Part shown: in pieces, positions 1 to 64,000 of the stretch | Numbering within the stretch: the first letter of the stretch is position 1 | Layout of the letters: every line of letters begins with the position of its first letter | DNA from: Paramagnetospirillum caucaseum | GTDB lineage: Bacteria; Pseudomonadota; Alphaproteobacteria; Rhodospirillales; Magnetospirillaceae | Assembly (NCBI RefSeq): GCF_000342045.1 | Contig: NZ_AONQ01000010.1 | Span: forward strand, 1-64,000 | Length of the DNA stretch: 64,000 nt | Direction of reading: 5' to 3' | Translations under genes and position numbers: made by a program | The notes under the pieces: generated by a model | Seen by the model: the letters and a program-made list of their open reading frames with translations, nothing else | Databases searched by the model: none | Told to the model about the DNA's origin: nothing

Positions 1-1
1 C

Positions 2-133
2 GCCTTAGGCATCGCCACGGTGATGACCTGCACCCTGTCGGTGGATCACCGGGTGGTCGACGGCGCGGTGGGGGCCGAGTTCCTGGCCGCCTTCAAGACG
101 CTGATCGAAGACCCGCTGTCCATGTTGCTGTAG
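2..133 (+). CDS. Dihydrolipoamide acyltransferase (E2), C-terminal end, partial
   Basis: The window opens inside this gene. The 43 visible residues contain the E2 catalytic-domain signature [14 protein letters not shown] and end in EDPLSMLL, the usual C-terminus of pyruvate dehydrogenase E2 (AceF/PdhC) in alphaproteobacteria. The His and Asp of DHRxxDG are the acyl-transfer active-site motif. The enzyme would transfer acetyl groups from lipoamide to CoA in the cytoplasmic pyruvate dehydrogenase complex. The lipoyl and peripheral-subunit-binding domains lie before the window, so a branched-chain or 2-oxoglutarate E2 cannot be fully excluded, although [11 protein letters not shown] favours pyruvate dehydrogenase. 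Confidence 0.85.
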
Positions 134-144
134 AAAGAGGTGTC

Positions 145-699
145 ATGATGCCCAACCTCGATCGCCTTTTTAGCCAGCGGCGCAGCCTGCGGTCGTTCAG
201 CGAGCGGCCCATCGAACGCCCGGCGCTGCACGGGATGTTCGAGGCGGCGCGCTGGGCCGCCTCGGCCTTCAACGAGCAGCCGTGGAGCTATGTGGTGCTG
301 GATGATCCGGCGTCCGACGTCCGGGCTCGCGTGCTGGACAGCATGGAGCCGCACAACCGGGCTTGGGCGGAAAAGGCCCCGGTGATCCTGGCCTCGGTGG
401 CGCAGCTGGGATTTCGTGGCCGCGACGGCGCCAACCGCCATGCCTATCACGATGTCGGCCAGGCCAACGCCCATCTGGCGCTTCGGGCCGCCGAACTGGG
501 GCTGACCGTGCACATGATCGGCGGCTTCAAGTATCAGGCGGCCGGCGAGGCCCTGGGCCTTGCCGCCGGCTTCGAGGTGGTGGCGCTGATGGCCGTCGCC
601 TATCCCGGCCCCGCCGAGGCGCTGCCCGAGCCCTTGCGCCTCAGGGAGACGGCGCCGCGCGTCCGCCGCGAGGTCGGCGAGTTCGTCCGTTTCGGCTAG
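145..699 (+). CDS. Nitroreductase family protein
   Basis: This is a 184-aa protein with the nitroreductase fold signature: an N-terminal RRSLRSFSERPI, which binds FMN phosphate in this family, then AARWAASAFNEQPWSYVV, and a C-terminal GLTVHMIGGF segment. Members are FMN-dependent NAD(P)H oxidoreductases acting on nitro compounds, quinones or enones; the true substrate cannot be read from sequence. The start has AAAGAGG a few bases upstream, 12 bases after the E2 stop, so it may be co-transcribed with the E2 gene. Its last four bases overlap the convergent thioesterase gene. Confidence 0.85.
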   Translation: MMPNLDRLFSQRRSLRSFSERPIERPALHGMFEAARWAASAFNEQPWSYVVLDDPASDVRARVLDSMEPHNRAWAEKAPVILASVAQLGFRGRDGANRHAYHDVGQANAHLALRAAELGLTVHMIGGFKYQAAGEALGLAAGFEVVALMAVAYPGPAEALPEPLRLRETAPRVRREVGEFVRFG

Positions 700-1109
700 A
701 CGGAGAAGGCGGCGATGACCGGGGGCGGCAGCGGCGCCGCCTTGATCCGCCCCTTCTCGGCGTCGAACACGGTCCACACCCGGGTTTCCGAGCACTCGAC
801 CGCCACCACGTCGCCGTTGCGGACGATGTGCTGGATCTCGAAGGCGCTGCGGTGGAGCGCCACGATCCGGCTCTCGATGATCAGGTCGTCGCCCCAGCGG
901 CACGGCGCCTTGAACTGCGCCTTGTTGTCGACCAGCGGGATGCCGTCGATGCCGAATTCCGCGATCAGGGATTTCAGGGACAATCCCGCCCGGCCCAGCA
1001 GGGCGTGCACCGAGAAATCGAACCAGACGAAGTAATTGGGGTTGAAGACGATGCCGGACGGATCGCAATGGCCGAATTCGACATGGACGGAGCGGGAGTT
1101 GGACAGCAT
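696..1109 (-). CDS. Acyl-CoA thioesterase, 4-hydroxybenzoyl-CoA thioesterase (4HBT) family
   Basis: This 137-aa hot-dog-fold protein carries EFGHCDPSGIVFNPNYF near its N-terminus, the classic 4-hydroxybenzoyl-CoA thioesterase signature. Asp16 corresponds to the catalytic Asp of that family. It would hydrolyse an aromatic or short-chain acyl-CoA in the cytoplasm. It is convergent with the nitroreductase gene (4-base overlap) and lies ahead of a small gene on the same strand. The specific substrate is not determinable, but the close match to the active-site loop makes the family call secure. Confidence 0.87.
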   Translation of the reverse strand: MLSNSRSVHVEFGHCDPSGIVFNPNYFVWFDFSVHALLGRAGLSLKSLIAEFGIDGIPLVDNKAQFKAPCRWGDDLIIESRIVALHRSAFEIQHIVRNGDVVAVECSETRVWTVFDAEKGRIKAAPLPPPVIAAFSV

Positions 1110-1133
1110 CGGACGTCTTTCGCCGGCAAGGGG

Positions 1134-1307
1134 TTATCGGGTTTGAAATCGTGAAAGGATCAGGCCCAGGCTGCAAGCGATCTCTGGGCAGCTCTCCATC
1201 AGCCGGCCGGCCAGTTCGCAGGCCTTGCCGGTGTTGACCGAATCCCCCGCCGCTTCCGCTTCCAGGATCTCGGTCAGCTGGTCGATCTCGTCCCAACTAT
1301 GGTCCAT
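1134..1307 (-). CDS. Small conserved hypothetical protein
   Basis: A 57-aa acidic N-terminal, helical-looking protein starting MDHSWDEIDQLTEILEAEA, with two Cys (CELAG, CPEIAC) in the second half. GGAGATCACC just upstream of the ATG is an acceptable ribosome site. It lies 24 bases upstream of the thioesterase gene on the same strand and could be its leader cistron. I do not recognise the family. Confidence 0.45.
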   Translation of the reverse strand: MDHSWDEIDQLTEILEAEAAGDSVNTGKACELAGRLMESCPEIACSLGLILSRFQTR

Positions 1308-1732
1308 GGTGATCTCCGGGGAAGGGATTCGGGGAAAAAGGGGCCGGACGAATGAACGTCCGGCCAAGAGAGGGTATAGCGGCTCGGCATCCCGGTCACG
1401 AGTGGGGAGACAATATCCAGGCCTGCCGGCATGGTTCAGAGGAACCGTAACCATGATAACGGCCAGTGACGAGGGGAATGGTTGCCAATTAATATTTTAG
1501 CGTTTTGATTTTCAGAACGCCCGGCATGGTGTTCTGAAATTATTCCATCGCAGATGGTGATCACGCTGTCGCCGCGTCATGGGGCGGTATCGTTCGATTT
1601 CTGCGAACGCTCTCCGACGATATTAAATCAAGGACCGAAACATCCCCGGCATACAGTGATGTGACCATCGCTGTCGTGCCGTATGGCCACGGCGCGTTGC
1701 CTTTGCGGTTGTTGATTCGAGGAGGAAGCGTG
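1308..1732. other. Intergenic region upstream of the molybdoenzyme gene
   Basis: About 425 bases without a supported gene between two divergent units. It includes a locally AT-rich patch around 1490-1550 and the inverted repeat listed separately. It ends in GAGGAGGAAGCG, a strong ribosome-binding site for the ATG at 1733, which is why that start is preferred over one 72 bases upstream. Confidence 0.5.
1510..1539. promoter_or_regulatory. 9-bp inverted repeat, candidate operator
   Basis: TTTCAGAAC and GTTCTGAAA form perfect 9-base arms separated by 12 bases, in the AT-rich part of the intergenic region ahead of the molybdoenzyme operon. Arms one helical turn or two apart suit a dimeric regulator. 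The hairpin lacks a T-run, so it is less likely to be a terminator. The cognate regulator is unknown. Confidence 0.4.
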
Positions 1733-3874
1733 ATGACGTCAGCCGAAGTATCCGTTGAAGCGACCGATGGCGAGACGACCATCCTGAAGAGCGTCTGCCG
1801 GTCCTGTCACGGCGGCTGCGGCACGCTGCTCCATGTGCGCGGCGGAGAGCTGATCAAGGTGGAGGGCGACCCGGACTCTCCCCTGAACCGGGGCCGCCTG
1901 TGCCCCATCGGCACCGTCACCCGCGACCTGGTCTACCATCCCGACCGGCTGAAATACCCCATGCGCCGGGTGGGCAAGCGCGGCTCGGGCCAGTGGGACC
2001 GCATCACCTGGGACGAGGCGCTGGACGAGATCGCCACCCGGCTGGGCAGGATCAAGGAAGAATACGGGCCGGAGTCCATCGCGCTCGGCACCGGCACCGG
2101 CCGGCACCACATCCGCTGGGTGTCGCGCTTCGGCCATGCGCTGGGCACCCCCAACTGGGCCGAGCCGGGCTTCGCCCAGTGCTTCCACCCGCGGGTCAAC
2201 ACCTGCATCCTGACCATGGGCGAGTATCCGGTCTGCGACTTCACCGGCGACGTCCCGGCCGAAACCATCATGTACTGGGGCCACAACCCGGTGAATTCCG
2301 GGCCGGACGGCGAGACCCGCTTCAACGCGCGCGATTCGCTGGCTCAGGCCAAGAACATCATCGTGGTCGACCCGCGCGAGACCGAGCTGGCCAAGCGGGC
2401 CGACATCTGGCTGCAGGTGCGGCCCGGCGCCGACGACGCGCTGGGTCTGGCCATGCTCAACGTCATCATCGGCGAGAAGCTCTACGACGAGGATTTCGTC
2501 AGCCGCTGGACCCACGGCTTCGACGCCCTGGCGGCGCATGTGGGGCAGTATTCGCCGGAATGGGCCGAACCCATCACCTGGGTCGCGGCCGGCAAGATCC
2601 GGGCGGCGGCCCGGTTGTTCGCCAAGACCAAGCCGGCCCTGCTGGAATGGGGCTGCGCCATCGAGCATACGCCCAAATGCATCCAGACCATCCGCGCCCT
2701 GTCGATGCTTCCGGTGCTGACCGGCAATATCGAGATTCCCGGCGGCTGGGTGTTCGGCATGAAGGGCATCGGCCGCTTTCCCAGCCTGATCGAGCTGCTG
2801 AGCCCGGAAGCCAACGCCAAGCGCCTGGGTGGCCAGCAGTTCAAGCTGCTGGGCGGCGAGGGGGCCGATCTGCCGGCCGCCCACATCCCGACCCTGCTGC
2901 AGGCCATGCGGGAAGGCAAACCCTATCCGGTCAAGGCGTTCCTGGTGTTCGGCAACAACACGCTCACCACCTACGCCAATTCGTCGCTGGTCTACGAATC
3001 TCTGATGAAGCTGGACTTCATGGTCAATGCCGACCTGTTCATGACGCCGACCGCCGAGCTGGCCGACATCGTCCTGCCCGCCGCGTCGTGGCCGGAACTG
3101 GACCAGATCGCCGGCCTGCCGACCATCGCCGCCAACGTGGTGTTGGGCCAGCAGAAATCGGTGCGGGTGCACGAGTGCAAGGCCGACGAGGAGATCTTCA
3201 CCGAACTGGCGCGGCGCATGAACTTGCCCGGCTGCACCGAACCGGTGCGCGACGTGCTGGACTCCCAGTTGAAGGGCCTGGGGATCACCTTCGAGGAACT
3301 GACCAAAAAGGGCTTCGTCAAGGTGCCGTTCAAGTACGGCAAGCACGAGGAGAAGGGCTTCAAGACGCCGACCGGCAAGATCGAGCTGTATTCCACCCGG
3401 CTGGAGCAGATGGGCTACGCCCCGCTGCCCTATTACGAGGAACCGCCGGAAAGCCCGATCTCCGCTCCTGAAACCGCCAAGGACTTCCCCCTGGTCCTGA
3501 CCACCGGCGGGCGCATTCCTTTCTACTTCAACTCGGAACACCGCCAGCTGCCCAAGCTGCGCAAGGCGCGGCGCGACCCGCAGGCCGAGATCCATCCCGA
3601 CACCGCCGCCCGCTTCGGCATCGAAAGCGGCGACTGGATGTGGATCGAGACCAAGCGCGGCCGCATGAAGCAGAAGGCCAAGCTCACCACCGGCATCGAC
3701 GCCCGCGTGATCAACGCCGAGCACGCCTGGTGGTTCCCCGACGAGGAGGGGCCTGAGTACGGAGTCTGGAAGTCCAACGTCAACCTGCTGACCAACAGCG
3801 AGCCGCCTTACGACCCGGCAATGGGGACCTATCAGCTCCGTGCATTGCTGTGCCGGATCGGCAAGGCGGAATAA
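1733..3874 (+). CDS. Molybdopterin-dependent oxidoreductase (DMSO reductase superfamily, acetylene-hydratase-like branch)
   Basis: This 713-aa protein has an N-terminal [4Fe-4S] site (Cys22, Cys25, Cys29, Cys57; CRSCHGGC then GRLCPIG), then the molybdopterin oxidoreductase domain (RITWDEALDEIATRLG onward) and a C-terminal molydopterin-dinucleotide-binding domain (about residues 580-700). Cys150 in PGFAQCFHPR is a candidate metal ligand. There is no Tat signal, so it is probably cytoplasmic. No partner Fe-S or membrane subunit is encoded beside it, which suits the single-subunit acetylene hydratase/hydroxytransferase-like branch. The substrate is unknown. A Liv-type binding protein and an MFS transporter follow, suggesting uptake of the substrate or a related compound. 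Confidence 0.8.
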   Translation: MTSAEVSVEATDGETTILKSVCRSCHGGCGTLLHVRGGELIKVEGDPDSPLNRGRLCPIGTVTRDLVYHPDRLKYPMRRVGKRGSGQWDRITWDEALDEIATRLGRIKEEYGPESIALGTGTGRHHIRWVSRFGHALGTPNWAEPGFAQCFHPRVNTCILTMGEYPVCDFTGDVPAETIMYWGHNPVNSGPDGETRFNARDSLAQAKNIIVVDPRETELAKRADIWLQVRPGADDALGLAMLNVIIGEKLYDEDFVSRWTHGFDALAAHVGQYSPEWAEPITWVAAGKIRAAARLFAKTKPALLEWGCAIEHTPKCIQTIRALSMLPVLTGNIEIPGGWVFGMKGIGRFPSLIELLSPEANAKRLGGQQFKLLGGEGADLPAAHIPTLLQAMREGKPYPVKAFLVFGNNTLTTYANSSLVYESLMKLDFMVNADLFMTPTAELADIVLPAASWPELDQIAGLPTIAANVVLGQQKSVRVHECKADEEIFTELARRMNLPGCTEPVRDVLDSQLKGLGITFEELTKKGFVKVPFKYGKHEEKGFKTPTGKIELYSTRLEQMGYAPLPYYEEPPESPISAPETAKDFPLVLTTGGRIPFYFNSEHRQLPKLRKARRDPQAEIHPDTAARFGIESGDWMWIETKRGRMKQKAKLTTGIDARVINAEHAWWFPDEEGPEYGVWKSNVNLLTNSEPPYDPAMGTYQLRALLCRIGKAE

Positions 3875-3897
3875 TCACCAAGAGGGAGGTTTGAGGC

Positions 3898-5100
3898 ATG
3901 TCTGAACTATTCTGGAAGACTGCACGGGCTGCGGTCATCGGCGGTGTGGGGCTGGCGGCCATGGCGGCGTTTCCCGCCGGAGCCGAAACCGTCAAGGTCG
4001 GAGTGATCCTGACCTATTCGGGGCGCGATGCCGCCCTGGGCGAACAGATCGACCGGGCCATCAATCTCTACGTCAAGACCCACAGCGCCAGCCTGCCGGC
4101 GGGGGTCAACGTCGAACTGGTGCGGCGCGACGATACCGGCCCCAATCCCGACGTGGCCAAGCGTCTGGCCCAGGAACTGATCCTGCGCGAGAAGGTCCAG
4201 ATGCTGACCGGCGGCCAGTGGACGCCCAACGCCACGGCGGTGGCGGCGCTCTCCAAGGAAGCCAAGATCCCCTTCGTGGTGATGACCGCCGGCGGCTCGG
4301 CGGTGACCGAACAGTCGCCCTACGTCATCCGTACCGGCTGGACTCTGTGGCAGACCAGCTATCCGCTCGGCCAGTGGGCGGCCAAGCAGGGCATGAAGAA
4401 GGCCTATACCGTGGTCAGCGACTTTGCCCCCGGCCATGACGGCGAGACCGCCTTCATCAAGGGCTTCTCCGAGAATGGCGGCGAGGTAGTGGGCTCGGTC
4501 CGCATCCCGCTGAAGACCAGCGATTACCTGCCCTACCTGCAGAAGGTCAAGGAGGCCAATCCCGAGACCGTCTACGTCTTCAATCCCGGCGGTCCCCAGG
4601 CCACCGCCTTCATGAAGGCCTTCGACGATATCGGGCTGACCCGCTCCAAGGTGAAGATCATCGGGCCGGGCGACATCACCAGCGACGACGAGCTTCCCAA
4701 CATGGGCAAGGCGGCGCTGGGCGTCACCACCCTGCTGCAGTATTCCCCGTCGGGCGACCGGCCGGAGAACAAGGAGTTCGTGGCGGCCTGGAAGAAGGAA
4801 TACGGCGAGGCCTCGGTTCCCACCTTTTTTGCCGTGGCCGGCTGGGACGGTATGAAGGCGGTGTTCGACGCCATCATCTCCCAGAAGGGCAAGATGGACG
4901 CCGACAAGACCATCGCCTTCCTGTCCAACTGGTCCAATCCCAAGAGCCCGCGCGGCCCGATCAAGATCGATCCGGCCACCCGCGACATCGTCCAGAACCA
5001 GTATATCCGCCGGGTCGAGGACGTGGGCGGCAAGCTGGTCAACATCGAGATCGAGACCATTCCCCAGGTCTCCGATCCCTGGAAGGCCATGAAGAAGTAG
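3898..5100 (+). CDS. Branched-chain amino acid/aromatic acid type ABC transporter substrate-binding protein (LivK-like)
   Basis: A 400-aa periplasmic binding protein of the type I fold. Residues 1-29 form a Sec signal peptide (basic Lys/Arg near the N-terminus, hydrophobic core, AGA cleavage site before ETVKVGV). The mature part begins VKVGVILTYSGRDAALGEQI, typical of the Peripla_BP_6/LivK family. These proteins bind branched amino acids, amides, urea or aromatic acids. No permease or ATPase genes are adjacent, so it must work with a transporter encoded elsewhere. It follows the molybdoenzyme gene by 23 bases with AGAGGGAGG ahead of the start, so the two are almost certainly one operon. Confidence 0.88.
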   Translation: MSELFWKTARAAVIGGVGLAAMAAFPAGAETVKVGVILTYSGRDAALGEQIDRAINLYVKTHSASLPAGVNVELVRRDDTGPNPDVAKRLAQELILREKVQMLTGGQWTPNATAVAALSKEAKIPFVVMTAGGSAVTEQSPYVIRTGWTLWQTSYPLGQWAAKQGMKKAYTVVSDFAPGHDGETAFIKGFSENGGEVVGSVRIPLKTSDYLPYLQKVKEANPETVYVFNPGGPQATAFMKAFDDIGLTRSKVKIIGPGDITSDDELPNMGKAALGVTTLLQYSPSGDRPENKEFVAAWKKEYGEASVPTFFAVAGWDGMKAVFDAIISQKGKMDADKTIAFLSNWSNPKSPRGPIKIDPATRDIVQNQYIRRVEDVGGKLVNIEIETIPQVSDPWKAMKK

Positions 5101-5113
5101 TCGCTGTTCCGGC

Positions 5114-5133
5114 GGGGCCGGGTTTCCGGCCCC
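5114..5133 (+). terminator. GC-rich hairpin between the binding-protein and MFS genes
   Basis: GGGGCCGG and CCGGCCCC form an 8-bp perfect stem with a 4-base GTTT loop, 13 bases after the binding-protein stop. No T-run follows, so it is at best a weak terminator or an mRNA 3'-end protector that lowers expression of the following transporter. Confidence 0.45.
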
Positions 5134-5177
5134 GTCACAGCATGTTCACGCACAGGGCCGGCCGGAGAGCGTCGATC

Positions 5178-6407
5178 ATGGGGATACAAGGCACGACGCG
5201 GTGGTCGGTGGTCGGCGTCTCGATCCTGGCCGGCGTGGTGGCCGCCGCCCATATCGGCAAGGCGCCCCCGGTCATTCCCGTCCTGCGCCACGATCTCGGC
5301 CTCGGCCTGATTGCCGCCGGCTGGGTGGTTTCCATGTTCAACGCCCTGGGTTCGGTCTGCGGCATCGTCCAGGGCAGCATCGGCGATGCTCTCGGCCATC
5401 GCCGCTCGGCGCTGCTCGGCCTGGTGATGCTGGCGGCGGGCGGCGGATTGGGGGCGGTGGCCTCGGACCAGACGCTGCTGCTGGTCGGGCGCTGCCTCGA
5501 GGGCGTCGGCTTCATCTCCGTGGTGGTGTCCTGCCCCGGCCTGATCCTGGCGGCGACGGCCCCCCGCGACCTGCGGCTGACCTTCGGGCTCCTGGGGGTC
5601 TACATGCCCACCGGCGTGGCCCTGGCCCTGGCCGCCGCGCCGTTCGCCGAGGCGGCGGTGGGCTGGCGCGGGCTGTGGCTGCTGCTGGCGCTGGTTTGTC
5701 TCGGCATGATGGTCCTGTTGGGCTGGATCACCCGCCACCTGCCCCGCAACGAGGCCGCCCACGGCCCCCTCAACCTGCGGGATATCGCCGGCGACCTGAT
5801 GGCGACGCTGCGGCGGCCTGGCCTGTGGTGGCTGGCCATCGCCTTCGCCGCCTATACCGCGCAATGGTCGTCCCTGCTGGTGTGGCTGCCCAGCTTCCTC
5901 ATGGAGACGCGGCAGACCGACGCGGTCAGCGCCGCCGCCGTCACCGCGCTGATCGCCGCCGCCAATGCGCCCGGTGGCGTGATGGGGGCCTGGCTGCTGC
6001 ACCGCCGCGTGCCGCGCGGCGCCCTGGTGGTCGGCGCCAATCTGGCCATGGGGCTGTGCTCCATCGGCATCTTCTCCCCCGAACTTTCCGATGCGACGCG
6101 CTTCGTCCTGTGCCTGCTGTTCTCGGGGCTGGGCGGCATCCTGCCGTCGGCGGTGCTGGGCGGTACCGCCGTGCACGCCTCGGCGCCGCGCCAGATCGGC
6201 GCGGCCAACGGCATGGTGATCCAGGGCTCCAATCTCGGCCAGCTGGTCGGCCCCCTGACGGCGGCGGCCCTGGTCAGCCTGACCGGTGGCTGGGACCGCG
6301 TCCTGTGGTTCCTGCTGGCGGCGGCGCTGCTGGGGGCGGCCGGCGGGCTGTTCGTCGAGCGGTTCGAACGCCGCCTGTCCCTGTCCATTCCCCGGCGTTC
6401 CCCGTAG
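5178..6407 (+). CDS. MFS transporter
   Basis: This is a membrane protein of about 409 aa with around 12 hydrophobic segments and the MFS loop 2-3 motif (GDALGHRRSALLG). A start at 5178 (MGIQGTTRW) is preferred because the first transmembrane helix follows directly; an ATG 36 bases upstream would only add a basic tail. The second half carries a predicted helix bundle ending in VLWFLLAAALLGAAGG. It probably moves a small organic or inorganic anion across the inner membrane. Position after the molybdoenzyme and binding protein suggests a shared pathway, but the hairpin at 5114 may separate transcription. Confidence 0.85.
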   Translation: MGIQGTTRWSVVGVSILAGVVAAAHIGKAPPVIPVLRHDLGLGLIAAGWVVSMFNALGSVCGIVQGSIGDALGHRRSALLGLVMLAAGGGLGAVASDQTLLLVGRCLEGVGFISVVVSCPGLILAATAPRDLRLTFGLLGVYMPTGVALALAAAPFAEAAVGWRGLWLLLALVCLGMMVLLGWITRHLPRNEAAHGPLNLRDIAGDLMATLRRPGLWWLAIAFAAYTAQWSSLLVWLPSFLMETRQTDAVSAAAVTALIAAANAPGGVMGAWLLHRRVPRGALVVGANLAMGLCSIGIFSPELSDATRFVLCLLFSGLGGILPSAVLGGTAVHASAPRQIGAANGMVIQGSNLGQLVGPLTAAALVSLTGGWDRVLWFLLAAALLGAAGGLFVERFERRLSLSIPRRSP

Positions 6408-6448
6408 AAGATCCGGCAATCGGCTTGAATCGGCGCTGTCACAGGACT

Positions 6449-6474
6449 ATCATTTTCGTAGATATCGAAATGAT
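6449..6474 (+). promoter_or_regulatory. Candidate ArsR operator
   Basis: ATCATTTTCG and CGAAATGAT flank a short AT centre (TAGATAT), giving an imperfect palindrome with one extra T in the left arm. It sits 15 bases before the arsR start, where an autoregulatory ArsR operator overlapping the promoter is expected. ArsR repressors bind such dyads and leave when arsenite or antimonite binds. Confidence 0.55.
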
Positions 6475-6488
6475 GGCAGTATACGCCC

Positions 6489-6905
6489 ATGATCGAAACC
6501 TTCGAAACCGTGGCCAAGGCCGTCGCCGATCCCAGCCGGGTGCGCATCCTCAAGCTGCTGGAGGGCGGTGAGCTGTGCGTCTGCCAGATCACCACGATTC
6601 TCGGCCTGGCGACCGCCACCATCTCCAAGCATCTGGCGGCCCTGAAGGTCGCCGGGCTGCTGCAACAGCGCCGCGACGGCAAGTGGGTCCATTACCGGCT
6701 GGCCCAGCGCGGGCTCAATCCCTACGCGCCGCAATTCCTGGCCATGGTGGCGGCCTCGCTGGCCGATGACCCCACCATCGCCGAGGACCGCCGGCTGCTG
6801 GCCATGGTCAATCAGGTTCCGGTCCAGGTGCTGTGCGATCAGGGCCGCGCCGCCCTGCCCGGCGGCGCGGTCACCAACTCTTCCTGCTGCGAGGCTTCTC
6901 CATGA
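6489..6905 (+). CDS. arsR: ArsR-family metalloregulator
   Basis: A 138-aa winged-helix repressor. Cys30 and Cys32 in GGELCVCQI are the classical As(III)-binding pair at the recognition-helix end; the winged helix spans about residues 10-85 (ATISKHLAALKVAGLLQQRR). The tail after residue 95 is longer than in minimal ArsR proteins and ends SSCCEA, two further Cys that might add a binding site. It heads the ars operon, and its TGA overlaps the arsC ATG (ATGA), implying translational coupling. It should repress the operon through the dyad just upstream and release on arsenite. Confidence 0.93.
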   Translation: MIETFETVAKAVADPSRVRILKLLEGGELCVCQITTILGLATATISKHLAALKVAGLLQQRRDGKWVHYRLAQRGLNPYAPQFLAMVAASLADDPTIAEDRRLLAMVNQVPVQVLCDQGRAALPGGAVTNSSCCEASP

Positions 6906-7348
6906 TCAACGTCCTGGTTCTCTGCACCGGCAATTCCGCCCGTTCCGTCCTGGGCGAAGCCCTGATCAACCATCTGGGCGGCGGCAAGTGGCGGGCGTTC
7001 AGCGCCGGCAGCAATCCCACCGGCAAGGTCAATCCCCTGTCGCTGGAGGTGCTGGCCGAGAAGGGCCTGCCGGCCGGGGGCTACCGCTCCAAGTCGTGGG
7101 ACGAATTCGCCCTGCCCGATGCGCCGAAAATGGATCTGGTCATCACCGTCTGCGACAACGCCGCCGGCGAAATCTGTCCCGTCTGGCCGGGCCATCCCGC
7201 CAAGGTGCACATGGGCTTTCCCGATCCGGCGGCGGCCGAGGGCAGCCACGAGGAGCGTCTGGCCGAATTCCGCAAGGTCTATGCCATGATCGAGGCCAAG
7301 GTGAAGCGCCTCATCGAACTCGGCCCGGAGCGGGCCGGGGAGGTCTAG
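6902..7348 (+). CDS. arsC: Arsenate reductase, low-molecular-weight phosphatase type (thioredoxin-coupled)
   Basis: This 148-aa protein has the P-loop CTGNSARS (Cys8, CX5R) and two further redox cysteines, Cys84 and Cys92, matching the three-cysteine relay of the Staphylococcus pI258/Bacillus ArsC family. It reduces arsenate to arsenite using thioredoxin. The ATG at 6902 overlaps the arsR stop. The product arsenite is then exported by the following Acr3 pump. All catalytic residues are present. Confidence 0.94.
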   Translation: MINVLVLCTGNSARSVLGEALINHLGGGKWRAFSAGSNPTGKVNPLSLEVLAEKGLPAGGYRSKSWDEFALPDAPKMDLVITVCDNAAGEICPVWPGHPAKVHMGFPDPAAAEGSHEERLAEFRKVYAMIEAKVKRLIELGPERAGEV

Positions 7349-7349
7349 C

Positions 7350-8369
7350 ATGAACCTGTTCGAACGCTATCTGACCCTCTGGGTGGCCTTGTGCATCGTG
7401 GCCGGCGTGGCGCTCGGCCACTGGCTGCCGGGGCCGTTCCAGGCCATCGGGCGCATGGAACTGGCCCAGGTCAACCTGCCGGTGGCGGTGCTGGTCTGGC
7501 TGATGATCATCCCCATGCTGCTGAAGATCGATTTCGGGGCGCTGCATCAGGTCAGGGAGCACTGGAAGGGTATCGGCGTCACCCTGTTCATCAACTGGGC
7601 GGTCAAGCCGTTCTCCATGGCGCTGCTGGGCTGGATCTTCGTCAGCCATCTGTTCCGGCCCTATCTGCCGCCCGGGCAGATCGAGTCCTACATCGCCGGG
7701 CTGATCCTGCTGGCCGCCGCGCCGTGCACCGCCATGGTCTTCGTGTGGTCCAACCTGACCAACGGCGAACCCCATTTCACCCTGTCCCAGGTGGCGGTCA
7801 ACGATCTGATCATGGTGGTGGCCTTCGCCCCCATCGTCGGGCTGCTGCTGGGCCTGTCGGCCATCACCGTGCCGTGGGACACCCTGTTCCTGTCGGTGGT
7901 GCTCTACATCGTGGTGCCGGTGATCATCGCTCAAGCCTGGCGCAAGGCGCTGCTGAAGAGCGGCGCCCTGGCTGCCACGTTGACCCGGCTGGGGCCGTTG
8001 TCGCTGGTGGCGCTGCTCACCACCCTGGTGCTGCTGTTCGGCTTCCAGGGCGAGCAGATCATCAATCAGCCGCTGGTCATCCTCATGCTGGCGGTGCCCA
8101 TCACCATCCAGGTCTATTTCAATTCCGGGTTGGCCTACCTGCTGAACAAGAAGCTGGGGGTGGCCCATTGCGTCGCCGGACCCTCGGCCCTGATCGGCGC
8201 CTCCAATTTCTTCGAACTGGCGGTGGCCGCCGCCATCTCCCTGTTCGGCTTCCAGTCGGGTGCCGCCCTGGCCACCGTGGTCGGGGTGCTGATCGAGGTG
8301 CCGGTGATGCTGTCCGTCGTCAAGATCGTCAATTCCAGCAAGGGCTGGTACGAGAGGAGGACATCATGA
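7350..8369 (+). CDS. acr3: Arsenite efflux permease, Acr3 family
   Basis: A 339-aa inner-membrane protein with about ten transmembrane helices, starting MNLFERYLTLWVALCIVAG and containing the AAPCTAMVFVWS segment in the fourth helix, whose Cys is essential in studied Acr3 proteins. It exports As(OH)3 driven by the proton gradient. It starts one base after the arsC stop and its own TGA overlaps the arsD ATG. Often labelled arsB, but the sequence is Acr3 and not the 12-helix ArsB type. Confidence 0.94.
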   Translation: MNLFERYLTLWVALCIVAGVALGHWLPGPFQAIGRMELAQVNLPVAVLVWLMIIPMLLKIDFGALHQVREHWKGIGVTLFINWAVKPFSMALLGWIFVSHLFRPYLPPGQIESYIAGLILLAAAPCTAMVFVWSNLTNGEPHFTLSQVAVNDLIMVVAFAPIVGLLLGLSAITVPWDTLFLSVVLYIVVPVIIAQAWRKALLKSGALAATLTRLGPLSLVALLTTLVLLFGFQGEQIINQPLVILMLAVPITIQVYFNSGLAYLLNKKLGVAHCVAGPSALIGASNFFELAVAAAISLFGFQSGAALATVVGVLIEVPVMLSVVKIVNSSKGWYERRTS

Positions 8370-8740
8370 AGAAGCTCGAAGTCTACGATCCCGCCATGTG
8401 CTGCTCCACCGGCGTGTGCGGGCCCGAGGTCGATCCCATGCTGGTCACCTTCGCCGCCGATCTGGCCTGGGCGGCCGAACAGGGCGTCGAGGTGCGGCGC
8501 TACAATCTGGGCTCCGAGCCCCAGGCCTTCGCCGCCAATCCGGCCGTGATCAAGGAGATGGAGGCGGGCATGGATCGCCTGCCGATCATCGCCGTGGACG
8601 GCCATATCGTCTCCACCGGCGTGCATCTGTCGCGCGACCAGCTGGCGGCCAAGCTCGGCCTTGGCCAGCCCAAGCCCCGCATCACCGTCAAGGCCGACGG
8701 CTCTTCGTCCTGCTGCCCGCCCAAACCGGGCTGCTGCTGA
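8366..8740 (+). CDS. arsD: ArsD, arsenite metallochaperone
   Basis: A 124-aa thioredoxin-fold protein with the As(III) site Cys12, Cys13 and Cys18 (MCCSTGVCG) and two additional vicinal pairs near the C-terminus (SSCCPP and the terminal CC). ArsD delivers arsenite to ArsA and is a weak repressor in some operons. It overlaps acr3 by 4 bases and stops one base before arsA, a typical arsDA pair. Confidence 0.95.
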   Translation: MKKLEVYDPAMCCSTGVCGPEVDPMLVTFAADLAWAAEQGVEVRRYNLGSEPQAFAANPAVIKEMEAGMDRLPIIAVDGHIVSTGVHLSRDQLAAKLGLGQPKPRITVKADGSSSCCPPKPGCC

Positions 8741-8741
8741 C

Positions 8742-10481
8742 ATGGACCACACCCGCACCCTGTTCTTCACCGGCAAGGGCGGCGTGGGCAAGACCTCGCT
8801 GTCCTGCGCCACCGGGCTGGCCCTGGCCGAGGCGGGCAGGCGGGTGCTGATCGTCAGTACCGACCCGGCCTCCAACCTGGACGAGGTGCTGGGCACCGAA
8901 CTGGGCCAGAGCCCCACCCCCGTGGCCGGAGCGCCCGGCCTGTTCGCGCTCAACATCGACCCGGAGGCGGCGGCCCATGACTATCGGGAACGCATGGTCG
9001 GCCCCTATCGCGGCATCCTGCCCGCCGCCGCCATCGCCAGCATGGAGGAGCAGTTCTCCGGCGCCTGCACCGTGGAGATCGCCGCCTTCGACGAATTCGC
9101 CAAGCTGCTGGGCGACCCGGCGGCGACAGCGGATTTCGACCACGTCATCTTCGATACCGCACCCACCGGCCATACGTTGCGGCTGCTGACCCTGCCCTCG
9201 GCCTGGACCGATTTCATCGCGTCCGCCACCGGCGGCGCCTCCTGCCTGGGGCCGCTGGCCGGCCTCGAGACGCAGAAGGCGCTGTACGCCGCCACCGTGG
9301 CGCAGTTGGCCGACCCCGCCACCACCACCGTGGTGCTGGTGGCGCGGCCCGAAACCGCCGCCCTGCGCGAGGCCGAGCGCACAAGGCGCGAGCTGGCCGA
9401 ACTGGGGGTCGGCAATCTCCGCCTCGCCCTCAACGGCGTGTTCACGGCCGGGGACAGTGACGATTCCGTGGCAAAGGCCATGGAGTGGCGTGGGACGGAG
9501 GCGCTGGCCGCCATGCCGGGCGGTCTGGCCTCCCTGCCGCGCCAGCAGATTGCCTTCCTGCCGCGCGGTACGGTCGGCCTGGAGGCGCTGCGGTTGATGT
9601 TCGGCGCGCCGGAGGAAACGGTGGAGGCGGTTTCCCTCCCCGTGGGGACGCTGCCCCCCGGTCTGGCGCCGCTGATCGACGGGCTGGAGGCCATGGGGCA
9701 CGGCGTGGTGATGACCATGGGCAAGGGCGGGGTCGGCAAGACCACCCTGGCCGCCGCCATCGCCGTGGCGCTGGCGGCGCGCGGCCACGCGGTGACGCTG
9801 TCCACCACCGATCCCGCCGCCCATGTGGTCTCGACGCTGGAAGGGCGCATCGCCGGCCTCGACGTGGCCCGAATCGACCCCGAGGCCGAGGTGGAGGCTT
9901 ATCGCGGCGAGGTCCTGGCCAAGGCGGGCGCCGGTCTGGATGCCGCCGGCCACGCCATGCTGGAAGAGGATCTGCGTTCGCCCTGCACCGAGGAGATCGC
10001 GGTGTTCCGCGCCTTCGCCCGCACGGTGGAGGAGGGGCGCGACCGCTTCGTCATCCTCGACACCGCGCCCACCGGCCACACCATCCTGCTGCTGGACGCC
10101 GCCGAGGCCTATCACCGCGAGGTGATGCGCACCCAGGCCGACATGCCGGAATCGGTGCGGCAATTGCTGCCCCGGCTGCGCGATCCCGCCTTCACCCGCA
10201 TCGTCATCGTCACCCTGGCCGAGGCCACCCCGGTGCACGAGGCCGAGCGGCTGGGCAGCGATCTGGCCCGCGCCGGCATCGCGCCCCATGCCTGGGTGAT
10301 CAACCAGAGCCTGCTGGCCAGCGGCACCACCCATCCCGTCCTGGCCCGGCGCGGCCGCTACGAACTGCCGTTCATCCGCAGGGTGGCCGACAGTCTGGCG
10401 CCGCGTGTCGCCCTGGTGCCCTGGCAGGCGGAGGCGCCGGTGGGACGGCGGGGATTGCTGTCGCTTCTCGGCGGCGGGTAA
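8742..10481 (+). CDS. arsA: ArsA, arsenite-stimulated efflux pump ATPase
   Basis: A 579-aa duplicated ATPase: the first half has the deviant Walker A GKGGVGKTS at residues 11-19, the second GKGGVGKTT at about 327-335. Each half carries the family DTAPTGHTL/DTAPTGHTI signature and an ACTVEIAAFDEFA or PCTEEIAVFRAFA segment providing the arsenite-binding Cys. It docks on the efflux permease and raises export; with Acr3 rather than ArsB this partnership is less common but known. The start at 8742 directly follows arsD. It ends the operon, and the chemoreceptor gene converges on it 28 bases later. Confidence 0.95.
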   Translation: MDHTRTLFFTGKGGVGKTSLSCATGLALAEAGRRVLIVSTDPASNLDEVLGTELGQSPTPVAGAPGLFALNIDPEAAAHDYRERMVGPYRGILPAAAIASMEEQFSGACTVEIAAFDEFAKLLGDPAATADFDHVIFDTAPTGHTLRLLTLPSAWTDFIASATGGASCLGPLAGLETQKALYAATVAQLADPATTTVVLVARPETAALREAERTRRELAELGVGNLRLALNGVFTAGDSDDSVAKAMEWRGTEALAAMPGGLASLPRQQIAFLPRGTVGLEALRLMFGAPEETVEAVSLPVGTLPPGLAPLIDGLEAMGHGVVMTMGKGGVGKTTLAAAIAVALAARGHAVTLSTTDPAAHVVSTLEGRIAGLDVARIDPEAEVEAYRGEVLAKAGAGLDAAGHAMLEEDLRSPCTEEIAVFRAFARTVEEGRDRFVILDTAPTGHTILLLDAAEAYHREVMRTQADMPESVRQLLPRLRDPAFTRIVIVTLAEATPVHEAERLGSDLARAGIAPHAWVINQSLLASGTTHPVLARRGRYELPFIRRVADSLAPRVALVPWQAEAPVGRRGLLSLLGGG

Positions 10482-10509
10482 TCCCCCCCGTCATCCCGAC
10501 GCCCCATGG

Positions 10510-12720
10510 CTACACGGCGTAGCCCATGCGCAAGGCGCCCCAATGGCGGCCGCGGATCACGATGGGCGACGACACGTCGATCATCAGCACGCTCTTGTCG
10601 CCGGTCTGGCGGCGGTAGGTCTGCACCAGCGACGGCTTGGCGGTGTTGCGGGCGGCGGCCAGACCGGTGGGATCGGTGAACATCCGGCGGTTGCGGCAAT
10701 TGGCGTCGTTCCACACCGGGTCGCTGCCCTGAGGCTTGGAGAACTTGGCGTTGTGGGTGGGCAGGTAGCCGTTGCGGTCCACGGCGGCGCAGAACACCGC
10801 CTTGGGGAACTGGCCCAGGGCCTTTTCCTGGATTTCGGGGAACAACCGGTCGGTGAGTTCGGTGAAGCGGGTCGAAACCTGCTGCGGCGTGGTGCCGGGG
10901 ATGGGCTGGTACGATTCGTCGAACAGCTGGTCGAAGGCGATGTCGCCGCGCTCCACCGCCTCTTCCAGCCGGCGGCCGAGGTCGGCGGCGCCGCTTCGGA
11001 CGAATTCGGCGAAGGCCAGATCCTCTGAATGGCTGAACTTCTCCTCGTCCTTGATGGCGGCCAGGAAGGAATCGACCTCGTGATGCAGCAGGTCGGCCTT
11101 GGTCGCCAACTGGCGGGCGGATTGCAGCACGTCGGTGGCGATCTGGCCGCTGGACGAGGTGGCGGCGCTCACCGACTGGATGCTGTCGGTCACCGTCAGG
11201 GCGCCCATGGCCGCCTGCTGGACGTTGCGGGCGATCTCCTGGGTGGCGGCGTCCTGCTGGTCCACCGCCTGGGCGATCTCGGCGGCGACGGTGTCGATCT
11301 CGGTGATGGTGCCGCTGATATGGGCGATGGCCTCCACCGCCGCGTTGGTGCGTTGCTGCACCACGCCGATCTGTCCGGCGATCTCCTCGGTGGCCCGGGC
11401 GGTCTGGGTGGCCAGGGTCTTGACCTCGCCGGCCACCACGGCGAAGCCCTTGCCCGCTTCGCCGGCCCGCGCCGCCTCGATGGTGGCGTTCAAGGCCAGC
11501 AGGTTGGTCTGGGCGGCGATGGAGTTGATCAGGTCCACCACTTCACCGATGCGATGGGTGGCCTCGGCCAGGCCGCGCACGATGTCGTTGGCCTCCTCGG
11601 ACTCGCGCGCCGCGGTGCGCGCCATGGTGCTGGAATGGCTGACCCGGCGGCCGATCTCCTTGATGGAGGCGGAAAGCTCCTCGGCGCCCGCCGCCACCGA
11701 ATTGACGTTGTCCGAGGCCTGGGCGGCGGCGTCGGACACCGCCTGGGACTGCAGCTTGACCGTCTCGGAGGTCGAGGCCATGTCGCCGGCCGTCCTCTGC
11801 ATCTGGCCGCTGGCGGTGACCACCGCCTCCAGGGTGTCGGTGACGCTGGCCTCGAAGCGGGCGGCCTGCTGCTCCAGGGCGATGCGCCGCTGTTCCTTGG
11901 CCTCCTGGTCGGCCCGCTGGGCCTGTTCCAGTTCCACGGCGCGGCGCTTGTTGGCCTTGAACACCTCGACGGCGGCGGCCATCTCGGCGATCTCGTCGCC
12001 ACGGTCGAGGAACGGCACCTCGACATCGAGGTCGTCGCCGGCCAGCTTGCCCATCACCCGGGTGATCTCGGCCACCGGCTGCGCGATCATGCGGCCCATG
12101 GCGAAGGTGACCAGCGCTCCGATCAGCAGGAAGATGGCCAGGACCAGGGCGTATTCCACCTCGGTGGAGGCGGCCAGCGCCGCCGTATCGCGATAGTCGG
12201 CGGCGGCGCGCGAGGCGGCCTTGGTGGTCAGTCCCTGCAGGTCGGCGCGCAGGCCGTCATATTCCAACTCGGTGGCGCCCATCATGGACAGGGCGGTGAT
12301 GTGGTCGCTCTCGTACATGCCGAGCACGTCGCCGACCGCCAGGACGTAGTCCTTGACGTGCTTGGCCACCGCCGGGTCCGCCGCCATGGCCTTGAGCAGT
12401 TCGTTGGCCTTATCGCCGAACACCTTGACGTCGGCACGCAGTTCCTTGTCCAGAAGGGTGATCTTGTCCTTGTCCTCCTTGGCCGCCTTCCAGCCCAGGA
12501 TGCGGTAGAGGTTGGATTCGATGGTGGCCGCCATGCCGTCCAGCTCGGCGGCGGCGCGGCTGTTGGCGAAGGAGGTGTTGACCATGCTGTCCATGGCCGC
12601 GTTCTGCCGCGCCATGGCGAAGTGGAACACCACGCCCAGGACCAGCATGGAGATGATCAGGATGATGGGGGCAACGAATACCTTGATGAGAATCCGGGTG
12701 TTGGCGATCATCGCAAGCAT
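10510..12720 (-). CDS. Methyl-accepting chemotaxis protein with extra C-terminal sensory domain
   Basis: This 736-aa receptor has TM1 (about 12-35), a helical periplasmic domain, TM2 (about 192-212), HAMP (about 213-265) and a signalling domain with the hairpin tip [20 protein letters not shown]. After the coiled coil come about 150 residues unlike the standard methylation-helix end ([56 protein letters not shown]). This tail resembles a cytoplasmic Cache/PAS-like sensor seen on some alphaproteobacterial MCPs. No CheB/CheR-docking pentapeptide ends the protein. It lies alone, opposite the ars operon. The ligand is unknown; an alternative start is at 12711. Confidence 0.9.
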
Positions 12721-12906
12721 TCATTTCCCTCCCTGTTCATCGGCGATCCATGGTGCCCCCTTCTCTTCGGGGAAGGCCGCATGCGGGCAACCAGGATGAT
12801 CCACGGCGAGGGTACATCTTTCACCAGGGCATCGCCATAGCGGCAAATGCCGATTCGGACGTAGCCAAGCCGGACGCGTTGCCTCACCATCGGCCGGCAT
12901 CATCCA
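12721..12906. other. Divergent intergenic region
   Basis: About 185 bases between the chemoreceptor gene (leftward) and an MFS gene (rightward), which should hold both promoters. It contains GGGAGGGAAATG, a good ribosome site for the chemoreceptor start. I see no recognisable operator. Confidence 0.4.
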
Positions 12907-14112
12907 TTGATCGGGCCGATAAGCGTGACTGCGACGAAACACCCGGTGAGGAACGTCATCCTCCTGAGCGGCTGTCAGGCCTTGTCCATGAGCGGCTCGG
13001 TGATGGTGTTCGCGGTCGTCGCCCTGGCGGGGGCCATGCTGGCCCCGTCGCCGGAACTGGCCACCCTTCCCCTGGGCATCCACTTCGTCTCCATGATGGC
13101 GGCGACCATCCCGGCCTCCCTGCTGATGGGCCGGCTGGGGCGGCGCATCGGTTTCTCGGTGGGGCAGGCCATCGGCCTGTGCGGGGCGGTGCTGTCGGTG
13201 TGGGCCCTGCTGACCGGGTCGTTCTGGGGCTTCGTCGCCGCGGCGGCCCCCATCGGCGTTCACAACGGCTTCTTCCAGTATCTGCGCTTCGCCGCCGCCG
13301 ACGTGGCCAGCCCGGCCTTCCGGCCCAAGGCGATCTCCTGGGTCATGGCGGGGGGCATCGTCGCCGGCTTCCTGGGACCGGAACTGGCCAAGCGCACCGC
13401 CGATCTTTTCGCTCCGGTGCTGTTCGCCGGCCCCTATGCCGTGCTGGCCGGGCTGTGCCTGCTCAACATCATCACCTTGCAGGCGGTGCGGATTCCCCGG
13501 CCGCCGCAACTGGCCCGGCACGAAACCGGCCGCCGGCTCGGGGAGATCGGCATCCAGCCGACCTTCGTGGTCGCCGCCCTGTCGGCCATGATCGGCTATG
13601 GCGTTATGAATCTGGTGATGGTGGCGACGCCGCTGGCCATGGTCGGATGCGGCTTCGCCTTCTCGGATTCCACCGAGATCATCCGCTGGCATGTGCTGGG
13701 CATGTTCGTGCCGAGCTTTTTCACCGGCGGATTGATCCGCCGTTACGGCGTGCTGCGGATCATCGCCACCGGCGCGGTGCTGCTGGCGGTCAGTCTGGCC
13801 TGCAACCTGGCGGGAACGGCCTTCGTCAATTTCTGGGTCGGGCTGGTCCTGCTGGGCATCGGCTGGAACTTCATGTTCATCGGCGGCACCACCCTGCTGT
13901 CCGAGGCCCATGCCTCCGAGGAACGTGCCAAGGCCCAGGCCCTCAACGACTTCCTGGTGTTCAGCACCACGGCGGTCACCAGCTTCGCCTCGGGCGCGGT
14001 GCAAAGCGCCCTGGGGTGGCAGGCGGTCAACGCCCTGTCGCTGGTTCCGGTCGTCCTGGCGTTCGGCGCGGTGCTGTGGCTGGCCCGCCGCCGCCGGCCG
14101 GCCGCGGCCTGA
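12907..14112 (+). CDS. MFS transporter
   Basis: A 401-aa membrane protein with about 12 hydrophobic segments and the MFS motif LLMGRLGRRIGFS between helices 2 and 3. The second half includes SEAHASEERAKAQALNDF, a motif shared by a group of uncharacterised MFS proteins close to YfcJ/YhhS-like permeases. The only start giving the full first helix is a TTG at 12907 or a nearby GTG, so the N-terminus is uncertain. No pathway genes are adjacent. Confidence 0.82.
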   Translation: MIGPISVTATKHPVRNVILLSGCQALSMSGSVMVFAVVALAGAMLAPSPELATLPLGIHFVSMMAATIPASLLMGRLGRRIGFSVGQAIGLCGAVLSVWALLTGSFWGFVAAAAPIGVHNGFFQYLRFAAADVASPAFRPKAISWVMAGGIVAGFLGPELAKRTADLFAPVLFAGPYAVLAGLCLLNIITLQAVRIPRPPQLARHETGRRLGEIGIQPTFVVAALSAMIGYGVMNLVMVATPLAMVGCGFAFSDSTEIIRWHVLGMFVPSFFTGGLIRRYGVLRIIATGAVLLAVSLACNLAGTAFVNFWVGLVLLGIGWNFMFIGGTTLLSEAHASEERAKAQALNDFLVFSTTAVTSFASGAVQSALGWQAVNALSLVPVVLAFGAVLWLARRRRPAAA

Positions 14113-14183
14113 GCCCCGGAAACGCCCCCTGGCGCATGGATGGGCTGGTGCATTAGGATCGCGCACCAGCAACGAGGTAGACA

Positions 14184-14534
14184 ATGACCAGCGGAATGAC
14201 GTGCCCCAAGTGCAACTCTGAAAACGTTTATCATGACGGCAGCCTGTGGGTTTGCCCCGACTGCGCCCATGAATGGAACCCGGATACCGAGTCCGGCGAT
14301 GCCGGCGGGGACGGTTCCGAGGTCCGGGACGCCAACGGAAACGTGCTCGCCGACGGCGACAGCGTGACGGTGATCAAGGACCTGAAGGTCAAGGGATCGT
14401 CCCTGGTGGTCAAGGGCGGGACCAAGGTCAAGGGCATCCGTCTGGTGGATGCGAGCGATGGACACAACATCTCCTGCAAGATCGACGGCATCGGGGCCAT
14501 GAACCTGAAGTCGGAGTTCGTCAAGAAGGCCTAG
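14184..14534 (+). CDS. yjdM: Zinc-ribbon protein YjdM (PhnA-like)
   Basis: This 116-aa protein has an N-terminal zinc ribbon (Cys7, Cys10, Cys24, Cys27; TCPKC and WVCPDC) followed by the compact PhnA domain ([25 protein letters not shown]-like). It matches YjdM in length and motifs. Its function is not established, despite the historical phosphonate label. It has its own start context AACGAGGTAGACA and no obvious operon partner. Confidence 0.9.
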
Positions 14535-14574
14535 GAACAGGCTTCGGATCCGCCGGCCCGCTCCCTGGCTTGCT

Positions 14575-14736
14575 TCAGGAAGGGTCGGCGCCCGTGCCAA
14601 GAACCGCGCAGGGATTTAGCGGTAAGACGGTCATGGTGGGGTGAGCGTCGAACTGATCCGACTGGATGACCAGGGTGGGGTGGGGCTTGCCGAAATCGCC
14701 CTGCAGGACGATGGTGACGAGGTCGCCGCGCCTCAC
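14575..14736 (-). pseudogene. mazF: Truncated MazF-type endoribonuclease toxin
   Basis: Reading from a GTG that overlaps the mazE stop (GTGA), 53 codons give VRRGDLVTIVLQGDFGKPHP and TLVIQSDQFDAHPTMTVLPL, the typical first 40 residues of a MazF/PemK toxin. The sequence then leaves the family and stops after a few codons. About half of the roughly 105-aa toxin is missing, including the C-terminal strands and helix, so it should be inactive as an RNase. Confidence 0.7.
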
Positions 14737-14939
14737 GCCGTCCACCCGTCCGTGTCGGCCAGGGCGTCATCCAGGAGGGTCCGCAACTCGGTGTCGGCGG
14801 CCTCGGCCTCGGCGGCCAGCAATGACTGCCGGTGACAGTCCTCGGCAAAGCCGGGGCGTCTTGTGTCCGGAACCCAGATTTGCAGGGGGCGCAGTCCCAC
14901 CGCCCGGAGATTGCTCCGCTTTGCGGTGCTCGATGCCAT
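14733..14939 (-). CDS. mazE: Antitoxin MazE family protein
   Basis: A 68-aa protein containing RAVGLRPLQIWVPDTRRPGF and an acidic tail (LLDDALADTDGWTA), the signature of the MazE-like antitoxin group often annotated as DUF3018. In a complete module it neutralises MazF through the acidic tail and represses the operon. Here the cognate toxin is truncated, so only the antitoxin and DNA-binding role may remain. The palindrome at 14958 lies about 20 bases upstream of the start. Confidence 0.82.
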   Translation of the reverse strand: MASSTAKRSNLRAVGLRPLQIWVPDTRRPGFAEDCHRQSLLAAEAEAADTELRTLLDDALADTDGWTA

Positions 14940-14957
14940 GACGGAATCTCCAAGATC

Positions 14958-14969
14958 GTTACATGTAAC
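14958..14969 (-). promoter_or_regulatory. 12-bp palindrome, candidate MazE operator/promoter
   Basis: GTTACATGTAAC is a perfect 12-base palindrome in an AT-rich patch 19 bases upstream of the mazE start. TACATGTAACAT also supplies a possible -10 region. Autorepression at such a site is normal for MazE antitoxins. Confidence 0.5.
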
Positions 14970-15050
14970 ATAGCCCCTTGGGCCCGGCTTAACAAGGGAG
15001 GGGGGATATGGTGTAGCGCTATTGTCCCACGGAAAAATGGGAGCGCGCGT

Positions 15051-15074
15051 GATCACGGGTGTTATCCCGTGATC
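15051..15074. repeat. Inverted repeat
   Basis: GATCACGGG and CCCGTGATC make perfect 9-base arms around TGTTAT, in the gene-free stretch between mazE and the hepT remnant. It may be a remnant terminator, an operator or a mobile-element end. No T-run follows on either strand. Confidence 0.4.
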
Positions 15075-15153
15075 TAGAATGCTCGTAACTGATTGCTTTT
15101 AAAGCCGGTGGCGGAGGGAAGGAGGCTGGGGACGAACCTTCTCTCGTTGGAAA

Positions 15154-15354
15154 TCAATGAGATGACGGGCCGTTGAAAGCCGATTTGAGCGCGCTTTCCA
15201 GCGGATCGAAATCGTCTTGGATTACATCCCAGATACGTCGGGTATTGGTACGGAAATACTCGTGAACGATACGGTCGCGGAGTCCGGCGATGGCGCGCCA
15301 GGGGATGTCCGGACGCCCGAATGGTTCAGCGAAGAACCATTTTATTCGAACAAG
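15154..15354 (-). pseudogene. HepT-like (DUF86) HEPN toxin remnant
   Basis: An open stretch without a start codon encodes FAEPFGRPDIPWRAIAGLRD followed by RIVHEYFRTNTRRIWDVIQD and DFDPLESALKSAF. This is the C-terminal half of the HepT ribonuclease family, with the catalytic RxxxxHxY motif (RDRIVHEY). The N-terminal half and the MNT antitoxin gene are absent; an in-frame TGA at 15357 bounds it. The fragment overlaps the end of the 346-aa gene by 13 bases, so the defence operon joins abruptly to the broken toxin gene. Confidence 0.7.
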
Positions 15355-16382
15355 TCACAATCCCTTAATGCGGTTTGGATATCGCCTGGAAAGGCCGGGT
15401 TGCGGTGAGCCAGATTGTTCCTTATCCGCGCAAGGCATTTTAAGTAGGCCGCAGCCTGCTGCGTGACTTTCCCCTCCAGTTGCCATGCAAGCGCTCCGAG
15501 TTCAATTTCCTCGACGCAATCCACTCCCAGCATGCGGAGATGGTTATCAACGTGAAGCCATTTCCGATACTGATCGACCAATCCCTGGCGCCGCTCTTCC
15601 AGCCATGGGAAAATCGCGGCGACATGGGCGCGCCAGATCCGGCGATCGAGTTCCTTGCAGTGCCCCTCTTTCAGAAGCAGGATTGGACATCCCAAAGTCT
15701 GACTGCCGAACCGCCGAACCCCGGCGATCGGTGGGCTATCCTGGCGTTCGAGCCAGCCAATGGGGTCGAACAGATCCTGTTTTCCGGCCTGGGCGATGGA
15801 GGCAGCGAGATCCAGCCGCCAGGCGCAGAGATCGACGGCAAGCGCGGTGGCGAGCGAGGCCAACAGTTCGGGACGGTCGATAGGGGCATGCATATCCGCC
15901 CAGATCGTCACGTCGAGGCGCCGCACGCGGTCGCCCCAGACGAGCAACGGAAGATCAGGCGCAACGGCCCAGCCCTTTGGTATCCCCATAATAATCAGGG
16001 CAAGACCGCCCGATAAGGTCGCCCGCCGCTCGATAAAGCGCTTCAAGAAAACACGCCACGCGTCCTGGTCTGAACTGGATAGTCGACTGACATCAATGAC
16101 TGCCACATGTTCATACAAACTGCTTGTCAGCAACCCGTCGAGATTTGCCGCCGCACCGAATGCTTCTCCAAGAGCTTTGGCGGGTGCTGCGTTGTGAACC
16201 GGGCGGACGGTCTCGACGATCCAGTCGCGCGCGCGCAATCTGGCGCGCAATCCCTCGTCGAAGCCATACGGCATCGAGTCGTCATTGGCGAGAACGGCAA
16301 GTCCGCAGTCCAGGGCGGCCTCCGCCTCGTCGAGGAAGGCCGCCGCCGACGGCAAGCGCCAGGGATCGGTGAACAAGTTCAT
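15342..16382 (-). CDS. Protein of unknown function with C-terminal HEPN-like RxxxxH motif
   Basis: A 346-aa protein, last gene of the defence operon; its ATG overlaps the stop of the ATPase gene (ATGA). The first part (residues 1-240) looks like an alpha/beta domain with hydrophobic strands (VAVIDVSRLSSS, LALIIMGIPKGWAV, LPLLVWGDRVRRLDV) but no Walker A motif, possibly a degenerate P-loop fold. The last 30 residues contain LARIRNNLAHRNP; Arg321 and His326 fit the HEPN RNase RxxxxH motif. I do not recognise the whole family. Position suggests a partner or effector of the upstream ATPase. The RNase idea is inference from one motif. Confidence 0.7.
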   Translation of the reverse strand: MNLFTDPWRLPSAAAFLDEAEAALDCGLAVLANDDSMPYGFDEGLRARLRARDWIVETVRPVHNAAPAKALGEAFGAAANLDGLLTSSLYEHVAVIDVSRLSSSDQDAWRVFLKRFIERRATLSGGLALIIMGIPKGWAVAPDLPLLVWGDRVRRLDVTIWADMHAPIDRPELLASLATALAVDLCAWRLDLAASIAQAGKQDLFDPIGWLERQDSPPIAGVRRFGSQTLGCPILLLKEGHCKELDRRIWRAHVAAIFPWLEERRQGLVDQYRKWLHVDNHLRMLGVDCVEEIELGALAWQLEGKVTQQAAAYLKCLARIRNNLAHRNPAFPGDIQTALRDCDLFE

Positions 16383-17635
16383 CCGGCGACAAGCTTGCCC
16401 AGCGGCGTCACCCGCAGCCCGCCGTGCCCGAACGGCATGGCAAGCCCCAAAGAAGCCAACGTTGCCGCGACCTTAGGGCTTGCGATCGCTTCCAAGTCAT
16501 CCGAATCCTCGATGTCGCCCAATTCCACAAGATCCGAGAGATAGGGAACCAGATCGGCCGGAAGGCCAACATCTTCCGGCTTGAGCCTGTTCCGGCCTGC
16601 CCATTCGGAAAGTCGTTGCAAGCGCCGGTCCGGCGTCTCGGTTGTGAGTTGCTGCAACAGATCAATCAGCGCCGACAGCCGGGCGGGCGCGCCCCCGGAG
16701 ACGGCAAGGATTGCCGCCCGCGTCTGCCGGTCGTCAAGCGACGTCAGTCCTTGATCCCATAGCCAGTGGCGCACCATGGTCTCGGCCCATGGGTCGGCGC
16801 GGAAGACCTGGACGCCCTCCATTGCCGGCACGGGAACACGGACAATGTCCGCGCTCGGCGGGAGCACCCAGACCGGAAGCGTCCGACCGGACTTGACGGC
16901 GTCCTGCCGGCCGAGCCATTCGGCTACGGCGTCATCCCACGCACCACCGGTGAACACGATGTGACGTCCTTTGCGCGCCCGATCAACAACCGCACGCAAC
17001 TCGCCGGGCGATCCCAAATGACGATGAACTTCCGGGGCCTCGTCTCCGCTGGTCCAATTTTCCGCCAACGTCGCCAGCCGCTCTCCGATGTCGGCTCCGA
17101 TCACCGACGTCGCCCCGACCACGATGCGGATGCCTGGTTCCCGCGGGCTGAAAAGGCGATCGACCATCCGGTCGGACAGGGGCGATCGTGCATTCGCATC
17201 GGAAGGCCGCACACGCCGGCAGAACGTCGTCGCGTCATAGTCCGCTGCGGGCTCGCGTTCGGAAAGGGCCAGAATGTCCCGCTCGATCTCGGTCCGCTGG
17301 CCCAGCAATTGGGCGATATGGGCATTGCGCAATCCGAAGCGGCCTTTGGAAAATTGGCCGAGCACACCGAGATCGACCATTTCCTCCAGCAATTCGCACA
17401 AATCGTCCGAGCGCAGGCGTTCCTGCCCGGCCGGCCACCAATGCAGGACGAGTTCGCCGATGTCCTGCACAGTCAGCCCATTGCGCAGGACAGCGGCATA
17501 CCCGTCGCTGTCGTCAAAGCGATGCAAAGCCATGCATTTGGCGATCAGGTCGTAGCGTGGGTCGAGATTCAGGGTTAACTGGAAGCGTTCGCGAATTTCG
17601 TCCGCGATTTTCTGTGCGGCCTGCCCCTCGAACAA
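16379..17635 (-). CDS. C-terminal portion of the large defence ATPase, in a second frame
   Basis: This 418-codon frame starts nominally at a TTG and continues the large upstream ATPase after a frameshift. Read back past that TTG, the same frame gives GGGPRWELGRETLFEGQAAQ, then IADEIRERFQLTLNLDPRYD, which is the expected winged-helix continuation after a STAND-like ATPase module. A second domain (about residues 150-400) has alpha/beta character (IRIVVGATSVIGADIGERL, RKGRHIVFTGGAWDDAV, LPVWVLPPSADIV). I therefore treat it as the 3' end of one gene of about 1,900 codons, and not as an independent gene. It overlaps the following gene by ATGA. Confidence 0.65.
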   Translation of the reverse strand: MFEGQAAQKIADEIRERFQLTLNLDPRYDLIAKCMALHRFDDSDGYAAVLRNGLTVQDIGELVLHWWPAGQERLRSDDLCELLEEMVDLGVLGQFSKGRFGLRNAHIAQLLGQRTEIERDILALSEREPAADYDATTFCRRVRPSDANARSPLSDRMVDRLFSPREPGIRIVVGATSVIGADIGERLATLAENWTSGDEAPEVHRHLGSPGELRAVVDRARKGRHIVFTGGAWDDAVAEWLGRQDAVKSGRTLPVWVLPPSADIVRVPVPAMEGVQVFRADPWAETMVRHWLWDQGLTSLDDRQTRAAILAVSGGAPARLSALIDLLQQLTTETPDRRLQRLSEWAGRNRLKPEDVGLPADLVPYLSDLVELGDIEDSDDLEAIASPKVAATLASLGLAMPFGHGGLRVTPLGKLVAG

Positions 17636-20600
17636 CGTCTCGCGTCCCAGTTCCCACCGCGGCCCCCCCCCGTCCCGCGTGAATGACCGCTCACCGTCTC
17701 GATCACCGACTTGCAGAAGACTTGGACAAGGGATGGATAATGATTGACTCTGGCTAACATATCCCAGGCGAGCGACGAGGGATCGTAGTCAAAACCCGCC
17801 GCACGCATGGGGGCGACGGCAAGCCGGCGGACCTCCGCCTGATTTTCCGGCGTCGCGTTCATCGGGCCGATGCAGATCGGATGTCCCAAATGCGGCAGCG
17901 GAGAATTGGGCGCCTGCGCCATCCGGCGAACCTTGTGCAGGCCGGCGAAGACAACCTTGAAGCGCCAATGCGTCGCCTCCATCAACGACTTGAGCCGCTG
18001 CAAGTTTGGGTAGCCCTTGCCATGTTCACCGCTCAGGAAATTGTCGGCCTCGTCCAGCATCACCAGCAATCGCCGATGGGCTTCGGCGTTAAGCCAGGTC
18101 TCGATCGCCACGCAGAGTTCCTTCGAGAGTTCCTTCGAGCCGGCGGCGGGCGCGGCGATTATGCCGTGCTTGTTCAATTCGTGGGCAAGCTCGTTCCACA
18201 GGCGCTCGGACGGAGTCGTAGCGTCGCCGATCACCTTGATTTCCAGATAGATGGCGATCTCGCCATGCTTCGGGCGATGCTGCTTTCGACGCACATGGTT
18301 CAGCAGGGCCGACTTGCCGAGTTGCCGGCCGCCGTAGATCAGGCATCCGCCACTGGCTCGGGCGACGATCTTTGCCATATCCTCCTGCCGGCCGAAAAAC
18401 ATTTCGGGCGGAATACTGCCGGCATTCGTCGTATAGGGCTGAGTCCAGGCGAAGGGCGTGGCGCAGCTGAAGATCTTTTCCATCAGTGCGCCGCGTGACC
18501 TGGCGAGGTAGAGAATCTGTGTCTCATCAATGAGGAGGGCGACCTGCCGATCACGGCGCAGAACGCGCGCCAGTTCCTCCCGCCGCCGCCGGCTCAGGCG
18601 GCCAAAGATGAAGAGGAGACAGGCCTTTTCCCGGCCAATGCGACCAAGTTCGGTTGACAACTGGTCCGGCGTCACTTCCTGATTGGCAAGAAGGACGGGG
18701 TAGCTGCCGCGCGCCTCGCTGCCGAAGGCCGGAGGCAGGAACCAGCGGCCCGCCTCGGGGATATCGCAAGTCAGTTGCAGGGTGCGCAGCCGGCCTGAAA
18801 CAAGCTCGCGGTCCGATCCGAGGCTGACGCTGGTGAAGCCGATCAATCCGGACAGATCCGCGATGGCAGCCCGCAGATTTTTCAGGGAATTGTTCTTCAA
18901 GCCGAGGCTCGCCTTATACCAAGCCTCCATCAACCGTTCCGCAGCGAGCGCGTCATGCTCATCATGATGGGAGAAATCAAGCGGGCCATGCCGCGATCGA
19001 TCCGTGATCGCCGCATTGATCCGGCCGCGGTTCAACTCCTCCGCTGTATCGACATCCTCCACGAATTTCGGGAAGAACCGGGTGAAATCGTCCTCACGGT
19101 TCTCGTCGAGCAAAAGGGCTGTCCGTCCGGCTTGCAGGTCGGCGATGACGTCGTCGATCGTCACTGGATCGAGGTCTTCCAGTCGGTCGAGAATCTCCGC
19201 CGCCGCGCCCGCTGTGGTGGGCTGATTGGCAAGAGCCTCCAGGCGCTCCCGCTGTTCCCGCGCGATCCGCTGACGCAACTCGTCCCGGAACGCCTCGATC
19301 CGCTCCAGTCCGCCGTCCAATTCGGGAAAGTCGGGCGGCACATCGGGTCGTCGCGCTCCGTCCAGCGCGGGCAGCATGACTCCGTTCGCTCCGGAATTGC
19401 TGTCCAGGGATTGGGCGATCGCGGCTATCCGCTCCAGCTTGTCCCGGACATCGGCCGGTGTGCTGAGATCCAGATTGGCCAGCGTTGCCAGGTCCTGGCG
19501 CAAATGCTCGACCCGGTCACGCGCCTTGCCGCGCGCGAAGTCCAGAGCATCACCCAGCGCCTGTTGCATATCGTCTTGTTGCGAGGCCGGCAAGCCTTGC
19601 GCCTTAAGGACGTCGAACACCCTGGTCGCCGCGAGGATGGCATGTTCGCCCAGACGCTGGCCGTATGCATCGGAAAGCTGGGGTGAAATGTCGGTGGGCC
19701 GTTGAAGCGCCTGCAGCAGGCGCTCCTCCTGCGCCATGCGCTCGGAGACGAAGGCGTCCTCTTCCCCGCAGTACGACTGGCATCCTCCGGGAAGACGGAG
19801 GAGCGGTGTTTCGAGAAGCCAACGCGGTTTTGGGGCGGGACCGTCCGGGATGCGCCCCGCCAGCAAAGCGTCCAGATCGATCAGGGTTCGCGCCACAACG
19901 CCGCTGACCGCCCCATCCAGCCCCCCTTCGGCCGCCTGTTCGGGATGAAGCAGCGGCACCAGGAGTTTGCGCAAGCTTCCAACACGCGCCGCGAGACTTT
20001 CCCGCCTGCGGTTATTGTTCAGTCCGGCGTCGGCGCGTTGCGCGTCGAGCAGATCGCGCAGGTGCTCGCAGGCTTCTTGCAGCCAATCGCAAATCCAGAC
20101 GAGAGGTGTGCCTTCGATCCGATCACGACGGGGCCGACCGAGAGCCTTCTCGCTATCGGCGACAAACCGCTCCTGCGCGCCGCGGTTGCACATCAACCGA
20201 TCAATAAGATCTTGAGCATCGCTGTTGGCCTTTTGCCGGCCGGCGAGGACATCTTCTATGATCTTGCCGATTTGGCCCCCCGGCGCCATTTGCAGGTGCA
20301 GGATATAGTAGGTGGGCTGGTGGATAGTCTTCGCCGCGCGCGCGCTGGCGAGCCAGATGCGGCAAGCGGCCTGCGCCGTCGGCAACCTGAGTTTGCGCTG
20401 GGCGCCGCTAAGATCGGCTAGGTCGTCCATCGAAATGGGCAGGTCGTAGCCAAGCCCGGAAAGCTCCGATGCAAGACGCCCAAAGAGTGTCAGCGGCCCA
20501 TCGAGCGACAAACTTGAGAGATACCCGCGGCCGATGTTGCTCATATCGAAGAGAGCCGGACGCAGGAGCGCGGCAAAGGCCATCATGCGTGTCAATTCGT

Positions 20601-22083
20601 CGCGGTCCGCGGCACCTTCCTCCCCGGCTATCTGGACGGTCGACATCATTTCCGCGAGAACTTCGAGCCGGAAGGGGTCCGCCATGTCCTCCGGCCGACG
20701 GAAGGATGGGGCAATAGCCAGGGCCTTGAGCACGGGGGCCGGTATGGGGGGGCGCCCCCCTCGCTTCTCCGACAAGCGAGCCAGATGCCACGCCAAGACC
20801 AGTTCGTCGCCCTCAAGATAGTGAGCGAGCAGATCGTCTAAGCCGACGGACTGCGGCCCGACGGCACACTGTGCGTCATCATGATCGGAGGCGTCAGGTT
20901 CATCAGCTTGCTCGACAGACGCGGCTGGGGCAGACTTTGGTCGCGGATCGTCCTTGGCCGGCTCCGGCCCATCGACAGTGAGGCCGTCCGATTCTTCGTC
21001 GGTCGCATCTTTGCCGGCCGCTGGTTCCGGCTCGTCGATGGCGTCTTCCCTCGCGGCCGAATCGGCGTCCGCGCCGAATTCATCTTCCGCCGAGCTCTCC
21101 TCTTGGTCCAGTGCGTCGGCCGTTTCATCCGCCGAATCTTCAAGAAGACGCCTAACAGCATCACGAGCACCGTCGTCATCTCGTTCCGCGGCCTCGAGAC
21201 GGGTTTTCGCGGAGAGCAGGAGGGGCAGCAGGAGATGTTCCGCTTCAAAATCCTCTGAGTCGGCGGCCGTACGCTTTTCCATGCGCAGCCGGTCGAGTTC
21301 GGCCGCTGCGTTTTTGCGTGCCGATCGGCTGTTTTCGGCGGTCACAACGGCTAGTTCAAGGGCTTCCAACCATTCGGGGTCCACGTCGGATGCGGCTTCG
21401 CATACCAACGGCGCCAAGTCCGGATCGAGAAACCCGATACACTCCGCCAGCATGATCAACCTGGCGCGCTGGCGTTCAAATGCCTCGTTCTGCCGGGACG
21501 CGCTTTCGCATACGTCTCGAAGAACCGTCGCCAGTTCCAGCATCCGTTCAGCCGCTTCCACATCCGGAGCGTCGAGGGCCATGGCCGCGTCGGCAATCTC
21601 TGCCGCAATCTCCTTCCAGGACGGCTCAACCATCGTTTCATTGTTCTCCACCGCATTGCACGCATCGCGTTTGGGGCCGCTGATCTGTCTCAGGAACGCG
21701 AAGACGGCCGCCTCGACGGAGGGGGTAGAAAAATAATCTTGTGGAAAATCAAACACTGTCTCTTCTGATAGGTCTCCTTTGCCGGCCTGCTGCAAATACC
21801 GGATTGCGCGAACGCCAAATGCTTTCTTGATGTATTTGCCGCCTAATCTAATCATCTTCTGATCGTATGATCTAATTACATCAAGATCATCACCAGAAAT
21901 TATCTTAGTTAGAACTTCGTAGAAAACAGTGTCATCCCTCATCTCATCTCGCGAGATCCACGAAGAAAAAATGCTGCTGTTCTCCCGTCGATCTCTGGGG
22001 GCCACGGGAAATATGCGCTGGACGACGTCTGGAGTCAGCGGGGCAAACAGCGTGGCATCGGGTGCGTCCATTTGTACGTTCAT
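17575..22083 (-). CDS. Very large P-loop ATPase of the defence operon (5' portion, frameshifted)
   Basis: The 1502-codon frame has an N-terminal domain of about 130 residues encoded by AT-rich DNA, an acidic linker (about residues 320-415, rich in Glu/Asp), a long helical region, and an AAA/STAND-type ATPase near the end: Walker A GGRQLGKSAL (about 1251-1260) and Walker B RRLLVMLDEADNF (about 1337-1349). The last 35 residues (GHSRGTGGGRGGNWDARRC on) look out of frame. The true protein probably continues in the 16379-17635 frame. Start overlaps the helicase stop by ATGA. Likely a regulatory or sensor ATPase of the system; not a named Druantia type III core gene as far as I recall. Confidence 0.75.
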   Translation of the reverse strand: MNVQMDAPDATLFAPLTPDVVQRIFPVAPRDRRENSSIFSSWISRDEMRDDTVFYEVLTKIISGDDLDVIRSYDQKMIRLGGKYIKKAFGVRAIRYLQQAGKGDLSEETVFDFPQDYFSTPSVEAAVFAFLRQISGPKRDACNAVENNETMVEPSWKEIAAEIADAAMALDAPDVEAAERMLELATVLRDVCESASRQNEAFERQRARLIMLAECIGFLDPDLAPLVCEAASDVDPEWLEALELAVVTAENSRSARKNAAAELDRLRMEKRTAADSEDFEAEHLLLPLLLSAKTRLEAAERDDDGARDAVRRLLEDSADETADALDQEESSAEDEFGADADSAAREDAIDEPEPAAGKDATDEESDGLTVDGPEPAKDDPRPKSAPAASVEQADEPDASDHDDAQCAVGPQSVGLDDLLAHYLEGDELVLAWHLARLSEKRGGRPPIPAPVLKALAIAPSFRRPEDMADPFRLEVLAEMMSTVQIAGEEGAADRDELTRMMAFAALLRPALFDMSNIGRGYLSSLSLDGPLTLFGRLASELSGLGYDLPISMDDLADLSGAQRKLRLPTAQAACRIWLASARAAKTIHQPTYYILHLQMAPGGQIGKIIEDVLAGRQKANSDAQDLIDRLMCNRGAQERFVADSEKALGRPRRDRIEGTPLVWICDWLQEACEHLRDLLDAQRADAGLNNNRRRESLAARVGSLRKLLVPLLHPEQAAEGGLDGAVSGVVARTLIDLDALLAGRIPDGPAPKPRWLLETPLLRLPGGCQSYCGEEDAFVSERMAQEERLLQALQRPTDISPQLSDAYGQRLGEHAILAATRVFDVLKAQGLPASQQDDMQQALGDALDFARGKARDRVEHLRQDLATLANLDLSTPADVRDKLERIAAIAQSLDSNSGANGVMLPALDGARRPDVPPDFPELDGGLERIEAFRDELRQRIAREQRERLEALANQPTTAGAAAEILDRLEDLDPVTIDDVIADLQAGRTALLLDENREDDFTRFFPKFVEDVDTAEELNRGRINAAITDRSRHGPLDFSHHDEHDALAAERLMEAWYKASLGLKNNSLKNLRAAIADLSGLIGFTSVSLGSDRELVSGRLRTLQLTCDIPEAGRWFLPPAFGSEARGSYPVLLANQEVTPDQLSTELGRIGREKACLLFIFGRLSRRRREELARVLRRDRQVALLIDETQILYLARSRGALMEKIFSCATPFAWTQPYTTNAGSIPPEMFFGRQEDMAKIVARASGGCLIYGGRQLGKSALLNHVRRKQHRPKHGEIAIYLEIKVIGDATTPSERLWNELAHELNKHGIIAAPAAGSKELSKELCVAIETWLNAEAHRRLLVMLDEADNFLSGEHGKGYPNLQRLKSLMEATHWRFKVVFAGLHKVRRMAQAPNSPLPHLGHPICIGPMNATPENQAEVRRLAVAPMRAAGFDYDPSSLAWDMLARVNHYPSLVQVFCKSVIETVSGHSRGTGGGRGGNWDARRCSRGRPHRKSRTKFANASS
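17663..17671 (-). other. G9 homopolymer at the frame break in the ATPase gene
   Basis: Nine consecutive C on the plus strand (G9 in the coding sense) lie where the two ATPase frames meet. Adding one G or removing two would join GHSRGTGG to GPRWELGRETLFEG in a single frame. Such tracts are prone to replication slippage and to sequencing error, so the break could be phase variation, a fixed mutation or an assembly artefact. Confidence 0.75.
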
Positions 22084-25000
22084 GACTGGAACTCCACACT
22101 GACGGGAGTGGCAACTTCGGTGGACACCCGGATTCCCACTTGCCGGAGAGAACGTGCCTGATCCTCAGGCCGCGCTTGGAAGTCGTGCCGAGGGGCGCCG
22201 CCCGCCCGCCAAGCCCCAAAGCCTTGGTCGATCAACAAACGGAGGCATCGCCCATCGCGTAGAGTTATTTCGAGAGCCCGGTAGTGATGCAAGTCCATTT
22301 TGCGCGCGGATAGCGTGACCCTGGCGTCAGGAAGCAGCGCTTCAAGAACCTTTCTCCGTAACGCGTCTGCGGGGAAGCCATGGAAGACGGCCCATCCCGC
22401 CGGCTCGCCTCGATCAGCGGGAGCCAACGCCACGGTCACGGTGGCCCCCGCCGCTCCCTGTGCATTCGTAATCACCTCGGCCAGCAAGCCGAGGGCCAAG
22501 GGGGTGAGGATATAGCGATCCGAGTATTGGATTTTCGCAACGCCCACAGCCTGCATTGCCGCGATTTCCAGCGGAGCCTGTTGTGCCAGACACCTCCAGA
22601 ACCGGTTGCCGAACTCCACCAGAGCACCGTCGAGTGACGAATCCAACCATATAACCCTGGCGTTTCCAGTTCCAATTTCCATCAGCGTCATGGCCGACAA
22701 TGGCTTGGCCTCCACAGGCCCGGGCGATGGACCGGTCAGGACCGGTCCGGCCGCGCCGATTCCCCAGTCACCGCCTGGAGCCGCTTCCGAAACTTCCGAG
22801 GCAACGATGGCAGCCGAACCCGCCTTGCCGTCAATCAGCGCCAGAAGTGGCAGTCCCCCGATGATAGGGGCACGTTCGATCATGGCAAGGTCGCAGGTTC
22901 CGGCGATGCGGTGCAGCGACAAACGCACCGCAAGGTCGAAACCCGCCATCGTCATGGCCGCGCGCGGGATACCCAAGCGCACCGGGACCTTCGCGTCGGC
23001 AAGGCGGGGCAGAATCCGAAGGAGGGGCCAACCGTCGAAATCCCAGTCCTCCGGTGCAGCGTACAAGAAAATTTCGAGCGCTTGAAGCTGTCCGGCGCGC
23101 CTGCGATCTTCGATCCAATCGACCACCGGACGGCCCATTAAGCGGGTGTCCGGTCCCAGCACGCGAAGACGTTCGGGCAAGGCAAGACGTTCCGACAGCC
23201 AGGTTCCGAGAGCAAGCCCGCCGGACCGGTCGAGGCCGAGGTCACGCAGATTGAGGTCCGGGCGTAGCACGCAGGCCGGACACCCCGCCACGCAGCCTTG
23301 CGGACAATCCAGCACTGCGGCGGCGCGCTTGAGCGCGGCCGCGAACATTTCCCCATCGGCGAGCCGCCCGACAAGCCCGGCGCCGCCGGCAGCGCGGTCG
23401 TGCAGGAAGATGGAGACCCGACGCCCACCAGCCGGGCCGGCCGAAGACCCGGTGGCTAGACCGATTTCGCGCGCTTCGACGCCCAGACGTTCGGCCAACG
23501 CCTCGCGCAGACCGGCCGCGAGAGCGAGGGCCGCTTCCGGCTTCGCATGGTCCGGCAACTGCAGTTCGAACACATCCGTCCGGCACGCATGAACAAGATG
23601 GACATGCCGCTGCACCCGATGCGGCTTTGTGTAGCCACCGGGGCAGAAGCCATCACGGGTCATCTCGGTGCCCCGTCCGCGTGCAAGTGGGCGGTGGCGG
23701 CGAATTGCCTCGGGAAGAGGCGTCTCGGTGCGACCGTCGCCCGTCGGCATCGGCTCGGCTTTCCCGCATTCGAGACAGACTGCATAACCGCCCCCGGCCG
23801 CCCCGCTCGCCATGACCACCACCTGTCCCTCGGCATCGGCACGAAGCCTTCCCGCAGTTGGATCGGGGAGCGCAATCCATGGCGCGCCCGCTGCGGACAG
23901 GAGGGGAGCATCATAGGGTAGGTGTGCAAGGCACTCGTAACCCGTATGCGGCTGGCGCCGGCCAAGAAAGCCGACCGGTCGCAGGACCTTGCGCGGCCCC
24001 CCTAGCGGGGCACCGCAGTGGGGGCAGGAATGGGGGGCAAGACTGTCAAGACCGAACGCCGCGCAGGTTGGGCACATCCAGAACTCGCGGAAGTCCTCAA
24101 GCTTGGAGGCGTCAGCATCTGCTCCCCACGCCGGACGAATGCCTTCGGACAGATGGACGAGTCCGTCCACCACCACTTCGGCTCCCGGCGCATATTCACG
24201 AATGGCGATATCCAGGGAGCGGGAGGCGCCTCCGCGCCGATCACCAAAGATGATCGCCCCTGCCTCGGCGTCGTCACGACGCCCCTTGAGGTGGTCGAAA
24301 CTCACCACATCGGTCGGAAAGCCATAGGCGGGTGTAAAGCCTCGACGGGCCAATTCGGACAGCAGGAATTCGCCACGGAGCCGTTTCGCTCGCAGGGCGA
24401 AGGCGTCGCGCACGTCCTTGTCGTCTGCCGCCTCCTGCCTGTCAAGCAACGCGCGATGCTCGGTCCTCCATCGCGTCACTAAGCGTTCCAACGCAACCGC
24501 CGCCACCGCGCACAGCACCGCTACCGTCTCGCCCTCCAGCGCCGTGCCGGCAAGCAGGCCCTGCAGCAAGGTGATGCGTTGGTCACTTGCCCCCCAACTG
24601 CCCCGCAGATCATCGATGAACAAGTCGGCAGGAGCATCGGGCAATACCTCTTGCGCCATCGTGTCGCCGGCGCCCAGGAAGCCCCCCACGCTCGCTTTTA
24701 CGTCAAGTCCACCGCGTTCGGCCAGCCAGGAGGCGAGAAGGGCCGCGTTCACATGGCGCTCCACCTGCCTGCGGCTGTCGAGCCAGACCTTTGGTGCGGC
24801 AATCGGCCGGGCGAGGAACGTCGCGGGGTCGGTAAAGGTCTGCCAATCGATCGGCAGATCGCGGCAGAAGGTCACGCCGAAGGCCCAGGGTTCGCCGCGC
24901 CGTCCGGCCCGGCCCACCCGTTGGCGGTAGTTCGAGACCGAGGGTGGCACGTTCGCATTGACCACCAACCGCACCTGAGGGATGTCCACCCCCATCTCCA

Positions 25001-28000
25001 TCGTGGTCGAGCAATTGAGCAGATTGATCCGCCCCTCCCGGAAGCTCTCCTCATAGGTCTTGAGTACGGCGCGGGGAATTTGTGCAGAATGTTCCTGCGC
25101 CCTTAAAAACGGCGGATAGACGGCAATACGGTCGTGCGGATTGGTCCACAGGCCGCGTCGGCGCAGTTCTGCCACATCTGGACTGGACTCACACCAGTGG
25201 GCAACCTCCTGGCGCCGGTTCGAGTCAAGCCCCCCCGCATTGGCGTGGGGAAGCCGGGGGAAGGCAATTTCCTCCATGGCGCGGGAGACGTCATAAGGAC
25301 TGTTGCCTGCGATGGCGTAGCCAAAGGGACGCCTGGTGATGGGACAGAGAAAAGCGCGGTCGAGCTGGACGACGGCGGCGCGCGAAAAGTCGAGGCGCCA
25401 AACGCCCTTGCCAACGTCGCGTGCCGCCGTCGAGGTGATCAACGACCACAGGGCGGACAGGACTTCACCGGCGCGATCCTGGTCGATCCGGCACTCGCTG
25501 TCGCCGCCGATCAGGCCGTAAACCAGGCGATGCAAGCGCGTCGGGAGTGGCCCCGGCTTCGGTCCGGGCCATTGCTTTGCATTCTTGGGGCGATCCTCGG
25601 CCAGCGTGCCATGCGGGACCACGCCGTTGAGGTTCCCGAAGCGGGGGGAAATGAGCGGAACCATCCAATCGGGAACATCGACCGCCAGATTGTTCCGGAA
25701 CACGAAATCCACCGCAGCCAGCGCCAGCCCCATCCAGCCTGAATGATCGACCCCGGCTTCGCCCAGCGGGCGCGGGACAGCCATTGCGGCGGCTCTTTGC
25801 TCAAGCGCCGGAAAGGAAAGACGAAGCAGTCCCAAGGTCTCCGGATTATTCTGGATGCGTGGGCGTCGGAACAGTTCCCGATACAGGAATATTTCGGCCA
25901 GCAATGCAGGGTTGTCGCCAATTTCAACCCCAACCAATCGCCGCGGTCGCCAGACATCGCCCGCGAAGTTCTTCAATTCGTCCTGCCCGGAGAATCGACG
26001 CACAAGTTCTGTCCAAGGCACCGGGCGCGTCGGGCCGCTCCTAAGCCGCGTGAGTTCCGCCTCGACTTCCTCGATCTTATCCTCGAAATCGTCGGCAAAT
26101 TTCCTGTAGCGCTCAAGATCCCGTTTAAGTTCGGCGATTTTTTGTGGGATTTCACGGGTGTCACCCTGGTCCTGCACGGCGTGCCACAGGAATGCGCGCG
26201 TCAGGGTGCGCTCGGCCTCTTGCTGGAGCTTGGCGGCGAGCCTGGCCACCCCCTGCCGGCTGTCCGAGAAGCTGATAGCCCGCCGTCCGCCCGCCGGAAG
26301 GCCGGGTTGGTCCAGCGGCGGCGCCAGATCCTCCAGCAGAAGCGGCAAGCCGTTGCCCATGAAGAACGCCGGGCCGAACCACAAAGGCGCAACCCGCGAG
26401 TCGCCAGCGCCGCCGCAGCAACCGCGCATGGTCACGTCATGAATCAGCCGGATGCGAACCGACTCGGCGCCCAGAGGCGGGACGTTGTCGAAAATGCGGC
26501 CGGTTTCGACGACAACCCACGCTTCGTCCGCTGCCCCGTTGGCGGGTGCCAGCCAGACTTGTCCCACGTCCTCCGGCGCCGCCCCCTCCTCATTGGGTTC
26601 GGCATCCACGGCGAAATCATCGCTCTCTTCCCTTACCAGCGCCTCAAGCCGTGGCTGGGGGCCGCCACGCACGGTGGCGACGAGATGAGGCGTGCCGCAT
26701 TCGGTACAGGAGACCACCTCAAACACGGGGGCACCGCAGGCGCAACGGCTGCGCGGCAACAGGGAGATGCCGCCATAGCCCCAGCCCGAGTCCTCGGCCG
26801 ATAGTTCCGGATCACGGGCCGCGCAGTCCGGATTGATGCAAGCCCACAGGCCGCCCTGAGCGCGGTGGAACAGATGCGCCCGCCATGGCAGCAGGCGATG
26901 GCCGTCCCGTTCGGCCATGGCGCCAGCGTCGAGCACCGATTGCGCCGCATTACGTAATGCCGGATCGCCAAAGATAATCCGTGCGACATCGCCCAGCCCG
27001 ATGGCACCCGCGCTCATTTCGCGCCGCAACGTTTGCACGCGGGGGTGCGGGGCGAGCCGGTCCCACAGGGCATCCGCGCCGAGGCCGGCGAGAGCCGTGG
27101 CGTTGATGGGGGTATCCGCGCCCGGCTGCGGCATGTCCGGCTCGACCGCCCGTCCCTCGATCACCCGCGCCGCGTCTTCCGGCTGCCCGGCAAGGGCAGC
27201 AAGGAAAGCCCGCAGCTTGCCTTGCGCATCCACCTCGCCGCCGATCGTCGCCGACGTCGCCATCAGCGTTACCTGTTGGGACGTGACCCCAAAGGCGGCC
27301 CGCACGCGACGCAACAGCAGCGCCATCTCGGCCGCTTGCGAGCCGACGTAGGAATGCGCCTCGTCGAGCACGATCCACCGAAGCGCACCCGCCGATGCTT
27401 CAAGGATCGCACGGTCTTGTGCGCGCAACAGCAGGTATTCCAACATGGCGACATTGGTTACCAGGATTTCGGGGGGACATACGCGGATCGACCGGCGGTC
27501 ACCCACTTCCGCTGGCGACAGGGCACGACCGTTCTGCCGGCGGGTCTCGGGCGTTTCTCCGTTGTAAAGGGCGAACCGCACCCTGCCACCTAGCCCCTCG
27601 GCCCAGGCGGAAAGCCGCTCCCGCTGGCTTTCAATCAAGGCATTCAAGGGATAGAGCAGGATCGCCTGCACGCCGCCGCCGCGCCGAGGGTGACGCAGAA
27701 GGTCATCCAGCACGGGGATCAGGAAGCATTCCGTCTTGCCCGAACCGGTGCCCGACGTCACGAGCACCGATTGGTCGTGTTCAAGGCTCGCCCGCCAGGC
27801 TTCGATCTGGTGGGCATACGGCTTTAGCGTCCGTGGCATGGCATGCTCGCCCGCGCAGTCAAGCGCGGTGACGAGATCGGGATGTAGAAGCGTCCCTGAA
27901 AGGTCGCCAAGAGATTGATCGGCGGTCGCCCAAACCCGCGCCGTCTCGAAGACGGGATCGGCCAGCATCGATTCCGCCGTGCCCGGCTGCGCGGCCAGAC

Positions 28001-28127
28001 GCCGCAGCAGGACCGCATTAAGCGCCGTGTTCGCCACGCGGGCGTGCGCGACCACGGCGGCGGCCGAACGACACACCAGCTTGTCGATGGTCTCAACAAG
28101 TTCGGAAGAGCCGTGTCGATCCGTCAC
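22080..28127 (-). CDS. druE: DruE-like giant DEAH helicase with DUF1998-type C-terminus
   Basis: A 2015-aa superfamily 2 helicase. Motif I TSGTGSGKTE is at residues 124-133, DEAH at 255-258, motif III MATSATIG about 285, and motif VI YRQRVGRAGRRGE about 1067. Zinc-ribbon clusters occur near residues 415-470 (CACGAP, CTECGTPHL) and 1350 (CPTCAAFG, CPHCGAPLGG). The C-terminal part has HDRAAGGAGL and CPQGCVAGCPACVL (about 1575-1620), the Cys-rich signature of DUF1998. Size and architecture match Druantia DruE; DISARM DrmA is much shorter and partnered by DrmB, which is absent. It overlaps both neighbours by ATGA. The expected role is DNA translocation in anti-phage defence. Confidence 0.82.
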   Translation of the reverse strand: MTDRHGSSELVETIDKLVCRSAAAVVAHARVANTALNAVLLRRLAAQPGTAESMLADPVFETARVWATADQSLGDLSGTLLHPDLVTALDCAGEHAMPRTLKPYAHQIEAWRASLEHDQSVLVTSGTGSGKTECFLIPVLDDLLRHPRRGGGVQAILLYPLNALIESQRERLSAWAEGLGGRVRFALYNGETPETRRQNGRALSPAEVGDRRSIRVCPPEILVTNVAMLEYLLLRAQDRAILEASAGALRWIVLDEAHSYVGSQAAEMALLLRRVRAAFGVTSQQVTLMATSATIGGEVDAQGKLRAFLAALAGQPEDAARVIEGRAVEPDMPQPGADTPINATALAGLGADALWDRLAPHPRVQTLRREMSAGAIGLGDVARIIFGDPALRNAAQSVLDAGAMAERDGHRLLPWRAHLFHRAQGGLWACINPDCAARDPELSAEDSGWGYGGISLLPRSRCACGAPVFEVVSCTECGTPHLVATVRGGPQPRLEALVREESDDFAVDAEPNEEGAAPEDVGQVWLAPANGAADEAWVVVETGRIFDNVPPLGAESVRIRLIHDVTMRGCCGGAGDSRVAPLWFGPAFFMGNGLPLLLEDLAPPLDQPGLPAGGRRAISFSDSRQGVARLAAKLQQEAERTLTRAFLWHAVQDQGDTREIPQKIAELKRDLERYRKFADDFEDKIEEVEAELTRLRSGPTRPVPWTELVRRFSGQDELKNFAGDVWRPRRLVGVEIGDNPALLAEIFLYRELFRRPRIQNNPETLGLLRLSFPALEQRAAAMAVPRPLGEAGVDHSGWMGLALAAVDFVFRNNLAVDVPDWMVPLISPRFGNLNGVVPHGTLAEDRPKNAKQWPGPKPGPLPTRLHRLVYGLIGGDSECRIDQDRAGEVLSALWSLITSTAARDVGKGVWRLDFSRAAVVQLDRAFLCPITRRPFGYAIAGNSPYDVSRAMEEIAFPRLPHANAGGLDSNRRQEVAHWCESSPDVAELRRRGLWTNPHDRIAVYPPFLRAQEHSAQIPRAVLKTYEESFREGRINLLNCSTTMEMGVDIPQVRLVVNANVPPSVSNYRQRVGRAGRRGEPWAFGVTFCRDLPIDWQTFTDPATFLARPIAAPKVWLDSRRQVERHVNAALLASWLAERGGLDVKASVGGFLGAGDTMAQEVLPDAPADLFIDDLRGSWGASDQRITLLQGLLAGTALEGETVAVLCAVAAVALERLVTRWRTEHRALLDRQEAADDKDVRDAFALRAKRLRGEFLLSELARRGFTPAYGFPTDVVSFDHLKGRRDDAEAGAIIFGDRRGGASRSLDIAIREYAPGAEVVVDGLVHLSEGIRPAWGADADASKLEDFREFWMCPTCAAFGLDSLAPHSCPHCGAPLGGPRKVLRPVGFLGRRQPHTGYECLAHLPYDAPLLSAAGAPWIALPDPTAGRLRADAEGQVVVMASGAAGGGYAVCLECGKAEPMPTGDGRTETPLPEAIRRHRPLARGRGTEMTRDGFCPGGYTKPHRVQRHVHLVHACRTDVFELQLPDHAKPEAALALAAGLREALAERLGVEAREIGLATGSSAGPAGGRRVSIFLHDRAAGGAGLVGRLADGEMFAAALKRAAAVLDCPQGCVAGCPACVLRPDLNLRDLGLDRSGGLALGTWLSERLALPERLRVLGPDTRLMGRPVVDWIEDRRRAGQLQALEIFLYAAPEDWDFDGWPLLRILPRLADAKVPVRLGIPRAAMTMAGFDLAVRLSLHRIAGTCDLAMIERAPIIGGLPLLALIDGKAGSAAIVASEVSEAAPGGDWGIGAAGPVLTGPSPGPVEAKPLSAMTLMEIGTGNARVIWLDSSLDGALVEFGNRFWRCLAQQAPLEIAAMQAVGVAKIQYSDRYILTPLALGLLAEVITNAQGAAGATVTVALAPADRGEPAGWAVFHGFPADALRRKVLEALLPDARVTLSARKMDLHHYRALEITLRDGRCLRLLIDQGFGAWRAGGAPRHDFQARPEDQARSLRQVGIRVSTEVATPVSVEFQS

Positions 28128-31100
28128 CGTAATTCCCCCTCCAACACAAGTTCTATCGCAACTGGCAGCGCCTCGTCGAACCAGACGGGATCGGCGAGGC
28201 GCAGGGTCAGAATACGCAGAGATTCCGCCAGATCGGGGTGTGCGCGCAAGCGCAACGCGGCCTCCGCCACCACAACCGGACCGTCGAGCAGGGGCCGCAC
28301 ATAGGGGTTAAGGTTCTCACCGATCCTCACCCGCCGCGAGACCACATGGCTGGTGCCGTCGGGCAGGCGGGAAAACCGTCTTGCGGTCTCCTGGGCAAGC
28401 GAATCGATCCGCTCGCGCGGCTTGGCGGCACGCAATGGGATCGGCGCACCATCGGCCGGCGGCAGGGCGAAGGGCTGCATTCCCGCGGCCAAGAACGCAT
28501 GGGCCAGATGGCCTCGAAGCTCCGGTCGCAACGCAAGAATCTGCCCAGCCCGCCGCGCAACCGTCTGTTGTGAAAGCGCTTCCCCCTCCAAGGGGTCAAA
28601 GGCGGCCTCATGAAACCGCGAGCGCTGACGGTTGAGATCGACCGACAGGCCCGTCACCCAGTCGGAACAAGTGAGCAGCGGCCACCAGATCGGCGCTGCG
28701 TCTTCAAGGGCGAGCGCTTCAGCCAATTCCTCGGACTTGACGCGAAACAGGATAACCACTGCGGCTGCGGGAACCTGCCCGAGCGCCTGGACCTGATCGA
28801 GCGCGCCGGCATCACCGCCTTCACGCGCGGCCCTGATCAGCGCCCACTGGCTCCGCCATTCGGGGGCGCAGGGCATGCCCAGCAGTCTTTTCCATTTGTC
28901 GGTATAGCCACCAATGCGTTCCTGGCGCGTCGATCTGCGCATGGGGACGGCGGACCAGGGAAATGGGCGCATCACCCCCCCCTGGTCCGACCGCCCTTGA
29001 ACGAACCAGAGCACGGGGGCCCCGCCCAGCCAGTCGCGCAGGTCGATTTCGCCCTCGGCATGGCGCTGATGGACCACCAGAGGCTCGGACAGAGTGATGG
29101 CGTGCAGGTGGGTCCGCCCTGGCCCGAGGCGGCAGCGATCGCCCTCAATTGCGGCGATCCAGTCATAGCGGCCAATCTCAAGTCGCCGTCCCGGATCGCC
29201 TCCGGCGATCACGTTCAGATTGACTCGGGCGTCCGGTCCCGCCAGGGCAAGGATCGAGCGAAGCAGTGGTTCGTAGGCGGCGAGCCGCACCTCTCCCTGT
29301 ACCTGCACTGCGACTGCCGCACCCCCATTGGCGATTCGCATCTGGAGAGCCCCTCCGCTCGAAGGAAGAAAGCCTCGCCAGCCGGCGAGACTCCCCAGGG
29401 CGATAGGCCGGTCCCGCTCGAGGCGCTTTCCTTGCGGGTCCACAAGCATGCCGGACCGCGACGGCCAGGGCGCGGCAAGCGATAGGGCGGCGCCCGTGCA
29501 CGCATCGGACAGCCGCAGATACAGCAAACCGGGCGCCTGTCCCGGCACCGCCAAGTCCAGGGCGACTCGCCCTGTCGAATCCGTAACCGCGCGTGCAGCG
29601 CCCCCCTGGGCGGTGAGGGCGACGTGCGAGCCGGGCTCCAGCCCGCCCCCTTCAAGCCGCACTTCGCCGGATCGCGTCTCGAGCAGGTCGAAGGCGAGCG
29701 TGTCCGGCAAGGCGACGAGGCGCATCCGGGCGACAACGTCGCCGTCATGCAGCCATTCGGCAAGCCGACCGTGCAGAAGGTGTGGAAGAGGCCGGATCAG
29801 AACCTCCTTGCCGAGCCGGCGCAAGACGCCGTCCCCCAGGCTTCCCCAGAACTCCGGTGTTCCGCGGATCACGGTGACACCATTGATCGCCGTCCAGCCG
29901 ACCAGTCCTTGTCCGAGGGCGAGCAAATGCGCCGCGGCTTCCTCGGTGTCTTCGCCGGTGGCGATCCGCAGTCGCAAACCGCCAATCTCAACCTCGCCCC
30001 GACCGCAAAGCGGCCATAGCCATCCCCCGGGCGCGGGCTCGGGCCGCCCGATGGTGACGCCTTGGGGAATGTCCGGCGGGGAGTCCGACGGGCTGAGGAG
30101 CCAAACCACGTCCGCCCGCGTCCGCCCGCGGCCAGACAGCGGCACCAGGTGAGCGGCGAACTCGGTGTTCGGGTCAGGGCTACGCCACAGACTGGGAGCC
30201 TCTTCCACTGCGGGCATCCCGGCGTCGACGACGGCTTCTCCGACTAATCTCCCGTCCGCATGGGCGGAGAGCACCAGCGGTTGTTCCGGTTCGAGCGGCA
30301 ACGGAACATTTCCGTGTGCGCCCAGCCGAAGAACCCGCCACCCCCCCACATCCGGAATTCCGAGCAGACTGGTCGTGGCGGCGCCGGTTGACAGTCGTGG
30401 GATAAGACGCAGCCTCAGGTCCGGGGAGACCCCATCCAGAAGTCGTTCTGGCAGAAGTCCTCCATCCGCCAGAACGGCAACGCCCGCCCACCCATTCCCG
30501 TCGGCGCGCCTGTGCAATTCTCGCCAGGCGAGTAGGCCGCCGGCAGGGGAAACTGCGCCGCGCTCGGCCGCAAGTGCGGGGCGAACGAGCGCAACAAGCG
30601 CGGCGGGGGAAAGGCGGAACGGCAACGCGCTTTTCCAGCCCGGGTCGTGGACATCGAGCCATCGCTCCGCGGCTTCAGCGGGAAGATCCTCCGGCAATCT
30701 CCGACGGATTCCGACCAGCGCCAGGGCCAGATCGGATAAAAGACGCGCCGTTTCCTCGGTGCGAAAAACCTGGGGCAGTGAGGCGACATGGCGGCACCCG
30801 GCCACGTAGGCCACTTGCGGGCCTAGCTCTCTCTCGGCCTCGATGTCGCGCGTTATGGCGACGATGGCCCCCTGATAGCGCCCCGCTTCGGCAACGAGGG
30901 CATCGGGCAGCCCACCTTCCGCCATGAGGCTGTAGAGGTACAGGTGGTGTCGCGCCTCGGAAAGCCGCACCTTTCGGCGCCACCACGGGATGCCAAGGTC
31001 AACCAACTTCACGGCGACCGCCTGGTTTTCCGTCAGCCGAAGCCCCTCGAACACGAATGCCCAGGTGAGTTGACCGCCCGGATGAAGGCTGCGGATATGT

Positions 31101-31282
31101 TCCGCCGCCCAGAGCACGAAACCCGACGCAGTGGAGCGGTGCACCTGACCCGACGCAATACGCAGGCGCAGGTCGCGCGATAATCTTACTCTTTCATCCT
31201 CTGTGCAGCCGTAGATATGCAGCGGACGACCATCCGGCGCTTCCAGTCCAGATCGTCCGAGGATCTCCTGAACGACTTGCAT
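28124..31282 (-). CDS. druH: DruH-like protein, first gene of the defence operon
   Basis: This 1052-aa protein has no motif I can assign to an enzyme. The N-terminal 200 residues are helical (EDERVRLSRDLRLRIASGQV, AAEHIRSLHPGG); the middle is rich in beta-strand-like segments (residues 330-700), and the C-terminus is mixed, containing WPLLTCSDWVTGLSVDLNRQ. It is encoded directly before the DruE-like helicase with an ATGA overlap, exactly where DruH sits in two-gene Druantia type III. It also resembles proteins publicly labelled STY4851/ECs_5259 family, from memory only. Called DruH by position, length and partner; the function is unknown. Confidence 0.65.
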   Translation of the reverse strand: MQVVQEILGRSGLEAPDGRPLHIYGCTEDERVRLSRDLRLRIASGQVHRSTASGFVLWAAEHIRSLHPGGQLTWAFVFEGLRLTENQAVAVKLVDLGIPWWRRKVRLSEARHHLYLYSLMAEGGLPDALVAEAGRYQGAIVAITRDIEAERELGPQVAYVAGCRHVASLPQVFRTEETARLLSDLALALVGIRRRLPEDLPAEAAERWLDVHDPGWKSALPFRLSPAALVALVRPALAAERGAVSPAGGLLAWRELHRRADGNGWAGVAVLADGGLLPERLLDGVSPDLRLRLIPRLSTGAATTSLLGIPDVGGWRVLRLGAHGNVPLPLEPEQPLVLSAHADGRLVGEAVVDAGMPAVEEAPSLWRSPDPNTEFAAHLVPLSGRGRTRADVVWLLSPSDSPPDIPQGVTIGRPEPAPGGWLWPLCGRGEVEIGGLRLRIATGEDTEEAAAHLLALGQGLVGWTAINGVTVIRGTPEFWGSLGDGVLRRLGKEVLIRPLPHLLHGRLAEWLHDGDVVARMRLVALPDTLAFDLLETRSGEVRLEGGGLEPGSHVALTAQGGAARAVTDSTGRVALDLAVPGQAPGLLYLRLSDACTGAALSLAAPWPSRSGMLVDPQGKRLERDRPIALGSLAGWRGFLPSSGGALQMRIANGGAAVAVQVQGEVRLAAYEPLLRSILALAGPDARVNLNVIAGGDPGRRLEIGRYDWIAAIEGDRCRLGPGRTHLHAITLSEPLVVHQRHAEGEIDLRDWLGGAPVLWFVQGRSDQGGVMRPFPWSAVPMRRSTRQERIGGYTDKWKRLLGMPCAPEWRSQWALIRAAREGGDAGALDQVQALGQVPAAAVVILFRVKSEELAEALALEDAAPIWWPLLTCSDWVTGLSVDLNRQRSRFHEAAFDPLEGEALSQQTVARRAGQILALRPELRGHLAHAFLAAGMQPFALPPADGAPIPLRAAKPRERIDSLAQETARRFSRLPDGTSHVVSRRVRIGENLNPYVRPLLDGPVVVAEAALRLRAHPDLAESLRILTLRLADPVWFDEALPVAIELVLEGELR

Positions 31283-31444
31283 TCAATTCCTTGCCTGGGA
31301 ATGACTGTACGTGACACACACTCTTTCGAAGATCCTTACCCAACGTATGATTACTTCGGATGGCGAAATTTGTCCAGATAGCTCCAGCTGGATGGATACA
31401 TTGAATCGGTTACATTCAGCCGGAAGTTATGGCCCGCTCGGTAT
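31283..31444. other. Promoter-side intergenic region of the defence operon
   Basis: About 160 bases upstream of the druH-like start, moderately AT-rich compared with neighbours. It should hold the leftward promoter of the four-gene operon. I see no clear operator and no gene I can support. Confidence 0.35.
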
Positions 31445-31630
31445 GGAGCCGGTGCAGGCGAAGTCGTCGTTGACGGTCGCCGGTCAATCCGTGACCTCCG
31501 GTCAGCCTATCGATGGATGGCCGAGCAAATGATAGAGCCGCCGCCATGTCTCGGCGCATTTCCGCTCTGGGCATGGGCCCAGTGGTCCGGGGCCTTATCG
31601 AGTCTAGGATTGCGGCGCAATTTTACATAG
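31445..31630 (+). pseudogene. DUF3841-like N-terminal fragment
   Basis: An open stretch with no start codon encodes RDLRSAYRWMAEQMIEPPPC followed by LGAFPLWAWAQWSGALSSLG, then TAG. The YRWMAEQM..PPP....PLWAWAQW pattern is the N-terminal signature of DUF3841 proteins as I remember them, which are usually 150-200 aa. An in-frame TAG lies upstream near 31377 and the frame stops early, so this is a remnant. The assignment rests on about 35 residues. Confidence 0.4.
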
Positions 31631-31649
31631 GGTTAAAATTGGCCCTATG
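31626..31649 (+). promoter_or_regulatory. Inverted repeat over the XRE gene start codon
   Basis: CATAGGG and CCCTATG are perfect 7-base arms around TTAAAATTGG; the last three bases of the right arm are the ATG of the regulator. A repressor binding here would block its own transcription or translation. Upstream TTTACATAGGGTTAAAAT offers -10-like sequence, so the mRNA may be leaderless. Confidence 0.55.
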
Positions 31650-31925
31650 ACACGCGACCGCGATCCGGACAATTTGAAGGCGATCGGGGCCCGCCTGCGG
31701 GCGGCCCGACTTGCGCTCGGGCTGACGCAGAAGGACCTCTACGAGCCGTTGGGCGTCAAGGCAGCGACCTGGAATCACTGGGAGAGCGGCAAGCGTCTGC
31801 CCGATCCTCTTGTGATGGTTAAGTTGAAAGAAATGCACGGTATTACAATAGATTGGATCTATGCGGGAGATGCGTCCTCCCTCCCCTTCTCGCTGGCAAA
31901 GGCGGTGCTACAAGCCGCGTCGTGA
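31647..31925 (+). CDS. XRE-family transcriptional regulator (HTH_3)
   Basis: A 92-aa Cro/CI-type protein. The helix-turn-helix spans about residues 10-65: IGARLRAARLALGLTQKDLY, then VKAATWNHWESGKRLPDPLV. The last 25 residues include GITIDWIYAGDASSLPF, a common end of such regulators. No ribosome-binding site precedes the ATG, which lies inside an inverted repeat. It lies between the defence operon (diverging leftward) and the serine recombinase, and could control either. Confidence 0.85.
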   Translation: MTRDRDPDNLKAIGARLRAARLALGLTQKDLYEPLGVKAATWNHWESGKRLPDPLVMVKLKEMHGITIDWIYAGDASSLPFSLAKAVLQAAS

Positions 31926-32042
31926 TACTAAAACCGCGCCGCCCCCGATGACGACTCATGGAGCAGCTTGGCCCCTCTTGAAATTATACGCAGCGTAAAA
32001 ACATGGTAGGGCTCAAGAGCACCCCGAACCCCTGCCGGACAA

Positions 32043-33608
32043 ATGCCGCACCCGCCTTCAGAGCACCCCACCGCCCCACATTCGCGCCCGATCCGCGCGG
32101 CCCAGTACGTGCGGATGTCGACCGAGCACCAGCAATACTCGACGGAGAACCAGGAAGAGGCTATCCGCCAGTATGCGACTCGGCGCGGCATCGAAATCGT
32201 TCGTACCTACGCCGACGAGGGTAAGAGTGGGCTGAGTCTGGACGGGCGCGATGCTCTGAAACAGCTACTGGAGCACGTTCAGGGCGGGGCCGTCGATTTC
32301 TCCCTCATCCTGGTCTACGACGTCAGCCGCTGGGGCCGGTTCCAGGACGCCGACGAGGCCGCCCACAACGAGTTCGTCTGCAGGCGTGCCGGAATCGATG
32401 TTCAGTATTGCGCCGAGCCCTTCGAAAACGACGGCAGCTTCGGTTCCGACATCCAGAAAATGCTCAAGCGCAAGATGGCCGGCGAATATAGCCGCGAGCT
32501 CTCCGTCAAGGTCTTTGCCGGCCAATGCCGCTTGATCGAGCACGGATATCGGCAGGGAGGCCCGTCCGGCTATGGGCTTCGCCGGGAGCTCATTGACCAC
32601 ACAGGCGCAGCCAAAGGCGAACTGGTACGCGGCGAGCACAAGAGCATCCACACCGACCGCGTGGTTCTGATTCCTGGACCGCCCGAGGAGGTGACCACCG
32701 TCCAATGGATGTACCGGGCCTTCGTGGAAGAAGGGATGTCAGAACGGGAGATCGCCTTACTCCTCAACAACCGCGGCATTTCCACGGACCTCGGCCACCC
32801 GTGGACACGGGGCACCGTCCATCAAGTGCTGATCAACGAGAAGTACATCGGCAACAATGTCTGGAACCGGATGTCCTTCAAGCTGAAAAAGCGAAGGGTC
32901 AGAAACCGTCCGGACTTGTGGGTTCGCGCAGATGGTGCATTCGAACCGATCATTGACCGACATTTGTTTGATGCCGCACAGGCGATCATCTGCCAACGTT
33001 CACTTCGATTCTCCGACGAGGAGATGCTAGAAGGATTGAAGCAGTTGGTCTTCGAGCGCGGATACCTCTCGGGCTTGATCATCGACGAAACCGAGCATCT
33101 CCCGTCAAGTTCGGCTTATCGCACTCGCTTCGGCAGTCTGCTGCGTGCCTACCAGTTGGTCGGCTACTCGCCCGATCGCGATTACCGATACATCGAGATC
33201 AACCGCGTCCTACGGCGAATGCACCCGGATATTCTGGCCGAGGTAATTTCAAGGATCGAGCACCTCGGCGGCAGCGTGCGGTGTGACCCGGCAACCGACA
33301 TCCTCACGGTGAACGAGGAGTTCACTGCTTCCATTGTGATCGTACGCTGCCTGACGATGCCCGCCGGCTCACTGCGCTGGAAAATGCGCTTCGATGCCGG
33401 CCTGCGCCCGGACATCACCCTGGCCGTCCGCATGGATGCCGGGAACGAGCACCCGCTCGACTACTACCTTCTGCCCCGGGTCGACGTGGCGGCCGGAGCC
33501 GTCCGGCTGAAGGAAGAGAACAGCATCTATTGGGACGCCTATCGCTTCGATTCCATCGACCACTTCTTCTGGCTGGCCTCCCGCGCAAACATCAGGAGCG
33601 TCGCATGA
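32043..33608 (+). CDS. Large serine recombinase (resolvase plus Recombinase domains)
   Basis: A 521-aa site-specific recombinase. The N-terminal resolvase domain has YVRMSTEHQQYSTENQ with catalytic Ser26, then LILVYDVSRWGRFQDADEA. The Recombinase domain (about 180-300) contains GGPSGYGLRRELID and REIALLLNNRGI. The coiled-coil/zinc region usual in large phage integrases is replaced by an unfamiliar C-terminal 200 residues. It catalyses strand exchange through a Ser-DNA link, inserting or excising an element. Its TGA overlaps the next ATG (ATGA), so it is coupled to two ParB-like genes. Confidence 0.88.
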   Translation: MPHPPSEHPTAPHSRPIRAAQYVRMSTEHQQYSTENQEEAIRQYATRRGIEIVRTYADEGKSGLSLDGRDALKQLLEHVQGGAVDFSLILVYDVSRWGRFQDADEAAHNEFVCRRAGIDVQYCAEPFENDGSFGSDIQKMLKRKMAGEYSRELSVKVFAGQCRLIEHGYRQGGPSGYGLRRELIDHTGAAKGELVRGEHKSIHTDRVVLIPGPPEEVTTVQWMYRAFVEEGMSEREIALLLNNRGISTDLGHPWTRGTVHQVLINEKYIGNNVWNRMSFKLKKRRVRNRPDLWVRADGAFEPIIDRHLFDAAQAIICQRSLRFSDEEMLEGLKQLVFERGYLSGLIIDETEHLPSSSAYRTRFGSLLRAYQLVGYSPDRDYRYIEINRVLRRMHPDILAEVISRIEHLGGSVRCDPATDILTVNEEFTASIVIVRCLTMPAGSLRWKMRFDAGLRPDITLAVRMDAGNEHPLDYYLLPRVDVAAGAVRLKEENSIYWDAYRFDSIDHFFWLASRANIRSVA

Positions 33609-34486
33609 ACGAGGACGCAAACCAGCAGATCCATATGATCCCTGTCGACGCCATTACGGTGTTGAACCCGCGTGTCCGCAACAAGCGGATATTTCAGGAA
33701 CTGGTGACCAGCATCGCCAACCTCGGGCTCAAGAAGCCGATCACCGTCAGCCTGCGAGGCGATGGTTCCGGCTATGACCTGGTGTGCGGCCAGGGCAGGC
33801 TGGAGGCGTTCCTCGCGCTGGGGCAGAAAAAGATCCCGGCCGTGGTTGTTCAGGCTACCAAAGATGATTGTTTCGTCATGTCGCTGGTGGAAAACTTGGC
33901 CCGCCGGCACCACACGCCCCTCGAACTGCTGGGGGAGATCGGCTCGCTGAAGGAGCGTGGCTATTCGATCAGCGAGATCGCCGCCAAGACCGGATTCAGC
34001 AATGAGTACATCTACGCGCTTTGCTTTCTCCTGGACCATGGGGAGAAGCGACTGCTGGCTGCCATCGAGCGTGGCGTGATGCCCTACAGCATTGCCATGG
34101 AGATTGCCCGCGCGAAGGATGCCGACGTCCAGCAGGCGCTGGCCGAAGCTTACGAGAACAGGTCACTTCCGGGCAACCAGTTGGTGGCGATCCGGCGGAT
34201 CATCGAGCAGCGCAACCTCAGCGGCAAACGTATGCAGTCGACCGGCGGCAACCGATCGAAGAAGCAGGTCACGGCCGACGCGCTGGTCCGCGCCTATCGC
34301 AAAGAAACGGATCGCCAGAAATTACTGGTGAAGAAGGCAACATTGACTCAGAGCCGTCTGATCTTCGTGGTGAACGCTCTGCGCCGCCTGCTGGATGACG
34401 AACACTTCGTGACCCTGCTGCGGGCTGAATCGCTGCACACCATTCCGCGCCCCTTGGCGGAGCGCCTGGGTGGAAGCGGAGGCTGA
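33605..34486 (+). CDS. ParB/RepB-like protein 1
   Basis: This 293-aa protein has an N-terminal ParB/Srx nuclease-like fold: IPVDAITVLNPRVRNKRIF, IANLGLKKPITVS, DLVCGQGRLEAFLALGQKKI, ENLARRHHTPLELLGEI. Next comes an HTH (GYSISEIAAKTGFSNEYIYA) and a C-terminal part resembling plasmid RepB. The GxxR and ENxxR boxes of CTP-binding ParB proteins are recognisable (CGQGRLEA, ENLARR). The ATG overlaps the recombinase stop. It may bind element DNA for maintenance, or modulate recombination. Confidence 0.83.
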   Translation: MNEDANQQIHMIPVDAITVLNPRVRNKRIFQELVTSIANLGLKKPITVSLRGDGSGYDLVCGQGRLEAFLALGQKKIPAVVVQATKDDCFVMSLVENLARRHHTPLELLGEIGSLKERGYSISEIAAKTGFSNEYIYALCFLLDHGEKRLLAAIERGVMPYSIAMEIARAKDADVQQALAEAYENRSLPGNQLVAIRRIIEQRNLSGKRMQSTGGNRSKKQVTADALVRAYRKETDRQKLLVKKATLTQSRLIFVVNALRRLLDDEHFVTLLRAESLHTIPRPLAERLGGSGG

Positions 34487-34487
34487 C

Positions 34488-35387
34488 GTGCCGGAGCCGG
34501 TGAAGGCCGCCTTCGAATCTTCCCTTGTCACCGTGCCGGCAGAATCCATACTGCCGTTGCATCAGGTCACCGACGCCCAGAAACAATCCGCCAAGTACAA
34601 GCTGATCGCGACCTCCATCGCAGAGGTGGGCATCATCGAGCCATTGGTGGTCGCCCGCCCCAAGAACGGTGACAGCCGCTATCTGTTGTTGGATGGCCAC
34701 CTTCGCCTCGCGGTACTGGTGGACATGGGGGAGCGCAAGATCCGCTGCCTCATCTCCGACGACGACGAATCCTACACCTACAACAAGCGCATCAACCGGC
34801 TGGCGACCATCCAGGAGCACTACATGATCATGCGCGCCCTTGAGCGTGGCGTTCCTGAGGAAAAGATCGCCAAGGCACTGGACGTCGATATCAAGCAGAT
34901 CAAGCGGCGGCGCAGCCTGTTGGAGGGCATCTGCCCCGAGGTCATCGACCTTCTGAAGGACAAGTCGGTCAATCCCAGGACCCTTGAGACCCTCAAAAAG
35001 ATGAAGCCGGGCCGCCAGATCGAGGCTGCCGAGCTGATGGCAGCGGCGGGGAATTTCGCATCGAGTTATGCCCAGGCCCTGCTTGCGGCCACGCGCCAGC
35101 ATGATCTTGTCCACCCGGAGAAGCCAAAGGAGGTGGGAGGAATCACTCCCGAGCAAATGGCCCGCATGGAGCGCGAGATGGAGTCGCTGCAGCGCGATTT
35201 CAAAGCCGTGGAGGCCTCGTATGGCGATGACGTGCTGCAATTGGTAATCGCCATAGGCTACCTCACGAAATTGGTGGGCACCCCCGAGGTCACGCGATAT
35301 CTCGCCGCCTACCATCCCGAATTTCTCGATGAATTCCGGGCGATCATCGCCGCCGCGTCGCTTGACCAAGGAGGAGCGACGACCTGA
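34488..35387 (+). CDS. ParB/RepB-like protein 2 (RepB C-terminal type)
   Basis: A 299-aa second ParB-like protein: ESILPLHQVTDAQKQSAKYK, IAEVGIIEPLVVARP, LLLDGHLRLAVLVDMGERKI, INRLATIQEHYMI and an HTH at EEKIAKALDVDIKQIKRRRS. The expected second Arg box reads NRLATIQE, so CTP handling may differ from classic ParB. The GTG at 34488 is preferred over one 18 bases upstream because GGAGG sits 5 bases before it and it starts just after the previous stop. It is co-transcribed with the recombinase. No ParA gene is adjacent. Confidence 0.82.
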   Translation: MPEPVKAAFESSLVTVPAESILPLHQVTDAQKQSAKYKLIATSIAEVGIIEPLVVARPKNGDSRYLLLDGHLRLAVLVDMGERKIRCLISDDDESYTYNKRINRLATIQEHYMIMRALERGVPEEKIAKALDVDIKQIKRRRSLLEGICPEVIDLLKDKSVNPRTLETLKKMKPGRQIEAAELMAAAGNFASSYAQALLAATRQHDLVHPEKPKEVGGITPEQMARMEREMESLQRDFKAVEASYGDDVLQLVIAIGYLTKLVGTPEVTRYLAAYHPEFLDEFRAIIAAASLDQGGATT

Positions 35388-35548
35388 AAGGTGAAGGAAC
35401 CGCCCGACCCGGGGACCCGGACCCGAAAGCGCGGGGACCGCAGGAGATGCCGTCGCGAGGGGCGGATCGAGCGCGGGGGTGGGAATGGCGGCGAACCCGT
35501 GCGGAGCCCACCGGTGGCCTGCCTTGTTGCAGGCCAAAAACACGAAAA
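35388..35548. other. Intergenic region between the ParB-like pair and the prophage
   Basis: About 160 GC-rich bases holding no supported gene. GGCCTGC and GCAGGCC (35516-35535) form a small 7-bp hairpin that may stop rightward transcription, although A and not T residues follow. The strong hairpin at 35549 follows. Confidence 0.4.
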
Positions 35549-35583
35549 GCGGCCGACCGGGAGAAAGCCTCCCGGTCGGCCGC
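35549..35583 (-). terminator. Intrinsic terminator of the prophage late operon
   Basis: Perfect 15-base arms (GCGGCCGACCGGGAG and its complement) enclose a 5-base loop. On the minus strand the stem is followed by TTTTCGTGTTTTT, a proper U-rich tract. It lies 20 bases beyond the holin stop, so it ends the late transcript that carries the head, tail and lysis genes. Confidence 0.88.
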
Positions 35584-35603
35584 AGTACTTGAAACGATGC
35601 GCT

Positions 35604-36206
35604 CTATTTCCCGATGATCGGTGGCGCCTGCGCCAGCAGGGTGCGGGTCTGTTCGGAATCCGCCGAGCCGCCGAACTCGAAGTCGAAGGCGGTGGCGAAC
35701 TTACCTGCCAGCAAGGTGACGACGGAAATGATGCAGCCGCCGACGGCGGTGTTGCCATCGACCTGGCCGAACACCATGAAGGCGATTCCGCCGATGATGC
35801 CCATACCGGCGGTGACCAGCAGGACGTTGGCGCGGGTGTTGCTGCGGCCGGCCTTGATGAACTCACTGTCCCTGGCACGGGCGTTCTGACGGTCGGCCAG
35901 GGTCGCGGTCAGGGTGGTGAGCGCGCCGGCCATCTGCTGCATCCGCTCCTCGTGGGCGAAGGTCTGGGCCTGGGAGCGAAGCTGGAAGACGAGGTTGGGA
36001 TCGGCTAGCACTTCGCGGGCCTGGGCGGGATCGTCGGTGCCGGTGATGGCGCGGACGGTGTCGGCCAACTTGCCCACCGCCTTCTCGGCATCGTCACCGA
36101 ACAGGCCGGCGATGTCGGGGGCGACGTCCAGGGCCACCTTGGCGAGACCGGCGACCGGGTTGGCGGCGATGGCGGCGGCCTCGCCGAGGAGATCAAGCAA
36201 GTTCAT
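35604..36206 (-). CDS. Holin, 3TM family
   Basis: This 200-aa protein starts MNLLDLLGEAAAIAANPVAG and has a central soluble helical stretch (about 60-130), then two clear membrane segments, LLVTAGMGIIGGIAFMVFG and GGCIISVVTLLAGKFATAF. The layout is that of the three-transmembrane phage holin family that forms inner-membrane lesions to release the endolysin. Its start lies inside the end of the endolysin gene (14-base overlap). It is the last gene before the late terminator. Confidence 0.8.
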   Translation of the reverse strand: MNLLDLLGEAAAIAANPVAGLAKVALDVAPDIAGLFGDDAEKAVGKLADTVRAITGTDDPAQAREVLADPNLVFQLRSQAQTFAHEERMQQMAGALTTLTATLADRQNARARDSEFIKAGRSNTRANVLLVTAGMGIIGGIAFMVFGQVDGNTAVGGCIISVVTLLAGKFATAFDFEFGGSADSEQTRTLLAQAPPIIGK

Positions 36207-36822
36207 GGGAGACCTCCAGGGCGGCGCAGGCGTGGGCGTAGTGGGCCTTGCGGTCGTCGAGTCCAGTGAGGCCGCCGTTGATGCGTCGGGTGATGGTTTC
36301 GATGTCGCGGGCATCGGCTGGTCGGTTGAGGCCGTTCCTGTGCCAGAACCAAACGGCCGAGCGGGCGGCGGGAGCGGGCTGTTCCAGCAAGTCCGGCTGG
36401 GCGATCAGGTCGAGGCCGAGGGCGGTGCCGCAAGCGGCATAGTTCGCCTTGCCGGTGACCTGGATGAGGCCACGGCCGCGATAGCGCCAGCCGTCGCCGG
36501 AGGCCTCATCGCCATTGCCCATGCGGTTGGCATAGACTCTGGAACCGATGCGTTGCGGCTGGCGGGCATAGGTAGCGGCCTGGCCCGCGTCGAAGTGGCG
36601 AGGAAAGACCCGCAGCAGCGCTTCGGCGGAGTAGTTGAGGTTTTCGGCCAGGGCGCGGAACTGTCCGCTTTCATGGGCGATCTGGGCCAGGAAGGCCGCC
36701 TGCCGCAGCGGCGTGTCGATGACCCATTCGGCGCAAGCCTCGGCCAGCGGGGTGGCGAAACGGGCAATATCGGTGGGCCGCGCCGCCGGCAGGGCGGCAC
36801 GCAGGATGTCTGCGGTCAGCAT
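36193..36822 (-). CDS. Phage endolysin, glycoside hydrolase family 19
   Basis: A 209-aa chitinase-like muramidase. AQIAHESGQFRALAENLNYS carries the catalytic Glu51 and the second acidic position, followed by YRGRGLIQVTGKANYAACG and a C-terminal NRPADARDIETITRRINGGL typical of GH19 phage lysins. It cleaves peptidoglycan glycan chains at lysis. There is no signal peptide, so release depends on the adjacent holin. The ATG at 36822 directly follows the tail-tip gene stop. Confidence 0.9.
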   Translation of the reverse strand: MLTADILRAALPAARPTDIARFATPLAEACAEWVIDTPLRQAAFLAQIAHESGQFRALAENLNYSAEALLRVFPRHFDAGQAATYARQPQRIGSRVYANRMGNGDEASGDGWRYRGRGLIQVTGKANYAACGTALGLDLIAQPDLLEQPAPAARSAVWFWHRNGLNRPADARDIETITRRINGGLTGLDDRKAHYAHACAALEVSHELA

Positions 36823-36829
36823 GGGAACC

Positions 36830-39133
36830 TCAGTTGACGTGGACGCGGGAATCCTCGGCGACGGCGACAATCTCGACCTGCTCGGCGCGGGGGCGGATGG
36901 CCAGTACACGGGCGGATTGCGCCCAGGCTTGGCCGGGGCCGAAGCTGAAATACGTCCTCTCCTCCGAACCGCCGACATAGGGGGTGACGGTCAGGGGATC
37001 GAGGACGCGAACCAGGGTGGCATCACCGGGCACCGCCTGGACTCGGAACGGCCCGGCAAGACTGCCGTCGCGGCGACGTAGCGCCAGGTAATGGGTGGCG
37101 CCCTCTGTCCATTCCACCGGCTCGGACAGGGCCAGCACGTCGCCCTGGTGCCCGATCACCTCGCCGCCTTGCCCCCAGCGGGGCATGTCGTGGGTTATGG
37201 CGACCAGATCGCCGTAGGTGGGGATCATGCCCTCCAACTCGGTGCGGAAGGTGACAAGGCGGCGGCGGTAGCGGTTGTTTGCGGCGATGTAGAGACCTTC
37301 CCGCTGGGCGTGGTCCTTGGCGGTGCAGCCGAACAAATTGACCTTGGCTGGGTTGTCGCCCTGGCTGTCGGGCAGCTTCGCCGTGGTCTCGTCGGGCTTC
37401 CAGGTACGCGACGAGAAATACTCCACCGTCACCGCGTCGGCGGTGTCGTCGCCGGGCATGACGTATTTGATCTTGAACGAGCCCTTGACGATGTTGCGCG
37501 GCCCGAACATGGCCACCGGCATGGTCTGGGGCGCGTCGCGGATGATGCGGACGATGCCGCCCTGCTGGATGGGCACGGCGCGGCCGCAACGGGCGATGCG
37601 GGTCAGGGCCTCCCACACCGTCATGCTGGTGTCGAACACCGCGTCGAAGCTGTCGCCACGGGCGGCCCAAACGGCATCCAGAGTGGCCAGCGTCTTGAGG
37701 TCGATGCGGGCATCAGCCAGCTTCGCCCCATAGTCCGCTTTGCAGGCATCGGCGAAGGCCCAGGCGATGGAACGAGTCGGTTGCGGTGCCGACCAACCGC
37801 CCGCCGCCGACCACACCGGCAGCTTGCGAGTGGCGATGACGTTGATCATGCGGCTGGACCGCTGCGACAGATTGTCGGTAGCCCGCATCTTGACCGCCAA
37901 CAGGGTGATGGCGCCGAAATCGGGCTGGCCGGTCAAATAGGCGCGCAGGGCTCCCCAGCGAATCTCGTGACCGGCCCGCTCGGCGGTGTCCTTGGTGTCG
38001 AGGCGCTTGAGGCGGACCTCGTAGCGCCCGGGCGACACCGCATAGCGGAAGGACAGGCGGATGGCGGTGTTGTTGGCGGCGGAGTGGGATTCGGTTGCCA
38101 GCACCGACCAGCCGGCAACGGCCGCGCCGTCGGCATCGATGGCGCGCGCCTCGACCTGCCACTGGACGGTGCGGCTATCGAGGCTGCCGCCGTCATTGGC
38201 ATAGTAGAGGCCACGCGGCATCACCACGTCGATGCCCAGCGCCCCGGCCGTGGTGTCGACCGGATTGGCGGTGAACGGGCCGATGAAGCCATCGTCGCCG
38301 GAGGCCACCAGATTGGGCGCCACCAGCTCCTGGCCGGCGATCTCGGCGGCGGTGACCACGTCCGGCTCGAACAGCGTCACCGGGGAACCGGGCGGGACGA
38401 TCTCTGTCTGAACCTCCTCGAAGGACGAGATCGGGGTGTCCTCGATGCGGATCTGCTCGACCGCATACTCGCCCTGGCCGATGACGTGGAGCTGATACAG
38501 GTACTGCTCGCCGCCGACGTAATCCTGGTAGGGCTCCGAGGCGAGGTCGGGATAGATCAGGTGGCGACCATAGATCACCGGGATCGGCTGCCCCAATCGG
38601 CCCTGATTACCCTGGGCCTGGATCGAATAGGTCGGGCTGGGGGCCGGGGCGCTGCCGCTGCCGCCCCAGTTGAGCGACGGCATCGACGGCTTGGGGGCCG
38701 GAATCACGGTGTTGATCAGCACCGAGCCGACCATGGCGATGCCGGCGGTGGCCATCGCCGCGGCGGTGCCGGTGGCGGTGTAACCCATGGCCACCGCCGC
38801 CATGGGGCCAAGATAGATGGCGGCCACCATCACCGCGATGGTCAGCACGATCCGCATGGGGTTCTTGCCGCCCCCGCCACCTCCGCCCCCGCCGCCCTGG
38901 GGCCAGCGAATGACGGTGACGACCTCGCCGTCGCCGATGGCCCGGACGGCATAGATGCCGACCGGCACCGCCATGCCGCCGATCAGGATTTCCGGTCCAT
39001 CGGGCCAGCAATCCTCGGCAATGCCGCAGTCCAGCAGCAGGGCGCCCACCGTGATCCCGGCTTCCACCGCATGCACCGAGCGGCTGGTCACCGGCTCGAA
39101 CGGATTGGTGACGATGACGATGGAGGCGGTCAT
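36830..39133 (-). CDS. Phage tail tip/host specificity protein (TipJ-like)
   Basis: A 767-aa protein with a membrane-like hydrophobic segment near residues 95-118 (IVLTIAVMVAAIYLG) preceded by ten consecutive Gly (80-89). The region from 140 on (GNQGRLGQPIPVIYGRHLIY, IAWAFADACKADYGA, GRAVPIQQGGIVRIIRD) matches the central baseplate hub protein of siphophages related to lambda J/TipJ. It would form the distal tail tip and contact the receptor. Its start overlaps the NlpC gene by ATGA. It is shorter than lambda J, so the receptor-binding part may lie in separate fibre proteins. Confidence 0.82.
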   Translation of the reverse strand: MTASIVIVTNPFEPVTSRSVHAVEAGITVGALLLDCGIAEDCWPDGPEILIGGMAVPVGIYAVRAIGDGEVVTVIRWPQGGGGGGGGGGKNPMRIVLTIAVMVAAIYLGPMAAVAMGYTATGTAAAMATAGIAMVGSVLINTVIPAPKPSMPSLNWGGSGSAPAPSPTYSIQAQGNQGRLGQPIPVIYGRHLIYPDLASEPYQDYVGGEQYLYQLHVIGQGEYAVEQIRIEDTPISSFEEVQTEIVPPGSPVTLFEPDVVTAAEIAGQELVAPNLVASGDDGFIGPFTANPVDTTAGALGIDVVMPRGLYYANDGGSLDSRTVQWQVEARAIDADGAAVAGWSVLATESHSAANNTAIRLSFRYAVSPGRYEVRLKRLDTKDTAERAGHEIRWGALRAYLTGQPDFGAITLLAVKMRATDNLSQRSSRMINVIATRKLPVWSAAGGWSAPQPTRSIAWAFADACKADYGAKLADARIDLKTLATLDAVWAARGDSFDAVFDTSMTVWEALTRIARCGRAVPIQQGGIVRIIRDAPQTMPVAMFGPRNIVKGSFKIKYVMPGDDTADAVTVEYFSSRTWKPDETTAKLPDSQGDNPAKVNLFGCTAKDHAQREGLYIAANNRYRRRLVTFRTELEGMIPTYGDLVAITHDMPRWGQGGEVIGHQGDVLALSEPVEWTEGATHYLALRRRDGSLAGPFRVQAVPGDATLVRVLDPLTVTPYVGGSEERTYFSFGPGQAWAQSARVLAIRPRAEQVEIVAVAEDSRVHVN

Positions 39134-39525
39134 GGCGCAAACCGATAGAAGCCCTCGATGGCCCAGCCGTTGAGGCGAAGGGCGTCGGAGCGCTGGAACA
39201 CCACGCCGGATTCCTGGCTGCAATGGAGGACGCCGCCACCATCCACGTCGAGCCAGACGCCCACATGAATGGGATGGCGGGACCGACGCAGCAGCACGCA
39301 ATCGCCTTCCGTAGGCGGGTCAACCTTGGCCCAGCGCCGACGCTCGGGGTGGTCGCGGAAGGTCCGGCCCATGACCAGCATGTCTTCGGGATTGCCGATC
39401 TCGGGCAGGATGGGGCCGAAATGGCGGGCCTGCACCATGCGGACGAATTCCCAGCAATTGAACGAGTCCGGCCCGCTGCCGTGGACGGACCACGGCAGGC
39501 CGATATAGGCGACAGCCCAATGCAT
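39130..39525 (-). CDS. NlpC/P60 family tail peptidase
   Basis: A 131-aa protein with SFNCWEFVRM (Cys24 nucleophile) and HPIHVGVWLD (His87), the catalytic pair of NlpC/P60 C40 peptidases. In tailed phages this enzyme sits in the tail tip and clips cell-wall peptides during DNA entry, as in lambda gpK. It lies immediately upstream of the TipJ-like gene and overlaps it by 4 bases. Confidence 0.88.
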   Translation of the reverse strand: MHWAVAYIGLPWSVHGSGPDSFNCWEFVRMVQARHFGPILPEIGNPEDMLVMGRTFRDHPERRRWAKVDPPTEGDCVLLRRSRHPIHVGVWLDVDGGGVLHCSQESGVVFQRSDALRLNGWAIEGFYRFAP

Positions 39526-39547
39526 GATGCCCTCGAAGGAATGGGGT

Positions 39548-39588
39548 CCAGGGACCGAGTCCCTGGCGGGTGCAGGGCAGCGCCCTGC
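39548..39588. repeat. Double hairpin repeat between tail genes
   Basis: Two adjacent stem-loops, CCAGGGA/TCCCTGG and GCAGGGC/GCCCTGC, each with 7-bp arms and short loops. Paired GC-rich palindromes of this style are common intergenic repeats in Rhodospirillaceae genomes from memory. Finding one inside a tight phage operon suggests insertion after the phage entered this lineage. Confidence 0.6.
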
Positions 39589-39593
39589 GAAGA

Positions 39594-40118
39594 TCAGCGT
39601 GCCAGTCCGGGAAAGCGCTGGGCGGTATAAGTGATGGAGGGGAACGATTTGTTGCCGGCATCCAGCATGCGGGCGCGCCCCGTGACCCTCATCGTGTCGG
39701 CCTCGACATCGGTCAGGATCATGGTGATGGGCGGGTCCATATGGGGGCCGTCGAGATCGGTGGAGAGATAGGGCCGCCAGGTGATCTCGATCACCTGCTG
39801 GCTGATGGCGGCTCTCTCAAGGGCATCGGTGATGTCGCTGCCGACATTGTCGAGGGTGACGGTGATTTCCGGCACCGGAGCGGTATCCACCGGCGGCGGC
39901 GAGAACTCGAAGGCCAACGCGGCAAAGGTCACCAGCTTGCCGCCATCGCGGGGAGCGCTTACCTCCAGCCGGGCGGTGAGATCGGCATGGTCGCGGACCA
40001 CCCGGATCGGCTCGTCGAAGGTTGGATGCCAGATCTCCAGCGTATCCAGGATCACCGTGCCGCTGGGGGCGGAGGCGAACGCCTCCTTCAGCGCCTGGCT
40101 GAGAGCCGGATCAGGCAT
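39594..40118 (-). CDS. DUF1833 family phage tail protein
   Basis: A 174-aa protein starting MPDPALSQALKEAFASAP and containing LDTLEIWHPTFDEPIRVVRD and YLSTDLDGPHMDPPITMIL, the recognised DUF1833 pattern. These proteins sit between the tape measure and NlpC genes of siphophages and are thought to be tail-tip components analogous to lambda gpL. The start overlaps the previous gene by 8 bases. Confidence 0.8.
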   Translation of the reverse strand: MPDPALSQALKEAFASAPSGTVILDTLEIWHPTFDEPIRVVRDHADLTARLEVSAPRDGGKLVTFAALAFEFSPPPVDTAPVPEITVTLDNVGSDITDALERAAISQQVIEITWRPYLSTDLDGPHMDPPITMILTDVEADTMRVTGRARMLDAGNKSFPSITYTAQRFPGLAR

Positions 40119-40446
40119 CCCGCCGGTCCTCGCCATAGGGGCACAGGGTGCGGGCTTCCAGCAGCAGGCGGATCTGGTGGACGATCTCGGACAGGCCTTC
40201 GACCGCCGAGCGCAGGGCCTCGGTCTGGCGGGCCTGCTCCTCCACCACATGGGCGAAGGCTTCGACGGGCACGCCAGAGGAGTCCGACGCCCCCTGCTTC
40301 CTCGACCATGCCCAGGCGATGATGGCGATGATGATTACCGTGGCGGCGATGGCGGCGACCTGGACCATGGGAGCGGCTTGCCCCCAGGCGCCGACATACT
40401 GGGTGGCGATACCCGCCCAGATTTCCGGGGATTGTTCCGCAGCCAT
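40111..40446 (-). CDS. Small single-pass membrane protein of the tail region
   Basis: This 111-aa protein has one strong transmembrane helix (VQVAAIAATVIIIAIIAWAW, about 28-47) followed by a helical coiled-coil-like stretch (VVEEQARQTEALRSAVEGLS). It may be an Rz-like or superinfection-exclusion protein, but I do not recognise a family. It overlaps the DUF1833 gene. Confidence 0.6.
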   Translation of the reverse strand: MAAEQSPEIWAGIATQYVGAWGQAAPMVQVAAIAATVIIIAIIAWAWSRKQGASDSSGVPVEAFAHVVEEQARQTEALRSAVEGLSEIVHQIRLLLEARTLCPYGEDRRDA

Positions 40447-40452
40447 GGCCGC

Positions 40453-40728
40453 CTACTCCAGCACGATGCCGACCTTGGCCGCCTCGGCGGTCAGGTCGGC
40501 GCTGCCGCGCCAGCGGAAGAAATAGGGCGCGGTCTCGACCACCTGACGAAGTTCGTCAGACTCGGTGACCGGGCCGAAGCCGATTTCCTCAGGCTGATCG
40601 GGGATTTCCGCATCGTCGGGGATGGCGAAGTAATGCTTGCCGCCGCACTGGCCGAGGGATTCGTACTGGGCGGCCGGCAGCCAATGCAGGCCATTGGCGG
40701 GGGTGTAGGCGTAAACCTTCATGATCAT
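40453..40728 (-). CDS. Hypothetical phage protein
   Basis: A 91-aa protein (MIMKVYAYTPANGLHWLPAA; an internal Met at residue 3 may be the start). It contains YFAIPDDAEIPDQPEEIGF and ends in EAAKVGIVLE. It follows the RCC1 fibre gene closely on the same strand, where tail-fibre assembly chaperones often lie, but no fold can be assigned. Confidence 0.6.
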   Translation of the reverse strand: MIMKVYAYTPANGLHWLPAAQYESLGQCGGKHYFAIPDDAEIPDQPEEIGFGPVTESDELRQVVETAPYFFRWRGSADLTAEAAKVGIVLE

Positions 40729-40737
40729 CTCCTCCGA

Positions 40738-42954
40738 TCAGAATTTCAGCGGCTGCGGGCAGGTGGTGCTGGTGTTCATCCAGTCGCCGAGCGCGTAGTT
40801 GCTGGACGGCCCCCAGGCAAAGACGGTGCCGTCCATGGCCAGGGCGTAGGCGTCCTGCTCGGAATTGCCGGTGCCGTCGTGATAGCCCGAGCAGCCGATA
40901 CGGCGGATGCGGCCATGGTATTTCGGCGGGAACCCGACCATGCGGAACACGGTAGTCGGGTTGGAGGCGTTGGGGGTGCCGATGAACGAACCGCCCCATC
41001 CGGCGGTCATGGGATAGCCGCTGCGCCGCGCGATGCGGTCGGCGGCCGAGGCGTGCCGCAGCAGCAGAACGCTGTTGTAGTGGTACTGGGTGGCCTGACT
41101 GATGCCGGTGGTCGGCGACACCACCTGGGAAACATGCTCGACGCCGGGCACCAGGACGGGAGCCTGTCGGCTGTTGGTGTCGCCCAGGCCGAGCTGGCCG
41201 TTGACGTTGCTGCCCCAGGCCCAGAACTGGCCGTTCTTGGTGAGCGCGAAGCCACCCGCGCCGTAGCGGGCGCCATAGGCCCAAATGTCGATCACCTTGG
41301 TCGGGTCGGTCAGCCCGAGATTGCCGACCAGCACCGGGGTGCTGCGGTTGGTGGCGGAATTGTCGCCAAGCTGCCCGCTCTCATTGAAGCCCATGGCGTA
41401 GAGCTTGCCGTCGGCCTTGATGTAGAAAGCGAAATTGTGGGAGCCGTAGCCGGTATTGGCGCACTTCACTACCGGCCCCGCGTCGATCAGCACGGGAGCC
41501 GGCTTGTTGGCGGTGGTGTTGTCGCCCAGATTGCCATAGCCGTTGTAGCCGCAGCCGAACAGCTTGTTGTCGGTGGTGACGAAGTGGGCGAAGCCGTAGG
41601 AACCGCCCGCCGCCACGATGCACTGAACATTGCGTTCGAAGGCGGCAATCTTGGTGGGGATGGTGCGGTTGCCGGTGTCGCCGTGCCCGAGCTGGCCATA
41701 GCCGTTGTAGCCCCATGAATAGACGTCGCCGTCCTCCATCAGGGCGTAGAACGCGGCGCTGCTGTCCGGCCCGGTCATGCAGGTCGACACCACGTAGCGG
41801 ACGGGACCGGCATCGCCGGGAAAGACGATGCGCTGGAAGAAGGATTTGCTCGAGGTGGTGCCGTCGCCCTGCTGGCCATGCCCACCGTAGCCGGTGGCGT
41901 ACAACTCCCCGTTCTCCAGCAGGATCATGGTGGTGCCGTAATTGCCGTAGACCTGCTTGACCCCGGCATCGGTCAGGTTCTCGGTGACCAGATGTCCTTC
42001 GTTGGTGGTGCGGTACAGCGCGGGCTGGAAATGGGGCCAATGCGAGCCGTTGGGATCACCGTTGCGGCCCGAGTTGGAATTGCCCCACACGGAGAGACCG
42101 CCGTCCTGGAACACCGCCGCCAGGCCGCGATAGATCGACGTCATGCCGGACTGGCTGTCGGCGTCCCAGATACCCAAATTGGCATGATCGGGAAAGACCA
42201 CCGCGTCGGTGATCAGGTTGGCCAGGCGCGGCGTGGCGACCAGCGACACCGCATTGCCCCCCGCGACAAGATTGTCGTCGACGTCGCGGGCGATGAAATC
42301 GTTGGCGAGATACTTGGCCCGCGAGTTGGTGCGCCCGGGCGGCAACAGCCATTTGGGATCGGTGCCGTCCGAGCCGAGGAACTTGGACGCGGCGCCCAGC
42401 GGCAGACGGGCATTGCCGGAACCATTGCGGACATAGAGATCGCCGCGCACCGCCAGGGGCGATGCGGCGGCGGCAATTGCGGCGGTAACATCGAAGACGT
42501 GATCGACCATGCCGCCGTCGCAGAACAGCCAGCCCTTACTGCCGGGCGCGACGGAAATCGCAGCCACCGTCTGGATCGCGGTCTTGATCCGTACCGGGAG
42601 CGGCAGTTCGTTGTCGATGATGACGGCCCAGCCCCGCGACGGGGCGATCACCACGACCTCAGCAGCGGTGAAGTCCCCCTGGTCCGGGCGCAGCACGACG
42701 ACATCGCGCGCCACCTGATCCTCGGTCAGCGTCAGGATGGCGGTGCCGGGGGCCGCGACAGTGACGATCTCGGCGGGCTTTCCGGCTTCGTCCAGCAAGC
42801 CGAGCAAGGCATCGGCGCCGACCATGGATTCGACCGCCTTGGCCAGATAGACGAGGTCGCGGGCGGACGCCCCGTCCTCGCCGGCTGCTGCGGCCAGGGT
42901 TTGGCCTCGGCCCTTGATCGTCTCGATCAGGCCGCGAAGGGATGCGATGGACAC
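40738..42954 (-). CDS. Phage tail fibre with RCC1-type seven-bladed propeller
   Basis: A 738-aa protein. The N-terminal part (1-270) looks like a phage tail-fibre shaft or attachment region. Residues about 280-735 hold seven copies of an RCC1/ATS1-type motif: VWGNSNSGRNGD, ATGYGGHGQQGDG, SWGYNGYGQLGHGD, GCGYNGYGNLGDN, AMGFNESGQLGDN, AWGSNVNGQLGLGD and AWGPSSNYALGD. Seven repeats make a complete beta-propeller. Such a domain at the tail tip would suit receptor or glycan binding. The RCC1 fold identification is from the repeat pattern; the binding role is inference. Confidence 0.85.
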   Translation of the reverse strand: MSIASLRGLIETIKGRGQTLAAAAGEDGASARDLVYLAKAVESMVGADALLGLLDEAGKPAEIVTVAAPGTAILTLTEDQVARDVVVLRPDQGDFTAAEVVVIAPSRGWAVIIDNELPLPVRIKTAIQTVAAISVAPGSKGWLFCDGGMVDHVFDVTAAIAAAASPLAVRGDLYVRNGSGNARLPLGAASKFLGSDGTDPKWLLPPGRTNSRAKYLANDFIARDVDDNLVAGGNAVSLVATPRLANLITDAVVFPDHANLGIWDADSQSGMTSIYRGLAAVFQDGGLSVWGNSNSGRNGDPNGSHWPHFQPALYRTTNEGHLVTENLTDAGVKQVYGNYGTTMILLENGELYATGYGGHGQQGDGTTSSKSFFQRIVFPGDAGPVRYVVSTCMTGPDSSAAFYALMEDGDVYSWGYNGYGQLGHGDTGNRTIPTKIAAFERNVQCIVAAGGSYGFAHFVTTDNKLFGCGYNGYGNLGDNTTANKPAPVLIDAGPVVKCANTGYGSHNFAFYIKADGKLYAMGFNESGQLGDNSATNRSTPVLVGNLGLTDPTKVIDIWAYGARYGAGGFALTKNGQFWAWGSNVNGQLGLGDTNSRQAPVLVPGVEHVSQVVSPTTGISQATQYHYNSVLLLRHASAADRIARRSGYPMTAGWGGSFIGTPNASNPTTVFRMVGFPPKYHGRIRRIGCSGYHDGTGNSEQDAYALAMDGTVFAWGPSSNYALGDWMNTSTTCPQPLKF

Positions 42955-42978
42955 GGTATTTCTCCTCTGTGATGGGGG

Positions 42979-43296
42979 TTACAGGAGATCGATTCCCAAC
43001 AGCGCCATGTCCTCCAGCAGTTCACCGGCATCGGCGGGCTTGCGCTTGGTCACGGGTGCGGGAAGCAGGGCGTCGAGCGGCGAGAACGGCTCCCAGGCGG
43101 CGCCGTCCCAGCGGAACAGGCACTCGGGGTTTTGCACCTTGACCCACAGATTGAGGGCGCGGGCGTCCAGGGGGATGGCGTCGCGGCCGGCGACATCGGG
43201 CACAACGAGCATGGCGTCGAGCGCCTGACGCTGGGCGTCGAGATCGGCCAGCGGATCGGCGAAGAAGGCGTCGATGCGGTCCTGCAATGTGGGCAT
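42979..43296 (-). CDS. Hypothetical phage tail-region protein
   Basis: A 105-aa protein, MPTLQDRIDAFFADPLADLD then an aromatic-rich part (LWVKVQNPECLFRWDGAAWE) and a short helix at the end. It lies between two fibre genes on the same strand with 6-24 base gaps, so it is probably a small fibre-associated structural protein. No family recognised. Confidence 0.6.
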   Translation of the reverse strand: MPTLQDRIDAFFADPLADLDAQRQALDAMLVVPDVAGRDAIPLDARALNLWVKVQNPECLFRWDGAAWEPFSPLDALLPAPVTKRKPADAGELLEDMALLGIDLL

Positions 43297-43301
43297 TGGC
43301 G

Positions 43302-44339
43302 TCAGCCTTCGAGGATCGTGGTGAAACGGAGCAGGTCGTCGCGGGCGTCCAGCAGGCGGCGGCGCTCGGCATCGAGGGCGGCGCGGGCCACCTGCTCGAT
43401 GGGGATTGCGAAGCGGGCGACATGGGCGGCAGCGGCATTGATCTGGCCGGTGGTGGTGACGGCCAGCGCCTGGACCTCGGATTCGAACCCGGCGGCGCTG
43501 GCAGCGATGTGATCCTCTGCGGATGAACTGGCGGCGGAGATCTCGGCCAACGCCTGGTCGATGCCCGTCTGGATCTCGTCCGCCAGGGTGCGGAATGTGT
43601 CATCGGCCTGGGCCACCACTGCCGCGGCCTCCGTCACGCTGGCGCTGGCGGCGTCGGCGGCCAGAGTGGCTGCCACCATCTGCGCCGCGGCAATGCCCAC
43701 CTGTCGGGCCGCCTCGTCGGCGCTGGCCTTGGCGGCGGCTTCTGAGCGCCCCGCGTCATCGGCGAAGGCGGAGAACAGCATCAAGGCGTCGCGGGTGCCG
43801 GCCAGTTGACGGGCATCGGCAGCCAGGGCGCGGCGGGCGACCGCTTCGATGGGCAGGGCAAAGCGCGCCGCATGGGCACGGGCTTCGGCGGCGGCACCTT
43901 CCGCCTCGGCTGCGGCACCGTCGGCGGCGGCAATCCGGGTCTGCACCTGGGCATCGGCCTGGGCGACCATCTCGCCGATGCCGGCCTCGGCGGAGGTGGC
44001 CACCGAGCGGATGTCGGCGGCGGCCTGGTCGGCCGCCGCAATGGCCCGGCCGACGGCAGCATCGGCCTCACCGGCCTTCTCTTCGGCGACAGTGGCAAAT
44101 CCCGCCGCAGCCTCCTTGGCCTCACGGGCGGCGGCGACCGCACTCACCAGATCGCCGGCCTCCTGGTGCAGAATCTCCTCGGCATCGGCCACGGCGCGGG
44201 CCACGGTCTTGACGGGACCGCCCTCGGTCGGGACCAGACTCGCGTCTCCGGTCGCCGGGCCGTGAACCACGCTGTGCAGCAGGGCGCTGTCCGCCGTCAC
44301 TTTCTCGACGGCGGTGGCAAGGTCGGTTTGCAGGGTCAT
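43302..44339 (-). CDS. Alanine-rich coiled-coil tail fibre protein
   Basis: A 345-aa protein dominated by Ala-rich heptads (ADAEEILHQEAGDLVSAVAA, VGRAIAAADQAAADIRSVAT, ISAASSSAEDHIAASAAGF). Two repeats of FALPIEAVARRALAADARQL and FAIPIEQVARAALDAERRRL suggest an internal duplication. The ATG at 44339 directly follows the minor tail gene. This composition is typical of trimeric fibre shafts. Receptor specificity would then reside in the RCC1 protein next to it. Confidence 0.7.
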   Translation of the reverse strand: MTLQTDLATAVEKVTADSALLHSVVHGPATGDASLVPTEGGPVKTVARAVADAEEILHQEAGDLVSAVAAAREAKEAAAGFATVAEEKAGEADAAVGRAIAAADQAAADIRSVATSAEAGIGEMVAQADAQVQTRIAAADGAAAEAEGAAAEARAHAARFALPIEAVARRALAADARQLAGTRDALMLFSAFADDAGRSEAAAKASADEAARQVGIAAAQMVAATLAADAASASVTEAAAVVAQADDTFRTLADEIQTGIDQALAEISAASSSAEDHIAASAAGFESEVQALAVTTTGQINAAAAHVARFAIPIEQVARAALDAERRRLLDARDDLLRFTTILEG

Positions 44340-44346
44340 GGAGCGA

Positions 44347-44844
44347 TTACCAGCGATTGGTGACCGGCAGGCCGGCATGCAGGGCGGAATGCAACATGTC
44401 GATGGTGGCGAACAGCGCCGGCACGTCCTCTGCCAGCAGGATCTCCAGCGCCCCCTCGTCGAGCATGGGGCGCTCGCGGATTTCCAACACCGAGGTGACG
44501 ATCCAAATCCCGCCCCGACTGGGCACCGCCTTGTAGGGAGCGTTGCTCTGGCCGAGGAAACGGGCCTCGTGCCCGGTGACGCCGACACCGCCCAGCAGGT
44601 CGATCGCAAACCATTCCGCGCCGTCGGCCAGTTTCAGGCGGAACCATGCCTCGAAGGTGGCGAAGTCGGTTTGCGATAGCCGCCAGCGCACCGGGATGCG
44701 GGTGGGCGTGCCGGTGAAGCGGCGCCGCTGCCGCGCCGGTCCCGCCTCCATGTCGGTGCGGGAGGTGGCGTCCTGCGGCTCGATGGCATAGCCGTCGAAG
44801 GTCGGCAGGGGCAGCCGGACGGGCCAGGAGATGGTGGTGGTCAT
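44347..44844 (-). CDS. Phage minor tail protein
   Basis: A 165-aa protein with PLPTFDGYAIEPQDATSRTD, EAGPARQRRRFTGTPTRIPV and WRLSQTDFATFEAWFRLKLA, a pattern I know from conserved minor tail proteins in alphaproteobacterial prophages. It follows the tape-measure gene with a 4-base ATGA overlap, the position of lambda M. No activity is predicted. Confidence 0.72.
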   Translation of the reverse strand: MTTTISWPVRLPLPTFDGYAIEPQDATSRTDMEAGPARQRRRFTGTPTRIPVRWRLSQTDFATFEAWFRLKLADGAEWFAIDLLGGVGVTGHEARFLGQSNAPYKAVPSRGGIWIVTSVLEIRERPMLDEGALEILLAEDVPALFATIDMLHSALHAGLPVTNRW

Positions 44845-47402
44845 CGATAGCTTCCCGCCGCCGGGTTCAGCCCATAGCGATGCTCCAGCACCGGGGCCAT
44901 GCCTTCGCCGCGGCCGATGCGGCGACTCATGCGCCCCTCGATCTCCTCGACGATGATGTCGAGATGGATGCGGCCATCCGCCCCCTGGGATTGCTCGGCG
45001 CGGGCCTGGGTGCCGGACGCGTTGTTGTTGACCGTCACCACCACGCCGACCGACGCCGGCTGCGACAAGGCGGCATTCAGGATGCGATCGGCATTGTCCA
45101 TCTGCCGGGGCGTGAAGACGCCCTCACCGACGCGGGCGACGATGGGGCGCTCTCCGGCCACCAGACCACCGCCGTGGAACTTCGGCGCATTGGCGAAAGC
45201 CGAGGGGTTGAACGAACGGATCTCCAGCCGGTCGAGACCAACCAAGCCACCGGTATGGGCGATGGCGAAGGCGCCGGTGTCTGGCACAGGGACAGAGCCG
45301 CCGCTACCGGCCCCAGCCGATCCGGTACCGGAGAAGAAGCTTCCGATGCCGGCGATCAGGCCGCCGAATAGTCCACCGCTGGCGCCGCCGAGCAAGGGCG
45401 CCACCACCGCCATCCGCCAGGCGGCGCGCAAGGCTTCCTCGGCCAAGGTGTTGAACAGGTCGCCCGCCGCCAGCTTGCCGGTGGTGGCCCATTTGACGAA
45501 GGCATCCTCGCTGGACTTCAGCATGCCGGTGACAACACGCTCGGCACCGCGGGCGGCGTCGGACGAATCCTCGACATAGGCCGCCAGGGCGCGCTTGGCA
45601 CCGTCCGACCATTCCCTGGACGCCGCCAGCTTGCGCTTCTCGGCCGCCTCGATGGCGCGGGCATGGGTGTCGGCATCGAGCGCGCCCTGGGCCAGCAGGT
45701 CGTTCAGCTCGCGCAATGTATCGGCGTATTCCTGCTCGGCGGTGCGGTGCTGGCGGGCCAGTTCCTTGCCCCGCGTGCGGGCGTCTGCCTCCTCCTTCAG
45801 CGCCCGCTGAAGCTCGTCGAGCGCCTGTTTCTGGTCGAACAGTTCCCCGGCCAGTCGGGCCGCCTCGGCGCGGTCGTTGGCCGACGACTCCTTGGGCAGT
45901 CGCGACACCGACTGGTCGATGGCGGCCTGCCGGGGCTGCCACGGGGCGGAAAGCTCGCGCTGGAGATCGTCGAGCACCTTGCGGGTCTGCTCGGCAGCAC
46001 GGAGGCGGGCCTCGGCCAGCGGCTTCTCGATAGCCTCGACCTTCCGTGCCGCCACCTGCCGCAACAGGGCGATTTCGCGGTCGACATCGCCCGCATCGAC
46101 CCCCGGCAGCGATGCCTTCTTTCTGGCCGTTTCGATGTCACGGGCCAGTTGGGTCTCGATGGCTGCGATCTTGCCGGCGGCATCGGTGGCCGCCTTGACC
46201 TTCTCCTCCTCCAGCGCCTTCAGCCGCACCGACATGGCCTCGGCATTGCGGTCGCGCTCGGTCGCCTGGCGGCCGGACTCGCCTTGGCCACGCTCGGCTT
46301 CGAAGGCCGCCACCTCAGTGCGGCCCTTCTCGACCAGGGCGTCGATGTCGCGGCGGAGTAGGTCGGCCTGCCGGCGCAGATCTGCCATGCGGCGGCCGGT
46401 GACGCCGATGCTCTGGTATTCGGCGATCCGGCCCTCGACCTCGACCAGTTGCAGGCTCTTGGCCGCCACCTGGGCGGCGATGTCGGGGCCTTTCAGCAGG
46501 TCGCGGATGCCATCGACCATGCCGGTGAGGTCGTGCAGCACGCCCTGCGCGCCGCGCCCGACCGTGCTGGTGCGCGCGATCTCCTCCAGCAGGTTGCCCC
46601 AGGCGGCGGCGAGATGGTGGGCGGCGCCGGTCAGACCGGCCGCTTCCGCCGCCCCGGCGCCGCCGACCTGTTGCTCCAGGGCGTCGAGCACGATCCTTTG
46701 GGCACCGGCGACATCGCCGGTCTCCACCAGCGAGCGGATCACCTCCTTCTGGGTGGCGGAGAACGACACGCCGACCCGCTTCAGCGCCGAGATGCCCTCG
46801 ATGGGATCCTCCAGCGCCTTGCCCAGTTGGGTGGCCGAAGACGACAGATCCTGGCGGAACACCGCCGACAGGTCCTGGGCCAGGCGGATCGCACGGGTGA
46901 ACGTCTCGCCCGACACCGAGCGGAAGGTCGCCATGACGGCGGACGCATCCATCACGCCCTCGGCGGTGGCCAGCGTGCCAGTTTCCATCTCGTCGGCCAG
47001 CGCGGCCAATTGGCCGGCGGTCAACCCCGAGGCGGCGCCGGTCGCCTTCAGCACCGCCTCCAGCCGGCGCAGCGACTGGTCGGCGGATTCCATCTCGCGC
47101 ACGCCCTGGACCAGGGCGGCGCCGACGGCTCCCACCGCTGCCGCGGCGATCAGACCGGTGCGCCCGGTGGCCATCAACGCATCGCCGAACAGGCCCATCC
47201 GCCCGGCCATGCCCTCGACCACGCCGCGCACTCCCTGGCCGACCTCGTTGATCGCCAGCAGCGCCTTCGACGCCGGCTGTGCCGCCCGCTCGATCCGCTC
47301 CAGCGCCCGGCGGCCGTCCTCGCCCAATTGCATCAGGGCGCGGCGGAACACCTCGCCGTCTTCAAGGGCAAGGCGGATGGAGACGGTGCGGGCGGCAGTC
47401 AT
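44841..47402 (-). CDS. Tail tape measure protein
   Basis: An 853-aa protein. The N-terminal third has RLALEDGEVFRRALMQLGED and a hydrophobic segment (TGLIAAAAVGAVGAALVQGV), then the phage tail tape-measure core (about 120-280, LSSSATQLGKALEDPIEGIS). Long heptad stretches fill 330-640, and a Gly-rich hydrophobic stretch near 690-720 (LLGGASGGLFGGLIAGIGSF) may help DNA passage through the membrane. Length predicts a tail of roughly 125 nm by the usual rule of 0.15 nm per residue. Confidence 0.9.
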   Translation of the reverse strand: MTAARTVSIRLALEDGEVFRRALMQLGEDGRRALERIERAAQPASKALLAINEVGQGVRGVVEGMAGRMGLFGDALMATGRTGLIAAAAVGAVGAALVQGVREMESADQSLRRLEAVLKATGAASGLTAGQLAALADEMETGTLATAEGVMDASAVMATFRSVSGETFTRAIRLAQDLSAVFRQDLSSSATQLGKALEDPIEGISALKRVGVSFSATQKEVIRSLVETGDVAGAQRIVLDALEQQVGGAGAAEAAGLTGAAHHLAAAWGNLLEEIARTSTVGRGAQGVLHDLTGMVDGIRDLLKGPDIAAQVAAKSLQLVEVEGRIAEYQSIGVTGRRMADLRRQADLLRRDIDALVEKGRTEVAAFEAERGQGESGRQATERDRNAEAMSVRLKALEEEKVKAATDAAGKIAAIETQLARDIETARKKASLPGVDAGDVDREIALLRQVAARKVEAIEKPLAEARLRAAEQTRKVLDDLQRELSAPWQPRQAAIDQSVSRLPKESSANDRAEAARLAGELFDQKQALDELQRALKEEADARTRGKELARQHRTAEQEYADTLRELNDLLAQGALDADTHARAIEAAEKRKLAASREWSDGAKRALAAYVEDSSDAARGAERVVTGMLKSSEDAFVKWATTGKLAAGDLFNTLAEEALRAAWRMAVVAPLLGGASGGLFGGLIAGIGSFFSGTGSAGAGSGGSVPVPDTGAFAIAHTGGLVGLDRLEIRSFNPSAFANAPKFHGGGLVAGERPIVARVGEGVFTPRQMDNADRILNAALSQPASVGVVVTVNNNASGTQARAEQSQGADGRIHLDIIVEEIEGRMSRRIGRGEGMAPVLEHRYGLNPAAGSYR

Positions 47403-47496
47403 TCGTTGTCCCTCAATCGCCGGGCGCGCGCCTCCGCGCGGCTCCTCCGCTACGCTCCGGGGCGCTCAATGCGCCCGCGCTCGGACTTCGCCTCGC

Positions 47497-47690
47497 TCAT
47501 TCACGATGTCTTTCGGCCAGGGCCTCGCGCATTCCCGCTTCCGCGAACGGCAGCAGCAACGCCAGCGCCCGTTCGTCGAAGCCCAGGGCACGGCCGTGGG
47601 CGAGCAGGCCGGCGATGTCGAAGCGGGCCGGATCGGCGCGCATCAGCATCTCCCATGCCTGCCAGCCTTCGAGGGTGGCGGGTTCATTCA
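47497..47690 (-). CDS. Tail assembly chaperone extension in the -1 frame (GpGT-like)
   Basis: Past the stop of the upstream chaperone gene, the -1 frame stays open for 63 codons, giving EPATLEGWQAWEMLMRADPA and LLAHGRALGFDERALALLLP. The composition suits a tail chaperone C-terminal domain. It lacks a convincing start of its own, as expected if made by ribosomal frameshifting from the upstream gene, as for lambda G/GT. The last zero-frame codons contain GCG CCC CCT and GCC CCA, possible slip sites, but neither is a perfect heptamer. Confidence 0.5.
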
Positions 47691-48212
47691 GGTCGGTGGG
47701 GCAGCTTCCGTCACCGGCGCAGGGGGCGCCGTCGTCGCGGCACTGGCGGCAATATCCAGGCCCGCCGCCGAAGTGCCATCGGCTGCGGGCCTGGAGACGT
47801 TTCCCTCGGCGAGGACCGCCTCATGGGGCGCGGTGTAGAGGCCGACGAAGGCCTCGGCCACGCCCTGGATCAGCATCAGGTCAGCGACAGTGGTGTCGGA
47901 CACCGCAGCCGGAGCGCCGTCGGCATCCAGCACGCCTTCCCAGTCCAGGATGGCTGTGCGGGCCAGACTTTGAGCGAACAGCAATTGCGAGAACCCCGCC
48001 ACCGCATCGTCGTCGCGCAGATCGGGCAGGCCGGAGACATCGCCGCCGACCGCTTTGAGGTCGGCGAACTCGCGGGCGACCGCGCGGGCCTTGCGCCAGC
48101 CCTTGATGCGGGCTGCCTCATAGGTGGCGGTGGTCAGCGGGCGGACATGGAGCCGCACGCCGAAGGGCAGATCAAGCCAATACGGCTCCTTGGGCAGGCA
48201 CAGACGGATCAT
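47688..48212 (-). CDS. Phage tail assembly chaperone (GpG-like)
   Basis: A 174-aa protein starting MIRLCLPKEPYWLDLPFGVR, helical in the middle (ARAVAREFADLKAVGGDVSG) and ending in a low-complexity Ala/Pro tail (SAATTAPPAPVTEAAPPT) before the stop. It lies between the tail tube gene and the tape-measure gene, the fixed position of tail assembly chaperones. It would coat the tape-measure protein during tail assembly. The -1 frame stays open beyond its stop. Confidence 0.75.
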   Translation of the reverse strand: MIRLCLPKEPYWLDLPFGVRLHVRPLTTATYEAARIKGWRKARAVAREFADLKAVGGDVSGLPDLRDDDAVAGFSQLLFAQSLARTAILDWEGVLDADGAPAAVSDTTVADLMLIQGVAEAFVGLYTAPHEAVLAEGNVSRPAADGTSAAGLDIAASAATTAPPAPVTEAAPPT

Positions 48213-48223
48213 GGGGCGGGCCT

Positions 48224-49183
48224 TCAATACGAGGGGACATCGTTGATCAGGGTGACGCGCAGCAGATACCCCGCCACCGGATCGCGGGCAGCGCGCCAGT
48301 CGTAAGCCGCCTGGATGCCGCCGGGGCCTTTGATCTCCTGCTTCTTCTTGGGGCAAAACACGCGGGGCAGATGGAACCGCAGGGCATAATCAGTGCCGGG
48401 GATGGTGAAGCCGTACTGCATCTCCACCGGGTTTTCGGCGGCGATGGCTGCGGTCAGGGTGGTGTCGGTGCCAAAGCGCACCTCGACCGAGCCCTCGGCG
48501 GTGGCCTCGGTCTCATCGACGCCGTCGATCAGACCGTCGGAGCGGATGGTCTCGACCGGCTCCAGGTTGTTGGAGAACGACAGTCGCCCGCCGACCACGT
48601 TGGCCAGCGGCTCGCCACCGACCAGGATGCTGCCGCTGCCCTGGCTGAAGCGGCGCAGCGCGAAGCCGGCCGGCGCGGCATCAATGGTGGCGGCAGCTTC
48701 GGTCTCGCCTTGGGCGATCACCGCGATGGTGGCGTTGGCGGGTCCGGAGCGGGCCATATCGAAGGCGAGGCTGCCCAGCTTGGCCCCGGTGTGGCGGAAG
48801 AATTTGGGCGTCACCAGGGTCGGGTGGCCGATTTCCAGGGCCAGGCTCGGCAGTGAGCCGCCCGAGGCGAAGGCATGGGTGAAGCCGGTGCCGGCATCGC
48901 CGCTGGTGGCGGGGGCGCCGAACAATCCCTTCAGCCAGAAGCCGAGACTGCGCAGATCGAGCGGCACACCGAATTCGCCCTCGTCCTTGACCGCCTCGTA
49001 ATAGGGATCCTGGGCGTCGCGCCCCTGGCCCAGCAGCGGGTCGTAACCCAGCGGCCGCTCGGCGCCCAGGCTGGTTTCCTTGAAGGACAGCCTGGTGTAG
49101 CCGTCGGCCGGCATGGTGCCATAGGCCGCCTCGAAGGCGGCCAGCAGGATGCAGTCGGCGCCGTAGGCGCGCGTCTTCGACAT
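48224..49183 (-). CDS. Major tail tube protein
   Basis: A 319-aa protein with the layout of phage tail tube proteins: SKTRAYGADCILLAAFEAAY near the start, LRSLGFWLKGLFGAPATSGD, then a repetitive beta-rich domain (GSGSILVGGEPLANVVGGRL, FSNNLEPVETIRSDGLIDGV, ATAEGSVEVRFG) typical of the lambda V/Phage_TTP family. Hexamers stack to make the tail. Position just before the tail chaperones supports it. The C-terminal region after 280 (CPKKKQEIKGPGGIQ) is characteristic of related alphaproteobacterial phages. Confidence 0.85.
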   Translation of the reverse strand: MSKTRAYGADCILLAAFEAAYGTMPADGYTRLSFKETSLGAERPLGYDPLLGQGRDAQDPYYEAVKDEGEFGVPLDLRSLGFWLKGLFGAPATSGDAGTGFTHAFASGGSLPSLALEIGHPTLVTPKFFRHTGAKLGSLAFDMARSGPANATIAVIAQGETEAAATIDAAPAGFALRRFSQGSGSILVGGEPLANVVGGRLSFSNNLEPVETIRSDGLIDGVDETEATAEGSVEVRFGTDTTLTAAIAAENPVEMQYGFTIPGTDYALRFHLPRVFCPKKKQEIKGPGGIQAAYDWRAARDPVAGYLLRVTLINDVPSY

Positions 49184-49205
49184 GGGACCGGTTCCTTTGT
49201 CTGGA

Positions 49206-49640
49206 TCAGCCGAGCGGCGAGCCGGCGGTGTATTCGAGGACGACGAGGACCTTGGCCCCCTTGAGGCCGGCGGCGCCGTCGATCGCCTCGGTGATGAATT
49301 CCGGCGGCTCGGCCATCGCCAGATCCACCGTGCCCCCCAGCGTGGGATCGGCCGCCAGCCGGTCGCCAATGGCGGCGAGGATGGCGTCGAGAATCCCGTC
49401 GCGGTCTTCCGGGGTGGCGCCCTGCACCACCACCTCGATCTCGGCGCGGCGGCTGTGGATGTAGGCGGGCGGCGACAGCAGCATCTCCGGCTCGCCCCCG
49501 CTGCCGTCGAACAAGGTGATCAGCCCGCCCGCCGGGATCTTGGCCGCCAGCGGCTCGTTGCGGCGAACGGTCGCGCCGGGGATCCCGGCCAGCAGCGCCG
49601 CCAGTGCCTTCAGGGCGGTCTCGCGGGGAGAATCAGCCAT
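49206..49640 (-). CDS. Tail terminator/minor tail protein (GpU-like)
   Basis: A 144-aa protein, MADSPRETALKALAALLAGI then VEVVVQGATPEDRDGILDAI and FITEAIDGAAGLKGAKVLVV. It lies between the head-tail gene cluster and the tail tube gene, where the tail terminator is found. In databases similar proteins are sometimes mislabelled acyl-CoA transferase; nothing in the sequence supports an enzyme. The start overlaps the upstream gene by 8 bases. Confidence 0.7.
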   Translation of the reverse strand: MADSPRETALKALAALLAGIPGATVRRNEPLAAKIPAGGLITLFDGSGGEPEMLLSPPAYIHSRRAEIEVVVQGATPEDRDGILDAILAAIGDRLAADPTLGGTVDLAMAEPPEFITEAIDGAAGLKGAKVLVVLEYTAGSPLG

Positions 49641-50265
49641 CGTTCTTCCCCAGCGCCGAGACCAGTGTGGTGTAGAGCCGCCGCTCGGCCGCCCCCTTGG
49701 CCCGGTTGATGTCGAGGCGCTTGCGCAAGGTCACCTGCGGATAGAGCAGGAACATGATGGCGGTGGCGGCATTGCGCCCGGTCCTGGACCTGGCGAAGCC
49801 GCCGCGTTTGCCCTGCCGCGCCCGCATGTCGTCGGCCACCAGCAGCGACGGGCCGCCCCTGCGGTAGACGAAGCGGAGCGGAATGCCGAGCCGCTCCTCG
49901 ACCAGCCGGGGCGTCGGGCGCTTCTTGCCGATGCGGGCCGGGCAGCCGGGGCCGGGCACCGCCAGCCAGAAGCCGTCGGCCGAGCGGATGGTGGCGCCCT
50001 CGTCGAAGGCGCGGATGATATGGGGCGCCTTGCTCCACACCAGCCCGGCCGGGCGCAGGGAAACGCCGGACGCGGGATAGGTCTGCGACCGCCAGGTGTT
50101 GGCCAGCCGCTGGCCGAGGCCGGCGCCGGTGACTTGGGCGCGCAGGTCCAGCTTCAGCCCGTTGGTGGCGTCGCGCATGGCGGAACTGGCGACCCGTTCT
50201 GTCGCCTTCACCTCATCGGCCATGACACGGGTGAGGTCGCCCCGGATGGCGGCAAGCACCCTCAT
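49633..50265 (-). CDS. DUF6441-like head-tail connector protein
   Basis: A 210-aa basic protein starting MRVLAAIRGDLTRVMADEVK, with AGLGQRLANTWRSQTYPASG, FVYRRGGPSLLVADDMRARQ and a C-terminal helix (RLDINRAKGAAERRL). It matches the DUF6441 phage family as I know it and occupies the place of lambda Z/HK97 gp10 (tail completion/neck). The start overlaps the previous gene by ATGA. Confidence 0.72.
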   Translation of the reverse strand: MRVLAAIRGDLTRVMADEVKATERVASSAMRDATNGLKLDLRAQVTGAGLGQRLANTWRSQTYPASGVSLRPAGLVWSKAPHIIRAFDEGATIRSADGFWLAVPGPGCPARIGKKRPTPRLVEERLGIPLRFVYRRGGPSLLVADDMRARQGKRGGFARSRTGRNAATAIMFLLYPQVTLRKRLDINRAKGAAERRLYTTLVSALGKNDG

Positions 50266-50558
50266 GCCGGCCTCACGGTGATGGTCCACACCAGCCGTTC
50301 GACATCCAGGCGGGGTTCGCCCTGGACGACGAAGCTGTCGCCGTCATGGACGATCACATCCCCCGCCTGGGGTGCCGGAATCTCCCGCCGCTGGACCTCG
50401 AACACCGCCGTCCCCGTGTGGACGGTGATGTCCGAGAATTCGATATCGCGGTCGGGCCGCCGTACCAGGGCACGGATGGACCGGCCCTGGTACGTCACCG
50501 TGACCGCCATGTTCGGATCGGCGAACAGGTCGTCGATGGCGTCAGTGAAGGCGCTCAT
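50262..50558 (-). CDS. Head-tail joining protein (GpFII-like)
   Basis: A 98-aa protein, MSAFTDAIDDLFADPNMAVT followed by a beta-rich domain (YQGRSIRALVRRPDRDIEFS, GDVIVHDGDSFVVQGEPRLD). This pattern and length match phage head-tail attachment proteins of the lambda FII family. It starts in the stop codon of the capsid gene (TGATG) and overlaps the next by ATGA. Confidence 0.75.
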   Translation of the reverse strand: MSAFTDAIDDLFADPNMAVTVTYQGRSIRALVRRPDRDIEFSDITVHTGTAVFEVQRREIPAPQAGDVIVHDGDSFVVQGEPRLDVERLVWTITVRPA

Positions 50559-51580
50559 CAGTTGCCCGAGAACAGGCGAACCGCCAGACGCGGGCGCTTG
50601 TTGACCGGCAGGATGGACGCCTCGGTCTTGACGTCGATGGCGCTGCCGTCCTGGCGGGCAAGCTGGCGGGCGTACATGGGCACGCCCAGGGTGTTGACCG
50701 TCTCGATCAGGTTGGCCGGGGCGCCATAGGTGACGAAGGTGTCCATGGTGCCGAGCGGGAAGGCGATGCCCTCGCCCGGCGGGATCAGAGTTTCGGTCTG
50801 GCCGGTGGAGAGGGTGACGGTGGCGCTGTATTCCTCGAACACCATGCCGGCGAAGGGGAAGCGGCGCCGCACGTCTTCCCGCAGCGGCTGGGCGCCGGTG
50901 GAGGAGAAGTACTGGTAGGCCTGCTCGACCTTGGCATGGCCGATCAGCTTGTCGAAGAATTCCGGGCTGACCAGGGCCAGCACGCTGGTCATGGTCTCTC
51001 CCTTCAGTTCCGTCTCCACCTTGCGCAGCACCTCGCGGATCTTGGCCTGGACGTTGGTGGTGGCGGTGCCGAGGGCGAAATCCATCTGCTGGCGGGACAG
51101 GTCGAACTCGGCGAAGTAGTCGTACAGCGTGCTGCCGGCGCCGTCGCGGACGATGCCCTTCAGCGCGTTGACCTCCATGAATTCCCGCGTCTGGGCGTGC
51201 TTGCTCCGCATGCGGGTCAGCTTGCGCTCCATGACGGTGGCCAGGGGATCGGCTGCGTCGGCGACTCCGAAACCACGCACGCCCTGGACGTCCTGGGGGG
51301 TGATGGAATCGTCGTGGGGAATCCACGGCACCGTGAAGGACCGCATGCTCCGGGCATCGCGGTTGGCGACGGTAGCCGGGCCGCCCAGCGGCACGGTGGG
51401 CAGTAGGTTGAGGACGCCCTCGGCCTGCTCGATGATGACGCTGCGCTGGGTCACGCCCTCGAAGCGGAACAGCCCCATCTGGCCGAGCCGGGTGTAGAGG
51501 TTGGGCAGGATATTGATGGCCTGGGTCATCTCGGCAAGCGAATAGCCGCCCGCGTCGAAGGGGTTGATGATGGCGTTCAT
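50558..51580 (-). CDS. Major capsid protein E (lambda GpE family)
   Basis: A 340-aa HK97-fold capsid protein. Signatures include INPFDAGGYSLAEMTQAINI, NLYTRLGQMGLFRFEGVTQR, TVPWIPHDDSITPQDVQGVR and YGAPANLIETVNTLGVPMYA, all characteristic of the Phage_cap_E family. It assembles the head with scaffold (internal GpC product) and is stabilised by the decoration protein encoded just upstream. It is followed directly by the head-tail joining gene. Confidence 0.95.
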   Translation of the reverse strand: MNAIINPFDAGGYSLAEMTQAINILPNLYTRLGQMGLFRFEGVTQRSVIIEQAEGVLNLLPTVPLGGPATVANRDARSMRSFTVPWIPHDDSITPQDVQGVRGFGVADAADPLATVMERKLTRMRSKHAQTREFMEVNALKGIVRDGAGSTLYDYFAEFDLSRQQMDFALGTATTNVQAKIREVLRKVETELKGETMTSVLALVSPEFFDKLIGHAKVEQAYQYFSSTGAQPLREDVRRRFPFAGMVFEEYSATVTLSTGQTETLIPPGEGIAFPLGTMDTFVTYGAPANLIETVNTLGVPMYARQLARQDGSAIDVKTEASILPVNKRPRLAVRLFSGN

Positions 51581-51594
51581 GGGAAAGGCTCCGA

Positions 51595-51984
51595 TCAGAC
51601 GGTGGTGCGGGCGACCAGACCCACGGTGGCAAGCTGGGTGATCTTGGCGGTGCGCTCGGGCGCGCTATCGACCGAGGGGTCGAATACCAGGGCGCCTTCG
51701 GCCAGGATGACCGGGCCACGGGCGGCGATCAGGCCGGTGGCCACGCCATCGGTGGCGTCCACGGCTTGCAGCAGCACGGCGAGGGCCACCTCCGCGCCTT
51801 CGTCTCCAACCACCTCGGCGGCGGGGGACAGGCGGTATTCACCGCTAGCGGTGATGCGGCCCAGCACGGAGCCGAGGGGATAGGACGTGCCTGCCTTCAA
51901 GGTGGCGGTCTCGCGGCAATAGCTGGGATGGCACTCGAATTTCAGCAGGTCGCCCAGGGTGGGCGATGCGGTCAGAACGGCCAT
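51595..51984 (-). CDS. Head decoration protein D
   Basis: A 129-aa protein containing HPSYCRETATLKAGTSYPLG and DGVATGLIAARGPVILAEGA, the GpD/HDPD family signature. Trimers bind the threefold sites of the expanded capsid and stabilise it against DNA pressure. Located between protease and capsid genes as in lambda. Confidence 0.92.
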   Translation of the reverse strand: MAVLTASPTLGDLLKFECHPSYCRETATLKAGTSYPLGSVLGRITASGEYRLSPAAEVVGDEGAEVALAVLLQAVDATDGVATGLIAARGPVILAEGALVFDPSVDSAPERTAKITQLATVGLVARTTV

Positions 51985-51996
51985 GGTGGTCTGTCC

Positions 51997-52332
51997 TTAT
52001 TTCCTGGCGGCGGCTTCGCGGGCACGCCGGACGATGGGGCTCTCGGCTTCGGTCTTGGGAGCCGCAGCCGCCGGAGCGGCGGCCACCACGTCGGTGGCGT
52101 CGGACCGCTCGGCCAACTGATCCAGCACGGTGCGGCGCAGCGCCTCGGGACGAATGCCCTTGGCCATGGCCTCGGCGGGATCGATGGCCACGCCGAGGCG
52201 GGCGGCCTGGGCGGCGATGGCGCTGATCTCGGAATATTCGGCCCGCAGGCGCTGCTCCAAATCGGCGTTGACCTGGGCGGGCGGCTGAGGCACCGCAGCA
52301 ATCACGGGGATTTCCCCCTGGGGTTCGGACAT
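51997..52332 (-). CDS. Internal scaffold protein (Nu3-like) in the protease gene
   Basis: An in-frame ATG at 52332, MSEPQGEIPVIAAVPQPPAQ, is preceded by GAAAGGAAGTCCCG, a good ribosome site. It gives a 111-aa helical protein with VNADLEQRLRAEYSEISAIA and the shared C-terminus of the protease. This is the arrangement of lambda C/Nu3, where the nested product is the capsid scaffold. Internal initiation is inferred. Confidence 0.65.
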   Translation of the reverse strand: MSEPQGEIPVIAAVPQPPAQVNADLEQRLRAEYSEISAIAAQAARLGVAIDPAEAMAKGIRPEALRRTVLDQLAERSDATDVVAAAPAAAAPKTEAESPIVRRAREAAARK

Positions 52333-53205
52333 CGGGACTTCCTTTCGGGCGGCGATGGGGCGAGAAATGGTGGGGCGGGCCAGCGCGGCCCCGAGATCAG
52401 CCAGGGCGATACGCAGGGTGCCGACCTTGTCGGCCAGACCGGCGGCCACCGCCTGGTCGCCGCGATAGACCGCAGCCTCGGTGGCCCGCACAGCGTCGGG
52501 AGACAGCCGCCGCCGCTCGGCCACCAGGGCGGTGAATTTTCCGTACAAGGCGTCCACGTCGGCCTGGAGGGCGACGCGGGCCGAATCGGACAGCGGCTGA
52601 TGCGGGTTGCCATCGACCTTCGCCGCCCCGGCATGGACGAAGGTCCAGGCCAACCCCGCCTGAGCGTCGGCCCCGGACTCGTCGCGGTGAACCGCCACCA
52701 CGCCGATGGAGCCGATTTCGCCGGTCTGGGTAACGTAAAGGCGGTCGGCGGTGCAGGCGATGGCATAGGCCGCCGACAGCGCCGCCTCGTCGGCCACCGC
52801 CCAGATAGGCTTGCCACATTGGGCGCGGATGGCCTGAATGTGGTCGACCAGATCGAACAGGCCACCTACCTCGCCACCGGAGGAATCCACGTCCAGCAGA
52901 ATGGCGCGGATGCCGGGATCGGTGGCTGCCGCCCCGATGGATTCGGCGATGTCCGAATAGGCGGTGAGGCCGCTGGCGGCACCCAGATAGCCCGAGCGGG
53001 CCACCAGGGTGCCGATCACCGGCACGATGGCGATGCCGTCGGGGGTGACCGCCATATCGGCACCCGGTGCAGCATCACCGTCGAACGAAACGGCCTGCCC
53101 GGCGAGCCTGGGGCCGAGCGCGCCGAGGATGACGTCCAACTTGCTGCGGGCGACCAGCAGCGGCGTCCCGTAGAGTCGGGCCGCGAGATGGGGCAGATCG
53201 TGCAT
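51997..53205 (-). CDS. S49 family head maturation protease (GpC-like) with scaffold region
   Basis: A 402-aa SppA/ClpP-fold protease: ILLDVDSSGGEVGGLFDLVD, ADEAALSAAYAIACTADRLY (nucleophile Ser144) and VHAGAAKVDGNPHQPLS (general base Lys196). Residues about 20-270 form the protease; residues 293-402 are a helical, Ala-rich scaffold region that can be made separately from an internal start. It would cut scaffold and portal N-termini during capsid maturation, as lambda GpC does. It lies between the portal and decoration genes. Confidence 0.92.
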   Translation of the reverse strand: MHDLPHLAARLYGTPLLVARSKLDVILGALGPRLAGQAVSFDGDAAPGADMAVTPDGIAIVPVIGTLVARSGYLGAASGLTAYSDIAESIGAAATDPGIRAILLDVDSSGGEVGGLFDLVDHIQAIRAQCGKPIWAVADEAALSAAYAIACTADRLYVTQTGEIGSIGVVAVHRDESGADAQAGLAWTFVHAGAAKVDGNPHQPLSDSARVALQADVDALYGKFTALVAERRRLSPDAVRATEAAVYRGDQAVAAGLADKVGTLRIALADLGAALARPTISRPIAARKEVPMSEPQGEIPVIAAVPQPPAQVNADLEQRLRAEYSEISAIAAQAARLGVAIDPAEAMAKGIRPEALRRTVLDQLAERSDATDVVAAAPAAAAPKTEAESPIVRRAREAAARK

Positions 53206-53213
53206 GTCGGTCC

Positions 53214-54644
53214 TTACGGGGTCGGTGAGGGCAGCAAGAGCGGTGACGGATCGGAACCGAAGGTCAGCCCCAGCCGTCGCTCCCGGTCCCGGTCGGCGGC
53301 GATCTCGGCATCGACCTGTTCGGCGTCATAGCCACGCTCGGCCAGGGCCTGCGTCCGGCTTTTCAGGCCGGCGCCGATCTGCTCGATCTCGGCCTTGGTG
53401 TCCTTCAGTGGATCGACCCAGTCCCATTTCGGCGGCAGCCAGGAGCAGGCGATGAAGGTGGCCCGCTGGCGTTCATAGCCGGGGATGTCGAGCGCCCCGG
53501 ACAGGACGGCCACGTCCAGCCAGCGCTGCCACACTACCCGGCACATCTGGTGGACCATCACCGAGTGCTGCCATGCCTCGACCCGGCGGCGGAACTCCAG
53601 CAGCGCCATGCGCGAGTTGGAGTAGTTGGCCTTCAGCATGTCGTTGGACAGGTAGGCGTAGGGCACCCCGGTGGCGGCGGATATCTGCAGCAGGGTGCGG
53701 TATTCGAACGGCTCATACGATCCGCCCACATCGGCGGGGGCGGAGGTCTGGATCTGCTCGCCCGGCTCCAGCGGCACCACCTGGCCCGGTTGGACCTCGA
53801 CAATACGGTCGCCGGAACCGTCATCGGCGGGCACCACATCGATCACGTCGGCCGGAGCGGGCGAGGTCACGAACATCGCGTACATCGCGGCGATCTTCTT
53901 GCGCTCCAGTTCGGCGTCGTCGTACTGGTCGAGCAGAAACAGCTTCACCACCGCCGGGGCCAGCCGCGACACCCCGCGCAACTGGCCTGATTCCACCGGG
54001 TCGATGACGTGGATGATCTCGGCGGCCGGCACCCGCACCGTCTCGCCGGCCAGACCGGGATCGGTGAGATCACCGGGATGGCGGCGCAGGAAGTGATAGG
54101 CGACGCGGCGGCCAATGCGGTCGAACTCGATCCCCTGGCGGATGACGTTGCCGCCGGGAAGGATCTCGGTTCGGGTCAGCGGCAGCATTTCCGAGGGCAG
54201 CATCTGAAGCTGCAACGGCACCGACAGCCCGTCTTCGGGGCGACGGGGGCGCAGGCGGAAGAACACCTCCCCGGCGATGAACACTTCCCTGGCGGCGCGA
54301 CGCTGCTGGCCGTAGAAATCGGTCAGGGCCTCGGCATCGGATTCGTCGGTCCAGGCCAGCCACAACTGCTGCACCCGGGTCTTCAGATCCTTGTCGGCGA
54401 TCAGCGAGGACGGCTTGATGCCGGTGCCCACAGCGTTGCCGGTCCAGCTTTCGGCGGCGTTGAGGGCGTAGCCGTTGTTGCGGACCAGATAGCGGGCGCG
54501 GGCGGTGATGTCCGAGCCGGCGGCGGCGATCAGGGTGTTGACGTGGGCGCGGCTGGGCTGGAAGCCCTTGAGGCGGCGGCTGCCCTGGGCGGCCTCGAAG
54601 CCGCCGATCATGGCGCCGATCCTCCTGCGCAATGCCGACAGCAT
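53214..54644 (-). CDS. Portal protein (lambda GpB family)
   Basis: A 476-aa portal protein, MLSALRRRIGAMIGGFEAAQ with YLVRNNGYALNAAESWTGNA, VHVIDP-like AEIIHVIDPVESGQLRGVSR, and YEPFEYRTLLQISAATGVPY, all signatures of the lambda-type portal (phage_portal_2). Twelve copies form the DNA channel and the docking site for terminase. A GTG six bases upstream overlaps the gpW stop and could be the start. It follows GpW and precedes the protease. Confidence 0.94.
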   Translation of the reverse strand: MLSALRRRIGAMIGGFEAAQGSRRLKGFQPSRAHVNTLIAAAGSDITARARYLVRNNGYALNAAESWTGNAVGTGIKPSSLIADKDLKTRVQQLWLAWTDESDAEALTDFYGQQRRAAREVFIAGEVFFRLRPRRPEDGLSVPLQLQMLPSEMLPLTRTEILPGGNVIRQGIEFDRIGRRVAYHFLRRHPGDLTDPGLAGETVRVPAAEIIHVIDPVESGQLRGVSRLAPAVVKLFLLDQYDDAELERKKIAAMYAMFVTSPAPADVIDVVPADDGSGDRIVEVQPGQVVPLEPGEQIQTSAPADVGGSYEPFEYRTLLQISAATGVPYAYLSNDMLKANYSNSRMALLEFRRRVEAWQHSVMVHQMCRVVWQRWLDVAVLSGALDIPGYERQRATFIACSWLPPKWDWVDPLKDTKAEIEQIGAGLKSRTQALAERGYDAEQVDAEIAADRDRERRLGLTFGSDPSPLLLPSPTP

Positions 54645-54646
54645 GG

Positions 54647-54856
54647 TCACAGCCCCTTGGTGGCGACGGCGAGGATGCGCCGCCGGGGCTTTCTGCCCTC
54701 CAACACGGCGATGCGGCGGTCGAGATCGGCCAGGACATGGTTGGCCTGGGTCAGGTCGTACTGGACGGTGCGGTCGCCGACGGTGACGCGGGCCACCAGC
54801 GAGTTGCGCCGCGCCAGCACGCGCTCGCGCTCGGCCTTCATTTCGTCGAGAGTCAT
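54647..54856 (-). CDS. GpW-like head-tail joining protein
   Basis: A 69-aa protein, MTLDEMKAERERVLARRNSL, then VGDRTVQYDLTQANHVLADL and a basic end. Length, the Arg-rich first helix and the central beta hairpin match lambda gpW, which joins head and tail. It sits between terminase and portal as in lambda, with one base before and a short overlap after. Confidence 0.88.
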   Translation of the reverse strand: MTLDEMKAERERVLARRNSLVARVTVGDRTVQYDLTQANHVLADLDRRIAVLEGRKPRRRILAVATKGL

Positions 54857-54857
54857 G

Positions 54858-56822
54858 TCACTGCATCCCGCTGAACTTGATGATCCGCCGGGGACGGCGG
54901 GCGATCCGGCGCACCTGCCCGGCTTGGGGTTCACTGGTGCTGGCGACAACGGCCAGTTGCTCTTCCAGATCCCGCCACTTGGCCTCCGGCCAGCGGTCGG
55001 CACCGGCGATCCAGGCGGCGGCGCGGGCATAGACCCGGCAATCCAGCGCCTCGTTGCGTTCCCGCAGCTTCTGCCATTCCAGCTTGGAGAAGCCGCGCCG
55101 GTTCTTGACCGTCACCAGCTGCTCGGCGACGAACTGCTTGCACCACTCCGAATCCGCCCACGATGGCAGATGCACCGTTCCGGCGGGGAAACGGAGTCCT
55201 TCGGCCAATTCCTCGTCGGTGGGGCGCTCGAGGCGCAGAAACCGGTAGGTTTCCGTCTTGAAGGTGGACACCGCCACGATCCACAGCCGGGCACCGCGGC
55301 GGACCTTCTTGCCGCCCTCGGTGGCATCGACCAGGGTGGGGCCGGAGACCGGGCTGGAGCGATTGAAGCCCTCCACGCCCTTGATGGGCGAGACCTGGCC
55401 GACGCCCATCCTGCGGCCCCAGGTGTAGACCGCCGAGGATTCGTAGCCGGAGTCGATGGCGAGACGGGCGATCTTCAGGGCCGCGCCGCTGGTATGGGTC
55501 CAGGTTTGCCCCAGCACCCGCTCCAGCGCCGCCCAGGTTTCGGCGTGTTCCGGCCCGCCGTCGATGACGACATGGTCGACCAGCCAGCTTTCCAGTCCGC
55601 GTCCCCAGGCCCAGACGTCGATCTCGACACGGTCCTTCTGGACGTCGGCCCCGGCGGTGAGGAACAACCCGCCCGCCGGCACGGTGCCGTTGGCCCAAGA
55701 TTCCCTGCGGTCGTAGAGGCGCTGCCAATCGGGCGCCTCGCCGGATTCGACCCAGGTCTCGCCCAGCACGGTGTTGCGGAACACCCGCAGCGCGTCGTCG
55801 GAACCCTGCGTCGCTTCCCACAGGCGGGCGATGCTCTCCCAGGATTGCCAGCCCGGCGGCGAGTAGAGGGCCGAGATGTGGAAGCCGACGGTGCCGGGGT
55901 CCTCGGCCACCGCCGTGGCCCGCCAAATTCCTGCCGCCAGCATGGTGGCCTTGGCCGATTCGGTGATCGGCTGGTCGCAGGATTCGCACAGGTAATGGAC
56001 GGAGGCCGGCTGACCCTTGTCCCATTTCAGCCGCTCGAATTTCAGCCACTGCATTTCGCCGCAATGGGGGCACGGCACGAAGAAACGGCGCTGGTCGCTG
56101 GCCTCGAATTCCCGCTCGATCCGCGACAGCCCGCGAATGGTGGGCGTCGAGACCAGGAACGCCTTGGCCCGGTGGGCGAAGGTGGCCATGCGGGCACAGG
56201 CCAGCGCCACCGGGTCGCCCTCCTCGTCGGCCGAGGCCGGGTAGGCATCGACCTCGTCGAGGAACAGGTAGCGCGCCGGCATGGAGCGCAAACCAACGGC
56301 GCTGTTGGCCCCGGTCATCACCAGGGTGCCGCCGGGAAAGTCCTTCGACAGCATCGTGTTGCCGGCGTCGCGCGAGCGGGCCGGCTTGACCCGTTCCCGC
56401 AGGATGGGGCTTTCGTCAATCAGGGTGTCGATGCGCTGGCGCGAGTTGCGCTTGGCCATCTCGACGGTGGGCTGCACCGCCAGCACCGGGCCGGGGGCAT
56501 GGTGGATGATGAAGCCGAGGAAGTTGTTGCCGGCCTCGGTCGCGCCCACCTGGGCGCCCTTCATGAATACCACCCGCCGGCAGGGATGGGACGGCGACAG
56601 GCAATCCATGATCTCGCGTAAGTAAGGCGTGCGGGCGGTGCGGTAGCGGCCCGGCTCGGCCGACGCCCGCGAGGACAGCACCCGGTGCCGATCGGCCCAT
56701 TCCGACACCGTCAGCAGCGGGTCGGGCCGCAATCCATCCCGCCAAGCCTGGAGCAGGATGTCCGCGCCCCGGAAGCCCAGGGTATCATCGGAAATTCGGC
56801 TCGATGGCGGCGAGTTCCCCAA
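54858..56822 (-). CDS. Terminase large subunit (GpA family)
   Basis: A 654-aa packaging ATPase/nuclease. The ATPase motif reads KGAQVGATE (residues 88-96), Walker B YLFLDEVD (185-192). A zinc ribbon follows (CPHCGEM and CESCDQ, about 251-282), and the nuclease domain begins near 360 (AGADVQKDRVEIDVWAWGRG). It cuts concatemers at cos and pumps DNA into the prohead through the portal. The start at 56822 is a TTG; an ATT 27 bases further in is possible. It overlaps the small subunit gene by 38 bases. Confidence 0.95.
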   Translation of the reverse strand: MGNSPPSSRISDDTLGFRGADILLQAWRDGLRPDPLLTVSEWADRHRVLSSRASAEPGRYRTARTPYLREIMDCLSPSHPCRRVVFMKGAQVGATEAGNNFLGFIIHHAPGPVLAVQPTVEMAKRNSRQRIDTLIDESPILRERVKPARSRDAGNTMLSKDFPGGTLVMTGANSAVGLRSMPARYLFLDEVDAYPASADEEGDPVALACARMATFAHRAKAFLVSTPTIRGLSRIEREFEASDQRRFFVPCPHCGEMQWLKFERLKWDKGQPASVHYLCESCDQPITESAKATMLAAGIWRATAVAEDPGTVGFHISALYSPPGWQSWESIARLWEATQGSDDALRVFRNTVLGETWVESGEAPDWQRLYDRRESWANGTVPAGGLFLTAGADVQKDRVEIDVWAWGRGLESWLVDHVVIDGGPEHAETWAALERVLGQTWTHTSGAALKIARLAIDSGYESSAVYTWGRRMGVGQVSPIKGVEGFNRSSPVSGPTLVDATEGGKKVRRGARLWIVAVSTFKTETYRFLRLERPTDEELAEGLRFPAGTVHLPSWADSEWCKQFVAEQLVTVKNRRGFSKLEWQKLRERNEALDCRVYARAAAWIAGADRWPEAKWRDLEEQLAVVASTSEPQAGQVRRIARRPRRIIKFSGMQ

Positions 56823-57327
56823 GGTGATCCCTCACATAGGTTTCCAGCAGGGTCTGCATGGTGTGGGCGTCGATCCCGGCCTCCAGCGCCATCTGCGCCG
56901 CGACGCGGGCCGGCCAGGTGATCCAGGAATCGCGCTCCTGGCGGGCCAGCTTGAAGACCAGGGCCGAGGCCCGCGCCCGGTCGACCACCTCTTCCTTGAG
57001 GCGATCCACCTGCAGCCGCGCCTTCTGCGCCTTGGCCACCTCGTGCATGGTCCGCGCCTGGGCGAAGGTGGCGCCGGAGGATGGCGGTGGCGATGCTGTC
57101 GGCTTCGCAACAGGGGCGGCCGGCGGCGGAGCGGCTATTGCCGCCGATACCGGAGCCGCCGGCATTTTCCGGGCCGGATCGGTCCGGGCATCCCAGGCTG
57201 CGTCGGCCTTGGCCGGGTCAATGGTGCCGTCGGGCTCCTGCGGAATGCGCCCCGTCTGCACCGCCTTGCGCACGGCGGTATGGCTGACGCCGCGCCTGCG
57301 GGCGTATTCCCGGACGGATAATCCCAT
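56785..57327 (-). CDS. Terminase small subunit (Nu1-like)
   Basis: A 180-aa protein: an N-terminal DNA-binding helix-turn-helix (SVREYARRRGVSHTAVRKAV), a Pro/Ala-rich linker (about 60-90), then a helical oligomerisation part (AKAQKARLQVDRLKEEVVDR). It recognises cos and recruits the large subunit. The ATG at 57327 is the first with a suitable ribosome site. It heads the late structural operon. Confidence 0.87.
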   Translation of the reverse strand: MGLSVREYARRRGVSHTAVRKAVQTGRIPQEPDGTIDPAKADAAWDARTDPARKMPAAPVSAAIAAPPPAAPVAKPTASPPPSSGATFAQARTMHEVAKAQKARLQVDRLKEEVVDRARASALVFKLARQERDSWITWPARVAAQMALEAGIDAHTMQTLLETYVRDHLGELAAIEPNFR

Positions 57328-57428
57328 GGCTGGATGTCGCTCGATAAAGCAATGAAAGAAGACACTTATCCGGTTGATGTGTCCCGCCCGCAGAGTGATT
57401 GATGGTCCCACGAACAACGGAGGACACC

Positions 57429-57650
57429 ATGAGCAAGCGCGGCGACAACACCCAGGCCCTGGACACTTTTCTGGTCAGGAAGGCCGAGATCGACACCATG
57501 CTCGCCCGGCTTCAGGCTTTGAGTGACGAGCATTTCAACTGGTCACCGGACGAGATCAACTGGGGCCATGTTGGAACGATGGCCCACTACGCCGAGATGC
57601 TGAAGCGGATCACCGACAGCGCCTTCAAGGAGGGCGAACACGCCGAGTAG
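57429..57650 (+). CDS. Small hypothetical prophage protein
   Basis: A 73-aa protein, MSKRGDNTQALDTFLVRKAE, IDTMLARLQALSDEHFNWSP and a short acidic end. GGAGG lies just upstream of the ATG (57429). It is divergent from the terminase genes. It may be expressed from the lysogen as a small moron, but no family is recognised. Confidence 0.6.
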   Translation: MSKRGDNTQALDTFLVRKAEIDTMLARLQALSDEHFNWSPDEINWGHVGTMAHYAEMLKRITDSAFKEGEHAE

Positions 57651-57670
57651 CCGATCAGGCTCCGCACCGC

Positions 57671-57688
57671 CCCCCGCCTTCGCGGGGG
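57671..57688. terminator. GC-rich hairpin downstream of the small plus-strand gene
   Basis: CCCCCGC and GCGGGGG form a 7-bp stem with a CTTC loop, 21 bases beyond the small gene's stop. No T-run follows, so it is a weak or processing-type 3' end. Confidence 0.4.
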
Positions 57689-57772
57689 CAGGCTCCGACC
57701 GGCGTCACGCTGGCGGGGCTTGGGGTGGTACAGGCGCGGGACGGTCCCGCGCCACCATTGGAGAACCACCCC

Positions 57773-58357
57773 ATGATCCAGTTGTCTGACACCCAGGCCG
57801 TCATCCTGTCCGCCGCCTGCGCCCGCGAGGACGGCAATCTGCTGCCCGTCACCGCGTCCCTGAAGGGCGGCGCGGTCAACATGGTCCTGAACAGCCTGAT
57901 CAAGAAGGAACTGGCCGAGGAAATCCCCGCCGAACCGGGCGCCCCGGTCTGGCGCGAGGACGAGGACGGGACCCCGCTGACGCTCCGCGCCACCGCCGCT
58001 GCCTACGCGGCCCTGGGCATCGAGTCCGCCACCGCGCCCACGGGCGCCGACACGGCGCCAGAAGAAGAACCGGCAATGGACGTGGCCGAGCAACCCGAAA
58101 CCCCGCCCATGGGCGCCCACGGCGCGCATGAAGCCAAACCCGCCCGCAAGACCCGCGAGGGCACAAAGCAGGAGGCACTGATCGCCCTGCTGAAGCGTCC
58201 CGAGGGCGCCAGCATCGAGGAAATCAGCACCGAATTCGGATGGGCGCACCATACGGTGCGGGGCGCCATCGCCGGGGCCTTGAAGAAGAAGCTGGGTCTC
58301 GCCGTCACCAGCGAGAAGGTCGAAGGGCGCGGCCGTACCTACAAAATCGCCGAATAG
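57773..58357 (+). CDS. DUF3489 domain protein
   Basis: A 194-aa protein. The N-terminal 80 residues are helical (LSDTQAVILSAACAREDGNL, MVLNSLIKKELAEEIPAE); a Pro/Ala linker follows; the C-terminal 65 residues (TKQEALIALLKRPEGASIEE, FGWAHHTVRGAIAGALKKKL) are a winged helix of the DUF3489 family. It probably binds DNA as a regulator of prophage or host genes. The ATG at 57773 has a fair ribosome site upstream. Confidence 0.8.
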   Translation: MIQLSDTQAVILSAACAREDGNLLPVTASLKGGAVNMVLNSLIKKELAEEIPAEPGAPVWREDEDGTPLTLRATAAAYAALGIESATAPTGADTAPEEEPAMDVAEQPETPPMGAHGAHEAKPARKTREGTKQEALIALLKRPEGASIEEISTEFGWAHHTVRGAIAGALKKKLGLAVTSEKVEGRGRTYKIAE

Positions 58358-58366
58358 GAGCCGCCC

Positions 58367-58564
58367 ATGCCCCGCTACTGCGTGATCATCACCCGCGACG
58401 TCACCGAAAGCACCGTCGTCGAGGTCGAGGCCGAAACGCCCGAGCAGGCCGAGATGGCGGCCTTCGAGAAACTGCATGAAAGCACCGACACCGAGTGGGA
58501 ACTCGACGAAGGTTCCTGGAACAAGGGCGATTCCTACGTCACCGGCTTGGATGAACTGCCTTGA
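58367..58564 (+). CDS. Small acidic prophage protein
   Basis: A 65-aa acidic protein (MPRYCVIITRDVTESTVVEV, then EAETPEQAEMAAFEKLHEST). The beta-beta-helix look is common in small phage proteins and anti-defence proteins, but no function is recognised. It begins nine bases after the DUF3489 gene stop with AGGAGCCGCCC upstream. Confidence 0.6.
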   Translation: MPRYCVIITRDVTESTVVEVEAETPEQAEMAAFEKLHESTDTEWELDEGSWNKGDSYVTGLDELP

Positions 58565-58731
58565 TGGCGCTCGATTTCGGTCAGAACCATCAGGGCTTGA
58601 TCGAGAGCCGGCATATCACCGGCCCTCGTCGCACGTTCGACATGGTTTCGAGCGATGTCCAGCGCGGCAGCCCCATGGGCTTTGATCAGTTCATCGGCTG
58701 TGCGCGTCACCATGAGAGGATCGATGGCCAT
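58534..58731 (-). CDS. Small conserved prophage protein
   Basis: A 65-aa protein, MAIDPLMVTRTADELIKAHG then AALDIARNHVERATRAGDMP. The helical ADELIKxHGxxA pattern recurs in small Rhodospirillales proteins. It overlaps the end of the convergent small gene by about 30 bases. It may be real, but coding on both strands keeps it uncertain. Confidence 0.5.
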   Translation of the reverse strand: MAIDPLMVTRTADELIKAHGAAALDIARNHVERATRAGDMPALDQALMVLTEIERHQGSSSKPVT

Positions 58732-58785
58732 GTAGTCCGTCTATTTTTCATGGGTGGCGAAGAGTAAGGACTTGAGGCTCTCTTG

Positions 58786-58995
58786 TCATCCGAGGCGTTC
58801 GAAGGCGCGCCGCAGCACATAGCTGCGCACCAAGGAGACCACCAAGAACATCAACCCGATCAACAAATCGTCCGAAATGGCGATACGGATACCGAACAGC
58901 GGGAACACCGCCACCTGCGTCGCCACCGCCAGAATGTAGCCGATGACCACGTTGGTGATGGCCTCGGTCAACGACATGCGGCGGCTTTGGCGCAT
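58786..58995 (-). CDS. DUF7220-like small membrane protein
   Basis: A 69-aa protein with two transmembrane helices (ITNVVIGYILAVATQVAVFP and LLIGLMFLVVSLVRSYVL), beginning MRQSRRMSLTEA and ending RRAFERLG. This is the pattern of the DUF7220 family, found repeatedly in alphaproteobacterial phages. Function unknown. Confidence 0.65.
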   Translation of the reverse strand: MRQSRRMSLTEAITNVVIGYILAVATQVAVFPLFGIRIAISDDLLIGLMFLVVSLVRSYVLRRAFERLG

Positions 58996-59087
58996 CAGTC
59001 TAATCCATTGAAAATGATTAACTAATCGACTTGATAAGCCTGCGCGGGAGAGCATTACTGGGTCCACCACAACGGAGGAACCAGACG

Positions 59088-59252
59088 ATGCAAACCCGTG
59101 ACGAAGCCCTGGCGAAGATCGCCGCCACCATCCTGGACCTGGAAACCCTGGCGACCCGGAACAGCGACCGCCTCGACTTCCACGAGCTTTCGGTCTGGGG
59201 CATCAAAGCCGCACTGGAAGCCGCCTACGCCGCCGGCCAGGAGGAAAAGTGA
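59088..59252 (+). CDS. DUF6900-like small protein
   Basis: A 54-aa protein (MQTRDEALAKIAATILDLET, then SDRLDFHELSVWGIKAALEA) matching the DUF6900 pattern as I remember it. The family appears beside small phage and plasmid genes; the function is unknown. Its stop overlaps the next possible start. Confidence 0.65.
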   Translation: MQTRDEALAKIAATILDLETLATRNSDRLDFHELSVWGIKAALEAAYAAGQEEK

Positions 59253-59254
59253 TC

Positions 59255-59464
59255 ATGGCCCTGACCGTCCGCCCCACCGCCGCCCTGAAGGCCCATCCGC
59301 TCTGGTCGCAGACCGACTTCGAATACTTCCGGGGCAAGGGCTATTCCAACCAACAGATCCTCGAATTCTGGGAGCGCGACCTGCGCCTCGGCTGCCAGCC
59401 GCTGAACTGGAAGCCCACCGACGCCAAGTACCAGCATTCCCTGCGCCGGATCACCCGGCGCTGA
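59255..59464 (+). CDS. Hypothetical prophage protein
   Basis: A 69-aa protein, MALTVRPTAALKAHPLWSQT then GYSNQQILEFWERDLRLGCQ. A GTG six bases upstream is an alternative start. It follows the DUF6900-like gene directly, forming a two-gene unit, and overlaps the end of the convergent methyltransferase gene by 14 bases. Confidence 0.6.
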   Translation: MALTVRPTAALKAHPLWSQTDFEYFRGKGYSNQQILEFWERDLRLGCQPLNWKPTDAKYQHSLRRITRR

Positions 59465-60713
59465 CCACCTTCCCGGCGGCGATCTCCTCGAAACTCCGGC
59501 CATCGCCGTCCAGCACGGCCTTCTGCCCGGACAGCTTCTGCCAGCGGCCGACGATCACGTCGGCATAGGCCGGGTTCAGTTCCATGGCGAAGCAAGTCCG
59601 CCCCGTGGTCTCGGCGGCGACCACCGTGGTGCCGCTGCCGGCGAAGGGCTCGTAGACCCCGTCGCCCTCGGCGCTGTTGTTGAGGATGGGGCGGCGCATG
59701 CATTCCACCGGCTTCTGGGTGCCGTGAACCGTGGCCTCGTCCTCGTCACCACCGTTGCCGATGGCCCACACCGTGGCCTGATCCCGCGCTCCCTGCCAAT
59801 GGCCGGTGCCGGTCTTGCGCACGGCGTAGAGGCACGGCTCATGCTGCCAGTGGTAATCGCCGCGCCCCAGGACGAAGCGCGGCTTCGACCAGATGATCTG
59901 GGCGCGAACCTTGAAGTCGTTGGCTTCCAGGCTGTCGGCGACGGTCTTGGCGTAGATCGCCGCGTGCCAGACATAGGCCACCTCGCCGGGGAACAGCGCC
60001 CAGGCTTCGCTCCAGTCGGCGCGGTCATCGTTGGCGACCTTGCCGGTGCGGGAGGTGGACGACACACCGGCCTGATTGCGCCAGGACGGGTCGTATTCCA
60101 CCCCATACGGTGGATCGGTCACCATCAGATGCGGCGTGGCTCCGGCCAGCAGGCGCTCGACATCGGTGGCGTTGGTACTGTCGCCACACAGCAGGCGGTG
60201 CTTGCCCAAGATCCACAGATCGCCGGGCCGGGTCACCGGATCGGCGGGCGGTTCGGGGATTTCGTTCTCGTCTCCTGCCTCGCCGGCACCGTCGCCGTCA
60301 CCTTCCGCGTCGGCCATCAGCCGGTCCAGGTCTTCGTCGGAGAAGCCGATCAGGTCGAGGCTGAATCCCTCCTCCTGGAGGCGGGCCAGTTCGGCGGCCA
60401 GCAATTCGTCGTCCCATCCCGCGTTCAGCGCCAACTGATTGTCGGCGAGACGGTAGGCGCGGGCCTGGGCATCGGTCAGGTGATCGAGCCGGATCACCGG
60501 CACCTCGGTCAGCCCGAGATGCCGGGCGGCCAGCAGGCGGCCGTGGCCGGCGATCAGCACGCCGCGCTCGTCCACCAGGACCGGCACGTTGAAACCGAAT
60601 TCAGCGATGCTGCCGGCGAGTTGGGCTACTTGCCCCTCGGAATGCGTCCTGGCATTAGCAGCGTAGGGCAGCAGCCGGTCGAGCGGCCATTTCTCGATCG
60701 CTTCAACCAGCAT
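59451..60713 (-). CDS. DNA methyltransferase with N-terminal ParB-like domain (copy 1)
   Basis: A 420-aa fusion. Residues 5-125 are a ParB/sulfiredoxin-like domain (RLLPYAANARTHSEGQVAQL, LIAGHGRLLAARHLG, YRLADNQLALNAGWDDELL). The methyltransferase has DPPYGV (200-205) and, later, PFAGSGTTVVAAE, the order of beta-class N6-adenine or N4-cytosine enzymes. The TDPPY tetrad favours N6-adenine. No restriction enzyme is nearby, so it probably protects phage DNA. Tandem with a paralogue overlapping by 11 bases. Confidence 0.9.
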   Translation of the reverse strand: MLVEAIEKWPLDRLLPYAANARTHSEGQVAQLAGSIAEFGFNVPVLVDERGVLIAGHGRLLAARHLGLTEVPVIRLDHLTDAQARAYRLADNQLALNAGWDDELLAAELARLQEEGFSLDLIGFSDEDLDRLMADAEGDGDGAGEAGDENEIPEPPADPVTRPGDLWILGKHRLLCGDSTNATDVERLLAGATPHLMVTDPPYGVEYDPSWRNQAGVSSTSRTGKVANDDRADWSEAWALFPGEVAYVWHAAIYAKTVADSLEANDFKVRAQIIWSKPRFVLGRGDYHWQHEPCLYAVRKTGTGHWQGARDQATVWAIGNGGDEDEATVHGTQKPVECMRRPILNNSAEGDGVYEPFAGSGTTVVAAETTGRTCFAMELNPAYADVIVGRWQKLSGQKAVLDGDGRSFEEIAAGKVVSAG

Positions 60714-62088
60714 GGTCAACTCCGCGCTCGGCCGCCACCGCCGCGAACGGGCGGCCATCGGCCAGCGTCACCGGGATTTCGGGAAACAGCGCCTGCCAGC
60801 GCAGGATCGCCACATCGACATAGGCGGGTGCCAATTCCATGGCGCGGACCTTCCGCCCGCACCGCTGGCCGGCGATAATCGTGGAACCCGATCCGCTGAA
60901 CGGCTCGAACACCACATCGCCCTCGTTCGAATAGGCCCGCATGACGAAATCCGGCAGCGCCACCGGGAACACCGCCGGATGACTGCCGTCGCCTTCGATG
61001 GCGCCCTTGTGGCGGGTCACCCGCAGCACGCTGTCAGGAATGCGGGTGTCCTGGATGGCATTGCCGTGGCCGGCCTTCCTCGACACCGTGCCGTCGGCGG
61101 CGCGCAGGCCACCACCGCCCAGCGTCTCGCCGGCATGGGCGCAGGGCACGATCTTGTTGGGCTTGCGCGACACCTTGTTGAAGTGGAACACCAGTTCGAA
61201 GGCGGGCGCGAGCCGCCCGCCCCAATCGCCCGGCAGGCCCGGCCCCTGATCCCAGACATAGAGACCGAACCGCCGCCAGCCGGCCTCGCGCATCGCGTCG
61301 AGCCAGCCGCGCCAGTAGGGCACCCATTCCCCATCGCGGTGGATCAGGCCGAGATTGACCAGCACCTGGGCATCGGCCGTTACCGGCAGGGCGGCGAACA
61401 CCCCGGCCATCAGCCGATCCCAATCGCCGATCCCGCCCGAGGCGTAGTCCCGCTGCTGGCCGTAGGGCGGCGAGGTGAACACCAGCGCAGCCGTTTCCCC
61501 CGCCATCAGCATGGTGATTGCCGCCGCATCGGTGGAGTCGCCGCACAGCAGGCGGTGATTGCCGAAATGCCAGAGGTCGCCGGGACGCGACACCGGGTCG
61601 CGGGGCGGCTCGGGGGCTGCGTCATCGTCGTCGGTACCGGCCGATTCCTCATCGCCTTCCGGTTCGTCGTCGAGGGGCGCCATCAGGTCGGCCAGTTCCT
61701 CGTCGGAAAAGCCGGTCAGCCCCAGGTCGAAACCATCGCCGTTGAGGGCGTGAAGCTCGGCCGCCAGCAGTTCCTCGTCCCAGCCGGCGTTGAGCGCCAG
61801 CTTGTTGTCGGCCAGCACATAGGCGCGGCGCTGGGCCTCGGTCAGGTGGTCGAGCACCAGCACCGGCACGGCGTCCAGCCCCAGCCGCTGCGCCGCCGCA
61901 AATCGACCGTGGCCGGCGATGACGTTGCCCTGGCCGTCGGCGAGGATGGGATTGGTGAAGCCGAACTCGACGATGCTGGCGGCGATCTGGGCGACCTGGC
62001 TGTCCGAATGGGTCCGCGCGTTGCGGTCATAAGGGCGTAGCCGGTCGAGCGGCCAATGCTCGACCGTATCGGGAAGCGGATGGGGCAT
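60703..62088 (-). CDS. DNA methyltransferase with N-terminal ParB-like domain (copy 2)
   Basis: A 461-aa paralogue of the downstream gene. The ParB-like domain (RLRPYDRNARTHSDSQVAQI, NVIAGHGRFAAAQ) is followed by an acidic linker (about 140-165), then TSPPYGQQRDY (205-215) and PFSGSGSTIIAGQ. The SPPY tetrad is commoner in N4-cytosine enzymes, so the two copies may modify different bases or sites. It is the first gene of the pair, starting 5 bases from a dense repeat cluster that may control it. Confidence 0.9.
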   Translation of the reverse strand: MPHPLPDTVEHWPLDRLRPYDRNARTHSDSQVAQIAASIVEFGFTNPILADGQGNVIAGHGRFAAAQRLGLDAVPVLVLDHLTEAQRRAYVLADNKLALNAGWDEELLAAELHALNGDGFDLGLTGFSDEELADLMAPLDDEPEGDEESAGTDDDDAAPEPPRDPVSRPGDLWHFGNHRLLCGDSTDAAAITMLMAGETAALVFTSPPYGQQRDYASGGIGDWDRLMAGVFAALPVTADAQVLVNLGLIHRDGEWVPYWRGWLDAMREAGWRRFGLYVWDQGPGLPGDWGGRLAPAFELVFHFNKVSRKPNKIVPCAHAGETLGGGGLRAADGTVSRKAGHGNAIQDTRIPDSVLRVTRHKGAIEGDGSHPAVFPVALPDFVMRAYSNEGDVVFEPFSGSGSTIIAGQRCGRKVRAMELAPAYVDVAILRWQALFPEIPVTLADGRPFAAVAAERGVDHAG

Positions 62089-62092
62089 GGTG

Positions 62093-62238
62093 GTGGAAAC
62101 CTGGAAACGGGGTGGAAACCCGGGCGGGTTTCCAGGGGCCGGTTTCCACCCAGGTTTCCACTTGGCGAAGACGCGAAAGGCGCGGAACGCCTGGGCGCCG
62201 CGCCTCTCATGTGGAAACTGGAAACCGAAGTGGAAACC
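62093..62238. repeat. Cluster of nine GTGGAAACC-type repeats
   Basis: Nine 8- to 9-base copies of GTGGAAACC (six forward at 62093, 62101, 62112, 62211, 62219 and 62230; three inverted at 62127, 62141 and 62153) lie within 146 bases just upstream of the methyltransferase pair. Copies 2, 4, 7 and 8 differ by one base or lack an end base. The arrangement looks like multiple binding sites for a regulator, the ParB-like domain or a replication initiator. Confidence 0.75.
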
Positions 62239-62399
62239 TAGATTGTTCGGCTGTCGCTACCGATATCCGGCGCTGATGCCCCCCGCATAGCGAAATGTGC
62301 CGGGGAGGAACCAATTCTCCACGGTACGGTGTTCTATTCTTTCGCCCGCTCCGGGCGGCGGATCATTTGATTATCGTCTCCGCCGCCCAGTTCCCCAGG
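62239..62399. other. Intergenic region downstream of the repeat cluster
   Basis: About 160 bases without a supported gene between the repeats and the DUF6362-like gene. It contains CGCCCGCTCCGGGCG (62344 region), a small hairpin, and an AT-rich patch near 62330-62375 suitable for the leftward methyltransferase promoter. Confidence 0.4.
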
Positions 62400-62864
62400 C
62401 TATGGGCAGACCCTACCATTTCTGGCCATGTTTGTTGCATTCCTCGATGTTGCACGGGTGTTGCACGACTTCTCCTGTCTTTTCAATGAGTTCAGCTTTG
62501 TCGACATGGTGACGAGGGCAGAGGTCCAATGCCGCCATGCCGTCGTGCGGTCAACCCCGAACTCGTGGGTGATAGCCTTCCATGGTCGTCCACAGGCCCG
62601 CCGCCAGACGAGGCGGCTGTCGTTGAGATCGAGCCAGCGCAGCCAGACGAGGGTTTCGTCCATCTGGTCGATGGCCTTGGTGGTGGGCGGGCCGAGACGA
62701 ACGGCGGCCTCCTCCCAGCCATATGCGTCCCAGTATTCCCGCACCATCGGCGGCCAGGTGCTGGCATAACCCTGCACCTTCACCGGTGGCAGGCGGCGGA
62801 GGGTGTCGGCGGCTTCCTCGAGGTAGACCGCCACCATCTTTGGGGTCCAGTAGAGGTCATCCAT
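62400..62864 (-). CDS. DUF6362-like prophage protein
   Basis: A 154-aa protein: MDDLYWTPKMVAVYLEEAAD, TLRRLPPVKVQGYASTWPPM, VREYWDAYGWEEAAVRLGPP and a helix-turn-helix-like FGVDRTTAWRHWTSAL near residue 115. This is the DUF6362 pattern. It is a common early phage gene in Rhodospirillales and may bind DNA. The start overlaps the upstream small gene by 8 bases. Confidence 0.75.
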   Translation of the reverse strand: MDDLYWTPKMVAVYLEEAADTLRRLPPVKVQGYASTWPPMVREYWDAYGWEEAAVRLGPPTTKAIDQMDETLVWLRWLDLNDSRLVWRRACGRPWKAITHEFGVDRTTAWRHWTSALVTMSTKLNSLKRQEKSCNTRATSRNATNMARNGRVCP

Positions 62865-63054
62865 GGGAAGGCTCCTGCGCCGGACGGTTGCCGTAGAGCT
62901 TCTTACCAAGCTGGCGGACCAGTTCACGTTCGGGCCAGGTGAGGCGCTGGTCATCCTCGGCGATGACCAGAACACCGCGTTCCTGCCAGCCATCGCGCTT
63001 GACCTGCTCGGGGTCGCGACGGTTGCCGCCGAAGCCGGGGGGATGCCACTTCAT
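62857..63054 (-). CDS. Small prophage protein
   Basis: A 65-aa basic protein, MKWHPPGFGGNRRDPEQVKR then LTWPERELVRQLGKKLYGNR. It lies between the RuvC-like and DUF6362-like genes, overlapping both by 4-8 bases, so it is part of a tightly coupled cluster. Function unknown. Confidence 0.65.
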   Translation of the reverse strand: MKWHPPGFGGNRRDPEQVKRDGWQERGVLVIAEDDQRLTWPERELVRQLGKKLYGNRPAQEPSHG

Positions 63055-63605
63055 CGCATGCCTCCGTCGGTGTCGATGGCCCAGGACAGGATGGCCAAGG
63101 CGTCGGCCTCGTTGTCGTCCTCGGGATTGAAGCCGCGCGCCCGCATGGCGGCAATCACCGCGTCCTTGCCGGCATTGCCCTTGCCGGTGGCGTGGCGCTT
63201 TATGGTGCCGACAGGCACGCCCTGGTACGGCAGGTGTTTCAAGTCGCACCAGGCGGTGAGATGGGCGAGGAAGCCGCCATAGATGTGGGCTGCGTCGGTG
63301 CCGGCATGGCGGCGGACTTCCTCGAAGTGGATCGTCGCGATGCCCTTCGAACCGCCCAGGAGGTGGTCGAGCCAGGAGCGGAAGCGCAGGTAGCGCATGC
63401 CTCCGCCTTCGTATCGGCCCGGACGGAACGCCATTGTGCCGGAGACGATGACTCCGTCGCCCAGCCGCATGGCCCAACCGGTTGTGGTGCCGAGATCGAG
63501 GGCGAGGATGCTCGCGCCGCGTTCGGAGCGGCCAATGTTTAGCGGCGGCAACGCCGTCGGTGGACTTGCAATGGCGCCCTGAGGGGGCAGAGTCGAGACA
63601 GCCAT
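63051..63605 (-). CDS. RuvC-like Holliday junction resolvase
   Basis: A 184-aa protein. Residue 33 on, ILALDLGTTTGWAM, holds the first catalytic Asp37 of the RNase H/RuvC fold; IATIHFEEVRRHAG carries the acidic second site, and DNEADALAILSWAI the C-terminal acidic pair (Glu, Asp). All four acidic positions look intact. It would cut branched DNA before packaging. The 30-residue Pro-rich start suggests initiation may be further in. Confidence 0.83.
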   Translation of the reverse strand: MAVSTLPPQGAIASPPTALPPLNIGRSERGASILALDLGTTTGWAMRLGDGVIVSGTMAFRPGRYEGGGMRYLRFRSWLDHLLGGSKGIATIHFEEVRRHAGTDAAHIYGGFLAHLTAWCDLKHLPYQGVPVGTIKRHATGKGNAGKDAVIAAMRARGFNPEDDNEADALAILSWAIDTDGGMR

Positions 63606-63702
63606 GATGGTCTCCGTGAAGGGGAATGTCGTGGTCAGGGCGACGGCGGTTCGTGTTCTTGGCGGGACAGGCCACCGTCGCCCGCCTGGGATTGAGTGCC
63701 GT
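63606..63702. other. Short gap before the TubC-N-like gene
   Basis: About 97 bases between two minus-strand genes. I see no RNA gene or promoter here that I can support. Confidence 0.3.
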
Positions 63703-64000
63703 TCAGCCGGGCGGGCCACGGGGCATGCCCAGCCAGATCCGCACGGCCTGCGCCCGGTCCTCGTCCAGCAAGGGGTCGAGGCCGAACTCGTCGAAGATCG
63801 CGTCGAAGCTGGGTGTCGGCGGGCGGACGGGCTGCGGGGCGACCGGCATTCCGAGCAGGCGGACGATCTCGGCCTTGCACTCCCGCAACCGGGCGCGCAA
63901 GGACTCGGACAACGGCTGGGGTGCGGCGAGACGCAGGTTGCCGTCTTCGAGACGGACCATCCCGCCGTGATCTGAGACCTCCTGGAGGAGTTGACGGGCG
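63703..64000 (-). CDS. TubC N-terminal docking domain-related protein, partial
   Basis: The frame stays open to the window edge, so the start lies beyond 64000. The visible part reads ARQLLQEVSDHGGMVRLEDG then NLRLAAPQPLSESLRARLRE and CKAEIVRLLG, the TubC-N docking signature (a helix-beta hairpin-helix unit best known in PKS/NRPS assembly lines). It is followed by a 40-residue Pro-rich and acidic tail. In phages and mobile elements this domain occurs alone, with unknown role. An internal ATG at 63960 could be a shorter start. Confidence 0.65.
   Translation of the reverse strand, partial: ARQLLQEVSDHGGMVRLEDGNLRLAAPQPLSESLRARLRECKAEIVRLLGMPVAPQPVRPPTPSFDAIFDEFGLDPLLDEDRAQAVRIWLGMPRGPPG

What the first reader, a model, noticed from the sequence alone, without database searches (positions are those of the whole stretch)
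40738..42954. Seven RCC1-type repeats in a phage tail fibre
Residues 280-735 of this protein have exactly seven WG/YG..GQLG-type repeats, the number for a closed RCC1 propeller, at the position of a tail fibre. RCC1 domains are best known in eukaryotic chromatin and signalling proteins. Use as a receptor-binding head in a siphophage would be a neat adaptation.
Basis: partly seen in the sequence, partly recalled or inferred. Interest (0 to 1): 0.66.

Follow-up and report, generated by a model that had tools for sequence, protein, structure and literature searches.

The report
RCC1-propeller head of prophage tail fibre
A virus lying dormant in a bacterial genome carries a protein, probably part of its tail fibre, that ends in an RCC1-type propeller, a fold best known from nuclear proteins; related viruses swap or change this head, which suggests that it recognises host cells rather than handling DNA.

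Summary
The gene is real: window 40738-42954, minus strand, 738 aa. Its C-terminal two thirds are RCC1 repeats (PF00415 E 5e-39); AlphaFold2 gives a propeller matching HERC2 and UVR8 (Z 29).

"Exactly seven" repeats is probably wrong. A degenerate rung near aa 652 was missed. Glycine is kept at eight rungs in 18 of 18 aligned phage heads, and two models show eight strand sets, some incomplete. 21 of 23 chosen bacterial-genome loci show seven.

The tail-fibre reading is well supported. The gene lies between tape-measure and lambda-like tail-tip genes. A second prophage in the same genome shares both flanks (80% and 90% DNA), but not the 3.7 kb fibre cassette. One relative in this slot has a carbohydrate-binding N-terminus. 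In T7-like Pseudomonas phages with flanking genes 98-99% identical, 50-residue stretches of RCC1 heads at the fibre position drop to 24% identity.

Earlier papers propose that phage RCC1 proteins order DNA (PMC7247149, PMC11370258). This evidence favours an exchangeable receptor-binding head, probably eight-bladed. Receptor, presence in virions and ring closure are untested.

The parts
40738..42954 (-). Whole gene of the RCC1-headed fibre protein, 738 aa, GTG start
42775..42954 (-). N1, aa 1-60: predicted helical anchor, shared with phage proteins from metagenome contigs
   Evidence: low confidence in the model (pLDDT 40-50)
42460..42774 (-). N2, aa 61-165: mostly beta domain
42322..42459 (-). 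Linker, aa 166-211
40741..42321 (-). RCC1-type propeller head, aa about 212-738, eight glycine rungs at aa 291, 355, 415, 469, 522, 581, 652, 715
40999..41001 (-).
   Evidence: not visible by motif score alone
43302..44339 (-). Putative fibre shaft, 345 aa, Ala-rich; its first 52 aa are shared with prophages that carry another cassette
   Evidence: no PHROG match
42979..43296 (-). Putative adaptor, 105 aa, whose C-terminus (LLEDMALLGIDLL) resembles that of the genes upstream of the same anchor in metagenome phages
   Evidence: no PHROG match
40453..40728 (-). 91 aa gene that is present or absent together with the RCC1 gene in the prophages compared; possible fibre chaperone (inference)
40438..44183 (-). 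Exchange cassette: absent from the second prophage of the same genome although both flanks are shared
44841..47402 (-). Tape-measure protein (flank)
39594..40118 (-). DUF1833 minor tail protein (conserved flank)
   Evidence: scanned there with a longer 5' end, 39594-40250
39130..39525 (-). NlpC/P60 protein (conserved flank)
36830..39301 (-). Fused lambda gpI/gpJ-like central tail-tip protein (the ORF's 5' end may be over-extended)

Best explanation
The protein is the distal, receptor-binding part of a side tail fibre of a lambda-like siphophage prophage. The upstream Ala-rich gene (43302-44339) makes the shaft, held to the tail by its conserved N-terminus. The 105 aa adaptor links shaft and head through its C-terminal peptide and the helical N-terminus (N1) of the RCC1 protein. 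The C-terminal RCC1-type propeller, most likely with eight blades closed by the C-terminal strand pairing with strands of aa 213-291, binds a molecule on the host surface, probably a glycan, through blade loops. Shown here: the gene, the repeats, the predicted fold, the gene order, and exchange of the cassette between prophages with similar flanks. Inferred: assembly order, closure of the ring, receptor binding and kind of receptor.
For: Repeat families and fold. Eight rungs; eight strand sets, some incomplete. Control: 21 of 23 loci picked from the 78 genome loci show seven, and in those 21 no further rung stands beside the array (best flanking score -20; the window's weak end rungs score -7.4 and -3.0). 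Tail module. Slot: 35 of 158 loci (the listed best of 293 and 477 relatives; some are near-duplicates) have two or more of the window's five tail genes nearby, 30 of those with g44347 upstream and DUF1833 downstream. Cassette swap inside one genome: window 44184-44844 79.9% and 39598-40437 90.0% shared, 40438-44183 not; DUF1833 94%, NlpC 93%, RCC1 protein absent. G012 prophage: DUF1833 79%, NlpC 88%, head 31%, with a CBM_5_12 N-terminus over the Pfam cut-off. T7-like PollyC against SeaP1-4: neighbouring genes 97.8-98.9% DNA identity in 4 of 4, fibre aa 1-350 84-100%, 50-residue bins from aa 401 24-76%. The closest viral model is named a tail fiber protein (Littlefix).
Against: In the closest relatives the head is more conserved (89-98%) than N2 (62-87%), which does not look like fast diversification within this clade. 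This anchor was not seen with another kind of head: 21 of 22 complete ORFs have RCC1 repeats and the 22nd is frame-broken. In one metagenome relative with this anchor (L017) the gene lies between portal and major head protein, not in a siphophage tail module. The missed rung ranks only 29 of 520 by motif. The L041 model shows no closing C-terminal strand (aa 452-474 pLDDT under 50) and its first two sets have three full strands each; the window's set ending at aa 355 also has three. Non-RCC1 structure matches at similar Z include Photorhabdus PLL lectins, which I recall as seven-bladed. Ring closure was not measured (no coordinates). No virion or binding data exist for this phage.
Confidence: 0.74

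Rival explanations
1. It is a DNA-organising protein, as PHROGs' category and two papers on large phages suggest for RCC1-like phage proteins.
For: PHROG hits phrog_4219, 7220 and 16766 are filed under DNA, RNA and nucleotide metabolism. The phAPEC6 authors propose DNA ordering from the known role of RCC1; the W70 authors mention packaging of DNA in the capsid. The W70 members are in virions by mass spectrometry.
Against: In the passages read the proposals rest on analogy. Here the gene sits with shaft, adaptor and tail-tip genes, is exchanged as a cassette, and relatives carry a T7-fibre-like or CBM N-terminus.
Confidence: 0.08
2. It is a fibre part, but the propeller is a structural or chaperone-like cap and the receptor is bound by another protein such as the gpI/J tip protein.
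For: Head conservation in the closest clade exceeds that of N2; a lambda J-like protein is present.
Against: Strong divergence of the head with 98-99% identical flanks in PollyC/SeaP phages; exchange of the cassette rather than of DUF1833 or NlpC.
Confidence: 0.12
3. It is an ordinary seven-bladed RCC1 propeller with one large insertion between blades 6 and 7 (compatible with the fibre reading).
For: Only seven motifs stand out by score. RCC1/BLIP-II is classed as b.69.5, in the same fold class as the seven-bladed Sema domain (passage in PMC3797127).
Against: Strand sets at 596-652 and 667-715 plus the presumed closing set give eight. Relatives have a canonical motif at the eighth place. A second model gives the same count. 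ODA16, whose human form is called eight-bladed in PMC12633730, is among the non-RCC1 matches of the window model, aligned from aa 210 to 715 and 730, though it is not in the 50 rows for L041.
Confidence: 0.2
4. It is a prophage cargo gene that alters the lysogen's own surface.
For: It is in a prophage with an integrase gene.
Against: It lies inside the structural operon between conserved tail genes on the same strand.
Confidence: 0.03

Closest known systems
PollyC gp38 and Ppr_SeaP1-4 fibre proteins (T7-like Pseudomonas phages)
   Same: RCC1 repeats at the C-terminus of a protein at a tail-fibre position; in PollyC, SeaP1, SeaP2 and SeaP4 a glycine falls on all eight rung columns, with the first rung weak in all and the seventh weak in PollyC and SeaP2
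   Different: N-terminus like the T7 fibre (PF03906 E about 6e-5, just under its cut-off, PollyC and SeaP2); matched parts 28-31% identical to the window's
Littlefix gp88 (Schitoviridae), annotated tail protein, in BFVD tail fiber protein
   Same: Best match in the viral structure library, E 8.7e-28
   Different: 1365 aa and another phage family
RCC1-like virion proteins of W70 (phrog_4219) and GAP32, and RCC1-like proteins of phAPEC6
   Same: RCC1 family; in virions by mass spectrometry in W70 and GAP32
   Different: Short: 40-43 kDa in W70, 385 aa in GAP32; proposed to order DNA
UVR8, HERC RLD domains, RCC1, BLIP-II
   Same: Propeller fold, Z 17-29; for UVR8, HERC and RCC1 also repeat sequence
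   Different: As recalled seven-bladed; not viral
Lambda-like side tail fibre cassettes (recalled)
   Same: Conserved N-terminal shaft segment followed by exchanged distal parts
   Different: Distal domain is an RCC1 propeller

Membership tests
RCC1/BLIP-II superfamily | RCC1 repeats recognised by the curated family models | tested here: met
   PF00415 133.1 bits (cut-off 21.7), PF25390 175.1 bits (cut-off 150)
RCC1/BLIP-II superfamily | Beta-propeller of four-stranded blades | tested here: met
   By prediction only: model pLDDT 76.5, pTM 0.70, Z 29.3 to HERC2 RLD3 (rmsd 3.8, 339 aligned)
RCC1/BLIP-II superfamily | Seven blades | tested here: inconclusive
   Points to eight but ring closure was not measured; therefore described as an eight-repeat variant
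RCC1/BLIP-II superfamily | Ran exchange activity or chromatin binding (defines RCC1 itself, not the superfamily) | not testable with these tools
   No assay
Phage tail-fibre receptor-binding protein | Gene in the tail module | tested here: met
Phage tail-fibre receptor-binding protein | Conserved attachment part, exchanged or variable distal part | tested here: met
   but within the closest clade the head is conserved
Phage tail-fibre receptor-binding protein | Present at the tail of the virion | not testable with these tools
   No virion data for this prophage
Phage tail-fibre receptor-binding protein | Binds a host surface receptor | not testable with these tools
   No assay; a CBM_5_12 domain in a relative from the same slot is indirect
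Phage tail-fibre receptor-binding protein | Trimer | not tested
   Only monomers were predicted
DNA-organising virion protein | Inside the capsid and binds DNA | not testable with these tools
   Proposal read

The most novel reading that the evidence does not exclude
Phages have evolved an eight-bladed version of the RCC1 propeller and use it as a widespread, exchangeable host-recognition head in long-tailed and T7-like phages. The filing of phage RCC1 proteins as DNA-condensation factors is then wrong for this group and perhaps in general.
Probability: 0.55. Interest if true: 0.62.

Novelty: new variant of a known kind. Interest (0 to 1): 0.5.

Why it matters
Receptor-binding heads decide which bacteria a phage can infect. 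If RCC1 propellers are such heads, viral genes now filed under DNA metabolism are host-range determinants. An eight-bladed RCC1 ring would extend a fold whose solved members are, as far as I recall, all seven-bladed. Laboratory phages with near-identical neighbouring genes and divergent RCC1 heads (PollyC, SeaP1-4) make the idea directly testable.

Tried and rejected
Tried: looking for the same N-terminal anchor with a different head. 39 viral loci: 22 complete ORFs, 21 with RCC1 repeats; the 22nd (L189) is 236 aa because the frame breaks, and repeats continue in another frame. 6 of 17 truncated ORFs reach repeats; the other 11 are cut short before the region where the repeats lie in longer relatives. 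So no head swap on this anchor was seen; the swaps seen are of the whole cassette.

Rejected: counting blades by profile score alone. The repeat profile finds 5 or 6 rungs in these phage heads, 3+3 in L033, so the count of eight rests on the alignment, the spacing and the models. The same profile finds seven in 21 of 23 genome loci, nine in L105 and six in L108, which has the phage tail genes. As a profile could miss weak rungs there too, I looked beside the 21 arrays and found no candidate.

Papers. Passages only were read of PMC10218006 (its two RCC1 counts did not show in the passages, and it has no propeller), PMC5259590, PMC12648861, PMC7247149, PMC12633730, PMC3797127, PMC11888443 and PMC9083414 (no RCC1 in the main text). 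PMC10253068 and PMC12906663 were searched for RCC1-domain terms without a hit. Of PMC11370258 I read a passage and section 8. Searches (open-licence PMC only; several lists cut, e.g. 25 of 631) showed no title or abstract start that describes an RCC1 tail-fibre receptor head; that is weak evidence of absence.

Errors of mine: one search included a 3-residue placeholder (L087:1-10), not used further. In one search the gpIJ column is wrong (length not a multiple of three); gpIJ positions are taken. One search failed on a file pattern and was rerun. The 23 loci were picked by me from 78 for a match length of about 1 kb.

Full report
What is there. The finding is a 738-residue ORF on the minus strand, 42954 to 40738, with a GTG start and AGAGGAG just upstream. 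Pfam gives PF25390 (E 3.5e-51) and PF00415 (E 5e-39), both over their cut-offs. By sequence, the nearest solved proteins are HERC1 and UVR8. In the 4.86 Mb draft genome (236 contigs) the five PF00415 matches reported all fall on this gene, one running past its stop. Named close relatives come from Magnetospirillum, Phaeospirillum and Rhodospirillaceae records, one from a Stygiobacter-labelled metagenome bin; that the host belongs to the Magnetospirillum group is inferred from them.

Surroundings. On the same strand lie terminase (54858-56822), portal (53214-54650), head protease (51997-53205), tape measure (44841-47402), DUF1833 minor tail protein, NlpC/P60 and a fused lambda gpI/gpJ-like protein. 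An integrase gene, of serine type to judge from its DNA-invertase match, stands at 32043-33608, where the matching IMG/VR record begins (offset computed). This is a lambda-like siphophage prophage.

How many repeats. The count misses a degenerate one. The interval from G581 to G715 is 134 residues where the others are 53-64; in it stands MTAGWGGSFIG, which ranks 29 of 520 on its own. In an alignment of 18 phage heads (25-86% identity to the first), glycine is conserved in 18 of 18 at eight rungs (window aa 291, 355, 415, 469, 522, 581, 652, 715). Relatives such as L029 and L041 have canonical motifs at the degenerate place. Five heads added to that alignment (L265, PollyC, SeaP1, SeaP2, SeaP4) have glycine at all eight columns, with a weak first rung in the Pseudomonas phages and a weak seventh in PollyC and SeaP2.

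Control. Of 23 loci picked from the 78 genome loci, 21 show exactly seven repeats, L105 nine, and L108, which has the phage tail genes, six like L041. The same profile finds only 5 or 6 in phage heads, so it can miss rungs. I therefore scored the stretches 40-75 residues beside the 21 arrays: the best is -20, against -7.4 and -3.0 for the window's weak end rungs; the window's G652 site itself scores -31.6, no better than background.

Structure. The AlphaFold2 model of the window protein (29 sequences, pLDDT 76.5, pTM 0.70) has seven consecutive strand sets ending at 355 (three strands), 415, 469, 522, 581, 652 and 715 (four each), plus strands 213-216, 277-282, 287-291 and 730-735, which I read as the closing eighth blade. 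The second model, the head of L041 (18 sequences, pLDDT 79.0, pTM 0.82), also gives eight sets: the last six have four strands each, the first two three full strands each, and no closing C-terminal strand is predicted. Best solved matches are HERC2 RLD3 (Z 29.3, rmsd 3.8, 339 aligned) and UVR8 (Z 29.1, rmsd 4.1, 354 aligned) for the window, and UVR8 for L041 (Z 37.7, rmsd 3.8; top Foldseek row TM 0.75 by target, 0.61 by query). The high rmsd is what a seven-to-eight mismatch would give, but I had no coordinates and could not measure closure. Among non-RCC1 rows for the window stands ODA16, whose human form a passage of PMC12633730 calls eight-bladed; Photorhabdus lectins, seven-bladed as I recall, stand there too.

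Is it a fibre? The 158 loci examined are the best 80 of 293 viral and 78 from 477 genomic relatives, with some near-duplicates. 35 of 158 have two or more of the window's five tail genes within 9 kb on the same strand, and 30 of these have g44347 upstream and DUF1833 downstream of the RCC1 gene. I then asked what other prophages hold in this slot. DUF1833 was found in 20 of 55 genomes of the family. 34 regions were fetched, of which 20 show both g44347 and DUF1833; 4 of these 20 hold an RCC1 gene. Seven of the 20 hold a 449 aa ORF; the one scanned (L255) matches no Pfam or PHROG family. The sharpest case is L255, a second prophage region in the same genome: window 44184-44844 (79.9% DNA) and 39598-40437 (90.0%) are shared, 40438-44183 is not. 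The break lies just after the first 52 residues of the shaft gene, as expected for exchange of the distal fibre. In L265 (genome G012), DUF1833 is 79% and NlpC 88% identical but the head is 31%, with a CBM_5_12 N-terminus over the Pfam cut-off.

An independent test comes from isolated phages. PollyC and SeaP1-4 carry the RCC1 protein at what I recall as the T7 fibre gene position, after the internal virion proteins, with a weak T7-fibre N-terminal match in the two scanned (E about 6e-5, just under cut-off). The gene upstream and the gene annotated terminase or endonuclease downstream are 97.8-98.9% identical in DNA between PollyC and each of SeaP1-4, in the parts held. The fibre is 84-100% identical over aa 1-350, but from aa 401 the 50-residue bins run 52-76% for SeaP2 and SeaP3 and 24-50% for SeaP1 and SeaP4. 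This is the usual signature of a receptor-binding domain (inference).

Attachment. The gene directly upstream ends in ELLEDMALLGIDLL. The genes upstream of the same anchor in 14 metagenome loci end alike, for example DLLEEAVLLDIDVL. L029, with a related anchor, has a looser version; L041, with another anchor, lacks it; for L009 the script picked an ORF in another frame. The anchor itself is 40-48% identical to nine of these metagenome sequences. In L017 the order is terminase, portal, adaptor, RCC1 protein, major head protein. So an adaptor plus anchored RCC1 head seems to move as a pair between phages of different gene order; the physical contact is inferred.

Results against. Within the closest clade the head is more conserved (89-98%) than N2 (62-87%). 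The anchor was not seen with another kind of head. The first, seventh and eighth rungs of the window are weak or degenerate. No virion or binding data exist here.

What is known. PHROGs files three of the five matching families under DNA, RNA and nucleotide metabolism and two under tail. The phAPEC6 paper (PMC7247149, passages) proposes that RCC1-like proteins order DNA, noting eleven copies. The W70 paper (PMC11370258, section 8) detected three phrog_4219 proteins in virions and mentions the DNA idea. PMC5259590 (passage) reports GAP_001 as a structural protein. None of these passages offers a binding test. Database records already name the Littlefix and PollyC proteins tail, tail fiber or tail fiber assembly proteins. 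I therefore call this a new variant of a known kind: an RCC1-type fibre head with probably eight blades.

Noticed in passing
L262, L263, L264, L274 (prophage regions with a DUF1833 tail module): A protein matching radical SAM families (phrog_1802; PF04055, in L264 under its cut-off) occupies the fibre slot, in L262 and L274 as the C-terminal part of a protein of about 600 aa. A radical SAM enzyme in a fibre slot is odd and might modify the fibre.
   Followed up: partly
L255:4857-6203 and ORFs of the same length in L251, L253, L258, L261, L267, L277: 449 aa ORF in the swapped fibre slot; the L255 one matches no Pfam or PHROG family; a candidate new receptor-binding protein. The others were not aligned.
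   Followed up: partly
L286 (SeaP1 fibre head): SeaP1 has a tandem repeat of about 37 residues in the head that SeaP4 has once: looks like a recent partial blade duplication.
   Followed up: no
PHROGs phrog_4219, phrog_7220, phrog_16766: Category DNA, RNA and nucleotide metabolism seems taken from the RCC1 name; phrog_20500 and phrog_11922, which also match, are filed as tail.
   Followed up: partly
window 42979-43296 and genes upstream of the anchor in 14 metagenome loci among L013-L208: Similar C-terminal peptide (LLE...LL.I.VL) in small proteins directly upstream of the fibre gene.
   Followed up: partly
L095 and G019:C13: Relatives of the fibre gene with an internal stop codon; reported only.
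   Followed up: no
L283 (Clostridioides phage LIBA6276, 1627 aa protein): Very long RCC1-repeat protein with genes annotated tail fiber protein on either side.
   Followed up: no
L105 (Bacterium BMS3Abin06): RCC1 array with nine detected repeats, unlike the usual seven.
   Followed up: no
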